Shown: in pieces, positions 1 to 64,000 of the stretch
Layout of the letters: each line of letters starts with the position of its first letter
How positions within the stretch are numbered: position 1 is the first letter of the stretch
Program-made: the position numbers and the translations under genes
The notes under the pieces: generated by a model
The model's database searches: none
Told to the model about the DNA's origin: nothing
What the model saw: only the letters and a program-made list of their open reading frames with translations
Origin: Isoetes taiwanensis
Lineage: Eukaryota; Streptophyta; Lycopodiopsida; Isoetales; Isoetaceae
DNA length: 64,000 nucleotides
Direction of reading: 5' to 3'
Assembly: GCA_021234155.1 (NCBI GenBank)
Contig: JAJEKV010000010.1
Coordinates: forward strand, 22,778,833-22,842,832

Positions 1-2864
1 GTCAGTTGTGTGATTTGGGATATAAAGTTGTATTTGTTGCTGATCAGTGCAATATTATGATGAATAATGAAATAAAGTTTTATGGTAAACGTGTGGGAAA
101 CTTGTATGGATTGGAAAATACTATTCATCATTCAATTAATGCAGTTCAGGAAATTGGCTTAGATACTTGGCATAATAGGCTTGCCCATACCAATTATAAA
201 AAGTTAGAATGTCTACACAAGCAAGGTCATATAAGCTTGGAAAATGCAAACAGACAAGATCTCATATGTGAGGGGTGTGCTTTGGGTAAACTAAGCAGGT
301 TGCCTTTTCATAAAAGGAAAACTAGAGCACAACAAAAGCTTGAGCTGATACATTCAGATTTATGTGGCCCCCTAAATGTCAAAAGCAGGACAAATAAGTA
401 CTTTATAACCTTCACAGATGATTATAGCAGAATGTGTACCACATATTGTTTAATCAGGAAGTCACAAGCAATAAATGCATTCAAGCAGTTGCAGAAAAGG
501 AACGAGAAACAGGTGTCAAAGTGAAATGTATCAGATCAGATAGAGGAGGAGAATACCTTTCAGGTCAATTCAAATCTTTTTGCATATCACATGGAATCAA
601 AAGAGAATTAACCTGCAGACACTCACCTCAGCAGAATGGAGTTTCAGAAAGAAAGAATAGAACCTTATTGGATGCTGTTAGATCAATGTTAAAGGAAAGT
701 GGGTTGCCAAACTACCTATGGGAAGAAGCACTTTATACTGCTGTTGAAATTCAGAACATGCTGCCATCAGTAAGCCTACAAGGAAATATCCCTATGCCAT
801 CTCAATTAAGGAAAAAGTTGGATAACAGGGCAGAAAAAGGTTTTTTGGTAGGATATGACAAAGAATCTAAAGGATACAGAGTCTACTTACCCGAGACCAA
901 GGAAATCAGAATTAGTAGGGATGTATTATTTAATGAAGAAGTGTTGTACAAACATAAATTCAAGAAAGGCATCAAGTTTCAACCAGATAAACCTGAACAA
1001 ATTCCCAAAGTGGAATTTGAAGAAGAAGATAATGAGGAACTAGAAATGCCAGAAATACCAAAGGAGGCAAATGAGCTGGAACAACCTATACCTGAAGACC
1101 TTCCAGATCAAGAACAAGCAAGTGCTGAACCTACCAAGGAATATCAAGAAAAGAAGAAAAGAAAAACTCAGGCAGAAAGACTTGTTGAAGAAGCTAAACT
1201 GGAAGATCAAGCTTATGGCAGAAATGAAAGGGGAAGAAGTAGAAGGATTGAAGCAAAGACAGTTGAACATGAATATATTATGGCAATATTAGAAGATGAG
1301 ATAATTCCTCAAAGTTATGAGGATGTACAAGAAAGCATTGAAAGAGATAAGTGGATAGCAGCTATGAATGATGAACTAAAATCGTTTGAAGACACTAAAA
1401 CATATGAACTTGTGAAATCAGATGATAAGCATAATATTATTGGCAGCAAATGGTTATTCAGAATTAAACTAAATCCAGATGGGACAAAGAAATATAAAGC
1501 TAGATTGGTGGCACAGGGTTATACTCAGAAAAAGGGAAGAGATTATGATGAAACATATTCTCCTCTGGTCAAATTGACAAGCATCAGAATATTGTTGGCC
1601 ATGGCAAATGCAATGAAATTGGAAATACATCACATGGATGTCAAGACAGCATTCTTAAATGCAACTCTGGAAGAAGAAGCATTTTTGAGGCAACCTCCAG
1701 GCTATGAACAAGGCAAGAACATGATCTGGAAATTAAATAAAGCAATGTATGGATTGAAGCAGTCACCAAGAGAATGGTATCTTTGCATAAATCAATTTTT
1801 GCAAGAACAAGGCTTTAACAAGCTACATAATGATGGTAATCTCTACAGACTAGAACAAAACAAGGATTACTGTATTATTGCCCTTTATGTAGATGACTGT
1901 ATAATGGTGGCAACCTCACTGAACGTTTTAAACAAATGCAAAGGCATTTTAAAGTCCAGGTTTCAAATGACAGACTTAGGAGAGCTAAGGAAATTTTTGG
2001 GGATTGAGGTGGACAGAAATAAGGAAGAAAAATGGCTCAAATTGCATCAAAACAAGCATATAGAAAATATGCTTAAAAGGTTCAACTTGGTTGAGGCCAA
2101 ACCTGTTAAAATACCCATGATTCCAGGACATAGGTTGACTGACATTCAACAAGTCACAGATGAGGATATTACAAAGATGGAGAATGTACCCTATCGAGCT
2201 TTGATTGGCTGTTTACTTTATTTAGCAAATAGCACTCGACCTGACATTGCTTATGCTGTAAATATTCTAAGTATGAGAAACCATGATGCTACACAGGAAC
2301 ATTGGGAGGCTGCAAAACGTGTACTGAAGTATTTGAAGAGCACACAAAACAAAGGAATATGTTATGATTCAGAAAATCTCACTATGTCATGCTTTAGTGA
2401 TGCAGATTGGGGAGGTGATCTCTCCACAAGAAGATCAACATCAGGATATGCTATTTTCTTTGGTGGTGGAGTGATTACTTGGAGGTGCAAGAAACAAACA
2501 TCTATAGCCATGAGCTCTGTAGAAGCAGAGTATGCTGCATCCTCTCTTGTAGCTAAAGAAATTGTATGGTTGAGAAGGTTAATGGATGAACTATGTTGTG
2601 AACAAACAGGTCCCACAGTAATATGGACAGATAGCCAAAGTTGTATAGCCATAGTGAAAAACCATGTGCAACATGATAGAACCAAGCACATAGAGCTAAG
2701 TGGCAGAAAGAAAGTTAATTGAAATGCTCTACTTGGATACTAATCATCAAATTGCAGATATTTTTACCAAGGCTCGCCTATAAAACAAATTCAATGGATT
2801 TAAAGCAAAGTTGAAGGTGTTGGAAAAACCAGACATGCAGTCTTATGAGTTGAAGGAGGAGTGA
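1..2864 (+). pseudogene. copia pol, 3' part of internal A, frameshifted
   Basis: Polyprotein encoding integrase, reverse transcriptase and RNase H. Visible in order are the GAG-pre-integrase zinc-binding region (WHNRLAH, then CEGC), the integrase core (HSDLCGPL, TDDYSR, SDRGGEYL), the RT core (MDVKTAFLN, then LYVDD) and RNase H (SDADWGGD, SVEAEYAA). The frame breaks near 483 inside integrase and again near 2700. After 2700 the C-terminal 50 or so codons (LIEMLYLDTNHQIADIFTKA) lie in another frame. In the better-preserved copy B, that frame stops at a TGA formed by the first LTR bases. Relative to B and C this copy lacks 75 bp in frame near 795, which removes 25 residues after the integrase core. 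It also has extra indels near 2776. It is not expected to be autonomous. Confidence 0.92.
2850..2861 (+). other. polypurine tract of internal A
   Basis: A purine-rich run (TTGAAGGAGGAG) directly abuts the TG of the LTR. This is the expected primer position for plus-strand DNA synthesis. It also encodes the last residues of pol. Confidence 0.75.
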
Positions 2865-3689
2865 TGGGAATTCACCTCATAATCCTGCAACATCTAATCT
2901 ATGAGAAGCAATGGCAGTAGATTTGATTGTGCAGAAAATGATTTAAGTTGAGCACTAAGTTAGCAAAGGTTACAAATCATGAATTAAGTTGTATGAAAAG
3001 TAGAGTGCCTATGAGAAGCAGTGGCAGTAGGCCAGACGAGTTCAATCTTAATATTCCTTATTCATGATGCAGGGATCAAACATGTGTTTCCAGTTGAAGG
3101 TGCATGTTAAGAATTATTGTGACCTAGTGTCAATATGGTTGCAAGAAGATAACTTAAAATTGGAGATATAATTCAATGGTTCAAAGGACCCGTTTGCAAT
3201 GTTATGTCTGTGGGATAATTTCGACGAAGTCATACTTCTTAAGTTATTCCTGTGGGATATATGGGTAGAAGAGCCAGAGCTCGGATTGGAAAGAATGCAC
3301 CTCCCTAAACCGCCGGAATGATCTCTACATAACTATTGAACTTGCTTGTAGCGGTGGAACGATTGAATTAAGCTGTGGAGGAGACGAGCAGACGAAGATT
3401 CTTCTGGTCAAGAATGCTACAGTGATCGGGTCAATGCCCGATGAACAGTGACTCTATTAATTTGGTTTCTTAAGGTTCAATGGTTTATTGACCCTTAAAA
3501 CATTGTATTACATTCTATTGTTTGAAATAGAATGATTGCAAACTTGCACTTGATCTAGAGGAGATTAGTGACCATATTGTGGCTCTCCTCTAGACCATTA
3601 ATTGCACTCTATATGCTCAAGTGTTTGTTTGAGAAATAAATCTTGCTAGGCATAGATTCAAGGTTAACATTTTCTTCATATACTCATCA
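2862..3689 (+). repeat. copia LTR1 (828 bp)
   Basis: Long terminal repeat starting TGATGGGAATTC and ending TACTCATCA, bounded by a polypurine tract on the left and a tRNA primer site on the right. It matches LTR2 (19363-20190) at the same length with only a few visible substitutions (for example near 2910, 2956 and 3039). That suggests recent origin or gene conversion. Promoter and polyadenylation signals should lie inside but were not pinned down. Confidence 0.93.
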
Positions 3690-3690
3690 G

Positions 3691-3703
3691 TGGTATCAGA
3701 GCT
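3691..3703 (+). other. primer binding site of internal B
   Basis: TGGTATCAGAGCT, complementary to the 3' end of plant initiator methionine tRNA, lies one base after the LTR end. This is the classical minus-strand primer site of plant copia elements. Confidence 0.9.
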
Positions 3704-3709
3704 ATCAAT

Positions 3710-5474
3710 ATGTCTAGCAGATTTGGTGCATCATTATTGAATACTGTGGATGTATACAAAGGAGGTCCAGGTTTCCAAGTCTGGAAAGACGCCATTGCAC
3801 ATATATTAGAAGTGGAGGACCTTTGGGAGCTGGTAGATCCAGCAGGAACAGTAGGTACAGGAGTACTTACAAGGACTGGTTCATCTAGTTCTGTTGTTGG
3901 AGCAGCAGGGAAGGCTGCAACAGGTACTGAAGCTTCAGGAGATGCAGGAGCAAGTGCTAAAGCATCTGGAGCTGGAGGAAAATCACTGCTGGCCAAAACA
4001 AGGGAAGCACAAGGCATTATAACATGCAAGGTCAGTCCAACTATACGTTTGAAATTAAGATCATTAAGTCCTAGAGAAATGTGGAAGTTTTTGCTTAAAC
4101 ACTATGAGGAAAAGACATCCTCACAAATTGACCTGCTTGAGAATGAATTAAGGGGTTTAAAACTTAAAGAGGAAGAGGATGTAACAGAATTCTTCAATAA
4201 GTTTGATAATCTTATTGCTGACCTAAATGGAGCAGGAGTTATCATTTCTGAAAGAAGTCAGATGTTGCAAATATCTAGGGCAATTGGTGAAAATGAGACA
4301 TTGGCCTTATTTATAAGAAACTCATGCAAATCAAGAGAAGAGGCAAAGAAATATATTAAGAACTGAGTGGGAGCAGAAGAAAATATTAAGGCAAAATCAA
4401 TCTGATGAAACTCCTGAAATTCTATTACTTAAGAGAAAAGATAAAGTGATATGTTATAATTGCCATGAGAAAGGTCATTACAAAAATGAATGCCCTAAAT
4501 TAAAAAGGGAATTCAACTGCTATACATGTGGTGGCAGAGGACATGTAGCTTCAAAATGTCCTACACCTAAAAATTATGGCAGATCTGCAAGAGGTAGAGG
4601 TGAAGCTAGACCTGCAAGAGGTGGCAGAGGACGTGGCACAGAAAAGGCCTATGTGGCTAGGGAACAAGAAGACAAGACAAATGAAGAAGATGAGGATGAG
4701 GTATCTCATGAATTTGCAATTGTTAATGAGAGTATGTCAACTAACATTTCTGATCATTTGATAGTTGATAGTGGAGCTGAAAGATCAATAGTACAAAACA
4801 TTGACCTTTTGAAGAATATAACCAATGCAAGTTCAAGGAAGATTCAAGTGGGAAATGGAGCTCTTCAAGAGGTTCAAGGAAAAGGGTTATTGCAGTTAAC
4901 AGATTTGGATGGAAATGTTATAAACATTCAGAATGTTTTATGTGTGCCTGGAATTATCAAAAACCTAATATCAGTTAGTCAGTTGTGTGATTTGGGATAT
5001 AAAGTTGTATTTGTTGCTGATCAGTGCAATATTATGATGAATAATGAAATAAAGTTTTATGGTAAACGTGTGGGAAACTTGTATGGATTGGAAAATACTA
5101 TTCATCATTCAATTAATGCAGTTCAGGAAATTGGCTTAGATACTTGGCATAATAGGCTTGCCCATACCAATTATAAAAAGTTAGAATGTCTACACAAGCA
5201 AGGTCATATAAGCTTGGAAAATGCAAACAGACAAGATCTCATATGTGAGGGGTGTGCTTTGGGTAAACTAAGCAGGTTGCCTTTTCATAAAAGGAAAACT
5301 AGAGCACAACAAAAGCTTGAGCTGATACATTCAGATTTATGTGGCCCCTTAAATGTCAAAAGCAGGACAAATAAGTACTTTATAACCTTCACAGATGATT
5401 ATAGCAGAATGTGTACCACATATTGTTTAATCAGGAAGTCACAAGCAATAAATGCATTCAAGCAGTTGCAGAAA
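3710..5474 (+). pseudogene. copia gag-protease-integrase N-terminus (internal B), broken
   Basis: The ATG at 3710 lies just after the primer site and begins MSSRFGASLLN, the same start as in copy C. Gag is a helical capsid-like region followed by two CCHC zinc knuckles (CYNCHEKGHYKNEC and CYTCGGRGHVASKC) at about 4452-4560 that bind element RNA. A basic RG-rich stretch follows. Aspartic protease follows at about 4760 (IVDSGAERS), then GAG-pre-integrase and the start of integrase. A premature TGA at about 4364, where copy C reads an arginine codon, separates capsid from the knuckles. The integrase is cut at 5474 by the DNA transposon. Confidence 0.9.
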
Positions 5475-5499
5475 AAGCAGAGTTTCATTAAAGTTGGAA
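5475..5499 (+). repeat. left terminal inverted repeat of the nested transposon
   Basis: A 25-bp perfect inverse of 16929-16953, starting AAGCAGAGTTTCATTAAAG. The target duplication GAAA lies at 5471-5474. Confidence 0.92.
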
Positions 5500-5654
5500 A
5501 TTTCGTGATTCCAATTTCTCATGAAATCAGTTTCTTCCCTGTTTTATCACACATTTATGGCTAGATATGGCACTATTTGCTTAAAAAGAAACCAGTTATC
5601 ATGCAAAAACCGCTACATTTAATATAAAACAGCGCGGTTTTAGTTGTCAGGAAG

Positions 5655-5992
5655 AGAAGTATGGCGCCATTTACTTGGAAAGTATGAGGAAAAGCGGCCC
5701 GAGAACCACAAAAGCAGTTATTGAATTGCCAAAAAGTGCCTAGCAAGCAAACAAAATGGCGCGGCCGCTCCTTTAACTTAGAAATAACCACAAAGCAAAT
5801 AGCGCAAAAGCCATTTTGCTTTTTAACGCGAAAGGAAGCAAATGGTGCGGTAGCGCTATTTGCTTGAACGTGGAAAAGCAAGCAAATAGTGCGGTAGCTA
5901 TTTACTTCAAGGTGTAGAACGAGCAAATAGTGCGGCTTATTTGCGTGAACGTGAAGACCAAGCAAATAGTGCTCTCGCGCCATTTTGCTATA
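5655..5992. repeat. palindromic repeat array 1 (GCAAATAGTGC type)
   Basis: Imperfect repeats of roughly 50-60 bp. Each carries inverted halves such as GCAAATAGTGCGGTAGC against CTATTTGC, or GCGCCATTT against AAATGGC. The surrounding bases 5500-5654 are AT-rich subterminal sequence without a recognisable gene. The motif is related to, but more diverged than, the arrays at 7644, 9370 and 11165 inside the same transposon. Confidence 0.65.
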
Positions 5993-6060
5993 GATAACAC
6001 ATATTTTTTCGTAAGGCCATGTAGATATATATAAATAGAAATATAAGATACAATTTTTCA

Positions 6061-9000
6061 AAATACAGATTTTTTTTTAATAATCATTGGCGAAGTGTTC
6101 ATCAGAATCATCCAGGTTAATTTTACTGCGGTCAATTTGATCCTGCTCTGCTCCACCTGTGCCCGACGTCTCACCTTTCTCTGGATGAGAAGCTTCTTCG
6201 TCTGCCCCCTTCTCCGAGATTCAACATCTTGCAAAGTCAAGACTTCCCGTTGGCGTTGGTCAATGGCCTTTGGGTCAAGCCGGGTACATGACGTTCTCGA
6301 CCCTACCGGTAATGCCCGCTCACGCATTTCATCTTTCCTAACTCATGCTCGTATGTCACACTGATTCTTCCTACATGAAGGGATGCCCTAGAGAAGGCTC
6401 CACCAGAGAAGAAATCTAGTACGATGTTACCTTGAGGGCAGAGCTTATCAACAAGGTAGAACGCAGTTGCAGGACCAATCTGTTTATGCACCAGATATTC
6501 TCCTTCCATACCCTGCCAACTCCACTTAAACCTGTCTTGCATGAGTTTTTTAGCCATAACATCGCCCTCACTTCCGATGGCTTCCTTAGGAATAGGAGGA
6601 ATTTAAGGGAGCTTTCTAGGATGGTCGCCAAATAGCACGAGGTCCGGTCTTCGCGGCTCTCTCTCCCTGCGTCGAAATCCTCGTAGCAAAATGTAAGAGC
6701 TTGTGGCTCTTTGATTCCTAAACCACCAGTAGCTCCAGTCTCTCTTCATAGATTCCTACAAACACTCTTGACCTGGATTCTAGTCTTTCAAGTGCACTGG
6801 CAAACAGTAAGTTATGCTCCGGCCTGACGAAACATAGAATCCAGTATGTCTCTACATCTGTCATCTTTGAGACATTATCGAAGAACGCGGTTACAGTCTC
6901 ACTTTTCCAAATTGGAGTAAGCTGCCTTGCATCTAAACATATCATGCTGGCAGGTAGAACTGCACGTTCGTTCGGAATCCCCCGGCGACATGCTCCACAA
7001 ACCATCTTGGCGGGTCCTTTTCTCGCTTTCAGTCAAGGATTTTTCGAATGGACCTGGACAAGGAGAATGGCATGTTACCATGAACTCCCTCTTTGAGTAT
7101 TCCTTCCTGCACCCACTTATGGTGGCATACCCCCCAAGCCAGAAGTGCTTTATCTGAGAAGTGGTCTGTGGCTTTCTGTAGGTCCTCGAATTTCTTGTAC
7201 TTAGTGCCAATTTGATCTGCAATGAAGTACAATATCTCCTTCTTCATGTAAGCAAGTACTCTTAAGTTCTGCGCCCTCGTCTTGAAGAAATTATCGCCTT
7301 TGTAATCTGAGGTGACTTTGACGTATATATCCCCGCTTAATGCTTCTTCGAGGACCTTTCTACAATCATCATAGTCCAAGCCCCTCATGCATCTAAGGTA
7401 GTTGTCACCGGTAATCTTTGTCTTTGGCAAAATTGATTACTATAGCTTGACCCCTCGTTATCCTTAAGTTCTCCCTTCCTCCATTTGTTCCACATCCGGG
7501 CTAAGAGTGCATAGACATCATCGGCATGAAGACAAACCGATTGACATCCTTCGTGTGTTTGCCCTCGTAATCTTGTCGCCATTTCAAGGTAGTGCTGCAA
7601 GAGAACTGGCGATTTTAGAATTCCAAATGTTGCTATTTACATCTAATGGCGCAGCTGCGCCATTTCAACTCAAAAGGCGCAGCTGCGCCATTTCAACTCA
7701 AATGGCGCAGCTGCGCCATTTCGATAAATGTATGGGTAAGGAGACGAACGCGTACCTTTGTACTTTCGTCACTTCTTGATCGTCCTTTACCGGCGGGGGG
7801 GCTGGTCTTCCGCATTCCCCGTGCATCGCTTTGCGAAGATGGTGGATCTGATCCACATATGGTTCCTTGAAGACAGTCTTTGCTACTATATCATTCACAT
7901 CCACACTCAGCTGAAGAAGGTCCAGGTCACTGATCTCTCCTGAAAGAACTCTGCATATTCTATAGACATAGATCTTGCCGAGCTCAAATTCTAGCATCCT
8001 CTCGTCCCCAACTTATCGCATTGGTGAGCGGAAAGCAAGAAATAATCAATGATTACCATTGATAATATAAAATCTTTTTCCGAATCGGATCATATTCCCC
8101 GCGTGACCCATTTCAAAGAACTCCTTTGTATCCGGGATCAAAGGGCACTACATCTCTTTGGAGTGAATACGGGATGTGGATCCTCGACAAATGATTTATG
8201 AGCCTCCTAACATGTTGAGGGTTAATAACCTGGCGGTCATGTTAGGTGGGGCCTCTTCTAGATCCCGGATAGATATTCTTACGGTGTATGTGACTCAAGG
8301 GGAACATATGGCCGTGCTTTTTGTATTTTCTTTAGAGTTTCCTCTCGCCATTTCTTCTTCTTCATCACGGTCCATCTTTAGTTCCTCGGGCACTTGAAGA
8401 TCCGCAATCTTACGTAATTTCACGGCCCTTATCGTACTTTGGTTTGGCTTTCTCTTTCTTTGGAGTGCTATCTCTAGCATGGATGCTACATTTCTTCGTG
8501 CTTTGTAGCCTCCTTATTGTCACTAATAGTGCGGTCACTATCGGCCGAGCTTCACATCGTGAGGCTTCTCAGTGGACTTCACGGGAGAATCATGTTTGTG
8601 AGCATCAGCCTCATCCATCTTCTCATCCTTATGGTCCTCCCCTTTCTCAACGTCTCGTCCTTCTTCTTGTTCTGTCTCCCTTTGTCACCTCCACTGGTTT
8701 TTGTTCCTTTGCCAGCTTTGGTGGCTTGTTTAGCTTTTACACATTTTCTCTGCATCTCTCCCAGAAGCCATCTGCTATCCATTACTGCTGGCATGTTGCC
8801 CGAGATCTTTGCTCTTACAATGTAGGACCGCGGAGTTTTTGGACATGTCCATTGCCGCCGCGAAATCACCGAATCCTTTGAGGATCTCTACCGTGCCTTT
8901 GATATCTGCTTGCTCTCTGGACTCATAAGATGGCAGCGGCCAACCTTTTTTCTTGGCCGACAGTGCTTGGTCCTTCATGCTGGACTCCATCATTGCAGGC

Positions 9001-9230
9001 TCGTAGAATGCCAATCCATGCAATAGAGATCAATGGTGCCGGTGGCCGAATCTTCCATCAGGCAACCAAGAAAGTCAAGCCTTCCTTGTTTCTTGACTTC
9101 CCTCATGTTGACAATGATGCCCATCTGGGCCACGGCTGAGGCTCCTTCTTCACTTGCACCTGATTTGACAAGGAGGCAAAGTTCTCGCCTCTTGTCTCCC
9201 TTGGTTGGGTCGCCTTGATCAAGGGTATGG
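6061..9230 (-). pseudogene. transposon-borne gene with methyltransferase-like C-terminus, multiply frameshifted
   Basis: Coding segments run right to left in changing frames. They are a Lys/Glu-rich N-terminal region (about 9100-8300), a segment with GKIYVYRICRVLSGEISDLD (about 7997), a segment around 7430-7030 with YKKFEDLQKATDHFSDKALL, a segment at 7005-6718, and the C-terminal segment 6557-6303. The last contains NIVLDFFSGGAFSRASLHVGR. That resembles the SAM-binding motif I (DxFxGxG...GR...E) that lies near the C-terminus of permuted (beta-class) N4/N6 adenine or cytosine methyltransferases, preceded by a HKQIGPATAFYLVDKL helix where such enzymes have KP..L. I could not see a clear catalytic DPPY/SPPW motif. 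A basic tail follows to about 6061. A palindrome array (7644-7722) interrupts it, perhaps in an intron. Being a coding remnant is fairly sure; methyltransferase kinship is moderate. Confidence 0.5.
7644..7722. repeat. three-unit perfect palindrome array
   Basis: Three copies, 32 bp apart, of a palindrome with core GGCGCAGCTGCGCC flanked by AAT/ATT bases and separated by CAACTC-containing spacers. The middle copy has an A-for-T change in the left flank. The units lie between coding fragments of the minus-strand gene. Confidence 0.9.
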
Positions 9231-9369
9231 CTCTAACGATCTCCATACACCAAGACCTTCCAAAGGAGGACTATGGTCCTCGATGTCACCACGTTCCATT
9301 TCTTGGCAAGACTAGCGCACGCATGGTAAGCATGGTGAGACAAATGGCCATGTGCTAGAAAGTTAATAC

Positions 9370-10080
9370 AAAGAAACGACATTTAGACTAAATGGCGTGG
9401 TCTTATTTAGACTAAATGGCGCACTTCTCATTTAGTCTAAATGGCGCACTGCTCATTTGTTCTATGTAAAGCTAAATGAAGCACTGGCCATTTGCTCTAT
9501 TATGTAAAAGCTAAATGGCACGAATTAAGCCATTTAGACTAAATGGCGCATTTCTTTAGCCATTTAGTCTAAATGGCGCACTCGCCATTTAGCTTTTTAC
9601 TAATAGAGCAAATGGCTAAAGTCTTTGCCATTTAGCTTTTACATAATAGAACAAATGGCGCAGTTGCGCCATTTAGACTAAATGGCAAAGATGGCGCGCT
9701 AGCCATTTGTTCTATTATGGGTCCCTTCGAAAAGCAAATGGCACAGATGCGCCATTTAGATTAAATGGCGCACCTGCGCCATTTCCTCTTCTATGGGTCC
9801 GCTTCTACAAGAACATGAACATAAATGCGCCATTTAGTCTAAATGGCGCACCTGCGCCATTTGTTCTATTATGGGTCCCTTCGAAAAGCAAATGGCACAG
9901 ATGCGCCATTTAGATTAAATGGCGCACTGCTCATTTGCTCTTCTATGGGTCCGCTTCTACAAGAACATGAACATACATTATGGAAATGGTGCACCAAGCC
10001 ATTTCATACAATCGAAAGAGAAAGGTCCGCTACAAGCCCACCCTTCATAATGAAATGGCTGGCCAAGCCATTTCGATTAC
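9370..10080. repeat. large palindrome array (AAATGGCGC / GCGCCATTT)
   Basis: Dense alternation of AAATGGC and GCCATTT halves, mostly spaced by TAGACTAAATGG-type or TGTTCTATTATGGG-type linkers. Examples are GCCATTTAGTCTAAATGGC (odd-length palindrome) and a repeated segment TCTATTATGGGTCCCTTCG near 9712 and 9867. No gene is supported here; short open frames are by-products of the repeat. 10081-10700 that follows is low-complexity, with GC-rich CCCGCCCGTCCG-like tracts and no gene seen. Confidence 0.88.
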
Positions 10081-10729
10081 CTAAGACACTACAAATCGAT
10101 AAGAATAGAAACAAAAGCTACTAACCCCGAGCCCGGCTCTGGATTTTGATCAAGATTGCGCCATTGTATAAAAGTATAAATGTACAGACCGTATAAATCC
10201 TACTCCACTTTTTTTTTTCGAAAGGCCCCTGGATCAACAAAGCGCTAGAGAGAGAAGATGCTTGAATAGGAGAGAGAGAGGTAAAAACTTAGGCTACTGG
10301 CGCCCGGGCGGAAGGCTAAGGAGGAGGGAGAAAAGAACAATGAAATTGAAAATAAAAATTGACTGGAAAGAAAAGAAAAGAAAAGTTTGGGAAAGAAAAA
10401 GTCGGGGAAAACCCGCCCTCCTGCTCTTCAAATTTGCGCCCCGTCCGCTTTAAAAATTTTAAAATTTCGATTTTTCCCGACCGCCAGTCCGTCTCTACAA
10501 ATTTTAAAAAATTTGAATTTTCCCGCCCGTCCGTTTCTCCCGCCCGTTCGCCATTATAAATTTTGAGTCATCCCGCCTGTACCCCCGGGCCCTACCGCAA
10601 ATTTGAAATTTGAATTTGCCCGCCCGTATAATGGGCGCCATTCATTGTCTGTGTGTCCGAGGTTCCTTAGTCGATAGCAAGAAGCCCCGGCTTGGCCGCT
10701 TGTCTTTCTTTTGCAGCCGCTTAGCCCTT

Positions 10730-10905
10730 GTCTTCATTCTTCTGGCGCGCTGCTTCGTTCTTAGGCGCTCGGCTTCATTCTTCAGGCGCTTGGCTTCATT
10801 CTAGTGGCGCTCGTCTTCATTTTTCAGGCGCTTGTCTAGATTCTCCAGGCGCTTGTCCAGACTTGTCCAGATTATTCAGGCGCTTGTCCAAATTCTTCAG
10901 GCGCA
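10730..10905 (+). repeat. minisatellite in transposase leader (GGCGCTTG...CATTCTTCA)
   Basis: About eight imperfect units of roughly 20-25 bp with the consensus TTCTTCAGGCGCTTG(G/T)C lie immediately upstream of the proposed transposase start at 10915. The position suggests a 5' leader or promoter-proximal tract. Confidence 0.7.
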
Positions 10906-10914
10906 TTCTCTGAT

Positions 10915-12421
10915 ATGGCAGATCCGGAAACGTCAATGACTTCCAGGTTAGTTGCTATTCAGTTCTAGTATGTTAAATGTTTTAGTATGTTTAATGTAGG
11001 ATGTAGGATGTTAAATGTTTTAATATGTTTAAGAGTAGATCTTCTCTATCTTGTTCAGTAGATAAGTTCTCAACAATTGATGTCTTGCTGAATCTTGTAG
11101 TAATAGGAATCCATAACTCTAGCTATTAGATATAGCATTTAGATTGAAGATGCCATTTACCTGTCAATGGGGCATTTTCCTTGAAATGGAGCAGCTGCGC
11201 CATTTTCCTTGAAATGGAGCAGCTGCGCCATTTTCCTTTAGATGGCGCAGGTGCGCCATTTAAAAGGAAATGGCGCAGCTGCTCCATTTCAAGGAAAATG
11301 GCGCAGCTGCTCCATTTCAAGGAAAATGGCGCAGCTGCTCCATTTCAATGAAAATGGCCCATTGATTGTAAATGGCGCACTCTTGCCATTTAAAGGTAAA
11401 TGGCCTGATCAAGGCCATTTCGTAAATGGAGCAGCTGCGCCATTTGTCTCATGTCGTATAATTTCTTTCGCATTTTCGCGCTATTTTTACTACGTATATG
11501 TCATCGAGGGTTGCATGTCCTTAACAAGTATATATATATGTGTATTGATTCTCACAGGAAAAGGCCCCTGCGTAACCTTGTCGATGGGGATGTGGTAGTT
11601 GCCAGGGGACATGAATTGCATAGAGGCCATCTGCATGGCAGGAACATTCCATGGAGCAATGTGGTCGTGGAGGTCACTGAAGCCATAGTGCCCACCCATG
11701 TGCTTCCCATTCCGTGTGAGGGAGCAGATAACATTGCTGAAGCCGTGGGGACATTCATCGAATGGCCTCGAAATCAAGTGAAGTACTGTGAAGGAGCCCC
11801 AACTATGTCATCAGAAACGTCTGATACTGATACCCCCAACTTGCCTAGTAGTACCTCCACAACATCATCAGACTTCGGTGTCGATTTGCCCGCCCCTACA
11901 AAACAATGGCGGCCTTGACAGAGAATATGGTGAACCTTGTCAGTAATAATACTGTGGTTGGTAAGGGTGTCTTGGTGAATAGAACTTGCATCCATGGGAA
12001 GAATGTTGACGCACACAACGTAGCAGTGCAAGTTACCGAGGCTGTGGTGCCTACACACATCCTTCCGATTCCATGTGATGGCGCTGACAACATTGAAGAG
12101 GCTGTGGGCACGTTTATCGAATGGCCTCGGCAGGATATAAGATATCATGCCATTGATTTAGCTACTCCATCACTGACCTCGAATGTAGAATCAGAGAGGC
12201 AAAGGTTAATGGGATCTGAAGAAATTGATCCTACAGTGGATCTACGTACACGTTTTCCTCGCAGGATAGCATCAGATGATGATGAACCACCACCTAGTTT
12301 CTCAAGAACCGATCTCTTGGATAAGCATTGCCACATTCTTCATGCATGTGACCGAAGTAAATATGCAGAGGCCATAATTGTCTTCAGTGATCCCCAGGAT
12401 GCTGTTGACGATGAATTTTAG
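10915..12421 (+). pseudogene. transposase gene, 5' part: exon 1 and two tandem DUF8039-like domains
   Basis: Proposed exon 1 is 10915-10946 (MADPETSMTS), ending at an AG|GTTAGT donor. A 611-bp intron ends at ATTCTCACAG (11557), and exon 2 continues in phase as KRPLRNLVDGDVVVARG. Two homologous domains follow, at about 11573-11793 and 11933-12153. Both show the pattern GK/GR..(N)V.V.VTEA.VPTH(V/I)LPIPC, then GADNI.EAVGTFIEWPR. This resembles the DUF8039 module found in plant transposon proteins (family recalled from memory). A Ser/Thr/Asp-rich linker separates them. The frame shifts once between the two domains near 11900 and a stop lies at 12419-12421. Splice sites are predicted by eye. Confidence 0.62.
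11165..11364. repeat. 200-bp foldback of palindromes inside transposase intron 1
   Basis: The left half (from CAATGGGGCATTTTCC) and right half (ending AAAATGGCCCATTG) are inverted copies. Each consists of tandem units with core GGAGCAGCTGCGCC or its inverse, and the centre is GGCGCAGGTGCGCC near 11253. The right half has one extra unit. Further AAATGG...CCATTT pairs continue to 11445. The RNA would fold into a long near-perfect hairpin. Confidence 0.88.
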
Positions 12422-12432
12422 GAGACTCAAAG

Positions 12433-13514
12433 GTGGGGCTCTGTGTGGGAAAGATCCTTCCTGCACTAATTACAGAGGATCTCAAATGTCATGCTTGTGC
12501 AGAAAGGCCAGCAGAAAATGCACTTGTACAATGGGAAAATAGCGATGTGATGCTGCAGGATGGAAGGACTGTCTCACAACATCTGCAAGCTCGAGAAGCT
12601 AAAGAAAATGAGGATATGGAAATAGAATCATTTGAGGACAACATTCAGGCTCAATTCAAACGAAAAAGGAAGTATACTTACACACATAGGATTCCAAGAC
12701 AGCCCAAGGGAAAGAGCAAAGAGGAAAGGCTATGCTCCACAACTTCAATCAATAAGTTCATGAAGTCTAGTCACTGCAAAAATACTTGCAACAAGAAACT
12801 TACCAAGCATCAAGTATGTGAATTAAGAAAAGAATTTTTATCTCAACCATACAATGCAAGGGTTACGTATTTTTTTGACGTGCTGAGTGTGACTTACACA
12901 GGAGAAGGAGAGGACAGGATAGTGCTCAAGGGGATGGAATTGTCATTTTGGTGGCGATGGCTTTAGGTATCAGTCAGTCAACATTTTACAATTGGAGAAA
13001 TAGATTTGAAGCAGGTGCAAAGATAGCTGAACATGGCAATACTGGCTCTAAGAAGCCTAGATCTTCTACACTGGCCACCGAATGTGTGCTAGACAGATTC
13101 ATTCAGGAGAATGCTGAAAGTATTCCCCATAGGAGCAAAAGAGGTAGAGATGATGTAAGAGAAAATGTACGAAGCTTCCTTCCATTCTTAATAAGAAGCT
13201 TATACATAAAGAAGTTGGTGCGATCGTTGAAGAGCTTACAGAACAACTCAGACTTGAACTCTTTCTATAGTATATGGAAAAGAGAATTTCCAGATGTTAG
13301 CATTGCAAAAAATACAGCCTTCTCTAAATGCAACATCTGCGTCGTAATTAAGCAGAAGCTGGAAAAAACAAAAGATACAAGAGAGAGACGAAATCTTGCA
13401 ATTCAACGTCGGTCTCATATGCTAGAGCAACGCCTCTTGCGTAAGTCAATATTGGCATTGGAGAGCATTGTCACAAATGGTCTCCTCGAAAAATCATCTA
13501 TGTATAATACATGA
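12433..13514 (+). pseudogene. transposase gene, middle part: Cys-rich segment and helix-turn-helix
   Basis: In frame from 12433: an acidic and basic linker, then a Cys/His segment HCKNTCNKKLTKHQVCELRK (about 12770-12835) like the zinc-binding entry of DUF7869-type transposases. After a frameshift near 12950 comes LGISQSTFYNWRNRFEAG, a homeodomain-like helix-turn-helix with the typical downstream HGNTGSKKPR. An FYSIWKREFPDVSIAK segment with a KCNICVV Cys pair follows at about 13260-13350. The HTH probably binds transposon ends. Frames differ between pieces, so the reading is broken. The assignment rests on motif order recalled from related plant proteins, not on a search. Confidence 0.6.
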
Positions 13515-15078
13515 TAAGATGGATCAGGTTAAGACTTTAGTGCCTAGAAGTCATCATCTAGCAAAATCAGATGGAGAGGTGATCGCTTGAAGAGCAGTTT
13601 GACAGGAGCTTTAACTCATGGGCATGGTGGTCGTGCATATGGTCATTTCTCACTTGATTTATGGAAAGATGATTCAAACTTCCACATTGGTTCACTTTCT
13701 AGAATATTGCATAACTTGGAATTGGTACAAGAGGACAAGATAGGTGACTTATGTGGAAGTAAGCCCCAGTTGCAAATGGATGCAAGCGGTCAAGGATACC
13801 AATCCTTTGAAGAACAAACTTGCTTCTATGGCGGTATTTGCCAAATGCTTCAACTACAACGAATCCTGAGGTGTTCAACCCTCTCCCCCGAAATCTCTAT
13901 TTGCAACTTGATAATGCATCAGGGCAAAACAAAAATAGGTATGTCTTTTCATACTTATCTTATTTGACTTGGCTTAAGGTCTTTGATGAGATCCAAGTGG
14001 GTTTTATGATGGTCGGCCACACCCATGATGATATTGATGCTTTATTTGGAAATTTTTCAACCTTGATGAGTTAAATCGGATGCTTTGACACTACCGAGCT
14101 ACTTTTACTTGTTTAGCAAATGCAATGCAAAATCCCCAATTCCATACTTTATTGATGAAGTTCCAAATTGGAAGGATTTTGTGAAGGGATTCATCCCCGA
14201 TAAGGGCCAACACCTGGTTGGGCATACTGAACCATTGCTCTTCAAATTTAAGATGGCAGGAGATTGGCCTGTTATGCAATACAAAATGCGCCCTACACAT
14301 AAAGAGTGGCTTCCAAACCAGATTCTCCAGGGAGTTAGAATGTGGAAAGAGGATGAACATGGTCAGCCAATGATACCAAGTGGTGTGCCACAAAATATTC
14401 CTCCTAGACCAACATTGAAAGATCTTCCAGGGTTGAAGGATAGCATCAACAAATACATCTCCCTATGGAAGGACATATGTAAGAATCAAGAAACTAGCTT
14501 GTTTGCAAGGCAATACACGACAAGTGTTGAGTATTGGAGCCAGCTTCTTATCTCTTTGGAGGATGTTGCTCGGGGCGCCCTCAAAATGATGCATTTTGGC
14601 CACAAACAAGACAAGTTCCTCTAGAACAAACAAAGATTTGTTCCGAGGTCGACGATATCTGCATTGGTCACACGACCTTTACCATCTTATTGTGGCCCGT
14701 CGGATGGCCGTCCCAAAGTTTGCCTCTTGAAGAGTTTGATCCTCACGCATACATGTGACAAAGGGTATGTTTGTTCTAGTCGGACACTGAGATGATAACA
14801 CTGCCACTTGGTTAGGATATGCAGAGGAGAATGCTGTTCTTGATCCAGAATCTACATATTTTGGACATATTTTTGTATCGTGGTGGAAGCCTACTGGAGG
14901 GGACTACAAAGACTGCTTGACTAAGCGTTGGCGGCCTAATCCTTCCGATCCTTCAAGGTACGAAAATTTAGATGCCATTCATTATGCTTGGGATGCCAAT
15001 GGCAAGAGGCCGAAAACAGTCCAAATTCTGAAATATATTGTAGACATGTGGAAAGACATAGCACATTGTTCATCTTAA
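13515..15078 (+). pseudogene. transposase gene, 3' part: DDE-like catalytic domain (DUF7869-like)
   Basis: The segment starts with HDKMDQVKTLVPRS. After frameshifts it continues as LTGALTHGHGGRAYGHFSLD, then LYLQLDNASGQNKNRYV (about 13899) and VGHTHDDIDALFG (about 14011). These match the D, D, and HTHDD signatures of a DDE-type transposase class carried by seedless plants, algae and animals. Candidate acidic residues are the Asp of HDKMD, the Asp of QLDN and the Asp pair of HDDID. A C-terminal region follows to 14624, then more frames to 14758. The end is FGHIFVSWWKPTGGDYKDC with stop at 15076-15078. At least four frame changes make it non-functional as read. Confidence 0.65.
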
Positions 15079-15272
15079 TACATGAGATCTTGTACTTGTA
15101 ATACATATCTTTCATCTTAATACATAACATTACTATATTTGTGATCATATATAACTGCTTACATCTTTAATATATAAATGCATACATGATTCATAGATAA
15201 GATGGTCGGTGCTTATATGTTGAACAGTGATTCAATCATCTTCGTGATTCAGTAGTAGTGATCCCCGATATC

Positions 15273-15476
15273 TCATAGCTCATGCGCGCCGAGAAGCCAT
15301 ATCAGATGGATCATAACACGAATTGACGCAGGGCAATGAATCTCAGCGCCCAAAGCTTTTCTTCGCAGGTAGGGATCAAGAAGAAGATGCCTATCTAGGC
15401 AACCAACAAGATCAGAGTGGCTCATTGAGCACTTGATCGCCTCGATGTGGTGAATAGAAGAAGGAAAATAATCCAT
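15273..15476 (-). CDS. micro-ORF 1 (67 aa), paralogue of the ORF at 15927-16091
   Basis: Unrecognised 67-residue peptide (MDYFPSSIHHIEAIKC...) read from the minus strand of the transposon. It aligns with the micro-ORF at 15927-16091 through a shared pattern: Met, Pro at position 5, I..(I/F)..C, S..DL..C, LDP.L..KA. Both start 36-37 bp downstream of a TATAAAA box inside a closely similar ~75-bp upstream block (15480-15555 and 16088-16163). No signal peptide or transmembrane segment is obvious. It may be an accessory product of the transposon or a decayed exon. Coding status is supported mainly by the paralogy. Confidence 0.4.
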   Translation of the reverse strand: MDYFPSSIHHIEAIKCSMSHSDLVGCLDRHLLLDPYLRRKALGAEIHCPASIRVMIHLIWLLGAHEL

Positions 15477-15511
15477 GGGAGACGAATGACCTCTAGCCCC
15501 GAATGGAGCTG

Positions 15512-15519
15512 TTTTTATA
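15512..15519 (-). promoter_or_regulatory. TATA box of micro-ORF 1
   Basis: TATAAAAA on the minus strand lies 36 bp upstream of the ATG. The surrounding block, from CCAATAATTCACATC to CAGCTCCATT, is repeated nearly unchanged upstream of micro-ORF 2. Confidence 0.5.
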
Positions 15520-15926
15520 GTGAAGTAAAATTATTGATGTGAATTATTGGGGTGGACTGTAGCGCCATCATTGAGCGTATACAAGTATCATGTACTCGTA
15601 CAGGTATGATTCTATCATGTACTCAGATTCTATACATCAACTAATATTCACTATGCTTATATTATATATATCCTTAACAGATACACAAATCATAAGTGCT
15701 TATATTATTATATCCTTAACAGGTATACATATCATAGATGATTCACTCGTCATTGCTGCTTGACTAATATAGGTGTGATTGAAAATAAAAGACAGCTTGC
15801 ATAGTTCATAGGTACTCATGTCATTATTATATCCTTAGCAGATACAGATTCACTCATCATCAACATCAAAGCACGTGATGCTATTCAGCTCAAAGATCTC
15901 CGATCGGAAGCCAATAAAGGTGGACC

Positions 15927-16091
15927 TTAACACGAGTGAGCTTCCCCGCAAGCACTCAGAGACCATCTCGCTTTGGACTGCAGCCATGGATCAAGTTTGA
16001 TACCATTTCTGTAGCATTCACACAGATCATTATAGCTAAGGTAGCACCTGAAGGATTGGATGTTCTCTGGACGATCAGGCAAGGAAGCCAT
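15927..16091 (-). CDS. micro-ORF 2 (54 aa), paralogue of micro-ORF 1
   Basis: The minus-strand ATG at 16091 opens a 54-residue peptide (MASLPDRPENIQSFRCYLSY...) with stop at 15927-15929. The upstream block with its TATA box is about 90 percent the same as that of micro-ORF 1, while the peptides are much more diverged. That is what one expects if a promoter-plus-ORF cassette was duplicated and the ORF then drifted or changed function. The product is not recognised. Both ORFs sit between the transposase 3' end and the right terminal repeats, where nothing else coding is seen. Confidence 0.38.
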   Translation of the reverse strand: MASLPDRPENIQSFRCYLSYNDLCECYRNGIKLDPWLQSKARWSLSACGEAHSC

Positions 16092-16127
16092 GGGAGATGA
16101 ATGAGCTCTACCACCGGATGGAGCTGC

Positions 16128-16134
16128 TTTTATA
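16128..16134 (-). promoter_or_regulatory. TATA box of micro-ORF 2
   Basis: TATAAAA on the minus strand lies 37 bp from the ATG, inside the duplicated upstream block. Confidence 0.5.
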
Positions 16135-16199
16135 GTGAAGTAAAATTATTGATGTGAATTATTGGTGTTCATTGCCTTTATACGAGTACCATACATGTA

Positions 16200-16900
16200 T
16201 ATGATCCAATAATTTCTATGTATATACTATCAATAATTTTGGTGAGTATATACCATCAATAATTTTGGTGGGTATACCATCAATAATTTTGGTGGGTATA
16301 AATATACATCAAATTGCCGAAAGTGCAAAGAACATTGGCCTCCGCCTAGCTATGACTTATTCTGGTCTTGAACGTGATTCTATCACTTGCAAGATGAATC
16401 ATGAGGACTTCAAGCGGTCATGAGCGAGATATACCGCTTGAAGACCGGCTCACCATCGTTGCTCTCAATCCTCGCCATTATCCCGATCCCGCCGATGTTA
16501 TCATCCATCTCCCGGAATAATAGGAGTATCAAATGTTCATGATTGAAAGGATCTCTCGAGCGCCTTCGCTAGTTTCCATCATTCGGAGTAATAGTAGAAG
16601 AATAATATTACTTGTTATCTTATTGTAATCTGGTTGTGTTAGTATACAACAGGTACACATAACCTTTTGTAATACACATAACCGTAATATAAGTAATAGT
16701 AAAATAATAGTACTTGTTATCTTATTGTAATCTGGTTGTACTCTTATTGTTATCTTATTGTAATCTTATTGTTATCAGGTATACATAACCTTTTGTAATA
16801 CACATAACCATAGTATGCAACAGGTATACATAACCTTTTGTAATACACATAACCATACTATAAGTATTGAGGTATACATAACCCTCCAAGGTATACTATA
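16200..16900. repeat. AT-rich right subterminal repeats
   Basis: Short direct repeats fill this stretch: ATCAATAATTTTGGTG(A/G)GTAT three times near 16228-16302, GTTATCTTATTGTAATCTGG near 16613 and 16715, and ACATAACCTTTTGTAATACA at about 16656, 16785 and 16828. Such subterminal arrays often bind transposase. A short plus-strand open stretch around 16420-16520 (DRLTIVALNPRHYPDPAD) has no recognised homology. Confidence 0.65.
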
Positions 16901-16928
16901 TAAAAATTATTCCAACTTGTCTTCAGAA

Positions 16929-16953
16929 TTCCAACTTTAATGAAACTCTGCTT
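16929..16953 (-). repeat. right terminal inverted repeat of the nested transposon
   Basis: Exact inverse of 5475-5499, ending CTCTGCTT. The target duplication GAAA follows at 16954-16957, and the copia integrase resumes immediately. Confidence 0.92.
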
Positions 16954-16957
16954 GAAA

Positions 16958-19365
16958 AGGAACGAGAAACAGGTGTCAAAGTGAAATGTATCAGATCAGA
17001 TAGAGGAGGAGAATACCTTTCAGGTCAATTCAAATCTTTTTGCATATCACATGGAATCAAAAGACAATTAACCTGCAGACACTCACCTCAGCAGAATGGA
17101 GTTTCAGAAAGAAAGAATAGAACCTTGGGTTGCCAAACTACCTATGGGAAGAAGCACTTTATACTGCTGTTGAAATTCAGAACATGCTGCCATCAGTAAG
17201 CCTACAAGGAAATATCCCTATGCAATTATGGAATCCAGGAAATAAGTTAAACTATGAAAAGTTTAAAGTATATGGATGTATGGTCTATGTACACGTGCCA
17301 TCTCAATTAAGGAAAAAGTTGGATAACAGGGCAGAAAAAGGTTTTTTGGTAGGATATGACAAAGAATCTAAAGGATACAGAGTCTACTTACCCGAGACCA
17401 AGGAAATCAGAATTAGTAGGGATGTATTATTTAATGAAGAAGTGTTGTACAAACATAAATTCAAGAAAGGCATCAAGTTTCAACCAGATAAACCTGAACA
17501 AATTCCCAAAGTGGAATTTGAAGAAGAAGATAATGAGGAACTAGAAATGCCAGAAATACCAAAGGAGGCAAATGAGCTGGAACAACCTATACCTGAAGAC
17601 CTTCCAGATCAAGAACAAGCAAGTGCTGAACCTACCAAGGAATATCAAGAAAAGAAGAAAAGAAAAACTCAGGCAGAAAGACTTGTTGAAGAAGCTAAAC
17701 TGGAAGATCAAGCTTATGGCAGAAATGAAAGGGGAAGAAGTAGAAGGATTGAAGCAAAGACAGTTGAACATGAATATATTATGGCAATATTAGAAGATGA
17801 GATAATTCCTCAAAGTTATGAGGATGTACAAGAAAGCATTGACAGAGATAAGTGGATAGCAGCTATGAATGATGAACTAAAATCGTTTGAAGACACTAAA
17901 ACATATGAACTTGTGAAATCAGATGATAAGCATAATATTATTGGCAGCAAATGGTTATTCAGAATTAAACTAAATCCAGATGGGACAAAGAAATATAAAG
18001 CTAGATTGGTGGCACAGGGTTATACTCAGAAAAAGGGAAGAGATTATGATGAAACATATTCTCCTCTGGTCAAATTGACAAGCATCAGAATATTGTTGGC
18101 CATGACAAATGCAATGAAATTGGAAATACATCACATGGATGTCAAGACAGCATTCTTAAATGCAACTCTGGAAGAAGAAGCATTTTTTAGGCAACCTCCA
18201 GGCTATGAACAAGGCAAGAACATGATCTGGAAATTAAATAAAGCAATGTATGGATTGAAGCAGTCACCAAGAGAATGGTATCTTTGCATAAATCAATTTT
18301 TGCAAGAACAAGGCTTTAACAAGCTACATAATGATGGTAATCTCTATAGACTAGAACAAAACAAGGATTACTGTATTATTGCCCTTTATGTAGATGACTG
18401 TATAATGATGGCAACCTCACTGAACGGTTTAAACAAATGCAAAGGCATTTTAAAGTCCAGGTTTCAAATGACAGACTTAGGAGAGCTAAGGAAATTTTTG
18501 GGGATTGAGGTGGACAGAAATAAGGAAGAAAAATGGCTCAAATTGCATCAAAACAAGCATATAGAAAATATGCTTAAAAGGTTCAACTTGGTTGAGGCCA
18601 AACCTGTTAAAATACCCATGATTCCAGGACATAGGTTGACTGACATTCAGCAAGTCACAGATGAGGATATTACAAAGATGGAGAATGTACCCTATCGAGC
18701 TTTGATTGGCTGTTTACTTTATTTAGCAAATAGCACTCGACCTGACATTGCTTATGCTGTAAATATTCTAAGTAGGAGAAACCATGATGCTACACAGGAA
18801 CATTGGGAGGCTGCAAAACGTGTACTGAAGTATTTGAAGAGCACACAAAACCAAGGAATATGTTATGATTCAGAAAATCTCACTATGTCATGCTTTAGTG
18901 ATGCAGATTGGGGAGGTGATCTCTCCACAAGAAGATCAACATCAGGATATGCTATTTTCTTTGGTGGTGGAGTGATTACTTGGAGGTGCAAGAAACAAAC
19001 ATCTATAGCCATGAGCTCTGTAGAAGCAGAGTATGCTGCATCCTCTCTTGTAGCTAAAGAAATTGTATGGTTGAGAAGGTTAATGGATGAACTATGTTGT
19101 GAACAAACAGGTCCCACAGTAATATGGACAGATAGCCAAAGTTGTATAGCCATAGTGAAAAACCATGTGCAACATGATAGAACCAAGCACATAGAGCTAA
19201 GTGGCAGAAAGAAAGTTAATTGAAATGCTCTACTTGGATACTAATCATCAAATTGCAGATATTTTTACCAAGGCTCTGCCTATAAACAAATTCAATGGAT
19301 TTAAAGCAAAGTTGAAGGTGTTGGAAAAACCAGACATGCAGTCTTATGAGTTGAAGGAGGAGTGA
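16958..19365 (+). pseudogene. copia pol 3' part (internal B)
   Basis: Continuation of the split integrase, then RT and RNase H. The catalytic Asp/Glu region SDRGGEYL is present. A 34-bp deletion near 17126, relative to A and C, shifts the frame inside integrase. From 17130 a 697-codon frame runs through the region absent from copy A (GNKLNYEKFKVYGCMVYVHV), the acidic linker, RT (YVDD at about 18390) and RNase H (SDADWGGD, SVEAEYA). The last 50 or so codons (LIEMLYLDTNHQIAD...KALPINKFNG) are in another frame after about 19200 and end at the TGA at 19363-19365, the first three LTR2 bases. Compared with copy A there are scattered substitutions such as K/Q at about 18850. Confidence 0.92.
19351..19362 (+). 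other. polypurine tract of internal B
   Basis: TTGAAGGAGGAG immediately before LTR2, identical to the tract at 2850. Confidence 0.75.
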
Positions 19366-20190
19366 TGGGAATTCACCTCATAATCCTGCAACATCTAATC
19401 TATGAGAAGCAGTGGCAGTAGATTTGATTGTGCAGAAAATGATTTAAGTTGAGCCCTAAGTTAGCAAAGGTTACAAATCATGAATTAAGTTGTATGAAAA
19501 GTAGAGTGCCTATGAGAAGCAGTGGCAGTAGGCCAGATGAGTTCAATCTTAATATTCCTTATTCATGATGCAGGGATCAAACATGTGTTTCCAGTTCAAG
19601 GTGCATGTTAAGAATTATTGTGACCTAGTGTCAATATGGTTGCAAGAAGATAACTTAAAATTGGAGATATAATTCAATGGTTCAAAGGACCCGTTTGCAA
19701 TGTTATGTCTGTGGGATAATTTCGACGAAGTCATACTTCTTAAGTTATTCCTGTGGGATATATGGGTAGAAGAGCCAGAGCTCGGATTGGAAAGAATGCA
19801 CCTCCCTAAACCGCCGGAATGATCTCTACATAACTATTGAACTTGCTTGTAGCGGTGGAACGATTGAATTAAGCTGTGGAGGAGACGAGCAGACGAAGAT
19901 TCTTCTGGTCAAGAATGCTACAGTGATCGGGTCAATGCCCGATGAACAGTGACTCTATTAATTTGGTTTCTTAAGGTTCAATGGTTTATTGACCCTTAAA
20001 ACATTGTATTACATTCTATTGTTTGAAATAGAATGATTGCAAACTTGCACTTGATCTAGAGGAGATTAGTGACCATATTGTGGCTCTCCTCTAGACCATT
20101 AATTGCACTCTATATGCTCAAGTGTTTGTTTGAGAAATAAATCTTGCTAGGCATAGATTCAAGGTTAACATTTTCTTCATATACTCATCA
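19363..20190 (+). repeat. copia LTR2 (828 bp)
   Basis: Second LTR, TG...CA, the same length as LTR1 and nearly identical. It is followed at 20192 by a primer site and gag rather than by host DNA, so it also acts as the 5' LTR of internal C. Confidence 0.93.
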
Positions 20191-20191
20191 G

Positions 20192-20204
20192 TGGTATCAG
20201 AGCT
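20192..20204 (+). other. primer binding site of internal C
   Basis: TGGTATCAGAGCT, initiator methionine tRNA type, one base after LTR2. Confidence 0.88.
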
Positions 20205-20210
20205 ATCAAT

Positions 20211-23200
20211 ATGTCTAGCAGATTTGGTGCATCATTATTGAATACTGTGGATGTATACAAAGGAGGTCCAGGTTTCCAAGTCTGGAAAGACGCCATTGCA
20301 CATATATTAGAAGTGGAGGACCTTTGGGAGCTGGTAGATCCAGCAGGAACAGTAGGTACAGGAGTACTTACAAGGACTGGTTCATCTAGTTCTGTTGTTG
20401 GAGCAAGGGAGGAAGGCCGCAATGGGGACCAAGCTTCGGAGAGATGCAGGAGCAAGTGCTAAAGCATCCGGAGCTGGAGGAAAATCACTTTGCTGGCCAA
20501 AACAAGGGAAGCACAAGGCATTATAACATGCAAGGTCACCCAACTATACGTTTGAAATTAAGATCATTAAGTCCTAGAGAAATGTGGAAGTTTTTGCTTA
20601 AACACTATGAGGAAAAGACATCCTCACAAATTGACCTGCTTGAGAATGAATTAAGGGGTTTAAAACTTAAAGAGGAAGAGGATGTAACAGAATTCTTCAA
20701 TAAGTTTGATAATCTTGTTGCTGACCTAAATGGAGCAGGAGTTATCATTTCTGAAAGAAGTCAGATGTTGCAAATATCTAGGGCAATTGGTGAAAATGAG
20801 ACATTGGCCTTATTTATAAGAAACTCATGCAAATCAAGAGAAGAGGCAAAGAAATATATTAAGAACCGAGGGGAGCGTAAGAAAATATTAAGGCAAAATC
20901 AATCTGATGAAACTCCCGAAATTCTATTACTTAAGAGAAAAGATAAAGTGATATGTTATAATTGCCATGAGAAAGGTCATTACAAAAATGAATGCCCTAA
21001 ATTAAAAAGGCAATTCAACTGCTATACATGTGGTGGCAGAGGACATGTAGCTTCAAAATGTCCTACACCTAAAAATTATGGCAGATCTGCAAGAGGTAGA
21101 GGTGAAGCTAGACCTGCAAGAGGTGGCAGAGGGGCGTGTACGAAAAAAAGGCCTATGTGGCTAGGGAACAAGAAGACAAGACAAATGAAGAAGATGAGGA
21201 TGAGGTATCTCATGAATTTGCAATTGTTAATGAGAGTATGTCAACTAACATTTCTGATCATTTGATAGTTGATAGTGGAGCTGAAAGATCAATAGTACAA
21301 AACATTGACCTTTTGAAGAATATAACCAATGCAAGTTCAAGGAAGATTCAAGTGGGAAATGGAGCTCTTCAAGAGGTTCAAGGAAAAGGGTTATTGCAGT
21401 TAACAGATTTGGATGGAAATGTTATAAACATTCAGAATGTTTTATGTGTGCCTGGAATTATCAAAAACCTAATATCAGTTAGTCAGTTGTGTGATTTGGG
21501 ATATAAAGTTGTATTTGTTGCTGATCAGTGCAATATTATGATGAATAATGAAATAAAGTTTTATGGTAAACATGTGGGAAACTTGTATGGATTGGAAAAT
21601 ACTATTCATCATTCAATTAATGCAGTTCAGGAAATTGGCTTAGATACTTGGCATAATAGGCTTGCCCATACCAATTATAAAAAGTTAGAATGTCTACACA
21701 AGCAAGGTCATATAAGCTTGGAAAATGCAAACAGACAAGATCTCATATGTGAGGGGTGTGCTTTGGGTAAACTAAGCAGGTTGCCTTTTCATAAAAGGAA
21801 AACTAGAGCACAACAAAAGCTTGAGCTGATACATTTAGATTTATGTGGCCCCCTAAATGTCAAAAGCAGGACAAATAAGAGATACTTTATAACCTTCACA
21901 GATGATTATAGCAGAATGTGTACCACATATTGTTTAATCAGGAAGTCACAAGCAATAAATGCATTCAAGCAGTTGCAGAAAAGGAACGAGAAACAGGTGT
22001 CAAAGTGAAATGTATCAGATCAGATAGAGGAGGAGAATACCTTTCAGGTCAATTCAAATCTTTTTGCATATCACATGGAATCAAAAGACAATTAACCTGC
22101 AGACACTCACCTCAGCAGAATGGAGTTTCAGAAAGAAAGAATAGAACCTTATTGGATGCTGTTAGATCAATGTTAAAGGAAAGTGGGTTGCCAAACTACC
22201 TATGGGAAGAAGCACTTTATACTGCTGTTGAAATTCAGAACATGCTGCCATCAGTAAGCCTACAAGGAAATATCCCTATGCAATTATGGAATCCAGGAAA
22301 TAAGTTAAACTATGAAAAGTTTAAAGTATATGGATGTATGGTCTATGTACACGTGCCATCTCAATTAAGGAAAAAGTTGGATAACAGGGCAGAAAAAGGT
22401 TTTTTGGTAGGATATGACAAAGAATCTAAAGGATACAGAGTCTACTTACCCGAGACCAGGGAAATCAGAATTAGTAGGGATGTATTATTTAATGAAGAAG
22501 TGTTGTACAAACATAAATTCAAGAAAGGCATCAAGTTTCAACCAGATAAACCTGAACAAATTCCCAAAGTGGAATTTGAAGAAGAAGATAATGAGGAACT
22601 AGAAATGCCAGAAATACCAAAGGAGACAAATGAGCCGAACAACCTATACACCAAGACCTTCCAGATCAAGAACAAGCAAGCGCTGAACCTACCAAGGAAT
22701 ATCAAGAAAAGAAGAAAAGAAAAACTCAGGCAGAAAGACTTGTTGAAGAAGCTAAACTGGAAGATCAAGCTTATGGCAGAAATCAAAGGGAAAGAAGTAG
22801 AAGGATTGAAGCAAAGACAGTTGAACATGAATATATTATGGCAATATTAGAAGATGAGATAATTCCTCAAAGTTATGAGGATGTACAAGAAAGCATTGAC
22901 AGAGATAAGTGGATAGCAGCTATGAATGATGAACTAAAATCGTTTGAAGACACTAAAACATATGAACTCGTGAAATCAGATGATAAGCATAATATTATTG
23001 GCAGCAAATGGTTATTCAGAATTAAACTAAATCCAGATGGGACAAAGAAATATAAAGCTAGATTGGTGGCACAGGGTTATACTCAGAAAAAAGGGAAGAG
23101 ATTATGATGAAACATATTCTCCTCTGGTCAAATTGACAAGCATCAGAATATTGTTGGCCATGGCAAATGCAATGAAACTGGAAATACATCACATGGATGT

Positions 23201-23606
23201 CAAGACAACATTCTTAAATGCAACTCTGGAAGAAGAAGCATTTTTGAGGCAACCTCCAGGCTATGAACAAGGCAAGAACATGATCTGGAAATTAAATAAA
23301 GCAATGTATGGATTGAAGCAGTCACCAAGAGAATGGTATCTTTGCATAAATCAATTTTTGCAAGAACAAGGCTTTAACAAGCTACATAATGATGGTAATC
23401 TCTACAGACTAGAACAAAACAAGGATTACTGTATTATTGCCCTTTATGTAGATGACTGTATAATGGTGGCAACCTCACTGAACGTTTTAAACAAATGCAA
23501 AGGCATTTTAAAGTCCAGGTTTCAAATGACAGACTTAGGAGAGCTAAGGAAATTTTTGGGGATTGAGGTGGACAGAAATAAGGAAGAAAAATGGCTCAAA
23601 TTGCAT
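20211..23606 (+). pseudogene. copia gag-pol (internal C), frameshifted and 3'-truncated
   Basis: Starts MSSRFGASLLN as in B. Near 20404-20455 a patch of base changes and indels breaks the capsid frame. The downstream part then runs through both zinc knuckles without the nonsense codon of copy B (arginine retained at about 20867). Near 21130 the RG-rich region is altered and the frame moves again before protease (IVDSGAERS). Integrase shows the same frame break as copy A (near 21968). Another shift lies near 22635 in the acidic linker, and one base is gained in an A-run near 23090. RT motifs MDVKTTFLN and LYVDD are present. RNase H and the LTR are missing. Confidence 0.9.
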
Positions 23607-24120
23607 TGACGAGCTAGGGTCTAGACCAATTAGCATTGGATCATCTACTAAGAGAGATGGCCAAGTCAAAGGAAAGAACCTTGTACTATTGTTGTATAGA
23701 CTTCAAGAAAGCATTCGACATTATCATGCGTATTGTTGTTATATGGACACGAATAGCATTGTACAAATTCAGAACAAAGAACTACAAGCTATGGATAGAG
23801 AAAGGAAGATGGCAAAGACCAAGGGTTCCAAGGGAGGGTAGACTATGCAGGCTCTATGACATGGGAGAGGTTGAAGACGAGAGGCATATATGGAATAGGT
23901 GCCCAACATCTTCAAGAATAAGATTGAAAGGGAACCAGGTTGATTGGAAAACTTCAGTGGATAATGGAACAAGAGATACATGAAAGCAAAATGAACAACA
24001 TTAACGATAAGGGAGACTCTGGATGAGCACGAACACAGATATAAAGGAATCATTGATGCATCATCCAGTTCCGATGGCACAGCATGGACAAGCGCTTTAA
24101 GGATTCAACAAAAGATATAC
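23607..24120 (+). mobile_element. LINE fragment with internal deletion
   Basis: The plus strand encodes HLLREMAKSKERTLYYCCID then FKKAFDIIMR, resembling the RT palm motif (YxxFxDFxKAFD) of LINE elements. It soon passes to LYKFRTKNYKLWIEKGRW and GRLCRLYDMGEVEDERHIWN. The last has the C...DE.H...C pattern of the C-terminal zinc-binding region of LINE proteins. Most of the RT between these parts is missing. The fragment directly abuts truncated copia copy C. No target duplication or poly(A) tail was identified. Confidence 0.55.
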
Positions 24121-24296
24121 GGTAGAAAGAGAGACGATCTTTTCCCACCCACGTTGAAAGGGATACGTTTTTTTCCATCGCCTCTCCTTTACTCTCTGAT
24201 ACTACTCACTCGCCCCCGTAAAATATACAATGTAAAAATATGGTGTTCGAAGCTGTGCTTATACCATGTACCATAAATCATAGGACTCCATGAGTC

Positions 24297-24475
24297 ATGA
24301 TGACGCTCAAATATATTCTATTCTATTCTAGTCTGTCTGCCCGTCCGTCCGTCTGTCCGCCCGCCCGTCCGCCCTCTGCCCGTCTGTCCTCCCTCTGCCA
24401 GTCTGTCTGCCCATCCATCCATCCATTTATCCATCCTTTCTTCCTTCCTTGCTTCCTTCCTTCCTATTTTTTCCT
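24297..24475. repeat. pyrimidine-rich simple sequence
   Basis: Imperfect (CTGTCTGCCCGTCCGTCC)-like and then (CCTTCC)n / (ATCC)n tracts. 24476-25500 holds no gene I can support. Confidence 0.85.
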
Positions 24476-25504
24476 CCTTGAAACACAATATGTGGCTCTT
24501 TTATAAGCGAGCATCAACTGGGAATATCCAAAAGCATAAGTGTGTATGTTCAGAAAGCGGGTATTTCAAAGAGAGAGAGAGATATTCATATGATTGTTTG
24601 GACTATGCTTGCTTAGTGCTCTTCCATCGAGTCTTTTGAACCGCTCCCCCGAGCTTGTGCCATTTCGGGAGGCTCAAGTAAATTTCAATATGTAGAAAGG
24701 TTTAATCCCAAAAATGAATATAAGAGCATAACTATATCTTCTTAATGGATCTCCATGGACTCTCATCACATATATGTGGAAATTGGCAAATGAATAACAT
24801 ACCACGTGAAGATTGCATATGTTTGATATGTCTTGAATGGGTAGTCGATGAAGCACATGCTACATTTTATTGCGAGTTTTAGAATTGTACTCCACTTTCA
24901 ATTGGACTTAGCTAGGTTCACAGATGGTAGCAAAGTGCATCAATGCTATTGAAGAGCATAAATAGAATACATCTTACTTCCATCAATTTAATAGATCAAC
25001 CAGTAGATCTACTTGGTCTTCACGGGCGTTAAATTCATCCATTCATATGTTAGCCTCCAACTAACACAATTTAAACCAGTAAGTCAGTCGGTAAAGAGAA
25101 ATGTTTGCGATGGCTTTCGCCATCACCATTAGGTTTCCCAATGACAAAATTAGGCAGACCTTGAGGTTTTTTTTCTTGGAAAATATAGTGGTCGTCAGAT
25201 GTAGACTGTGCCCGTCAGAAGGCAGTCCGAGTTTGTTGTGAGTGGAGCTAGATTGGAGGGAGGTGAATGCATGTGGACATCGGATGTCCCAAATTCTCTC
25301 TGGCTTGCTAAGCCGTGTGGGCAGCGTATTGGCTAAGCCGCCCTGGTCTACTACGTGGTGTCGGAAGGGACGGTCTTTCCAAATTCGGCTCCCAATCTGC
25401 TGATAACATGATGTTTGCATTGGTACCTATTGGTGTTGGTGATGGCGTCTCCTGCCCATTCTTCTGTAGCTTATGTTCTAGGCCTTGTTTTCTAAGAATT
25501 TAGA

Positions 25505-26929
25505 ATGCTGAAGAGGTTAGCCAGACAGTCGTTGCCATGCTCTGGGCACACAATAGATGAAGAGGGGAGGCTTCCAGAGAGCAGTGCTGCTGCTCTTGTG
25601 AGGTCCATGCAGCAGCCAATTTGGAGCGATGCTCATGCTCTCTTCCATAGCAGTACCTTCATTGAAAACATGTCTGAGAAGTTGGAATTGGATGTGGATG
25701 CTTGTCATCAATCGATTGGGAAGGGGAAGAAGAAAGGCCGGTCCAAGAAACCTTGTGCTATTGTAATTGCTGAGCAGAATGCGAAGGATGAGTTGAAAAG
25801 GCAGAGGGATTTGCAGAAGCAGCTGAGAAAGCAAGAGAAGGAAAAGAAACAAAGGGAGAGGCAGGAGGAACGTGAGAGATGCAAGCGACAGAGAGTTGAG
25901 GCAAGGGAGAAGCAAAGGCGAGAGAGAGAGAAGAAGATGTGGAAGAAGAAAAACGAGAAGTTCAATATCCTGGATGTCAGTGTCACTGTGACGATTAGTG
26001 GCGGTGATGTTCGGGATGACGTGTATGACAGAGTCTGTGTTTTTTTGGACAAGCAACGTATTGCATGCATGGTCGCAGTTGAGAGAGGGTCTGAGCTGGA
26101 CCACCTTCGCTTGCAATATGTATTCTGTTTGTCAGCCACAATACCAGCTGCTGTGAATATAAGAGTGAAGCAAGCACTGGACTGGGTTGTGAATAGGCCT
26201 GCAGGTGGCGTTATAATCTGCAAGGCGCTCAAGGACACTCGCCTGCATTGCTTTGAGGGCATGCTAGGTTATTGGCTAAAGGATTCTGGGAAGATGCATT
26301 ACAAGAATCATATGAAGCAGGTGACTTTAGAGCAGTTGGAGAGGGGAAAGAATTTGTATGCGCTCTATGGGGCCGGGGAAATCAAGCAATGTGTTGTACT
26401 TGACAAGAGGAACATGCTTGGACGCGCTCACCACTTTGTGTTGTATCATGGCCGACGCCAGAGGACGTCCAGTCTGTGTTATACCATTGTGAGGATGCTT
26501 CACACTGGAAAGGTTGTGCTACCCAGTGCATGGGTGTTGCCTTTCAACTCTTCGAGAATTAGTTATGAGCGGGTAGAGGCAGCCTGGCGTCTCACGCTTG
26601 ATCCTGACCATGCTTCCATTAGGGATGTCAGGTGTGTGATTTATGGACTTTGTCCGGATGAGGAGCCCATTGACAAGATAGGAAAAAGACGTCATAGAAT
26701 CTGGGATGATGCTATAGACTGCATGAAACTTGATAGGTTGGACGCCATGCTAGGCGAGGAAGATGATGAGGATGACGAGGACGCAATTGTAGATGTGCAG
26801 GACTATCCTCCAGACGAAGAATATGTTGATGAATCTCCTGCATTTCTACCTCCTATTGACAGCACTATCCTTCTCTTCCAGGACTTCATTCCCCTCCACT
26901 TTGCTGATGATTCTCTAGCTATTTTATAG
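25505..26929 (+). CDS. 474-aa possible HUH-endonuclease (Replitron/Rep-like) protein
   Basis: An in-frame stop at 25493 precedes the ATG. Residues 75-150 are highly charged and coiled-coil-like (KKKGRSKK, then KQRERQEERERCKRQ). From residue 154 a folded domain starts (FNILDVSVTVTISGGDVRDD, DRVCVFLDKQRIACMVAVER). It carries GSELDHLRLQYVF (residues 196-207), which resembles the second motif of rolling-circle Rep proteins (HUH or HxQ), except that Arg202 sits where a His is expected. A Tyr pair (Y285, Y288; GKNLYALYGAGEIK) could be the nucleophile. The C-terminus is acidic (EEDDEDDEDA). Eukaryotic Replitron transposases share this organisation as I recall it. The long intact frame suggests recent activity or domestication. 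The HUH identity is moderate, the ORF itself secure. Confidence 0.5.
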   Translation: MLKRLARQSLPCSGHTIDEEGRLPESSAAALVRSMQQPIWSDAHALFHSSTFIENMSEKLELDVDACHQSIGKGKKKGRSKKPCAIVIAEQNAKDELKRQRDLQKQLRKQEKEKKQRERQEERERCKRQRVEAREKQRREREKKMWKKKNEKFNILDVSVTVTISGGDVRDDVYDRVCVFLDKQRIACMVAVERGSELDHLRLQYVFCLSATIPAAVNIRVKQALDWVVNRPAGGVIICKALKDTRLHCFEGMLGYWLKDSGKMHYKNHMKQVTLEQLERGKNLYALYGAGEIKQCVVLDKRNMLGRAHHFVLYHGRRQRTSSLCYTIVRMLHTGKVVLPSAWVLPFNSSRISYERVEAAWRLTLDPDHASIRDVRCVIYGLCPDEEPIDKIGKRRHRIWDDAIDCMKLDRLDAMLGEEDDEDDEDAIVDVQDYPPDEEYVDESPAFLPPIDSTILLFQDFIPLHFADDSLAIL

Positions 26930-26945
26930 TGAGGCACCTTGTACT

Positions 26946-27356
26946 GTGGATGATTTGTGTTTCTGTGTTCTAAGGTTGTCAATCTATTTTGTAGATGAGA
27001 ATGTGGAGCAAGTATGCAGTGGTGGCTCCATGCCAGCTCCATTATGTACTTTCATCTCTGTGGATATGGATTCGGTGGAGGCGGCTCCCGTTGTTGCAGT
27101 AGGACCTTTCTTTGATGTTGATTGTCTCAAGAAGCACACATGGCGTATTGTCCATGAGTTGATGATTGCTCTCACGAACACATTGAATGTGTTGGAGGAG
27201 GCTTTGACAGGCATGGACTATCCTGGAGTGCAAGTCACTGATTGTGATAGAAGAGTTTTTTGTGCTGAGGTTAATCATGTTCGTGCCATACTGATATCCA
27301 AGATTCGTCAGTTAGAGCAACTTGCCATGGCGCATCCACGCACCATGCGCTCTTGA
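26946..27356 (+). CDS. 136-aa ORF downstream of the HUH-like gene, unknown
   Basis: Begins 17 bp after the previous stop in another frame. A more natural start may be the Met at about 27031 or 27067. It has no recognised domain; the mid part (VHELMIALTNTLNVLEEALTG and VNHVRAILISKIRQLEQLAM) is helical with heptad-like hydrophobics. It could be a second element protein or a C-terminal exon of the HUH-like gene. 27357-27638 holds no further gene. Confidence 0.35.
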   Translation: MDDLCFCVLRLSIYFVDENVEQVCSGGSMPAPLCTFISVDMDSVEAAPVVAVGPFFDVDCLKKHTWRIVHELMIALTNTLNVLEEALTGMDYPGVQVTDCDRRVFCAEVNHVRAILISKIRQLEQLAMAHPRTMRS

Positions 27357-27638
27357 TGGCTGGATTTCATGTTGTGCATGTGGAAAAACTTTGTTCATTG
27401 TATATATGTTTGTTATATGTGATGTGTTCTTGTTTGGGTGTTACCGTTTTGTTCTTAGATTCATGTGTACTGTGCCACTTAGATGTCCATGTTTCATGCC
27501 ACTTGGGTGGCTGCTGTAATATATTATAACGCAAGTTATCTGCTATCTACTTTGACATGTGCACGGCTCACATTTTTTATTGGGATGGCAATGGTTTGAT
27601 CCAATGGTCAAGAGATGTTTCTGTTTTTTCAAATGTGT

Positions 27639-27689
27639 GATTAGAGTTGAATGTGTGATTAGAGTTGGATCACACATTCAACTCTAATC
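27639..27689. repeat. perfect 20-bp-stem hairpin downstream of HUH-like genes
   Basis: Left arm 27639-27658 (GATTAGAGTTGAATGTGTGA) and right arm 27670-27689 are exact inverses with an 11-base loop. The loop starts a second copy of TTAGAGTTG. 27690-28300 holds nothing recognisable besides AT-rich DNA. Confidence 0.9.
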
Positions 27690-28300
27690 AGCATAAGTAT
27701 CCTTAATGAGATGAATCAGTTTGGATAATGTATAGTTGTTTTTTCTTTTAATGAGTGAATGAGTTAAGATAATGAGACCATATTGTAGCCGATGGAGCTC
27801 GGCTTGTGGCCGGATGAAGCACAGCTCTGTTTTTAAGTTGATAGTTTCTTATTAGGGGCAACCCACAATTTTTTTTCAAATTTGGAGACCCGGCAAGTTT
27901 TGTAGGTTTTATTAGACCCAAGAAAAACCCCATTTCATTCAAAACCTCATTTCATTCAACAGTTTGCACAAATCCGGCAAACTTTAGAGGCAAACTCTAG
28001 AGGACTGCAGATGTTGAAATGGAACTGTCGAAATGGAACAGAACCGTTATTCAACCGAACTACACAGATTTATACGTTAATTTTGGTTATAGAGGATTTG
28101 GGCTGGAAATATGGTTCTACACATTCACTATTTTTTTAGTTGTTAAATTGATCAATCTGCCAAATGCTAACACGTCCACGGGTTCTTTACATTCTAAGCA
28201 GAATAGATACTTAGCCAATTTCCATTCCGCATTGTAGAAGGGGGCTACATAAAATGCACACCACAACAAAAGGTCAACCAAACTTATGGCAGCATGGTCA

Positions 28301-30625
28301 TTACTTAGATTGTGATGCCTCACTGCTGTTACGTGCAGACCATGGAAAGCTGCTTACAGTTGGCATTGGGACTCCTTTAGAAGCGTCGAATGACTGCAGA
28401 AAACTAGAAACCAGATGACCCCCACGCTCATACAAGGCTAACTGAGCAATCCCAATTCCAGCAGATTTAACATCTATTTGAGGACGTTCAAACGTGCCAC
28501 CCACCGGGATCTAAGTACATGCACAAAACCATGATGCATAGAATCATGTACCAAAAAAAGAGTTTTCATATTTATCGCTTACCTGTAAATAGTAGCTCTT
28601 TGGAATCTTTTTAAACCCAAGAATATCAGTTAATGTGGTGCTGGGAATCGCAAAAACCATTTTGACCGTCTCCTCAACCAAGTCGATTGTCCCCCATGTT
28701 GCTATGTGGACCTTACCTAAATGAACCAACATCATCTCTAAGAACTAATGGCCTGCTTCAAACTAACCACCAAGCCATATCTTTTGAAATAAAGTCCTAT
28801 ATCTGCAGGCTTGATAGCAACAACAATCTTTGAACTTCTACACTTCAGCAAGGATCGCCACATGAAGGCCTTTAATATCTAGCGCTCCTTATCTCTCTTT
28901 AACTTTTGGCTAGTTACAAATAGGAGCGGACAAATTCAAAAATACAAACCTTGAACAAGTATATCGGCTCGGGAGCACGTAACAAATCCTTCTGTATCTA
29001 TGTTCACTTCCATAGCTGCAGTTTGCATCACAATCTGTCCTTTATTTCGTAGAAGGTCATCCCTTTTTAAGATTGCAAATATTCCTTCTACAAGTGGGCC
29101 TCTTGCTAAAACCTGTATACGCAACCACACATCATATGGAATAAACATGCAAATTATTTCATATTATTAGTCTAATTTAGTGCACTATAAAAAACATGTC
29201 ATGTTTGCTACACAAAGAGACAAAAGTTTTTCTTGATTGCCTGCATAGGAGCCATAAGAAAGCTGAATGAAATGTTCATTACTAGTAAGTTAATATTGAT
29301 TATATGCAGTACTTATTGAACAAATAAAAATATCTGTTACCGCACTCAGTGGCTCAAAATGAAGCTTAAAAACACGTGAAGGTAGACTCAGCTCCAGAGG
29401 AGAAACTTCAATGGTAACATCTGGCATATCTTCCTCTCTTAGCGCTGGCCCAACAACATGACCAAGTAAAGGGTTCACTCTACTGAGGTATAATTGACCA
29501 AACTCTGGGGAGAGAGCCATCTGCATTAAATGTAACTTATCAGGCGAGTATTCAACGTACAATGTCCTCGTGCCAGTGATAATAATTTTGCAACTTGAAA
29601 CCTTACTTCTAATTTTATAGGTTTAATCAGTTCTATCTTTTTCTTCCAAGGCACTAAGAAACCATGGCCTTCTGCATATGTACATTCTGACCAGAATTTT
29701 GCCTGAAGTGGAATGTTCCAGATGTTGCTTTGGTCTACTTGAACTTCATTTGCTGCAGATGCCAGCTGACCAAGAAGTACATCCACGAACATTGACTTCC
29801 CCAGAGTTGCACACATATCGCGAGGAAGATATATCCTCCCATTAGTAATCTCTAAGCTTCCATTAGCAGCTCTCAAGTTGCAGGTAAATGATGCAGTAAC
29901 CAGAGGCTCATCCAGCTGCTTGCGTTTCTTATGCTGAGCACGCTGCTTTGACTTCAGAAACTCGTCGGAAGAAACAAGAGCAAGCACTAAATGGGGGATG
30001 CCAGATGTTTGTTCTTCTTGTATGTCAACGACAGGGGAGACAATGCTGCAATCCCCTGTTTCAAAAAGCTTACTTGTTGCCAGCCTTCAAATTCTCAGAT
30101 ATAAATAATTTTTAATTCCACCAAAACCACATATTTCCAATTGGCAAATGAAGATTTACCTAAACCGCTTTTTCCAATAACAATGGACCAAAGAGGAGCT
30201 TTAGTTGTCAATTCTGGAATGGAGAGGACACGTTTGCCTTCTGGACATTTTAAAGTGATCCCTTGTATCTGTATTGGTCTTGCCCAACCAAGGGATATAG
30301 CTTCCACAGATAAGCTTCCTGAAAATAGTCACACAAAAAGTGTATCCGTTCAGGTGGCTGCAAAAAGCAAATAACTTGTCCATGCATGTAATGGAGTGCA
30401 CCAAAACCTGGAATAGCTTGATTTGCAATAAAAAGAATGGTGTTTTTCCCCGTTTGCCAGGAAGTAAATGATGGTATTCCAGCAATAATAACAAGAACAC
30501 TTATGATAATGTAAATGAATGCTTTTCCCAGTTGAAGTATTGTCTTCTTGATGGCTGTTTGAGTTGCCTCAACAAAGCCATATGGAGGACTGCAACTTTG
30601 TCTATTATTAGCAGCAGGAGCACCC
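28301..30625 (-). pseudogene. AsmA/TamB-like membrane protein gene, six exons, one frameshift
   Basis: Predicted exons with GT-AG borders: 30625-30408, 30318-30160, 30055-29341, 29112-28950, 28716-28583 and 28510-28301 (stop). Exon 1 here encodes a membrane helix (AFIYIIISVLVIIAGIP) followed by IANQAIPG, then SLSVEAISLGWARPIQI and GITLKCPEGKRVLSIPELTT. That pattern is typical of the N-terminal region of AsmA/TamB-like proteins. Beta-rich segments follow (TCNLRAANGSLEITNGRIYL; RVFKLHFEPLSA; GFVTCSRADILV). The C-terminus is IPVGGTFERPQIDVKSAG, the usual 'GTFxxPxID' end of such domains. All junction phases agree except one apparent lost base near 29598-29604, between KPIKLEVR and IIITGTRTLYVEYS, so the gene is broken or the base is an assembly error. 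The 5' start lies upstream of 30625 and was not found locally. AsmA-like proteins act in lipid or protein transport at membranes; the role here is inferred only. Confidence 0.58.
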
Positions 30626-31122
30626 CTACAGAAGGTATTGAGATCACACTGAAATTGCAATATTAAATGCCCTGGTGTTTCTTGAAAAGCAAAACAGATT
30701 TGACTGAACGGAATAAGACAGATGCGACAATGACATTTAGCCAAAGATTATCTAAAAGTTTTGGTCCTCTGCCTTTGTCTACATTATATTTACCTCAGCA
30801 TTCATTCTATGTTATGTTAATTGTATACCCTAAAGCTGAAATAGTGGAAAGACCTAGAGTTCTGGATGGAGGGAACCTTTGGAGGATACGAAGCACGCAT
30901 CGGTCCATTCCTTTACCCAAAATCAGTCATTGTTGATCCACTAAGAATGGAGAATGAAACAGGTCAAAACAAAAAAACTCGTTCCCAAATCCAACTAGTC
31001 TTAAGGGCCTTGGTGAATTTTAGTTTCTTATATTTTCTATGCTCAGATTTCACAGTCGATTATAATTTGCTATCGTATTAGCAGCTGTGAACCACATACC
31101 TGGTTCGGCCACAGAGGATTGA

Positions 31123-31161
31123 CCTGGGTTCTTGCTCTCTTGTTTGATCCATTCTGCTACA
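31123..31161 (+). repeat. remnant of 5' LTR (39 bp)
   Basis: Identical to 36174-36212, the last 39 bp of the 3' LTR. The first 160 bp of the LTR are missing on this side. Confidence 0.88.
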
Positions 31162-31175
31162 TGGTATCCATTCGA
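31162..31175 (+). other. primer binding site of second copia
   Basis: TGGTATCCATTCGA, close to the initiator-methionine tRNA complement (TGGTATCAGAGC), directly after the LTR remnant. Confidence 0.65.
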
Positions 31176-31327
31176 GCATAGGTGACAAGAAAAGCGATTC
31201 AAGAAAGGTGGGCAGAAAATTACCTCAGCGTGATTGTTGAGAGGGCAAGTGAGAGGGGCATTGACAAAAGAGGAAAGGAGAAAAGCAAGCATGTCAAATC
31301 TGCAAATTGACTTGAAGAATTTAGAAG

Positions 31328-34300
31328 TTGGATCGAACCAATGCACGGTATTGGTTCTGGAGGATACAATCTATCCTAGAGGAGGAGAACTACGGGATGT
31401 GGTCACGGGATGAGCCAATGCCGGGAAGAGGAAACCGAGGAACCTCAGGAAGAAAGGAGGATCGGGAAGGGAGTGAGAAGAAAAAGGCAGAAAGGTCAGT
31501 GGAAGAAAAAGATAACAAGGCCAAGACTACCATTATCTTTGGCCTTAAAGATCTTCATATACCGCTGATTCGTTTGAAGCAGACAGCTAAAGAGGGGATG
31601 GGAATGTTTAGAAGACCTTTCTCCAAAACACACAAGCCGAAGATGAGGCTATGGAAGGAATTCTTCAATGCCAAGATGCCTGGCGCGATGTGGAACACAT
31701 TAGTAAGATGCATGCGTTGGAAAGTCAATTGGGGGCACTGAATCACCATATCAGCGATGAAGATATGGCTATGGCGTGCTAGTAAGCCTCCCTGATTCTT
31801 TTGCAGCCATGAAGCAGACCATGGGCTGTAACGCGAGGAAAAACTCAATCAGAAGTTGTCAAGTGGGGAATTCTAAATGCGGTGAGATGCAATCCGTCAA
31901 GCGGGGAAGAAACTGCATTTCTTGCGAAGGGGCCAGTGCAAGACTCGTGATCCTCCAACTTGCTGGAATTGCAACAGAATCGGGCACATCTCGTCATTGT
32001 AGAGAACCTCGGCGATCGAGGATAAATCATCGGGAGAAGAGAGAAGCCCGGTGGTAGAAAAAAACCACGCTGAAAAGAAGAGGACTATTTCAGGGCTGGA
32101 AGAGACACTAGGCATGAGAAAGAGAGCAGATCCGGGAAAGATGGCGGATCGGGGAAGATTTTCAAAGATGATAATCTCGAGAGAGGAGTGAAGCAGCGGG
32201 ACATCCCAGGGAGTGAAAGCAGCCAGACATCAGACGATGGAATAACAGCAGATCTGCTTTCGGGCCCATGTTCTTGACTGTAACTTCGAGCCGAGGATGA
32301 ATCAGCAAGTGATGGTGATGGATATGTTAAGGGATACATGGCCTTGTATGAAGAAAGCCCACTATGGTATCACCTCATGTGTGCATGGGTATTGAAGATC
32401 GGATGAGGAATTTGGCGAGGAATTTGACGGTGTGGCCACTATCACTCTGCAAGAACAGGCTACGGTCTGTACCACAACACTCCAATTTTCATTCTTTCCT
32501 TCACCAACGATGGGAAGAAGCCCTTGCATGCACTAGTCCGAAACCTCTGCAACTCAAAGTTTGCTAGCGGAGGTTCAAGGTGAGGCACTTTGAAGCCAAT
32601 GCAGACACATCGCGGTGTTGGATCATGGATTGCGGGGCCACCCATCTTATGACACCCCATAAAATGTGGTTCTTGACATTGGACCAGCGCCTCGGGTCAA
32701 TTAAATGGCATCACTACGGCCTCCAGTTGAAGGGGAAGGCACTCTTGAGCTGTGTCTTTCAAATGGCGATACATCTTTGCGAAAGGTCTTGCATGTTCGA
32801 GGATTAAAAAGAAGTTTGCTTGCTCTATCCGCTTTGTGTGATGTGGGCATTCAATTCTTTATGAATTCTCAAAATATCCATTTTTTCAATCGGGCCAGGC
32901 AGCCCATAGCCACAGGGAGTCGAAGAAGGTACAAATTCTATGAAGAATCCAGTCATGGGCTGGCCCCTCACAACCGTACACAAGGAGGAGGACTTGCAGC
33001 TGTGGCATGCGCCCGATTGGGACATTTGAGTGAAGCCCCACTCAAGGCCCTTATTTCCAAGCATATAGTTCTGGCATCTCTGCATCTACTGCTGCCACTC
33101 TCCTGTCGTGAGGGGATGTATCATGGCCAAACAGCCTCAACGTGCGGTCTAGGACCAAGGAACTTCGCGCCCGATCGAGTGCTTGGCCTCATACACCACC
33201 GATGTTAGTGGTCCCTCTAGCGTCCATCATTTGGTGGTGCTTCGGTATTTCATGGTCATTGTGGATGATTTCTCCCGTTACACTCTGTTTTTCCTCTCGG
33301 TGCAAAGTGAAGTCTTTCAATGCTTTCGATTACTTGGCATAAGAAGGCTGAAAAGCAAACACAGCAGCAAGTTCAGACTTTTCGATGTGACAATGCACAA
33401 GAATATCTTTCTAAGCAGTTCTCTAATTACTTGGATGAGCATGGCATTCAAAGGCAGCTCAGTATTCCTCGCATGAGCATCATCAGAGCGGCGTTGCCGG
33501 CGCAAATTCGGACCCTCAAGGAGAGTGCCAGGTATGCTCAAATTTGCTGGCCTCTCCGGTGGCTTCTGGGCAGAAGCCATTGTTACGGCAACCTATCTAT
33601 CAATCGTACACACCCACGGTTGCACTTCAGGGGCAGACACCATTTGAAGCTTGGTTTGGTCACATTCCGGACATCAGCCATCTCCGCATCTTCGGTTGTC
33701 CAGCATATGCTCATGTGTGCGCCTGCTGTTGAAAAGAAATCAGAGGACCATGCTTCGGCGCTGTATCTTTGTTGGCTACTGTCAAGATAGTAAAGGCTAC
33801 CGTCTTTGGATGCCAACACCACTAAGGTAATCAAAGCTATCTACATTACATTTGATGAACAAGGCATGGAAGCTACCAGCTACTTTAGAGCTCATGTTAA
33901 TACAGATTTATTCCAAGCTCAGGCACACTCGCCTCGGCTTGATATTCCATTTGTCAATTCAGCTCCTTCTCCCTCTCCAACCCAGTCTTCCTTTGCGTCT
34001 TCCCTCTCTCCCACCTCTCTCATCTATCCCTGTGCCTAGATCTCCCTTGTCTCCCCACTCCTGTCACCAAGGTCTCACATCCATCTTCCACGCCCATCCA
34101 TCCTCCTGCCTCCCACCACCTGCAGTCCTTCCTCCTCCTCTCTCCGCCCGGTCTAGTCGTGCTCCTAAACCCACACCTCGTCTGCTCAGCTATCGTGGCA
34201 CCACTCTTCTTGCCCGGGCAACCTCTCATCAAGACTATCTTGACCACCATTATCCTCGTTGGTGGCATGCCGACTTAGATGAGGCCTGCGCATCTTGCAT

Positions 34301-34740
34301 TTGTGCCTGATCTTGTGGAGCCTCTCACAATCTACGGCTTTGGCTGGACCTCATGCTGCTCACTGGAAACTTCGCCATGCAAGAGGAACTCCAATCCATG
34401 AAAGAGACTCAAAGCGTGGGACTTGGTTCCATTACCTGCAGGCGGAAGGCAATTGGCTGCAAATGGGTCTTCAAGATCAAAACTTCTGCCGACAATCACA
34501 TTGAACGGCTTCCGGAGCTCGCCTTGTTGCCAAAGGCTTCTCTCAAATCGCAGGCTTGGATTATGATGAGACATTCTCCCCGGTGGCTAAACTTGCCTCT
34601 ATCCGAGGTAGTTCTTGCCCTGGCAGCTCAAGAAAATCTGGAACTTCATCAAATGGATGTCAAGACTGGATTCTTGAATGGGGACCTTGCCGAAGATATT
34701 TTCATGCAGCAGCCTGAAGGCTTTGTGGCAGAAACACAAC
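31328..34740 (+). pseudogene. gag-protease-integrase of second copia, degenerate
   Basis: Fragments in several frames: gag start (ARYWFWRIQSILEEENYGMW), a CCHC knuckle CWNCNRIGHIS at about 31958 interrupted by a frameshift, and a protease-like CWIMDCGATHLMTPH at about 32620. In that protease motif the usual Asp-Ser-Gly is Asp-Cys-Gly. Integrase remnants follow (VIVDDFSRYTLFFL at about 33260, then FRCDNAQEYLSKQFSNYL at about 33380), then a Pro/Ser-rich linker (33960-34170). RT starts in another frame (GCKWVFKIKTS, then [14 protein letters not shown] at about 34650). None of this can be translated as one protein. Confidence 0.85.
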
Positions 34741-35901
34741 CATAACCTGGTATGTAAGCTGAATCGTTCTATTTATGGTCTCAAACAAAGTCCTCGTGCC
34801 TGGTACACTAAGCTTGACAAATTCTTTACACACCACGGCTATGCTCGCTGTCAGTCTGAATGGAATGTCTATGTTCAGTTTGCCACAGACATCGTCATTG
34901 TCGTAGTCTATGTCGATGACTTGATTCTTGCCACCAATTCCCTATCTGCCCTTCACAATCTCAAACAGCAGCTTCAGCAGGCTTTTCATATGGTTGACCT
35001 CGGTCCTCTGCATCACTGCCTTGGTCTTCAGATCACTCGCAATCGTACCACCCGCTCTCTGTTCATTCATCAACAAAAAGCCATTCATAAAATCTGCTCT
35101 CGATTTGGCCTTTCCAATGCATCTCCCAAAGCCACTCCTCTGTCTACACATCTCAAATTATCCCGTGATCAAGCTCCTGCTACTTCTGCTGAACAAGAAC
35201 AGATGCATCAGATTCCATACCGCAGTGCCGTCGGCTGCCTCCTGCACATTATGGTCAGCACTCGTCCAGATATCGCAGCTGCTGTAGGTCTTGTCAGTCG
35301 GTTCATGGAACATCCTGGCCCTGCTCATTGGCAAGCGGTTAAGCGAATCATTCGCTACTTAAAGGGCACCTCTCATCTTGGATTACTCTATGCACCTGAT
35401 CAACATGATCCCGATGTTCGGCTCCGCGGCTTTGTTGATGCTGATTGGGCAGGCGACATTGACACTCGTAGATCCACCACAGGCTTTGCCATCATGCTCC
35501 ATGGAGGATCAGTTACTTGGGTTAGCTCCAAACAGACCAGTGTTGCTCTTTCTTCCTGTGAAGCCGAGTACATGGCCACCTCTGCTGTTGTAAGGGAAAC
35601 GCTTTGGCTGCGACAATTTCTTCAGGAACTGGGCTTCTCTCAACTCAGACCTACTGTGATCTTCAATGACAATAAGAGTGCCATTGCTCTCACCGAGAAT
35701 CCCATTCTCCACAAACGCTCAAAACATATTGGGATTCATCACCATTTTACCCGTGAACAGGTTCAGGCTGGCACTATCATAATGCAATATCTTCCCACAC
35801 ATCTCATGCCCGCTGATCTGCTCACTAAGCCTCTTCCAGCAGATCTCTTTGAGCGCCACCGACAATCTTTGGGCCTGCATGCTCTTCTTGAGCAGAGCTA
35901 A
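34678..35901 (+). pseudogene. RT-RNase H of second copia, long open frame
   Basis: A 407-codon open frame; the domain begins upstream of it, so the first codons are out of frame. RT shows SIYGLKQSPRAWYTKL and VVVYVDDLILATN (catalytic YVDD at about 34910). The connection has STRPDIAAAVGLVSRFM. RNase H shows FVDADWAGDIDTRRSTTG, SSCEAEYMATSAVVRE and FNDNKSAIAL with its acidic residues intact. The C-terminus is typical (SKHIGIHHHFTREQVQAG). It lacks an intact upstream polyprotein. Confidence 0.88.
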
Positions 35902-36013
35902 GGGGCAAAAACCATGACAGTTGTTTTGTTTTCTGTATCTCTGCTCAAATGAGCATTTGTTCATTGTTACTTTAGATTTCTCTCCGACTTCTGTTTATGT
36001 GCAGAATGGGGAG

Positions 36014-36212
36014 TGATAGAAAGATATTCTTGTTAGGGTTAGTTATAGGAAGTTCTGCTCATAAAGCAGAAGTCTGCCACGTCATAAATATGGCAGAGAT
36101 ACGTTGTACTTTAGCATTATAAGTACCAGGCTGTTCCAACGATTCTGGACGGCTTATTTGCACACTTCTTGGTCCTGGGTTCTTGCTCTCTTGTTTGATC
36201 CATTCTGCTACA
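36014..36212 (+). repeat. 3' LTR of second copia (199 bp)
   Basis: Starts TGATAGAAAG right after the purine tract AATGGGGAG and ends CTGCTACA. It is short for a plant LTR. The right flank starts ACATG; a target duplication cannot be tested because the left LTR is truncated. Confidence 0.82.
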
Positions 36213-36338
36213 ACATGATAGTTGGTGACTTCCAAATGTTGTAACTGGGCTGCTGGCAAGCAAAAATCTGCATGTTGCTATGTATGAGGGACGATGGAAT
36301 GCCAGAAATGCACGAGAGACGAGGCAGCCGAGAGCCAT
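36213..36338 (-). CDS. possible N-terminal (targeting) exon of a minus-strand gene
   Basis: The minus-strand ATG at 36338 opens MALGCLVSRAFLAFHRPSYI and continues to the LTR border at 36213. It is basic, hydroxylated and free of acidic residues, like an organelle presequence. It lies upstream of, and in the same orientation as, the AsmA-like gene, whose first exon is missing, with the copia element between. It could be that first exon, but no donor site is clear. Confidence 0.25.
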
Positions 36339-37049
36339 AATCTTCGGGTGTTTATGGGAATAGAGGGGCTTTTCACAGTGTTATTATTTATTTACAACAA
36401 ATTTATGGCGGCGGCCTAAGGCAGCTTTTCGTCCAAGAGTCTCTTCAGTGACTCAATTAACGTGCAACATTAAGCGATAGTTTTTTTCTAGGCCGATCTA
36501 TCCTTAACGTCCTTGGCCTCTGCATTTAGCTGTAGGATTAAATCCCAGCCGTCGATTCTGAGAGGTTATATCCAGTAACAATTTTGGGCCAAAACTGTTA
36601 TGTCCATAACAAAGATGTTATGTCCATAACATCCTCTCGCCGCCACATCGCGATTATTTTCTCTCGGGCACTCGCCAGTGGTTGCAAAGGTCAGCCATAG
36701 CCGCTCCTACCTCTATAGCCGCCCTCCAAGCCATAGCCGCACCTCCAGTGGCTTCTCATGTGACTATTGTGCTTTTTATACAGATTTGCGTGATTATTGA
36801 AGGAAGCAAAGCCGCTTTTCAAGATAAGCAGATGTGAAAAATCGCTGTCAGAACCATTGGGCCTCTCGTTTCGGGCCAAGGGTCGAAGAAAAAAGCTTAT
36901 GGAAGAATGCAGAGCCCTGCTTTTAGTTTGAACGAAGAGAGTAAGCTTTGTTTTGCATATACTGTGGTTAAGACAGAGCATAGAAGGCTAAAAAGTAAAC
37001 TTGTTGCCTTGTCCGTTAGGCATAACGAAATAATTTCGACGACCGAGCG

Positions 37050-37125
37050 AGAGCGTAAAAAAAGCTTTGTGAGAAACCGGAGTGAAAAGAGCGTAAAAAA
37101 GATTTGTGAGAAACCGGAGTGAAAT
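37050..37125 (+). repeat. direct repeat GAGCGTAAAAAA...GAAACCGGAGTG
   Basis: Two copies of a ~35-bp unit (GAGCGTAAAAAA then TTTGTGAGAAACCGGAGTG). The wider stretch 36340-37780 has no supported gene. 37130-37560 contains GGCC-rich inverted halves such as ATGGCC / GGCCAT. Confidence 0.7.
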
Positions 37126-37794
37126 CTTACGGATGCTTGAAGAAAATGCGATTTTGCCCTCGCGACTATGGGCTTCCTAATCAAAGTCCTGGGGGCCTCA
37201 AGAAAATGAGATATTACCCCTTTGGACTCACGGCCCTCCTAACGAAAATTCAAAGGGCACCTTGCCAGGATTTGAGACCCAAAATGCAATCAAGAAACAT
37301 TACGAGGGCAAAAATTTGTGGCGTGTGCATTTTTCTTGCCTCTTGCAAGTGGGCCGCCAAGCTTGGCTATGGCGCTCGCCAAATGCCTCTCGGCCAGAGG
37401 GCGTTAAGGTCGATATCGTCCTCCCCTCGTTATGGCCCATGAAAATGGCCTGCGTGGCCATGTGGTTACGAAATTCCTCGGCCGTCGCCGCATGCCGTGC
37501 GATTTCGCGGGCCACATGGCCACTCGGCCATTTTCCTGGCCCATAACTCCTCGGGAGAGGACGTTATCTACCCCTTATTGATTGAATCCAAGTATAGTTC
37601 CATGAATATGCCAAATCAAGGGCTGTGCAATTTCCACATCAGACCCACGTATAAACTTGCGCACCCCATACAGCTATTATACGTATATACATATATGGTA
37701 TACTTCAATCTATACACATAAGGAATGAACGAGCCATAGCCTGCCCTCCTCGGGATCTGAAGAAAAAACTCTTTTTTGAACTTTAAATGTCATT

Positions 37795-37993
37795 TTATGG
37801 AAACCTCCCCACCTTTCCGTGGAAACCTGCCCTGTTTTTTTAATTAGAAACCTCTGGAAACCTCCCCAGGCCGTACATGGAAAGTTGGGGAGGTCTCTAT
37901 AGAAAGTTGGGAGATTTCCAGGAAAATGGGGGAGGTTTTCAGGGAAAGTTGAGGGAGGTTTCCAAGGAAAGTTAGGAGGTTTCCATTGAAGTC
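37795..37993. repeat. GGAAACCTCCCC / GGGGAGGTTTCC palindromic array
   Basis: About ten short units of GGAAACCTCC type on the left become GGGAGGTTTCC type on the right, with linkers resembling AACTTTCC or GGAAAGTT. Opposite orientations meet near 37875, so single strands could fold back. Confidence 0.78.
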
Positions 37994-38079
37994 CAACCCA
38001 TAAGGTTGGCAAATTATCTCTCACTATAATTTTGTTAATGGTTTGGCGAGAAATAGGGGTTAGGGTTTTGGTAAAAAGA

Positions 38080-38930
38080 TTTTTTTTTTTTTTGTTGAAG
38101 GATGACAGTCTATTATTCATGAAAAAATCAAGAAACATACAAGAGGTCTGTGAAATGGGACTCAAAACCTAGAGGACTACGAAGTCCCCTAAGCAAAACC
38201 ACCCATACACAGTACATAATCAAATATCTTGTACCATCTTGAGGCGTTTAATAGCCTCATCACAATCAGCATGTTCTATCACATCAATACAATCATTACT
38301 AGACATCGTATTATCTGAACTCTGGAGATTATGACGCACAGGGGCCTCACGGCATACCTTCTTTGACCTCTTCCTTGCACGAGACCCCATCCTGGCAACC
38401 TTTTTCCAAGTGGCATGTTGCCATAACGCTCTATTACTCGGACTATTAGGACAATCATCCATAACTAACTTAGACGTATCAGGAGAAGAAGAAGTGTCAC
38501 CTTGAGGAATAAAGGGAACAATAGGTGCATGTGAAGGTACAAATGCAGGAACAATAGGCGTATACATAGGTGCTAGAGACAACGTCGTTGGAGCTAGACG
38601 TATATCAACTTCACTCCTAGAAACATCACCTTGCGAAGTAAAAGGAACAATAGATGCAGAGGATGGTGCTAAAGACAGTGCCATTGGAACTGGATTTGGA
38701 CCTTGGCATTTGCAAACTCGTGGCGGCCGCCTTCCGAGCATGGCGGCCTGCTGATACCAGAGACTTGAGAGAGGATTCGAGGAAGCAGAGGAAGCGGGAG
38801 AAGCAGAGGAAGCGGGAGAAGCAGAGGAAGTGGGAAGAACCAGAGTAGCCGGATGCAGAGGGAAACAACAGCTATGAATTAAGCTGAGAAGGGCACTTGC
38901 CAAGCTCAGTAAATCCTGAATTTACAGGCT
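38080..38930 (-). mobile_element. minus-strand retroposon with poly(A) tail
   Basis: A run of 14 T at 38080-38093 is the poly(A) tail of a minus-strand insertion. Just inside it the sequence (CAGTCTATTATTCATGAAAAAATC) is laid out like the 3' end of the LINE at 58925. The body contains the ORF at 38220-38903. No RT domain is visible, so it could be a LINE ORF1 fragment, a SINE-like composite or a processed pseudogene. Confidence 0.45.
38220..38903 (-). CDS. 227-aa ORF, unknown, retroposon-borne
   Basis: Begins with a hydrophobic and Ser/Ala/Pro-rich region containing a PASSAS repeat. It then has three imperfect repeats of the form (S/A)(L/P)...IVPF..QGD (residues about 75-140). A basic stretch SRARKRSKKVCREAPVRHN follows and then an acidic Cys-containing tail. 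No catalytic motif was recognised. It may be a LINE ORF1-like or chimeric protein. Confidence 0.35.
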   Translation of the reverse strand: MASALLSLIHSCCFPLHPATLVLPTSSASPASSASPASSASSNPLSSLWYQQAAMLGRRPPRVCKCQGPNPVPMALSLAPSSASIVPFTSQGDVSRSEVDIRLAPTTLSLAPMYTPIVPAFVPSHAPIVPFIPQGDTSSSPDTSKLVMDDCPNSPSNRALWQHATWKKVARMGSRARKRSKKVCREAPVRHNLQSSDNTMSSNDCIDVIEHADCDEAIKRLKMVQDI

Positions 38931-38999
38931 TCTGCCTTTGTGGCAGCTCCCTCCTTACCAGGGCAGGGCAGGGCAGATGCAGACAAACGGTTTTAGTTT

Positions 39000-39221
39000 T
39001 CAGCTGTTGGGTGCCTTGTCAGAAACCCCTCTGGATTCGTGCGAATCGGCCCATGCCGCCATAGCCATTTTTACTCGAGCTTTTTCCAAGAGCTCTGTTT
39101 CTTTGCAATAATCAGATGGGCGATCACTTTTGCTTTTGGGTTCAATGATTCTGAACATGTCTTCCAAATCTACTTCAAATCTTCCTCTTTTTCTCCGTAT
39201 GAAGCTCAATTTTTTTTTCAA
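39000..39221 (-). CDS. 73-aa ORF, unknown
   Basis: Short minus-strand frame beginning MKKKLSFIRRKRGRFEVDLE, basic then acidic, without recognised homology. It may be an exon or chance. The rest of 38931-39428 shows no gene. Confidence 0.18.
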   Translation of the reverse strand: MKKKLSFIRRKRGRFEVDLEDMFRIIEPKSKSDRPSDYCKETELLEKARVKMAMAAWADSHESRGVSDKAPNS

Positions 39222-39428
39222 AAACAGAGCAGCTAGGTAAAACAGTATTTTAATCCGGTTTAACCTTTGTTTTTAGTCCTTTCGATTCGCCGGACTTGGA
39301 TGTTAGATCATCGCTTCTTCCAAGATTCCTTCCATTTCCTTTTGCTTAATGTTGATTTGGGGGACCCTCCATCAAGTAGCACTTTGGTTAGTGTTCTTTT
39401 GCCCATCTTAGCTCCATAAGTGAAAGCA

Positions 39429-40607
39429 CTAGGTCATATTCATTTGCACTAGCATTTGATCATCAATGTGACCTGTGAGAGCTACTTGCTCTTCTTGTGA
39501 TAAATTGACATGCTCCTCCTTGGTCATATTCAGAATCTTTTCTCTATATGAAGGTGCAATTCTTACCAATGTGAGCAGGGCTACACTTATTTTTGCATTC
39601 TTCATTAAAGAATCAAACTCATCAAGCTCTTTATCTTTTCTAGCATATTTTTGATGGGGAGGGATAGGTACAACCTGATTGTCTTCTTTAGCTTTTTCAT
39701 AGGGCAACTTTGTTTCAAATTTTCCATAGGTATTTTCTTCACATTTCGCACCTTGCAAGGCTCTAATGTGCACAGCCATGATTTCTTCCTGCGCCTTTAA
39801 CTCTTGAATAAAACCGATTGATACAACTGGATCAGTAGCAAACCTAACTGAGGAAGGAGGATTTGGTTCAGGGGCAAATCTGTTTGCAGCACTTGGTTCA
39901 GTTGCCTTAACTGCTTCCTGTCTTGCAAAATACTCTTTTACACTACACCTTTCCGCATGATGTCCAGTTGCCTTGCAGAAGGCACAGATTGGGCACTCCT
40001 TACCAAAATGTCCTCTTTTTCCACGTTTGGTGCATGGTTTATACCAACAATAATCAGAAGCGTGAGTATCTCTTTGGCAATGTGCACAAGGTGGATGAAT
40101 CTTCCGTTCAGATCTCGAAGTTTTCATTTCTTAAAGTTGTTTTGTTACCTCCAACAATGCCTCAAACATCTTCGAGATCTCAGCTCTGACACCAGCTGCA
40201 GGACTAGTTGAATCCTCCACCTTTGGCTTCTTTTTCTCCTTTTGAATAGCGTAAACTGGTACTGGACCAGGTCCCATATACTCTGGCTCATAATCTGGAA
40301 AGAATGGATCATTAGTCATGTGCACATCATCAGGAAGACAAGAGGAAACATTGGCAATCTCAATAGCTTTAGTGAAAGCTCTGTGTATAGTATCAGAGCC
40401 TTCTTGCTTCTGGAGCTTGTACATTTTCCTGTAAACTCTAGGCCTACTGCTCAACCCTCTTATAAAACATGCCACAAGGTGTAAGGTATGATTTAGAATT
40501 TGGTTATTTTGGCATTTAGTCAGACTAGTAATGGGTGCCCGGTATTGCCGGTCATAGTTACGGGCCTGTGTAGGCAATGATGAAGTTGTAGAGAAATTTA
40601 AATACAT
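39429..40607 (-). pseudogene. Ty3/gypsy-like gag remnant
   Basis: Two minus-strand frames joined by one break near 40129. The first has FIRGLSSRPRVYRKMYKLQK and a TIHRAFTKAIEIA helix typical of retrotransposon capsid C-termini. The second has CAHCQRDTHASDYC (CCHC), a degenerate second knuckle ending GHFGKEC, and ICAFCKATGHHAERC (CCHC). It then has KNAKISVALLTLVRIAPSYR, a segment found before the protease in gypsy elements. No protease, RT or LTR follows downstream on the minus strand, so this is a truncated piece. Confidence 0.65.
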
Positions 40608-40726
40608 GGAGTCAAAATCTTAATGGTAGGTGTACTATATTGATGTAAATAGGTTGTGTAAGACCTAAAGACCCCTTTGTAATAACAAAATAGAATGAGC
40701 TTATCGAAAGGGACTCGTTGTTAGGG

Positions 40727-40865
40727 TTGTTTATAATGTGATTGTTAAACAGAGAATTGAATATGGGAGTTGGTGGATACAATGGGCCGGACAAACGTTG
40801 CAGTTGTTTAGAATGTGATTGTTAAATAGAGAATGGAATATGGGAGTTGGTGGATACAATAGGCC
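40727..40865 (+). repeat. tandem duplication, 77-bp period
   Basis: Two copies beginning TTGTTTA(T/G)AATGTGATTG and containing ATATGGGAGTTGGTGGATAC, with a few differences. Confidence 0.85.
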
Positions 40866-42004
40866 ATTGAAGAGAAATGGTCCATGGAGAGTTCTTGCAT
40901 ACATGTGCCTAATGTGAAGGGTATACGTCATAAATGGATCAATTTTTTTTGTAAGGAGCACTTGCAAGTTCAACAAAATAAATGAAGCATCCACATTTCT
41001 CACACAGCGTTTGGTAGTTCCATAGATAAAACATGTCTTTAAGTAGTAGATAGACTAAGATACTAAATACTCAGTGCATATTTAATTATAACATCGCAAA
41101 GCTTGATGGACTTTTAAATATTTATCAATGTAGAAAAAGAAGAATACTCTCAAATGTAGTAGAAAAGAAGATTTGAGGCCCTATTATGGTTCATCTTACT
41201 ATCCTATGTGGTTACTATGCATTATATGGACAAAAAGGGACGTTGTGACCTAGTACAACAATGAGCCTACTGCACATACAACTACATGAACTTCTCACTT
41301 CGTAAAAGCATGGGATTATGAAATGTGATTATATGGACAAAAAATAAGACCTTGCGGCCAATTTATCGATGTTAACTGCTTGATGTTGCGACTTGCATTC
41401 GACTCTGTTTGTTTTAAGCCTGAAATAAAGATACTATTGCACATATAACATGACAATATTTGAACTTCTCATCTTTGGAAAAGTACTGAGAGGTTCGACA
41501 CATACAACTTTGTTTCTTTTAAACAACAGAGAAACTATTGCATAAGTTGCCTGATATTTGTCTATTTTCCACATAAAATACTTGTGTTGCTATTATAGTT
41601 AATACGTAGGCTTCAGATGTCAGATGATGGAAACAATCATGTGCAATAGGATTTCCTTAGTTGTACTATGTGTAGGACATGAACTCTAAGTGAATCCACA
41701 GAAAGAAAATTGTATGGCAATTCTTGCCAGTATGGCAATTTTCAATACCTGACTTTCACCGTGTGTTTATGAAAGCTCAATTTTCCAATTATTGTTTACA
41801 TTCTATTGTCATATATAATATAGTGGTGATGCAGAACAATGAGGACATGAGGGTGATGTTGCGATTTTGGCCCTTGGTAGTGCTAAACTGTACACTATGT
41901 ACCTTCCCACCAGATCAAGTATTCAAACTGGCAAGTAGGATCTATAAATGAACTGTTAGAGTTTCAATGTAGTGTGTAATGGCATGGAAACTCCAATCAA
42001 AGGA

Positions 42005-42148
42005 TTTAATCATCGTTGAGCTGAAAGTATTTGCAATTGTGTTCAACCTTTAACATGTTAATAGACCTGATAGATGTTTAATCATCGTTGAGCTGAAAGT
42101 ATTTGCAATTGTGTTCAACCTTTAACATGTTAATAGACCTGATAGATG
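42005..42148 (+). repeat. perfect tandem duplication, 72 bp x 2
   Basis: The unit starting TTTAATCATCGTTGAGCTG is repeated exactly at 42077. It is the first of three abutting duplications. 40866-42004 is AT-rich without a recognisable gene. Confidence 0.95.
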
Positions 42149-42160
42149 TTCAATTACAAT

Positions 42161-42226
42161 AATACAATTCATCTGCTAAGACTACAGCTTGACAATACAA
42201 TTCATCTGCTAAGACTACAGCTTGAC
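42161..42226 (+). repeat. perfect tandem duplication, 33 bp x 2
   Basis: The unit AATACAATTCATCTGCTAAG... is repeated exactly at 42194. Confidence 0.95.
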
Positions 42227-42348
42227 TTAACATTGTAACATTAAGCTCAAACCATTTATCTTTTTTCATTCTCATAAACTGCTACAGCTTGACTTAACAT
42301 TGTAACATTAAGCTCAAACCATTTATCTTTTTTCATTCTCATAAACTG
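42215..42348 (+). repeat. perfect tandem duplication, 67 bp x 2
   Basis: The unit CTACAGCTTGACTTAACATT... is repeated exactly at 42282. Its first 12 bp overlap the end of the preceding duplication. 42349-43437 shows no supported gene. Confidence 0.95.
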
Positions 42349-43437
42349 TCTCATGATTTCTAATGTGAAATAGGTAGTCTTTACAAATGCACATAATATA
42401 TTTTACAATGATGGATTGCTTAAGTGATCTTCAGCTGCTCAAAGCTCATTATAGACGTAACAAACTCTCACAAATATAAGCACATGAGTTGAAGCAAGAA
42501 GTTTATCGTTGCACCCCCCTTTGATTTTTTCTTTGGATTTTTTCTTTGGTTCCACTATTAATGTTCAATGTTCAATAACGCATTGTGTATGATAATGGAT
42601 TTGTGTCTGTTTGAAAAATGCAGAGGATGAACTGGAACCTGCAACATAAAAGCTCTATGCTATTGGGACCCTTGAAGCAAACTACCTAGTAAAAATACCT
42701 ACAAAAAAGTAAGCGATGGAAAAACAAATGTGGAAGTCATACCTGGTTCCAAACAAAGCATGTCCAAAATTCGGGAATATCCGCTTCTTAAAATTCTATT
42801 GCACCTTGCCAATGGAGAATATAAATGATGGGGTTCAAGAAACTTAACAAAAAGATAATGCATCCCCTTTATAATCATCTGAAAGCTTAAAATCATGTTT
42901 TCGCTTTCCATAGTGACGTCCACGAATCATGCTTTGCCTAAAATGAAAGCTGGACATATGTGCTTATGGATACACGTTTATAGCTGTGAACAAAAAGAAA
43001 ACCGAAATGCATAAATACAATGGACTCGCCACATTAGAAGAACTACAAATCTATTTGCCTTGAGCGTTAATGTTTATGCAATCATTAACTGTGTATCTCA
43101 AAAAGCCCAACTAACATGGATGCTTGTAGTGTACACATGGTTTTTTGCTCCCAAAGGAGCAGAAGGAGCAGCCTGAACCACTACCACATGATAAAGGAGT
43201 TGCTCCTGTGAGGATAAGACAGGATGATAGGAACTTCATCTATTTAACTTTGATTTTGCTTTGAACTGGAATGCCATGGGGCCTTTATCTACAGAGATGG
43301 TACGCATCTTAAAACATCATATTCAAACCATTTAGATTATGAGAACTTGAGCAATAGTTCGAGTTTATTCCCCTGGTATGCCAGAAGATGTAATGGTATC
43401 TACCATGCTGATAAAAGTAATTATGTTTGGTCATTAC

Positions 43438-43745
43438 CTTCCTGCTCCATGTGTTGATAGAAGCAAGAGCCCATGCCAAGCTTGAAAAAAGCATTCCTGC
43501 ATAACTCGTCTTTGCCAACATGCACGCTCGCTCAAAATCTGCAGTTTTGGAATCATATAACAAACCCATAAAATGTAAAAACGAATTGGAGAGCATACAA
43601 CCCAGCCATGTTAGAAAGACCTGGGCTTTGGATGCAACCAAGAAGCCTCTAGATTATGCAGCTTGTACACACCGGATTGGCATCAGCAGTAGGCTTGCGG
43701 GATAAAGCGTGGCTTCGATGTTGCCAAAAATTGGGGACGGATAAT
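43438..43745 (-). pseudogene. membrane-protein exon, possibly TMEM205/DUF4149-like, with in-frame stop
   Basis: An exon bounded by TTGCATTGCAG (acceptor) and AGGAAG|GTAATG (donor). It reads IFGNIEATLYPASLLLMPIR, an in-frame TAA, then SRGFLVASKAQVFLTWLGCM and SNSFLHFMGLLYDS, and ends MLFSSLAWALASINTWSRK. The FG.I...LYP start, the central LSN segment and the SSLA...SW end recall TMEM205/DUF4149 proteins, which are small multi-pass membrane proteins. The TAA (CAA in a functional gene?) suggests a pseudogene. The identity is tentative. Confidence 0.35.
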
Positions 43746-43860
43746 CTGCAATGCAAACCCCATAATAGTTGAATTTCGAAATCATAATATCTGCAGGACA
43801 TATAATCCACAACAACAATAAGTATTTGATTTTGGCATTTGGAGAAAAGAAAGAAGTTCT

Positions 43861-43926
43861 ACTATAAGAAGAAATAAAAGGAGAAGGCTCTGCTAGCGGC
43901 AAACATGTCAATCAGTAACAAATAAA
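43861..43926 (+). repeat. direct repeat copy 1 (ACTATAAGAAGAAATAAAAGG)
   Basis: A ~65-bp segment ending ATCAGTAACAAATA that recurs at 45471-45537 with few changes. The distance between copies is 1,610 bp. Confidence 0.85.
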
Positions 43927-44113
43927 AGAAAAAGAAAGAAGTTCTAATATGTAGCATATAATAACAGGGGGTTTTCTTTGTGTTTTTGTACGCTTTTCAC
44001 TAAGGTTTTCCTATGATTTCGTGATGTATTCAAATGGATATACTAATGCGTACATCTAGAGTGCACCATTTCTGAGCCATTGATTTTAGCCTTTTTTTTT
44101 CAATGGTCAACAA

Positions 44114-44367
44114 CCAATGGCTCACAACAAAAGCCCTTTTTTTGTGCGTGTGGTGCATAATGGTCAACAACCAATGGCTCACAACAAAAGCCCTCTTTTT
44201 GAGTGTGTGGTGCATAATGGGCACATGAAGGGCTTGAAAACCAATGGCTCACAACAAAAGCCCTTTTTTTGTGCGTGTGGTGCATAATGGTCAACAACCA
44301 ATGGCTCACAACAAAAGCCCTCTTTTTGTGTGTGTGGTGCATAATGGGCACATGAAGGGCTTGAAGG
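44114..44367. repeat. higher-order tandem repeat (57+70 bp dimer x 2)
   Basis: CCAATGGCTCACAACAAAAG begins units at 44114, 44171, 44241 and 44298. Units alternate 57 and 70 bp, giving a 127-bp dimer repeated twice. The long units end GGGCACATGAAGGGCTTGAA. Peptides read from it are repeat artefacts. 44368-45112 has no supported gene. Confidence 0.92.
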
Positions 44368-45112
44368 GCGCATGTAGTGCAGTTTCCCCGCCGGCAACAC
44401 ATTTCTTATCATAACTTTTGATCCAGAGCTCTGTTTGAGATGATTTTTATTGCGTTGGAAAGCACTCTCCGAGATTTTTATTGCGTTTGGTTAAGCTATG
44501 TATGCTAAAACAGCAATTTTTCGGCCGGGTTTGGTAGGCTTTCATCCTACCGGTGATTATCTGAGGATGCGCTATTGGATATTGTTTTATGGCTCATCTC
44601 GAATGAAGCTTGCAAAAATTACCATGCATTTTTAGATTTTGAGGCGGTTATTAAGCAAATTCCAAGGCTTCTAGATCCTTCCGCTAACAAGCGAAAAAGT
44701 TTTCCACTTTAGTTTCTCACCACAAGAATCCTTGGAGGACAAAGGTCGCTTTTAAATTCCAGGTTGAAAAATGTTTGTATATGGGTGTTGCAAACTTTAC
44801 GACTTTCGAAATAATGGGATCAATCTGCTCTATCTTTATGGTAACTTTTACTTATGTTCTATTTGTTTTATTGTGATGAAATTCAAAAAGCTACTGAAAG
44901 CCTCAAATGAATTCTAGTTTTTTTTTCGGTTTGAATTCTAAAATTTTTGTCACACCGGGGAGGGGTGACGTCCCTAAAACCCCGAAGGGGCCAAATTTTT
45001 TTGCAACACAAACTATTAACATCCAATATATAAAAATTAAATCCCCCAACACATAACAACCAACACATAACAACCATTGACATTAACAACCAACACATAA
45101 CTACCATTGACA

Positions 45113-45471
45113 TTAATTAACACAACCATTGGGTCCAACACATTTAAATTAAAATCCCCCTTAAACCCCCTTTGGTTTGGGTGCATATTCACACGGGGGG
45201 TGACGTAGGGCAGCGAGAGCCCTCATAATTGTATTTTGCACGTACGAAATCAACACCATATAGTATTCCGCTTGAAATCTTATAGTATTTTGCAAATCTT
45301 GTTATACAGTATAGCAAATTTTGTACTTGCATACCCCACAAACGAGGAACTTTACGTACGGTGTAGATTAAGGAATAAGGGGTGAATATGCCTATCCAAC
45401 AGCTCTCGTGGCCCGGAGTCACCCCCCGTGTGAATATGCACCCAAACCAACCCAATGGTTGTGTTAATTAA
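45113..45471. mobile_element. foldback MITE-like element
   Basis: Flanked on both sides by TTAATTAA. The outer arms CACAACCATTGGGT (45121-45134) and their inverse (45450-45463), plus inner arms of 32 bp (45173-45204 and 45418-45449), are perfect inverses. The left side has an extra 38 bp between outer and inner arms. TTAA or TAA could be the target duplication, but the palindrome TTAATTAA prevents separation of arm from duplication. No coding capacity. Confidence 0.8.
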
Positions 45472-45537
45472 CTATAAGAAAAAATAAAAGGAGAAGGCTC
45501 TGCAATAGCGGCAAACATGTTAATCAGTAACAAATAT
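45471..45537 (+). repeat. direct repeat copy 2
   Basis: Second copy of 43861-43926, starting exactly at the right border of the MITE-like element. 45538-46560 contains no supported gene. Confidence 0.85.
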
Positions 45538-46560
45538 ACCATGAAGTAACCCATTGCAAGAGAACCTAAATATATTATTGTAAACTTCTTGTCTGCAAGG
45601 ACTGCAATCAGAAGCAAAATAGCGTTGGCACTGCTAGGAAATGGAAAATCTAAAATATTTGCTGTACATAATTTTCGTCAGAATCAGAAGGAAAAAAAGG
45701 ATGATTTTCTTTACCTGCCAGCTTGTATCTATGCTGTTAGGATCGCCCAAATTCTGCCAAGTCTGAGGAAGGCTAAACTCGCAAGGCATATTGATGCTAG
45801 ATAGTCATACATTCATAGAGACCTTAGTTCTGTAATATTCTACTGGCAATAAAAATGATCAGATAAATCTATGTATGAGCCTCAAAACACTCCAACGATC
45901 TGGGCACGGACGATGGCCCTATAACGAAGGTTCTAGCAAGAGCTATGATAAAAATTTTGAGGTCGTCCAAATGGCTATTCTAATTGATTGCAAGGGAATA
46001 AATTAAGAACCAAAGATCAGAAAGAAAATACGTCATAGTAGGTACTGCGAATAAGAAGCTTAGAACCTCTATAACATGGCTCAAGTAGATGGATTTACCG
46101 CAATAATACACCATCTTCTCTACTTCAACAGATGTTTCGCACATGCATCTGGCAAACCCAAAGCCCCAGCGGGCTGACGAATATTCTGCAAGAAATACTG
46201 CATAAGCTTGAAATAGAATTGCAGAGAAATTGCTATTTCATGTGCTCCACACGTCTGTCATGCCGCTTAAACTCTCGTCATCCCTAATTCGACCTCCATA
46301 TCCGAAAACCCCTGACCCAAAATCGTGCTAAAAAAACTCATCCGATTTTTCTAATATCGGGAATATTTTTCGATAGCTAAAACCCTTAAAACCTAGGGAA
46401 ACCAACTTAAAAAAAATCCAAAAAGTTTTTCTCTAGATCGGAAAAACCAAATTTAAACAATAGATACATATGAAATCTCTCAACATACTGATGAACAGTC
46501 TCCTCCAGCTTGATGCTGAAAGATTGCAATTCAAAAACCAAATCCTGAGGTTCAATGAGC

Positions 46561-47112
46561 TTACCAAACCTCTCCCAAAATTGTTATTCGATTTCTTCCC
46601 AAGTATTCACACCTGTGCTGATGACATACCTCATCATTTTTGAAGCACTTCTTGAACTCTGAGAACTTGCTTCCCTTTTTGTAACCACAATCTAAGTAGT
46701 ATTCTTCAAAAGTCTTTAGGAAATTGTTAGCATTGACACTCTGGTCAAAGATAGGAGGAGGAATAGGCATATTAAGTTCAAAATATTGCATATCTGCACT
46801 GCCTTGACTGGTTGAACCATACTGTGCAGCAGGCACTCCTGTATTTTCTTAAGGTTCAGTGTGTACTTGCTCAACAGCCTCATTACTTCTTCCAGGAGCC
46901 ATGAGTTCCTCAAGATCCAGGTGGGATCTCGGTTGGACCTCCAAAATGTTGGAGGTATTCCTGGCAAAACCTCCAACTTCACAGATACAGGACCTCCAGA
47001 TTGCTAAAGGCAACCACTCTTTCTGTAAACTTGCTGAGATAATGCTCAAATTGCAAGAAGATATGAGTTTCCCAAAACAGTGAAAAAAGTTTATCAACAA
47101 AAATTGCACCAA
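46561..47112 (-). pseudogene. Ty3/gypsy-like gag N-terminal remnant
   Basis: Minus-strand fragments in two or three frames: ARNTSNILEVQPRSHLDLEE and APGRSNEAVEQVHTEP, then MPAAQYGSTSQGSADMQYFE and PPPIFDQSVNANNFLKTFEE followed by YYLDCGYKKGSKFSEFKKCF. The second part resembles the capsid start of gypsy gag ('P.FD...NA..FL..FE.Y'). It may belong to the same family as 39429-40607. No other domain lies nearby. Confidence 0.4.
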
Positions 47113-48605
47113 GCGATCTTCCTATGGATTTTCTGCCTAGTTCCAATTTTCCAAGTTTCTTAAGTGTGTCTTGATAATGCCTTGCAAGGTCAGAAGCAAA
47201 TGTCTGGATAGAATTATAGATATAGAGTCCTCTGACTTGGTCAACTTTGAGTCAATAGCCCAACCCGAGAGCTATTTTTTCCCAGTTAATTTATAAGCAA
47301 CCTTTCTAGTTTTTGCCGAATGGTTCATATTCTCATATTTTTTGATAGCTCTGGAGAGTGTGTTAAAAAAATCTTGCTCAAAGACCTGCTAGTTTGATGC
47401 TAAAAGGATTTTTCTTTTCTTGACTGCTATTTTTTCTGTGCAGAAAACAGAGAATCCAATTTGATAGTTCTGTTGCTGGATATTTTTTGTGCTAGGAATA
47501 GCTTTTTATAATTGCTGAATAATCTATAAGATCAAGCAAAATGCATGGCATGAGAACTAGTTCTACTATAATTCAAGAATAACACTAAGATTTGCTGAGA
47601 AGCTTAGCTTTTCTGCCTACTCTTGTAAGACTGAGACTATCCTAAGCGATTTAGTTATCTTTTTCTTCACCTTTTAAATGATCAAACATGCATGCAACAC
47701 GACCACAGCTGAATGACCATTATAATGTTTTAGTTAGATGATTCTTTCACCTTTAAAGTTTAACTCGCTAAGCTCAAAACCAGAATTTCTTACCAGACTC
47801 AGATTTTCTCTCAATTGCTCATCATAAAGAAGGTACACATCGTATCTCAAGCTCTTAATCTTGGGCACAGGATCAAGTAATAGATTAAAATCAATTCATC
47901 AGATTTGCATCAGGTCTGCAGGAACTCCGAAGCAAAGGTAGGTCTTTCACACTCGAAGCTCATCCAACCTCATCGAAAATGAATTGCTAAAGTCAGTAAA
48001 CTCGCGCAGAAGCCGACCCTTCTCTTGAGATGATTTCCCCCTTTTAAATTTTCAAATTCTGGTCTGTTCTTGGCATTGCATCTTTTCTGTTTGGTCTTTT
48101 GGGTGATTTAAGGTTTCTTGATGTAGAAATGTCCAGTTCGAGAGCTCAGGCTTATGATTACTTGGTCAGATCCAATAGAAAGGCCAGACCTTGGCCTGGC
48201 CTTTTTATGGTTCAAGAATTTACAAGAAACATATATCCCACAGGCATCGAGAGAAAAAGAGTCCAAGGTATATAAGGAATAAAGCAGATGGATTTATAAA
48301 ATTCACGTGCTGCCTTCACGTCCCGTTGCCGCCCCACACCCGAGGGTACCACGTGGCGGTGGGGGATTGGATGAAAGCGAGGTCTAGGCTGGGAGGGAGG
48401 GGGAAGGGGGGCAGAGGAAACATTTTTTTGCTTCAGGACTTAAGGCACGAATCCCAAGAATTCAAATTCAAATGTCTAAACAAGGTCCTTTTTTGGAATT
48501 TTTTGCACCATATGGAATGTTTTTTGATATACCCTTCTTAATGGAAGAATCTTTTTTGGAAAAAAAGGAATTTTTTGGTTTTTAAGCAAAGAAGGCTTAG
48601 AAAAT

Positions 48606-48765
48606 GGTGATGTGGCAAGTGTGTGGTGTGAATGGGCAATCTCATGATGACATGACGTGATGATGTGGCAAAGAATCTTCCCCCTAGTTAATGAGATGAA
48701 AAGTGATGTGGATGACTTATGTTGATGATGTGGCGAGGTGGACAATATGTGATGATGTAGCATGT
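48606..48765 (+). repeat. TGATGATGTGGCA degenerate repeats
   Basis: Variants of (G)TGATG(ATG)TGGC occur at about 48607, 48659, 48703, 48723 and 48749 with varying spacers. Confidence 0.6.
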
Positions 48766-50742
48766 TTTGCAACTTTATAACGGTATGAGCACTTCTAATT
48801 TGGAAAATTGGTAGTGCTTAGGCCAGCTCTCACTTAGCAAACTTGGTGTTGAGAGTATGCATCTTTCTCTCTCTATTTTGTTTCTTAGAGAGAGAATGTG
48901 ATGCCTTGAGCATTAAAGGGTCATTTTCAATGGAAATTTTAGTTTTTTTTAAAGTGGTTGGAGTGTGATGGAGTGTGTGAGTAGTTCATGATTAGGGAGG
49001 AGGTCTTAACCAACTTGGATTATGGAAATGGTAAAGATATATGGGGCAAGGCAAATGAGATGGATGGAGTCAATGGATAGGGCCAAATATGAATCATGCC
49101 AAAACTTGTGTAGAACCAAAACCTTACTTTAGAGGGGTCTTCCAAACTTGGACTTGTTGAAAGAGTCTTCTCATGTTGATCTTAAGTTTTCATATATGAA
49201 ATTTGATCCTTTGTCCTTTTCATGATGCTTAAAAGAGAGTGTTTGTCTGGCTCTTCTACTAGAGGTCTTTCAACAAACTTTGTCTTCAATGATGTGAACT
49301 TGGTCTATGCACACACTTTTAGTATAGAGTTAGCATATCAAATGAAATGTGTAAAATGCTCTTCTATGCTGCAGTGCACCTTGCACCTTAGCGGGGGTGC
49401 AACTTGGGAGACAAGGCATCCCTGGGGGCATTTAGAATGCTTTTTTTTCCTTGCAACACAAGGTGCTGCAATCTCTATAGAGACTAGGAGTCCGATATTC
49501 AACACCGGGCATTTACATGAGATAGGGCCACTCCAGGAATGATGCTTGTCCTAAGCACTTGGGAAGTGTTGAGCTGAGTCAGGGACTTGATAATGGACGG
49601 ATGGTCATGATACATGTGTTGTACAATTGTGATAATTCCTCAATATCGATGTATCCCATTAACCTTGTATCCATTGGCAAAGGCATTTGGACCCTGTGTG
49701 GGTATAATGGGAAGTGGCAGGGCATAGGATCTTGAGAAATAGGAACCAAGGAAGGGATGTTAATGGGCAAAAGTATGCTAGTGGGTATCAAAAAAACGCG
49801 GCCCCAGCACTTAGATCAGCACCCTGGATGTACTATTCTATCATAGTATTCCACTTGTTATTAATTGAAGTTGTTACATATTTCTATTGATTACCTAATT
49901 ACCGTGTGCTAGTACCAGTAACACCTTAAACAAGCTGCCATATGGGGTGCTATATGAGTGCTGTCAGCATGTGTCCGGACGCCTGCTTTTGCACCCCACC
50001 AGCATACTTTTGTCCTAATCTCATTATTTGAATTTAGCTAGGATCATGTTATGTGCACTGGATTCACAAATGGATGGCATGGAAATCGTTCTTGAAAAAG
50101 AAAAAAAAAAATGTGTACGCTCAAGCACAAAACTCTGGGAGTTTTAAAGAATCATCTGGGATGGTCCCTTTTTTTTTTTAAGAGCATGTTTAGGATTAAG
50201 GAATTATTTTCTTCTAGGATTAGGCCATCATGAAAGAGCTCCATGTAAATGCACTCTATCATGAAATGAGAGATTAAACTCTACAAGGGCCAGAGCTAGA
50301 TTCTCGCAATATCTTGCTCAATATTCAGAGGCAGAGTTGCTACTATTGTGTTCTGAATTATTGTCAAATGGCTAGGTTGGGAACTTAGCTTTAAAAAAAG
50401 GATAAATATGACAAAAGCAATCAAGGATTGCAGTAAGTGGTGCATCTTATGGGATAAGTTGCACACAAGTGAAAAATACTTCAAGCAGTGTTTGAAGGTG
50501 AAAACAATGATGCAGAAGTGCTGAAGATTGCATTTGCCAGATCCGAGCCATCGGATCGTCATTCTGGGAAGGGACAAGCGCCTATATTAGGCCATTTCCG
50601 TTTTCAGCCCGGTTATCGGCGTCTTCTCACAGCAGCTCTTCTTCTCCTCTCGTGGCTTCCCTCCCTTCCCGCCCTGCTGCGTGGGCGCATGAGTCTTTTT
50701 TCATTTGTATTTTTTTGTTGTTCATGCACTCTTTATTGTTCT

Positions 50743-50912
50743 CCACCTGTGGGTGTTGCTATTCTCATGTTTATGTTTCTTCAGCATCCTGCTGCGTTAT
50801 TCTCCACCTACGGGTGATGCTGTTTTTTTTTCCACCTCGAGGGTGATGCAGATTTTTACGTAATGGTTTTCCACCCGCTGGGTGATGCTTTTTCCGCCCT
50901 ATGGGTGATGCT
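50743..50912 (+). repeat. five CCACCTnnGGGTGATGCT motifs
   Basis: An imperfect inverted motif (CCACC against GGGTG) followed by ATGCT or TTGCT occurs at about 50743, 50804, 50832, 50871 and 50895. Each copy is followed by a T-rich stretch. The spacers differ in length, so this is a dispersed motif rather than a satellite. Confidence 0.8.
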
Positions 50913-51401
50913 ATTTTTTCACCTATTTTCATTCCTCATATCTTCGGACCTTCTTGGTGCAGCTTGTTTTTCATGGCTATGCTTGTTTGTTTTCTCTAAC
51001 CATTTACGGGCGTTTCTTGGGGAGTTTGGATCGATCCTTCCTCATGAGCTAATGCATGCCTGGCTACATCTCAATGGTACCTTAAACTTCCAAGCAATCT
51101 AATCTAATATATTGTTCATGAAAAACTGCTTTATATAGTTTGAATTGTTAGAAAATGGATTCAATGATATGTTGATTCTTGATATGCAGGTTTTCCAAAC
51201 CAGTTACCCTCACCCGTTGGAGAAGCCATTTGCCAAGTTGTGGCACACATGTGGCTCGAAACACAAATTGTTAACAATTCCAATGGAAAGTTAAAGTTTG
51301 TAGCAATTAAGTAACTAATTCAAAACTTCACAGTTAAAATCAGTTCAAATCTAAACAATCCCTCAACAAAATGACTGAAATGATCAAAAGCTAAAACCAA
51401 C

Positions 51402-51671
51402 CTGGACTTGAATGATCCCTGTAGCATTATTACAATTTAATAGAGCTACTATTTCCTCTTCCTCGACTCCAAAAGCTCGCTCGAGCCATTAAATCCTGAC
51501 TAAAACCTCGTGAAATGCCATTTCTTCCAGCTAAATAAAATGCACTATAACTCTTCTGGTCCATTGCATTGTTGAAACAAATAGCTCTAAAAGGCATACT
51601 CGCAGAATTCCAAAGCCAGCTGATCCATCCAGCTGGGACTGCAAACAGGTCCCCAACTCTAACATATCTAC
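51402..51671 (-). pseudogene. cupin (11S globulin/germin-like) exon, frameshifted
   Basis: An acceptor (TTTTATGTAG) precedes YVRVGDLFAVPAGWISWLWN, a cupin strand pair (GD.F.VPAGW...N). FYLAGRNGISRGFSQDLMARA follows, as in plant 11S-like seed-storage proteins ('LAG..GI..GFS...LA.AF'). One extra base near 51472 throws off the frame; the other frame gives FGVEEEEIVALLNCNNATG. A donor-like CAG|GTTGG lies at about 51402. Upstream exons were not identified. Confidence 0.55.
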
Positions 51672-52059
51672 ATAAAATACGCAAATTGTTTGTCCATTAC
51701 ACTAAGAAGTTCCATTATTTTTTAGACTGTATGCTTATTGTGCTTATAAATACCGCATGCCAGATCAAACATTTTCTGCCATAAATTTATGAACCTAACC
51801 ATCATAACGCTGAAGTAATAATGTTTTTTCCTGCAATATGCTTACGAATATGAACCTGGCCATAATGATTTGAAGTAATAAAAGCCATGATAATGAAACT
51901 ACAGTAATGAATATCTTATGAACCTAGTATTAACTAAGAATGAAATAATCAAAACACTCAAACTCCAACTTACCGCACACTAGTGGAATCGCCAGATGGA
52001 TGGAGCAGACTAGCAGCAGCCCTGCCTTGAGAGATGTAACACAAGGTATGCAGAACGTC

Positions 52060-52535
52060 CTACATGAGAATAATATACCTGCACAACTTCTGGAGCAAAA
52101 GATCTTGGAGTTCTGACTCTGGATTTAAAACTGAGAGTAAAACTTGAATGCCAAAATCCGAAACCCTAACATAGGGTTTTGCTGCTGAGGCCGTAAGGAA
52201 CTTGAGAGGCTTCAGATTCGGGTGGATAATACCCTTTTGATGAAGATTCTGTATAGTTAGAGCAAGATTTCGAGTCGCTTCAAGAAGATCCTGTATAGTT
52301 AGAGCCGTTTCCTTTTCGCATAGCCTGCCTTTCTTGGCGATTACTTCAAGCGCCAGTGTCCATCGTCTTTGATTAGTGCAGCGCCATTGCCATAGCGAGA
52401 GCAGATACAAAACCCATTGATCACAGTGCATGCGGGAAACAAACACAATAGCAGGCGGGAAACAAACACAAGCATTAGGCAACCAATGGGATGGCATGAC
52501 CTAGATCGAAATCTAGGCCGTCCATCTTGGCCCAT
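52060..52535 (-). pseudogene. protein-kinase catalytic fragment, degenerate
   Basis: A minus-strand frame contains NLHQKGIIHPNLKPLKFLTA, then VRVSDFGIQVLLS. The catalytic-loop Asp of HRDLKP is replaced (HPNLKP) while DFG remains. A frame change follows, and the other frame reads RSFAPEVVQ, an APE-like motif, ending at a GTATAT donor. A short duplication (CTGTATAGTTAGAGC at about 52247 and 52292) doubles a LTIQ(D/N)L segment. It is an inactive kinase relic. Confidence 0.5.
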
Positions 52536-52776
52536 CTTGGCCGTTTAATGAGATGCATATTGTCAATAGCACATTTATAAGATTACACAAATATTTATAA
52601 GATTACACAAATGTGGTTTAATAGTACCCTATGTAAGATTACATGGCTTCCAAATTATGCGGTTTCTGCCCTTTCCTAAATTACATGGGAAGGACCTTAT
52701 GGAAGTCATGACCATAATGTAGAATTAATTAAAGTAGAATGATTCCACATATAGGAAAGTCTGTGGAGACCAGTGG

Positions 52777-53371
52777 ATGTGCGGGAGCGTGGAGGCAGAT
52801 CGACACCTCAGCCAAATCATCTCGCATCCTCAATTTATAGCAAACAACAGCAAAAAGGACCTGAGGAATGAGCAATGGGAAATGTCCATTGTTCCCAACA
52901 TCAATCTACATGAAGCATTCTTCGTTAGAGGCAAAATGGTGGATGTAGAAGAGATTGCTGAAAGGTCTGCGAGAAATCTGAGAAGCAGGTTTATGCCCAA
53001 CGCGAATTTCATGAATTATCCCATGCTGGCAGTGGAGGATGTGTGCATGGATCCAAAGGCTTGGCGCATACATTGGAATGAGCTTTGTGGTCCAAACATC
53101 TCTCCTTTGGAGCATATGGCAGGAGAATGCCATATTTTAGATGATGTAGATATCATTGGCCTTGGTGTTATTTTTTTGAGAGCACCTTTGCCAAGCTATT
53201 ACAGATGCCAACAAACAAGAAAGATATGGAAGTGACATATGTTGGTGTGGAGGCACGTCTTTTGTACTCTAAAATCTATCGTGCAAAGTCTTTAGATGGG
53301 GATGGCTTGTTACCTCCTAACCTGTGCGATATGATCATCCAATATTCAACGTTCTTCTGTTATCAGTTATA
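52777..53371 (+). pseudogene. unrecognised plant-like protein, one frameshift
   Basis: A 152-codon frame (MCGSVEADRHLSQIISH... MLAVEDVCMDPKAWRIHWN ... EHMAGECHILDDVDIIGLG) ends at 53235. After a one-base shift near 53215 a second frame continues in the same sense (KKDMEVTYVGVEARLLYSK, then YRAKSLDGDGLLPPNLCDMI) to a stop at 53371. The residue composition is that of a real globular protein. I do not recognise the family. No introns are evident; the start may lie further upstream. 53372-54816 shows no gene. Confidence 0.35.
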
Positions 53372-54319
53372 AGCAGCTTGTTCAGTTATTACCTGTGCGA
53401 TATCATCCAATATTCTGCATTCTTCTGAAATATTCAAAACAGAAAAACATTATTGTGAAGGTTCATGTCAATGGCATTCAATGGTTGCATTTGAAATTTT
53501 GAATTTTGTATGTAACATGTATTAGAGTATGCAACTTATCTGGCAAACACTGCTCAAACACTGGTAATTCGATATGTAAAGTTCTTTTCTAAAGCAAGCT
53601 TTGTCAAATACCACCATCTAAATTTTGAACTATTTGCGAAGGTCCACGGTATTTGACCAGATCAATATTTGTTAGTTGACTGGCAATGCATCATTCACAA
53701 ATTTAACTTTTTTCATCGTGCCGAGAGACCAAGCATCAGATTTGGCTACTACAACTTTGATTCTCTAATAAATTACAGATCTCGATACCATTCTCCATCA
53801 ACGGTCTCCTGCAATATGGCTTGAAACTTTTTAAAAGAACCACGTATTCGACCTTCAGGCAAGAATCTTGTACCACCAAATTCGACCTCCCCGTAGAAAT
53901 CTTATATATGATAACGGTAGGCTAATTTGAGTGCGATCCACAGTTCCCATGTGCATCATGATAATAAGATATAAGAATCATTCAAAAACATGTGGTTGTT
54001 AAAAGGTTGAATCTATGTGAACACAATAGTAGGTGACAAAAAATGATATGCATGCGGATCACATGAATCCTTTAAATGGGGCCAATATGTGATTTTTAAC
54101 TAAGCATTGTGGAGATCAATGGAGCTAATCCTGCAGAAGCTTGAACTGTCGGGGTTATAAATACATAGGGTCAATGCTCAAGCAATATTATGGTCAATGC
54201 TTTTAAAACAATGATTTCTACTAGAGTGTTTTGCATGGTTGTAAAGGTTAGAAATTAAATAAGAAAAGTGACATAACAATTTGCATAAAGTCTCTATTGG
54301 TCTCAGTGGACGATAAAAA

Positions 54320-54356
54320 AACTATTCTATTCTATTCTATTCTATTCTATTCTATC
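54320..54356. repeat. (TATTC)n microsatellite
   Basis: Seven or so units of CTATT, ending TCGAAATG. Confidence 0.9.
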
Positions 54357-54816
54357 GAAATGAACTCAAACTGAAATTTTATTAACTTACAAATTGCCCT
54401 CATTTGTTTCTTTCTCAACATCAAAGTGATCTAGAGGAAACAACATTTAAAATGCAATACATCAATGTGGAAGCATAATGTGTGTACATCCACAACTACA
54501 AACTAAGTTTGTCGTCTTCACATGTAAAGTTCTAAGTTGATCATTTGTCTATCTCCATAATCTCGATATCACAACTATTCTATAGAGATGCACAGATTAA
54601 ACCTTTTAGAATAAGTTCTATCTTCGACGTTGGGATCCTAAAACTTCGAATCCACAAGAAATATTCACAAGTTAATGTACTACTCAAGGTTAATATAACC
54701 TCAACATCGCAATCGTGCGCACTTGTAGGACCTGACATTACAAATCTTGAGATCATTTCCACCCTAGAAATTGGGACTGTAATTAATATCTCAAATTATG
54801 TTTGTTAAGTTTAGAT

Positions 54817-55531
54817 AAAACCACTATAAAATACCATCAACTATAAAGAAAAAACCATGAAAGATTTGACTATATAGACTACGTTAGCTTCCATCTTGCG
54901 AAGATTGACCAGCAAAACCATGTTAAAGTCATAATAACTTAGGAAAGTAGATATAAAACCACACAATGATTTAAATGTTCCATGACAAAAACCACTAGCA
55001 TTCTTTTGTGAATAAGAAATTGCAAAAGTCAATCAACAAACCATATTAAAAAACTAGTAACAATTTGGCAAGTCATGTTAGCTTAGAAATTACTATGGAA
55101 AACCTCACATGAAAAATGCTATGTCTAGAACCATTAAAGTATTTATAGTCAAAAAACACTAACATTTTGGCATGTCGTGTTTTCTTGCAAAACTAGGATG
55201 AAAAACCACAAACAAAAACATGTTATTAAACTATATAAAAAACCTTGAAGTATTACCAGTTAAATCCGCTCTCAAAACCATCTACACATATTAAAAAACT
55301 AGTAAACATCCCTTTCTTACTCTCAATGTTGCAAACTGTATGATTAACCATCATGACATGTCAAATCAGTACCAAAAACCTTGATAAAAATCTTTACCAC
55401 TTTCAAATAACCATATTAGGGTATAAACTAGCATATAAAACCACATTCACATTTTAAAAACCACTTCAATATGTGGATTTTATTGAGAAAAAAGTATTTT
55501 TTGCTCAGAAAACCACTATCATAGTGGTTTT
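54817..55531. repeat. AAAACCA-rich tract with terminal inverted 11-mers
   Basis: AAAACCACTAT at 54817-54827 is matched by ATAGTGGTTTT at 55521-55531. A perfect 23-bp palindrome with a single-base centre lies at 55509-55531. The interior repeats AAAACCA(C/T) many times. It could be a decayed MITE. No coding. 55532-56439 shows no gene. Confidence 0.4.
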
Positions 55532-56439
55532 GTAGTGGTTATTTATAATGGTTAAATTTTTGGGCGCCTTGTGCAAAGCATTGGTAATTAAAGGGCTTAC
55601 ATAATTATGACATGTAGTTTTTTTTTTTTAAGACTTAGGAAGGACAATTTCCTAGAGAAATGGCATCGTTCTGGCAGGGCCAGACATACAATGGCATGGT
55701 TAACAAGACCCATAAAGGGTAGAGTCTGAACCACTCCTCCTTATTATCAAAGTAGTGTATATGTATGTGGTCGGGTTTCGAAGATGCAACAGATAATATG
55801 CAGAAGACTTAATCTAGAATTAAGTTTGAACACTGCATGCCTGCGAATTTCAAACCCCCTTTAAGACCAAACTGAATTGGGTTTTGCCCATAGAATGTCA
55901 TTCTTAAGGGATATGCTATTGATAGCCTGTATGATAAAACCAAGACAGGCAAATCCTGGAGAAGCTAATCCTGGGGCAAGAGAATCAACTCTAGGAGTTG
56001 TGATAACAAATCCAATTGGAAACTCATGCCAAAAATACATGAACCAATTAGTCATAATTGTCATATTGTTTATTTATGGCGCAAGTTCTCCAAAAATGCA
56101 AGAGTTAACCTGCGGTTAATCTTGCAATAGGATTGATAACATCGCTGTTGAAAGACCATAATGTGAGGTAGGGTTGTTGGAAGCTTGCTTCTAATTACAT
56201 CCGGGTGGGTCTATTATTTTATAATTATATTAACTATAGCATAAAGAAGTTGGGTCTTTTGTAGCCTTTTATTCTTAGATCTAGGATCAAGAACAATGAA
56301 TTTGCACTAGTTAGTGAATAGGGTCATATACTTAGTTACACATGGTGCAACAAAGGTGGAAACTGGGCTTTCCCTCCAGTCCAAGGGATTGGTAGATGCA
56401 TCATAAAGAGTTTGATATTCTTGATGGAACAACAGAAGC

Positions 56440-56860
56440 AAGGTCCCAACTAGGAATTGTGATACTTGTGGCAGGTAGGAACCGTAATGCCATTAGGCAA
56501 AGATGTCCAGACACGCTGGACTGGAGAAGCGTCATTGAAGACAGCATATGAGTCGAGTTAAAACTTCTGAATGGAATAGGAGTGCACCCTATATTCCATA
56601 TAAGTCAACTCAAGAAAAGTAGTTATTGTCCATGAATATCGGCAATATTCCTAGCCCTTAGCTCTGAGGTAACTCCCGAGGCGATTCTAGACACTCGCGT
56701 TTAGAAGCTACACAACGAGGTATTGTTGAGTACTTGATCTTGTGGCGAGGTCTTTCACTCCCCGGGGTCACATGGGAGAGTGAAGAATTACATGCAGCAA
56801 AATCCTCGATCGACTCAAAACCCCGTGAAGGCCACGGAAGGATTAATAGAGTCCAAATGA
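56440..56860 (+). pseudogene. Ty3/gypsy integrase C-terminus remnant
   Basis: VELKLLNGIGVHPIFHISQLKK at 56552-56617 is the conserved end of gypsy integrase ('LP.....HPVFHVSQLK'). In other frames TPEAILDTRV (about 56670) and EYLILWRGLSLPGVTWESEE (about 56724-56783) match the chromodomain-like tail ('P..IL..R......EYLV.W.G.....TWE'). Upstream domains are missing. Confidence 0.72.
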
Positions 56861-56935
56861 GGTCAGTTATCTAGAATAATGAATTATGTACTTGCATCAT
56901 GGATGGCAAGTAGGACGTCCGCAAAGAATGAGCTA

Positions 56936-57250
56936 CGAAACCATGGTCACAGGGTGACCCAGGGAATAGGTTTCTGAAGGGACTAGATGACGAAACCATG
57001 ATCACGGGGTGCCCCAGGGAATGGGTTTCCGAAGGGACTAGATGATGAAACCATATTCACAAAGTGACCCAAGGAAAGGGTTTCGAAAGGGACTAGATGA
57101 CGAAACCACGGTCACGGGGTGACCCAAGGAAAGGGTTTCGAAAGGGACTAGATGACGAAACCACAGTCACAGGGTGATTCAAGGAAAGGGTTTCGAAATG
57201 GACTAGATGACGAAACCATGGTTACAAGGTGACCCGAGGGATGGGTTTCA
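56936..57250 (+). repeat. 55-bp tandem repeat, about 5.7 copies
   Basis: Units beginning (C/T)GAAACCA and ending GGGACTAGATGA at 56936, 56991, 57046, 57101, 57156 and 57211 (last incomplete). They lie between the gypsy chromodomain and the polypurine tract, in the 3' untranslated part of the element. Confidence 0.95.
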
Positions 57251-57290
57251 AAACACATATACTCCAACAATCCTTGGGGACCAAGGATTT

Positions 57291-57970
57291 GAGGGGAGGG
57301 GGGGTATGGTACAACATTAAAATAGGGGCTAAAATAAAAAACACACCTAAGGTTATATTGTCTTTAAAACAAGGTGACGTGGCACCACCCAATTGGGTGG
57401 GCCTTTTCTCTGATAATCGAAGGGCTTCCTTAGTGCAAAGATAGAAGCTGAATGGGCTTTGACATATCGAAATGATCCCAAGGGGATCAGAATCGACCCA
57501 AGGCAGGCAGAATCTCCGTTTTTTGCTCTTGGGCTCCATGAAGAGCCAATTGATTAGGGATTTGAGGCCCTATTTAGCAATCTAGGAATGGCAGGCTAGG
57601 GCATGCTTGGTGGAGCTGGAGCCTCTCAAATTCTCTGAAGCAATCTTATGTGATTCACAGGCATCAAATCTGAGCCAGGGACTTTGTAGCATCGCAAGGG
57701 AATCAGGGATTCCGAGGGTAGAGGTGGTAGATGCGATTTGATGTGGCTAGTTGCCCAGGTTCAGCAAAGATCTATTAGAATAGCCTCCAATTGCTTGAAA
57801 GACATGCTTGTCCATAAACTTATGGGCTTGCCTACTGGCCGGAAAAGCCTTTTAGGGCCCCTCATAGCCGTTGTACCTAACACAACATGTAGGGAAGGTA
57901 ATAGAATCATGGCCTTTGTTGTTGTTGCTCCATGGTCATTTGGGCTTACTCAACATGTTATAAAGAATTG
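57291..57970 (+). repeat. gypsy polypurine tract and start of 3' LTR
   Basis: GAGGGGAGGGGGGG (57291-57304) is followed by TA and TGGTACAACATT, a plausible LTR start at 57307. The 3' limit of the LTR could not be set without a partner; the end given is arbitrary. 57971-58772 shows no gene. Confidence 0.5.
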
Positions 57971-58772
57971 ATCGCCATAGTGAATAACCAAAACTAATGA
58001 CATACATTGGTAAAAAGCGGAATCATTCCTTCAGTAGGAGGACAATGCCATCAAATGATTAGATTACTCAAAGAACCAACCGCATTGACAATGCGGCATA
58101 TTAAAGTAACACATGGAAAAATTATTTAGCTCATGCCTATTATAGTGCTACTTAGCCAAGCCAGCATACCTTAGCTCGAGCTTTCCACAATTTCCAGTTC
58201 AGACAATCCATGCCAAGACTAAGTCGCCATAACAATCCTGTGTAAAACCCTAGTGTAGCATCAGATGGGTCAATTTGAGTAAAAAGTAAGCCATGCTTGA
58301 GGCATGGTATGGCAAAGCTGCGGCATCAGAATCAAATTGTAGAGAAGATAAAAGCCAAGGATTAGCATGATGGGTTTAGAGTAATGGATTGTGTTTCAAC
58401 CATTCTTTTACAATAAACCGATACAATCGATGATTCTAGATGGGTATGCACGGACCTTATCATGGCTACAAGTCAGAAACCAATCCTCCAAACTGAAAAT
58501 TTCTTTCATAAGCCAATCAATCCACCAAACGCTCATGCTAATGATTGTGGATGCAGACATAAACATGACCATATGAAATTGATAGCTATGTAAGGAAATC
58601 TAGTTCAGTGAGAATCTTATTATGCACAGGTGAAAATGATCCATAATATTTGGAAGTGAGGTACTAAAGGAGCATGTATTTTTTAGAATTGCCAACATTT
58701 TTCATGCAGGAAGTGTACGAGTTAGTTTGTAATTTCTGGCATTTTCATAAGGGAAAAACTACAAAATACCCT

Positions 58773-58886
58773 TATGTTTTGACAAATTTCATGACATAAC
58801 CCTGAGTTTTCATAAATTTTTATAATGCCCTGCTCAAAGTATTTAGTATTTTGTATTATTGAAAATTGTTCAAATGCCCTTAAGAT
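58773..58886 (+). repeat. inverted repeat, left copy, flanking a LINE
   Basis: Aligns over ~107 bp (about three quarters identical by eye) with the reverse of 61549-61655. Shared blocks include TCATAAATTTTT, GTATTT and TCAAATGCCCTTA. Confidence 0.75.
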
Positions 58887-58924
58887 TTACCTTAATTACT
58901 CAAATGCCTTTAAGCTTCTATACC

Positions 58925-61178
58925 TTTTTTTTTTTTACGGACGAAAGCCAAAATGTTTATTAATCAGATAAAAAGTACAAAATTTGTGTAAGCACAAAGA
59001 AGATGCCACAGGATCACGAGCCTGGAGCACAATGTGCTTACCCCAGAAAGGGAGATTAACGATAAGAATCAATTCGAAGATACTGAATCCAGATGCATTC
59101 CATCATTTCTGAATCAAGAGAGGAGCACTCATAGGCTGTCAGTATTTTTTTCTGGGCTACTGTAATAACACCATGTGCAGACAAATAAATGCCTAGGAAG
59201 ATGTGGTATCTCCGACGCTCCCATATCGACCATAGGAGCCAAACAGAACCAAGATGGAATGCCCTCTCTTTAGCTGAGGGCCATGCATTAGGATAGGACG
59301 CCAAGAGGATGCATCAGCAGTCCAAGTTACTGTTAAACAAACCTTGTAGCCAGGAGCACGCTGGTTGAACCTCTGGACAATCAAAGAAACAGTGCTCAAG
59401 AGTCTCAACGGCTGAAAGGCAGAGCGGGCATACTGCAGATATGTGAGGATCATAGCGATGTCGGAAGTCATTAATACGCAGGCACCTGTGGATAACATGC
59501 CACTATAGTACAGAGACTTTAGGGTGGAGCAACCTATCCCAAAGCCATCGCCATGTACGACACAAAGTGCGCTGTGGAACCTGTAGGTGCCACCCATCTG
59601 GAGGGGCTATGATGCTAAAAGAAGGCGATATACTGATCTGACAAAGTGCGTGCCTTTGTGAATATTTTCATGACAGTCCCATGGCACTCTTTCAGCAACA
59701 CCAACTTGCACTACAAAAGGCAAATTTTCTGCGACCTTCTCCCATAGAGACATATCCCAACGAGAGAGCGGGAACTCTGCCTGAAATTGGGCCAAGATAG
59801 TAGGCGACCCGCTTCATACCATGCTTGAATAGAGACAACACCTGCCAGAGTCCATCGTCTCTGTGTAAGGGGATGAACTAATGCTGCCAGTGGAGTGGTC
59901 TGGAGGCAGCGGTGCCCACCACCATGGAGTCTCCAATAGGGTGTGGATGGAGGGACATGGCCAGAAAAGATGTCTGACTGCCTTCCATGCTGTCAACAAG
60001 CCATGTCAAAATGCAGAAGCACTTGAAAAAGGCTGCAAAGTCTGAAATAATGTCCAAGATAGGACTGGTTTGATAGCTTTTTTGCCTAGAGGGATACAGT
60101 GACCAAGAGCTTGTTTAAGAAGGCGTAAACCAGGGGAATTATCTTCATCATTCAAGAGTCTCCAAATGAACTTTGAAATAAGGACTTTGCCCTACAGTAA
60201 GAAGTCTATACCCAGACCACCTGCCCATTTGGGAAGGATGCACTTCGATCACGCCACCTTAATCATAGCACCTTCCTCAATATCCGTCCATATAAAGTTC
60301 CGCTATTGCAATGAGCTCACGTACTTTGTTCTGCGGGGCTAGCAGTATGGATGCCATATAAACATGGATACTACTAAGGGCTGACTTGGCCACTGTAATG
60401 CGACCCGCAAGAGACAACTTTGCAGTGGACCACCAGAACAAGTGCTTCTCCAAACCCTTAATGATCTCCTCCCATGCAACTCCCATAGTAACATGGATGC
60501 CAATTGGAATCCCCAACAACTTGATGGCATGTCCATGCACAAGTAATTTCCATGGATAATCATGAACACACACCGGAGTCGGAGTATCCAATGTCTATAA
60601 GCTGTACACTTTTGCCACCCCACAAGGACACCAGAAGCCAGTGAAAGAGTGTCTGAGAGCAATTTGGCAGCTACAAGATTCTCAGCATTAGCGACTAGAA
60701 AGAGGAACGTATCGTCAGCATATTGATTGCAAACCTCCTGTGTGCCATCCTTCATTGCAAAACCATGGAGAAGTCCCTCTGTGGTTCCGACGGTGAATAA
60801 CTGTGATAAAGCCTCTGCGACAATTGTGAAAAGCAGTGGTGCTAAAGGGCATCCTTGGCGAATACCACGACCGAGTGAGAAGGCATCTGACGGCTCACCA
60901 TGGAACATAACAGTCGCGCGAGCAGAGACATGCAGCTTCATAACATCTGATGTGAATTGTTCCCTAAATCCCAGTCTTAGCATACAGCGACGCATGAATT
61001 CCCAGCTAACACTGTCATAAGCCTTTGAAAAATCAAGCTTAAGGTATACAACTGGAAGGTTTTGCTTACGTGCCCAATAAATTCCTTCGTAAGCAGCAGC
61101 AATATTGTTCAGAATGCATCGTTTTGGAAGAAAACCTGATTGGGTTGTTGAGATGGACTCTGCCAAGAAGACCAAATA
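58925..61178 (-). mobile_element. 5'-truncated LINE (non-LTR retrotransposon)
   Basis: Twelve T at 58925-58936 are the poly(A) tail of a minus-strand LINE. The RT domain lies at 61175-60600 and the connection and zinc-binding parts follow down to about 59050 in several frames. The 5' end, including ORF1 and endonuclease, is missing, the usual outcome of incomplete target-primed reverse transcription. No exact target duplication was found. Confidence 0.85.
59056..61175 (-). pseudogene. LINE reverse transcriptase, frameshifted
   Basis: The frame starting at 61175 has ISTTQSGFLPKRCILNNIAA, LPVVYLKLDFSKAYDSVSWE (motif with catalytic Asp), GRGIRQGCPLAPLLFTIVAE and QYADDTFLF (catalytic pair Asp-Asp at about 60710). 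Near 60600 the frame shifts and the thumb/connection continues (KLLGIPIGIHVTMGVAWEE, then KLSLAGRITVAKSALSSIHV) to about 60277. A later frame (59597-59056) contains plant-LINE C-terminal sequence with Cys/His residues and LFGSYGRYGSVGDT. RT motifs appear intact; the whole is not translatable. Confidence 0.85.
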
Positions 61179-61548
61179 CCCTTAAGATGAGAGATGATGC
61201 AGTTTTTATCCTGATAATCTGATTAGGGTTCTTTCCAAGTGTGACTATCAAATCCAAGAGTCATGATCAAAATATTAGATAGTATTACTATACGGCTTTT
61301 GGAGGAGGTGAATTCACATTCAGTTTTGCTTTGGCAAATGCCCTTAAAAAGATGCCAGGTGAATGTATTCAGAGATATTCATATCTATATGGCAATGAAG
61401 AACGAATTCAAGCACGTAAGGCCGAATAGTATTCCATCAAGTTAGAACGTCTAAATCCTTGCTCTATTTAAACAAAAACTGCCGACGTCAAATCCTTGCC
61501 CCAAAAACACACCCATTCAAAAAGGCTTTATATGAAATACATAAAATA

Positions 61549-61655
61549 TAAGGGCATTTGATGATATACAAAATTCTACAGAGCCAAATACATTGACCAA
61601 GGGCATCACAAAAATTTATGAGAACAAGAGGGTATGTCGTGAAATTCATAACATA
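61549..61655 (-). repeat. inverted repeat, right copy, flanking the LINE
   Basis: Reverse-strand partner of 58773-58886, lying beyond the LINE's truncated 5' end. 61179-61548 holds no gene. Confidence 0.75.
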
Positions 61656-61942
61656 CACGTAACATGCAATAGAGAAAGATAAATAAGTTGAACTACGAAA
61701 ATTGCATAGATTGTGTTCAAGCAAGCATGTTCTAGAACTAGTAGTAGCAAACATGTTCTTACCTCCACTTGAAGAATAAGGATAAAGTAGTTGAGATAAT
61801 GAACTTGAAAATTGCATTGAGTTACTGTAACAAAGCAAGCATGTTCTATAGAGTATAAACTGACCGAGACAATGAACAATTCAGTAGTAGCCTATCTGGT
61901 ACAACGCACTTGCAAATGGATATATTGGCACTGTGTCCAAGC

Positions 61943-62046
61943 AAAAATGCTTTAACCGTTTCACATAGGCAGTTCAGATTCGTGCAAGTCTCTAAAAATG
62001 TTTTAACCGTTTCACATAGTCAGGTCAGATTCGTGCAAGTCTCTAA
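61943..62046 (+). repeat. tandem duplication, 51-bp period
   Basis: Two copies of AAAAATG(C/T)TTTAACCG followed by TTTCACATAG and CAGATTCGTGCAAGTCTCTA, with three differences. Confidence 0.92.
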
Positions 62047-62403
62047 ATGGCACAGTAAGGAACGGAGTGGATGACAAATATGAAAGAAAATGTTTGAAAG
62101 TGTTATTGGCCACCCAATATCACTATTGAGAAAGATCAAGCTAGCTGCTGCACATTCTACTCCACTGCAAAATTACTGAGTACTTTGTGAAATTGAAATA
62201 GATAAGTTTGTGTCATCCCTTATCTGATGAATCCCTATTATGTGAAGGACGGGCTGCCTTTTAAGAAGAAAACCAGACGATTAAACTTTTGTGTGCTGTT
62301 AGAAAGTCTGCTTATCACCCTCATCCTTTTCCATAATTCCATAACAGCAAAAGTCTTAGCACTGCCCTGATACCACTTCTCAAAAAATCTATTTTCCATT
62401 TTC

Positions 62404-63036
62404 TCATAAGGCTGCTTTTGGTTTCTTTGTACCATACTTCGATCTTCCTTGACGACGATTAGCAACTCCTTGCAAATCTTTAACTCCACGGATACAATGA
62501 TATTTCACGCCAGGCAAATCTTTCACCCTTCCTCCTCTAACCAAAACAACTGAGTGCTCTTGCAGATTATGGCCTTCACCAGGAATATAAGCAATAACAA
62601 CATTTTTATTGGTCAATCGTACCTTAGCAATTTTCCTTATAGCTGAATTTGGTTTCTTTGGCGTCCTCGTTGAAACACGCAAGCACACCCCTTGCCTTTG
62701 AGGACAATTTTCTAGTGCCCGAGTACGCTTTGCACGCGTTTTCTTTTTCCTTCCGTGCCGAATAAGCTGGTTAATTGTGGGCATCATTAGCGCTGAACTG
62801 CCGTGGAAGCCCCTATGAGCACTGCTCATCAGACCAGCATGAAAAGGATCTGAGCCATAATTCAGGCTCCATGGTACCATGGACAATCCATGCAAGTTCT
62901 TGCTCTCACTGCTTAACTTACCAGTAATAAAGGACAGTGGCATACTGTTTTTCTCGACATGTTTTGTAAAAAACAGATGGGTTTTACCATTTAGACTAGT
63001 CTGAAATACCCTATTAACTCTTCTCAAAAGTGCCAT
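62404..63036 (-). CDS. rps12: mitochondrial-type ribosomal protein S12, nuclear copy with presequence
   Basis: Intact 210-codon frame. Residues 85-210 form a complete S12 starting [15 protein letters not shown] and including [57 protein letters not shown] and [12 protein letters not shown]12 sits at the ribosomal decoding centre. Several features (HGR start, [32 protein letters not shown]) match plant mitochondrial rather than plastid S12. Residues 1-84 are Arg/Ser/Leu-rich with few acids ([17 protein letters not shown]...), as expected of a mitochondrial presequence. An acceptor-like TTCTGTTGCAG at 63044 lies 8 bp upstream of the ATG, suggesting a 5' UTR intron. This fits functional transfer of rps12 from mitochondrion to nucleus. 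Confidence 0.9.
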
Positions 63037-63044
63037 AATTTACC

Positions 63045-64000
63045 TGCAACAGAACCAAAATGAAAAATAAGAGATCAAAGCTTGAATTCACACAGCATGT
63101 ATATAAGTTTCCTGGCAAAAAACATCATTCAACATGGCGCACATGAAGAAATACGATTTCACATTCAACATGGCGCACATGAAGACATACATTTTAGTTT
63201 GTAGCTAAAGGATCACCTGATATGTTGGATGCGCCGCGACCAAAAACTCAGAACATCCCAAAACCCTAAAAATGTTTACTCCGACTCTTAAAAATATCCT
63301 CATGATCGCAGCCGTTCATCTGCAAAAAAGTTCCTAAATGGCAATGGTATGATCAAATGAGCGAGCATGGGCATGACAATTATGATATGGTAGTATGCGA
63401 GAATATTCTCTTCAGTCTTAGGTCATTTTGTAAGATATTCTTTAGATTTTCAAGTCATTTAAGATACAAAATTTTAAACTATTGCTTTTTGCTTTTTCCG
63501 TAGTGCATTTTTTGCTTCTGACGTGTTGGGACCATTGAGGTGACCTACTGTTCGTTTGCAAACAAGTGTTAACAGGTTACATCATGTTGAAGTTTTTGCT
63601 TGGAATGCAGCACTTTCTGTCATTGTTTCCACTTGCTTATAGAAGTTCAAGCTTTTAAAGCGGTTTGGGTAATGGATTATTCATCTTTATTGGATTGCTT
63701 GATATTGTCTTGGTCTGTTACCCAATAATAGCAAAATCTTGGGCTTTGTGGATCCTAAATGCTAGCTTAGTTAGAAATGCCTCTTAAGACGAAGGAAATC
63801 TTGTACATAATGAAGGATTTAAACTCTCCATCTTCGATTATTTATCTAGGTATAGCACTACCGTAGAATGGCTATTAGGCGTCAGAATAAGGTGATTCTA
63901 GGCAATGTGTATACTTCTTGTCTTTGGAGCATAAATGATGGTCAAGTGCACATCTATGGGTCTGCAAAGCAAATTGTGCCTCCCAACTATGATTGGAATC
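63045..64000. other. upstream region of rps12, no further gene seen
   Basis: Probably holds the 5' UTR intron and promoter of rps12. A short direct repeat ACATTCAACATGGCGCACATGAAG occurs in variant form at about 63126 and 63162. The remainder to the window end is AT-rich with no supported ORF. Confidence 0.4.

Follow-up and report, generated by a model that had tools for sequence, protein, structure and literature searches.

The stretch of Isoetes taiwanensis DNA analysed here (the window, 64,000 nucleotides) contains a terminal inverted repeat (TIR) transposon spanning positions 5475–16953 (~11.5 kb), which is nested in a Copia retrotransposon. The end sequence AAGCAGAGTTTCATTAAAG is found at 5475–5493 on the plus strand and at 16935–16953 on the minus strand, two matches with up to three mismatches allowed where 0.01 are expected by chance. 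The terminal repeat AAGCAGAGTTTCATTAAAGTTGGAA is identical over 25 bp at both ends (5475–5499, plus strand; 16929–16953, minus strand), and the termini read AAGCAG...CTGCTT. Self-comparison reveals two uninterrupted Copia copies, A (1–797) and C (~21482–22281): positions 1–498 match 4978–5475 (99.8%), 494–666 match 16954–17126 (99.4%), and 16954–17126 match 21978–22150 (100%). The empty sites of A and C share the same 46 bp, and comparison with them (494–497 and 21978–21981) places the target-site duplication GAAA at 5471–5474 on the left and 16954–16957 on the right. The ends and 25-bp repeats of the original prediction are confirmed to the base, as is its use of copies A and C as the empty site.

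The same prediction allowed a duplication of 4 or 5 bp. A perfect 4-bp duplication flanks all 21 copies read, the window copy and 20 others drawn from 22 facing TIR pairs that were hand-picked from the 100 exact TIR places at the head of the listing, a choice that favours intact ends; the two remaining pairs (18.8 and 34.0 kb spacing) were left out. The fifth matching base arises because the flank happens to agree with the base that opens the TIR, so the duplication is 4 bp and the longer form has been dropped. The element is present in many copies, with 713 TIR sites in the whole genome (376 + 337, up to two mismatches) compared with 18 (12 + 6) for a reversed control. In raw counts taken without a control, duplication bases 1 and 2 are T and A in 13/21 copies each, and the third base outside the duplication is C in 11/21 on one side and G in 13/21 on the other. 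Target choice may lean to a symmetric CNNTWWRNNG site.

The right gene (plus strand) is the presumed transposase. A possible first coding exon, predicted from the sequence alone (ATG...CCAG then GTTAGT), is located at 10915–10946 (plus strand). An N-terminal domain follows at approximately 11550–12150 (plus strand; ORFs 11409–11918 and 11852–12421), which appears to be tandemly doubled in the window copy and has no Pfam match in the window ORFs. The core (12822–14750, plus strand), frameshifted in the window copy, includes an HTH near 12957–13020 and a DUF7869 domain with the motifs D1 (HDKMDQ), D2 (LQLDNASGQNKN), and D3 (GHTHDDID). Pfam matches DUF7869 at E 3.1e-26 on window positions 13811–14074 and at E 1.9e-40 in the sister copy P0001. 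The C-terminal end of the gene (14791–15078, plus strand) resembles the C-terminus of the open frames in L063 and L064. Residues D610/D613, D746, and D785/D788 (first-row numbering) are invariant in all ten rows of an alignment comprising the element's family, its C1066 and C913 relatives, and a distant DUF7869 lineage. Catalysis by this DDD pattern is presumed. Intact relatives of the core exist.

Relatives have also been sought outside the genome. No relative turned up in viral contigs scanned with alignments of the transposase and of the methylase-like and ParB-like segments, and tblastn found none for P0003 in phages or for P0001 in plasmids. A scan of genome contigs found one relative, L089, on a contig that carries a Synechococcales MAG label. 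It is 29% identical and also has the conserved DDD residues. Its 963-aa transposase frame and its palindrome habit lead us to regard L089 as probably a mis-binned eukaryotic contig, and no bacterial origin is claimed. A palindrome of another sequence, TTTAGCTCGA-N-TCGAGCTAAA, is found on both sides of its transposase gene, and a ParB-like gene is not visible on this short contig.

The left gene lies on the strand opposite the transposase and appears to carry ParB-like and DNA-methylase-like segments, assignments that are weakly supported. The ParB-like exon (7797–9316, minus strand) is broken in the window copy and has an INGNHS motif. The methylase-like exon (6058–7636, minus strand) has frameshifts and stops in the window copy, with VLDFFSGGAFSRAS as motif I and LDARQ at the position of motif IV. 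All Pfam matches to the left gene fall below the cut-off: N6_N4_Mtase gives E 0.1 in the window and E 0.043 in a sister copy and matches 2/12 members of the left protein (at best E 0.043), an unrelated M1E1E6-like integron cassette family matches 7/12 members (E 0.011), and GLF gives E 0.053. M.RsrI matches at E 0.94 at the same place as N6_N4_Mtase. Pfam found no ParB domain in the left protein. A profile comparison with five ParB-domain proteins aligned the expected box, weakly (P 0.015, probability 3%), and a comparison of the methylase-like segment with a methylase gave no support (P 0.37). No supporting fold was found by PDB searches, including profile searches. A match of P0003 to a repetitive PPR protein was rejected, since E 7.9e-08 became E 0.047 with a profile.

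In most readable copies the motif I (AdoMet-site) region is conserved apart from small changes. At the position of the [DNS]PP[YFW] (DPPY) form of motif IV, as assigned by motif order, most readable copies have D[AT]R instead. This replacement beside a largely kept AdoMet motif has been found in no literature searched. The retained motif I would suit an active N6-adenine or N4-cytosine methylase marking the element, and such activity is predicted for the Ectocarpus relative in the available sections of PMC12477816. An active enzyme is nevertheless improbable, since D[AT]R, placed by order, occupies the catalytic position in type A, type B, and the divergent copies L079, L098, L101, and L102.

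The divergent genes noted in the original prediction are real, and the layout is seen in many other copies. A ParB-like match lies within 15 kb of at least 18/66 transposase places and is on the opposite strand in 18/18; the other 48 have no nearby ParB-like match among the matches listed. ParB-like and methylase-like matches occur together at no fewer than 41/79 places, always on the same strand, and the opposite-strand left gene is also present in L098, L100, and L101. Among the matches listed, the best 150 DUF7869 matches of other lineages are near a ParB-like match in no case and near a methylase-like match in one. Types A and B of the element carry the same gene pair, with ~70–75% DNA identity on the left side. 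Both genes show signs of purifying selection, with dN/dS of 0.20–0.52 for within-type pairs (0.73 for one ParB-exon pair) in frames that were chosen for being open. In the window copy both genes are broken, and this decayed copy was probably moved in trans.

Palindromic arrays adjoin these genes. The main array lies between the divergent genes (9390–9992), and two further arrays occupy a presumed intron of the left gene (7644–7721) and a presumed 5' intron of the transposase gene (11184–11445). Variant palindromes of the GCAAATAGYGC...GCGCTATTTGC type are found in the left subterminal zone (5570–5990). The right subterminal zone has short tandem repeats (GTATACATAACC / ACACATAACC; 16655–16883), and no palindrome array has been recognised in the right end zone of the window element. 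Rfam, at gathering thresholds, found nothing in the element. The palindromic arrays of the original prediction are real; the 22-bp palindrome AAATGGCGC-N4-GCGCCATTT has 2385 exact sites compared with 0 for the control. A generic palindrome scan gives an excess of ~2- to 5-fold over random sequences in the elements, ~2-fold in L070 and L071, and almost 6-fold in a Copia part of the window that served as a control (8 versus 0–4 in random sequences). Since the generic scan is also raised in these other sequences, only the specific-motif counts single out the element. In diverged relatives too, the arrays adjoin or separate the same two genes, an arrangement that has been found in no literature searched.

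The arrays could be passive, arising by tandem-repeat expansion or as hairpin-forming sequence without a protein partner. The regular spacing of some arrays at 59 or 69 bp, as in tandem duplication, agrees with this, as does the raised generic scan of the Copia stretch. Many compensatory arm changes had been expected, and this expectation failed: such changes are few (9/139 changed arm pairs; 0/13 in C1066 and C913), which again suits passive repeats. On the other hand, the palindrome arms, with differing centres, are common to C1066 and C913, families chosen by their transposase whose synonymous sites are near saturation relative to the element's family, and only 3/54 half-sites of the window element fall within coding zones. 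Passive repeats are rather unlikely.

The arrays may instead serve the transposase and not the ParB-like protein, as operators or binding sites, a possible if doubtful reading. The subterminal arrays of Ac and En/Spm offer an analogue for transposase-bound sites. The subterminal position of the variant array would fit such binding, and in L089 palindromes flank the transposase gene, the one gene of the pair visible there, on both sides; however, the densest arrays are internal and none is recognised at the right end. Of five array loci that were fetched, four have transposase matches and four have ParB-like matches, which does not separate the two candidate binders. The ParB-like protein could also bind the AAATGGCGC-N4-GCGCCATTT arrays and perhaps spread from them in a ParB/parS-like self-recognition module, with the methylase-like half as a changed or dead AdoMet-binding domain. 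This proposal is unlikely and is offered as speculation. If true, each lineage would have its own co-evolving pair of protein and palindrome (L089 has a different palindrome), and the module might serve for counting copies, for protecting them against silencing, or for pairing them.

Taken together, these features quite likely describe a Sola-type cut-and-paste family of Isoetes with two divergent genes, a transposase and a ParB-like/methylase-like accessory gene, with arrays as cis sites, and with a window copy mobilised in trans. By analogy with DDE/DDD transposases, the transposase would bind the 25-bp ends, excise the element, and insert it into target DNA through cuts staggered by 4 bp. 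The left gene would encode an accessory protein that combines a ParB-like with a methylase-like segment, the latter with its AdoMet-site motif retained. The arrays, which lie in the 5' region common to both genes, in presumed introns, and in the left subterminal zone, would be cis sites for one element-encoded protein, and the decayed window copy was probably mobilised in trans.

Kolobok and piggyBac have TTAA duplications, whereas those of the element vary, and EnSpm/CACTA is set apart by its CACTA-type termini. The features of the Sola superfamily were reportedly set out by Bao et al. in 2009. Ginger, described in the available sections of PMC10741241 with 5'-TG...CA-3' termini and a Gypsy-like integrase, is rejected because the termini differ and Pfam found no integrase match in 20 window ORFs and three sister proteins. 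The same sections give Sola a 4-bp duplication, a DDD transposase, a size of 2–9 kb with some elements above 15 kb, TIRs of 11–1124 bp (a range that includes the 25-bp TIR of the element), and a record in moss. The available sections of PMC12477816 describe Sola1-1_Ec32 of the brown alga Ectocarpus, 21.5 kb long, with an opposite-strand 1104-aa ParB-like and methylase protein. Since 4-bp duplication, DDD transposase, large size, and opposite-strand ParB-like/methylase-like gene are all published for Sola, the element is most likely Sola-type, as judged by architecture. The original prediction of an undescribed DNA transposon family holds at the family level, and the element is probably not a new kind of transposon, a named superfamily with the same cargo having been published (PMC10741241, PMC12477816).

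A separate superfamily defined by DUF7869, Sola-like merely in its 4-bp duplication and with its accessory gene gained by convergence or capture, is distinctly unlikely. DUF7869 is not mentioned in the literature searched and the termini (AAGCAGAG...) are unfamiliar, both of which would suit it; the duplication, DDD pattern, size, and opposite-strand accessory gene reported for Sola (available sections of PMC10741241 and PMC12477816) stand against it. That such an unusual cargo is shared, and in the same position, speaks for common descent. The available sections of PMC12477816 also report ParB-methylase accessory genes in brown, red, and green algal transposons, suggest that these bind and mark their own element, and name no binding site for them. 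In Isoetes, a vascular plant, many copies share this gene layout, with conserved and strongly enriched palindromes as candidate sites. The enriched array beside the genes lets the self-binding idea be put straight to a binding assay. Should the methylase prove inactive, the accessory gene would act by binding and not by marking, against the suggestion in those sections of PMC12477816.

The Sola2-Fanzor chimeras of amoebae, in the available sections of PMC3627910, share the 4-bp duplication and have one part alike and the other different between families, as in Isoetes types A and B; their cargo is Fanzor, whereas both Isoetes types carry the same gene pair. Sola in general shares with the element the 4-bp duplication, the DDD transposase, and a variable TIR length. 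Bacterial and phage fusions, of which L093 in the record behind L089 is the case seen, have ParB followed by methylase, and in ParB/parS systems palindromic sites lie nearby. The Isoetes left gene has its ParB-like and methylase-like segments in the same order with palindromes nearby, but it belongs to a eukaryotic transposon and its similarity is too weak for HMMER. Sola1-1_Ec32, as far as its available description goes, is likewise a large DNA transposon with an accessory ParB-like and methylase gene opposite the transposase; the main text of PMC12477816 makes no mention of palindromes. The accessory proteins are 1104 aa in Sola1-1_Ec32 and ~1000–1080 aa in the Isoetes element (two exons joined in a putative gene model). 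The algal element is 21.5 kb compared with 11.5 kb in the vascular plant, and methylase motif IV is degenerate in the Isoetes element, unlike that of Sola1-1_Ec32.

The element at window 5475–16953 has exact ends, as was originally predicted. Its 19-bp end occurs at 5475 (+) and 16953 (−); allowing up to 3 mismatches gives no third match in the window (0.01 expected by chance), and the inverted repeat is identical across 25 bp, in agreement with the 25-bp terminal repeats claimed. The Copia array of the window supplies two empty sites, at 494 and 21978, whose sequences are identical. The target site duplication had been given as 4 bp (or 5 bp), and compiling duplications from many copies, a check proposed at the time, settles on the shorter form: 21 of 21 copies, including that of the window, show 4 bp. 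The 20 further copies were drawn from 22 additional pairs of exact terminal inverted repeats (TIRs) in facing orientation, chosen by eye among the first 100 TIR places listed in the genome (1,658,258,908 bases, 1110 contigs). The 5-bp ambiguity arises because the last A of the shared GAAAA coincides with the opening base of the TIR. Target sites tend to CNNTWWRNNG, with the symmetry centred on the duplication (21 copies; no control computed), as would be expected of a dimeric transposase. The tandem Copia copies, ~99% alike, span window 1–23606, the middle one being split by the element, and long open frames of 415 aa (ending at 5564) and 700 aa (17121–19223) flank the insertion. Outside the element, local tandem repeats with units of ~55–127 bp lie at 44102–44365 and 56935–57253.

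The match to the presumed transposase, the right gene (+), is interrupted in the window by frameshifts and stops (7 TGA, 2 TAG, and 2 TAA). Since this copy is broken, the genes were read from sister copies. The window piece alone matches the Pfam domain DUF7869 (E 3.1e-26), and the 667-aa frame of copy C145 (P0001) does so with E 1.9e-40 and carries a helix-turn-helix region scoring below the Pfam cut-offs. In the related families at C1066 and C913, uninterrupted frames are longer (1136 and 1073 aa). A ten-row alignment, with a far-diverged DUF7869 lineage from this genome among its rows (24–26% identity), shows no change in three Asp motifs, which are also kept in L089, a relative with 29% identity over 789 positions. 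The contig that holds the L089 sequence (1–4327), which has palindromes of its own, carries a cyanobacterial MAG label and is possibly a eukaryotic contaminant. In the window copy, the right gene seemingly has its N-terminal domain doubled in tandem (11550–12150). Genome-wide, DUF7869 gave 9,907 first-look candidates, of which 150 were scored. Many candidates have extended open frames, the longest of 987 aa, and belong to lineages without a listed ParB-like neighbour. This abundance apparently reflects a large DNA-transposon expansion.

The left gene lies on the strand opposite the transposase and has two main exons, read as a 537-aa frame carrying the INGNHS segment (P0002) and a 478-aa frame carrying VLDFFSGGAFTRAS (P0003). 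The names ParB-like and methylase-like are both likely but unproven. The left protein has no Pfam match to a ParB domain. A profile comparison with five ParB-domain proteins from the record of L089 aligned INGNHSVSAAQ to the ParB box VAGERRYRAAK (P 0.015); two comparisons intended for control purposes reached P 0.38 and 0.40. For the methylase-like part, profile comparison with a methylase gave no support (P 0.37), and the Pfam matches to N6_N4_Mtase (E 0.043, 2 of 12 members) and M1E1E6-like (best E 0.011, 7 of 12 members) are under the cut-off. Where the catalytic motif (DPPY and kin) would lie, a position assigned from order along the chain rather than from structure, most readable copies of the two element types, A and B, have LDARQ. 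Single copies depart from it, for instance with LHARQ (L081), LNARQ (L068), or LDAAK (L052), and four copies of greater divergence, L079, L098, L101, and L102, have DTRG. Motif I is kept in most readable copies with small changes (SGG, SAG, SDG, or SCG). In the record of L089, the protein L093 (484–1815) shows an N-terminal ParB match and, after it, a stretch that by eye resembles a methylase; it may be a prokaryotic parallel.

Linkage was counted in lists of the best matches alone (66, 79, and 89 places once secondary fragments were removed), so that co-occurrence is a lower bound. At least 18 of the 66 listed transposase places have a ParB-like match within 15 kb and at least 17 have a methylase-like match nearby, all on the opposite strand. 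The ParB-like and methylase-like matches occur together at no fewer than 41 of 79 listed places, all on the same strand. In contrast, among the best 150 matches of other DUF7869 lineages, one lies near a methylase-like match and none near a ParB-like one, which suggests that the gene pair is a trait of this transposase lineage. Within types, dN/dS is 0.22–0.52 for the transposase (four pairs), 0.21, 0.32, and 0.73 for the ParB exon (three pairs), and 0.20–0.43 for the methylase-like exon, in frames whose selection for openness biases the values downwards. For comparisons of type A with type B, and of C1066 or C913 with the other transposases, dN is ~0.2 and dS either exceeds 1.7 or is saturated; the C1066 ParB exon diverges with dN 0.54–0.56.

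The element also carries palindrome arrays. Half-sites AAATGGCGC (up to 1 mismatch) number 54 in the window element, whereas ten first-order random sequences hold 0–5 each; coding zones, whose borders are approximate, contain 3 of the 54. The other 52.5 kb of the window hold 15, with ~11 expected by scaling from the random sequences. The full palindrome AAATGGCGCAGCTGCGCCATTT matches 1487 genome sites when up to 2 mismatches are allowed, and its reversed control none; leaving the centre free gives 2385 exact sites, again with none for the control. Among the first 50 exact full-palindrome sites listed, 40 are no more than 20 kb from a listed element part, against ~0.8% expected by chance, and the other 10 are farther away. 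Specificity was tested on five array clusters (C9, C14, C17, C26, and C28) from the start of the free-centre list, leaving out the C16 cluster, which is inside a known element copy, and the lone site C26:257367. Relatives of the element proteins lie within ~4 kb of the array in all five (transposase in four, the ParB-like gene in four, both in three) and in none of four control stretches of the window. The weakest cluster, L099, has two partial transposase matches alone (E 3.7e-16 and 1.1e-9); in L098, L100, and L101 the two divergent genes flank the array. The exact 12-bp TIR tip of the window family is absent from the five 8.5-kb cluster stretches, which may fall short of the ends. The C1066 and C913 families were selected on transposase; with synonymous sites near saturation versus the window family, they still share the palindrome arms, though with other centres. 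In L089, another palindrome, TTTAGCTCGA-N-TCGAGCTAAA, occurs five times (up to 3 mismatches), with three copies upstream of the transposase gene and two downstream; 200 shuffles gave none, for a pattern picked after inspecting the sequence.

The window copy is ~92% like copy C1007 along its whole length. Against nine other copies, the left matching pieces are ~70–75% alike and the right 4.7 kb ~84–93%. Given this contrast, the family is a mosaic, with a border near window 12217, within the transposase gene, both sides being measured against type A copies. A one-part swap of comparable kind is described for Sola2-Fanzor elements in the accessible part of PMC3627910. The left 326 bp (5475–5800) match some other copies at 100%, while the transposase region reaches at best 97% among 40 scored copies, the scored regions differing by 3–7%. 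The host Copia copy is ~99% like its neighbours. The well-matched left end and the broken genes inside near-identical Copia together suggest trans mobilisation of decayed copies whose ends are still good, a signal that gene conversion among the Copia copies could mimic.

The claim of an undescribed DNA transposon family holds for a well-defined new family but probably not for a new type: by analogy, the element is most likely a new family of the Sola type, and an accessory gene of this kind is already published (PMC12477816, accessible sections). The ParB-methylase gene itself is known and little studied. Transposable elements make up 37.08% of the Isoetes taiwanensis assembly according to the accessible part of its genome paper (PMC8566536). 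The word Sola is absent from the text of that paper and from the main text of the Isoetes sinensis paper. In the accessible open-licence literature, we found no description of palindrome arrays in Sola or ParB-methylase elements, nor of the two-gene layout in a lycophyte. What is new and testable here lies in the palindrome arrays and in the degenerate methylase motif. As far as the available text of PMC10741241 goes, Sola elements have 4-bp duplications, DDD transposases, and lengths of 2–9 kb, at times above 15 kb, and are recorded in moss; Sola1 of Physcomitrella is listed in the part of PMC9033089 at hand. The 4-bp duplication and the DDD pattern are common to these elements and the window element. 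A Sola-1 element of Ectocarpus, for which the accessible sections of PMC12477816 cite green and red algal relatives, carries on the opposite strand a ParB-methylase gene to which we liken the left gene here.
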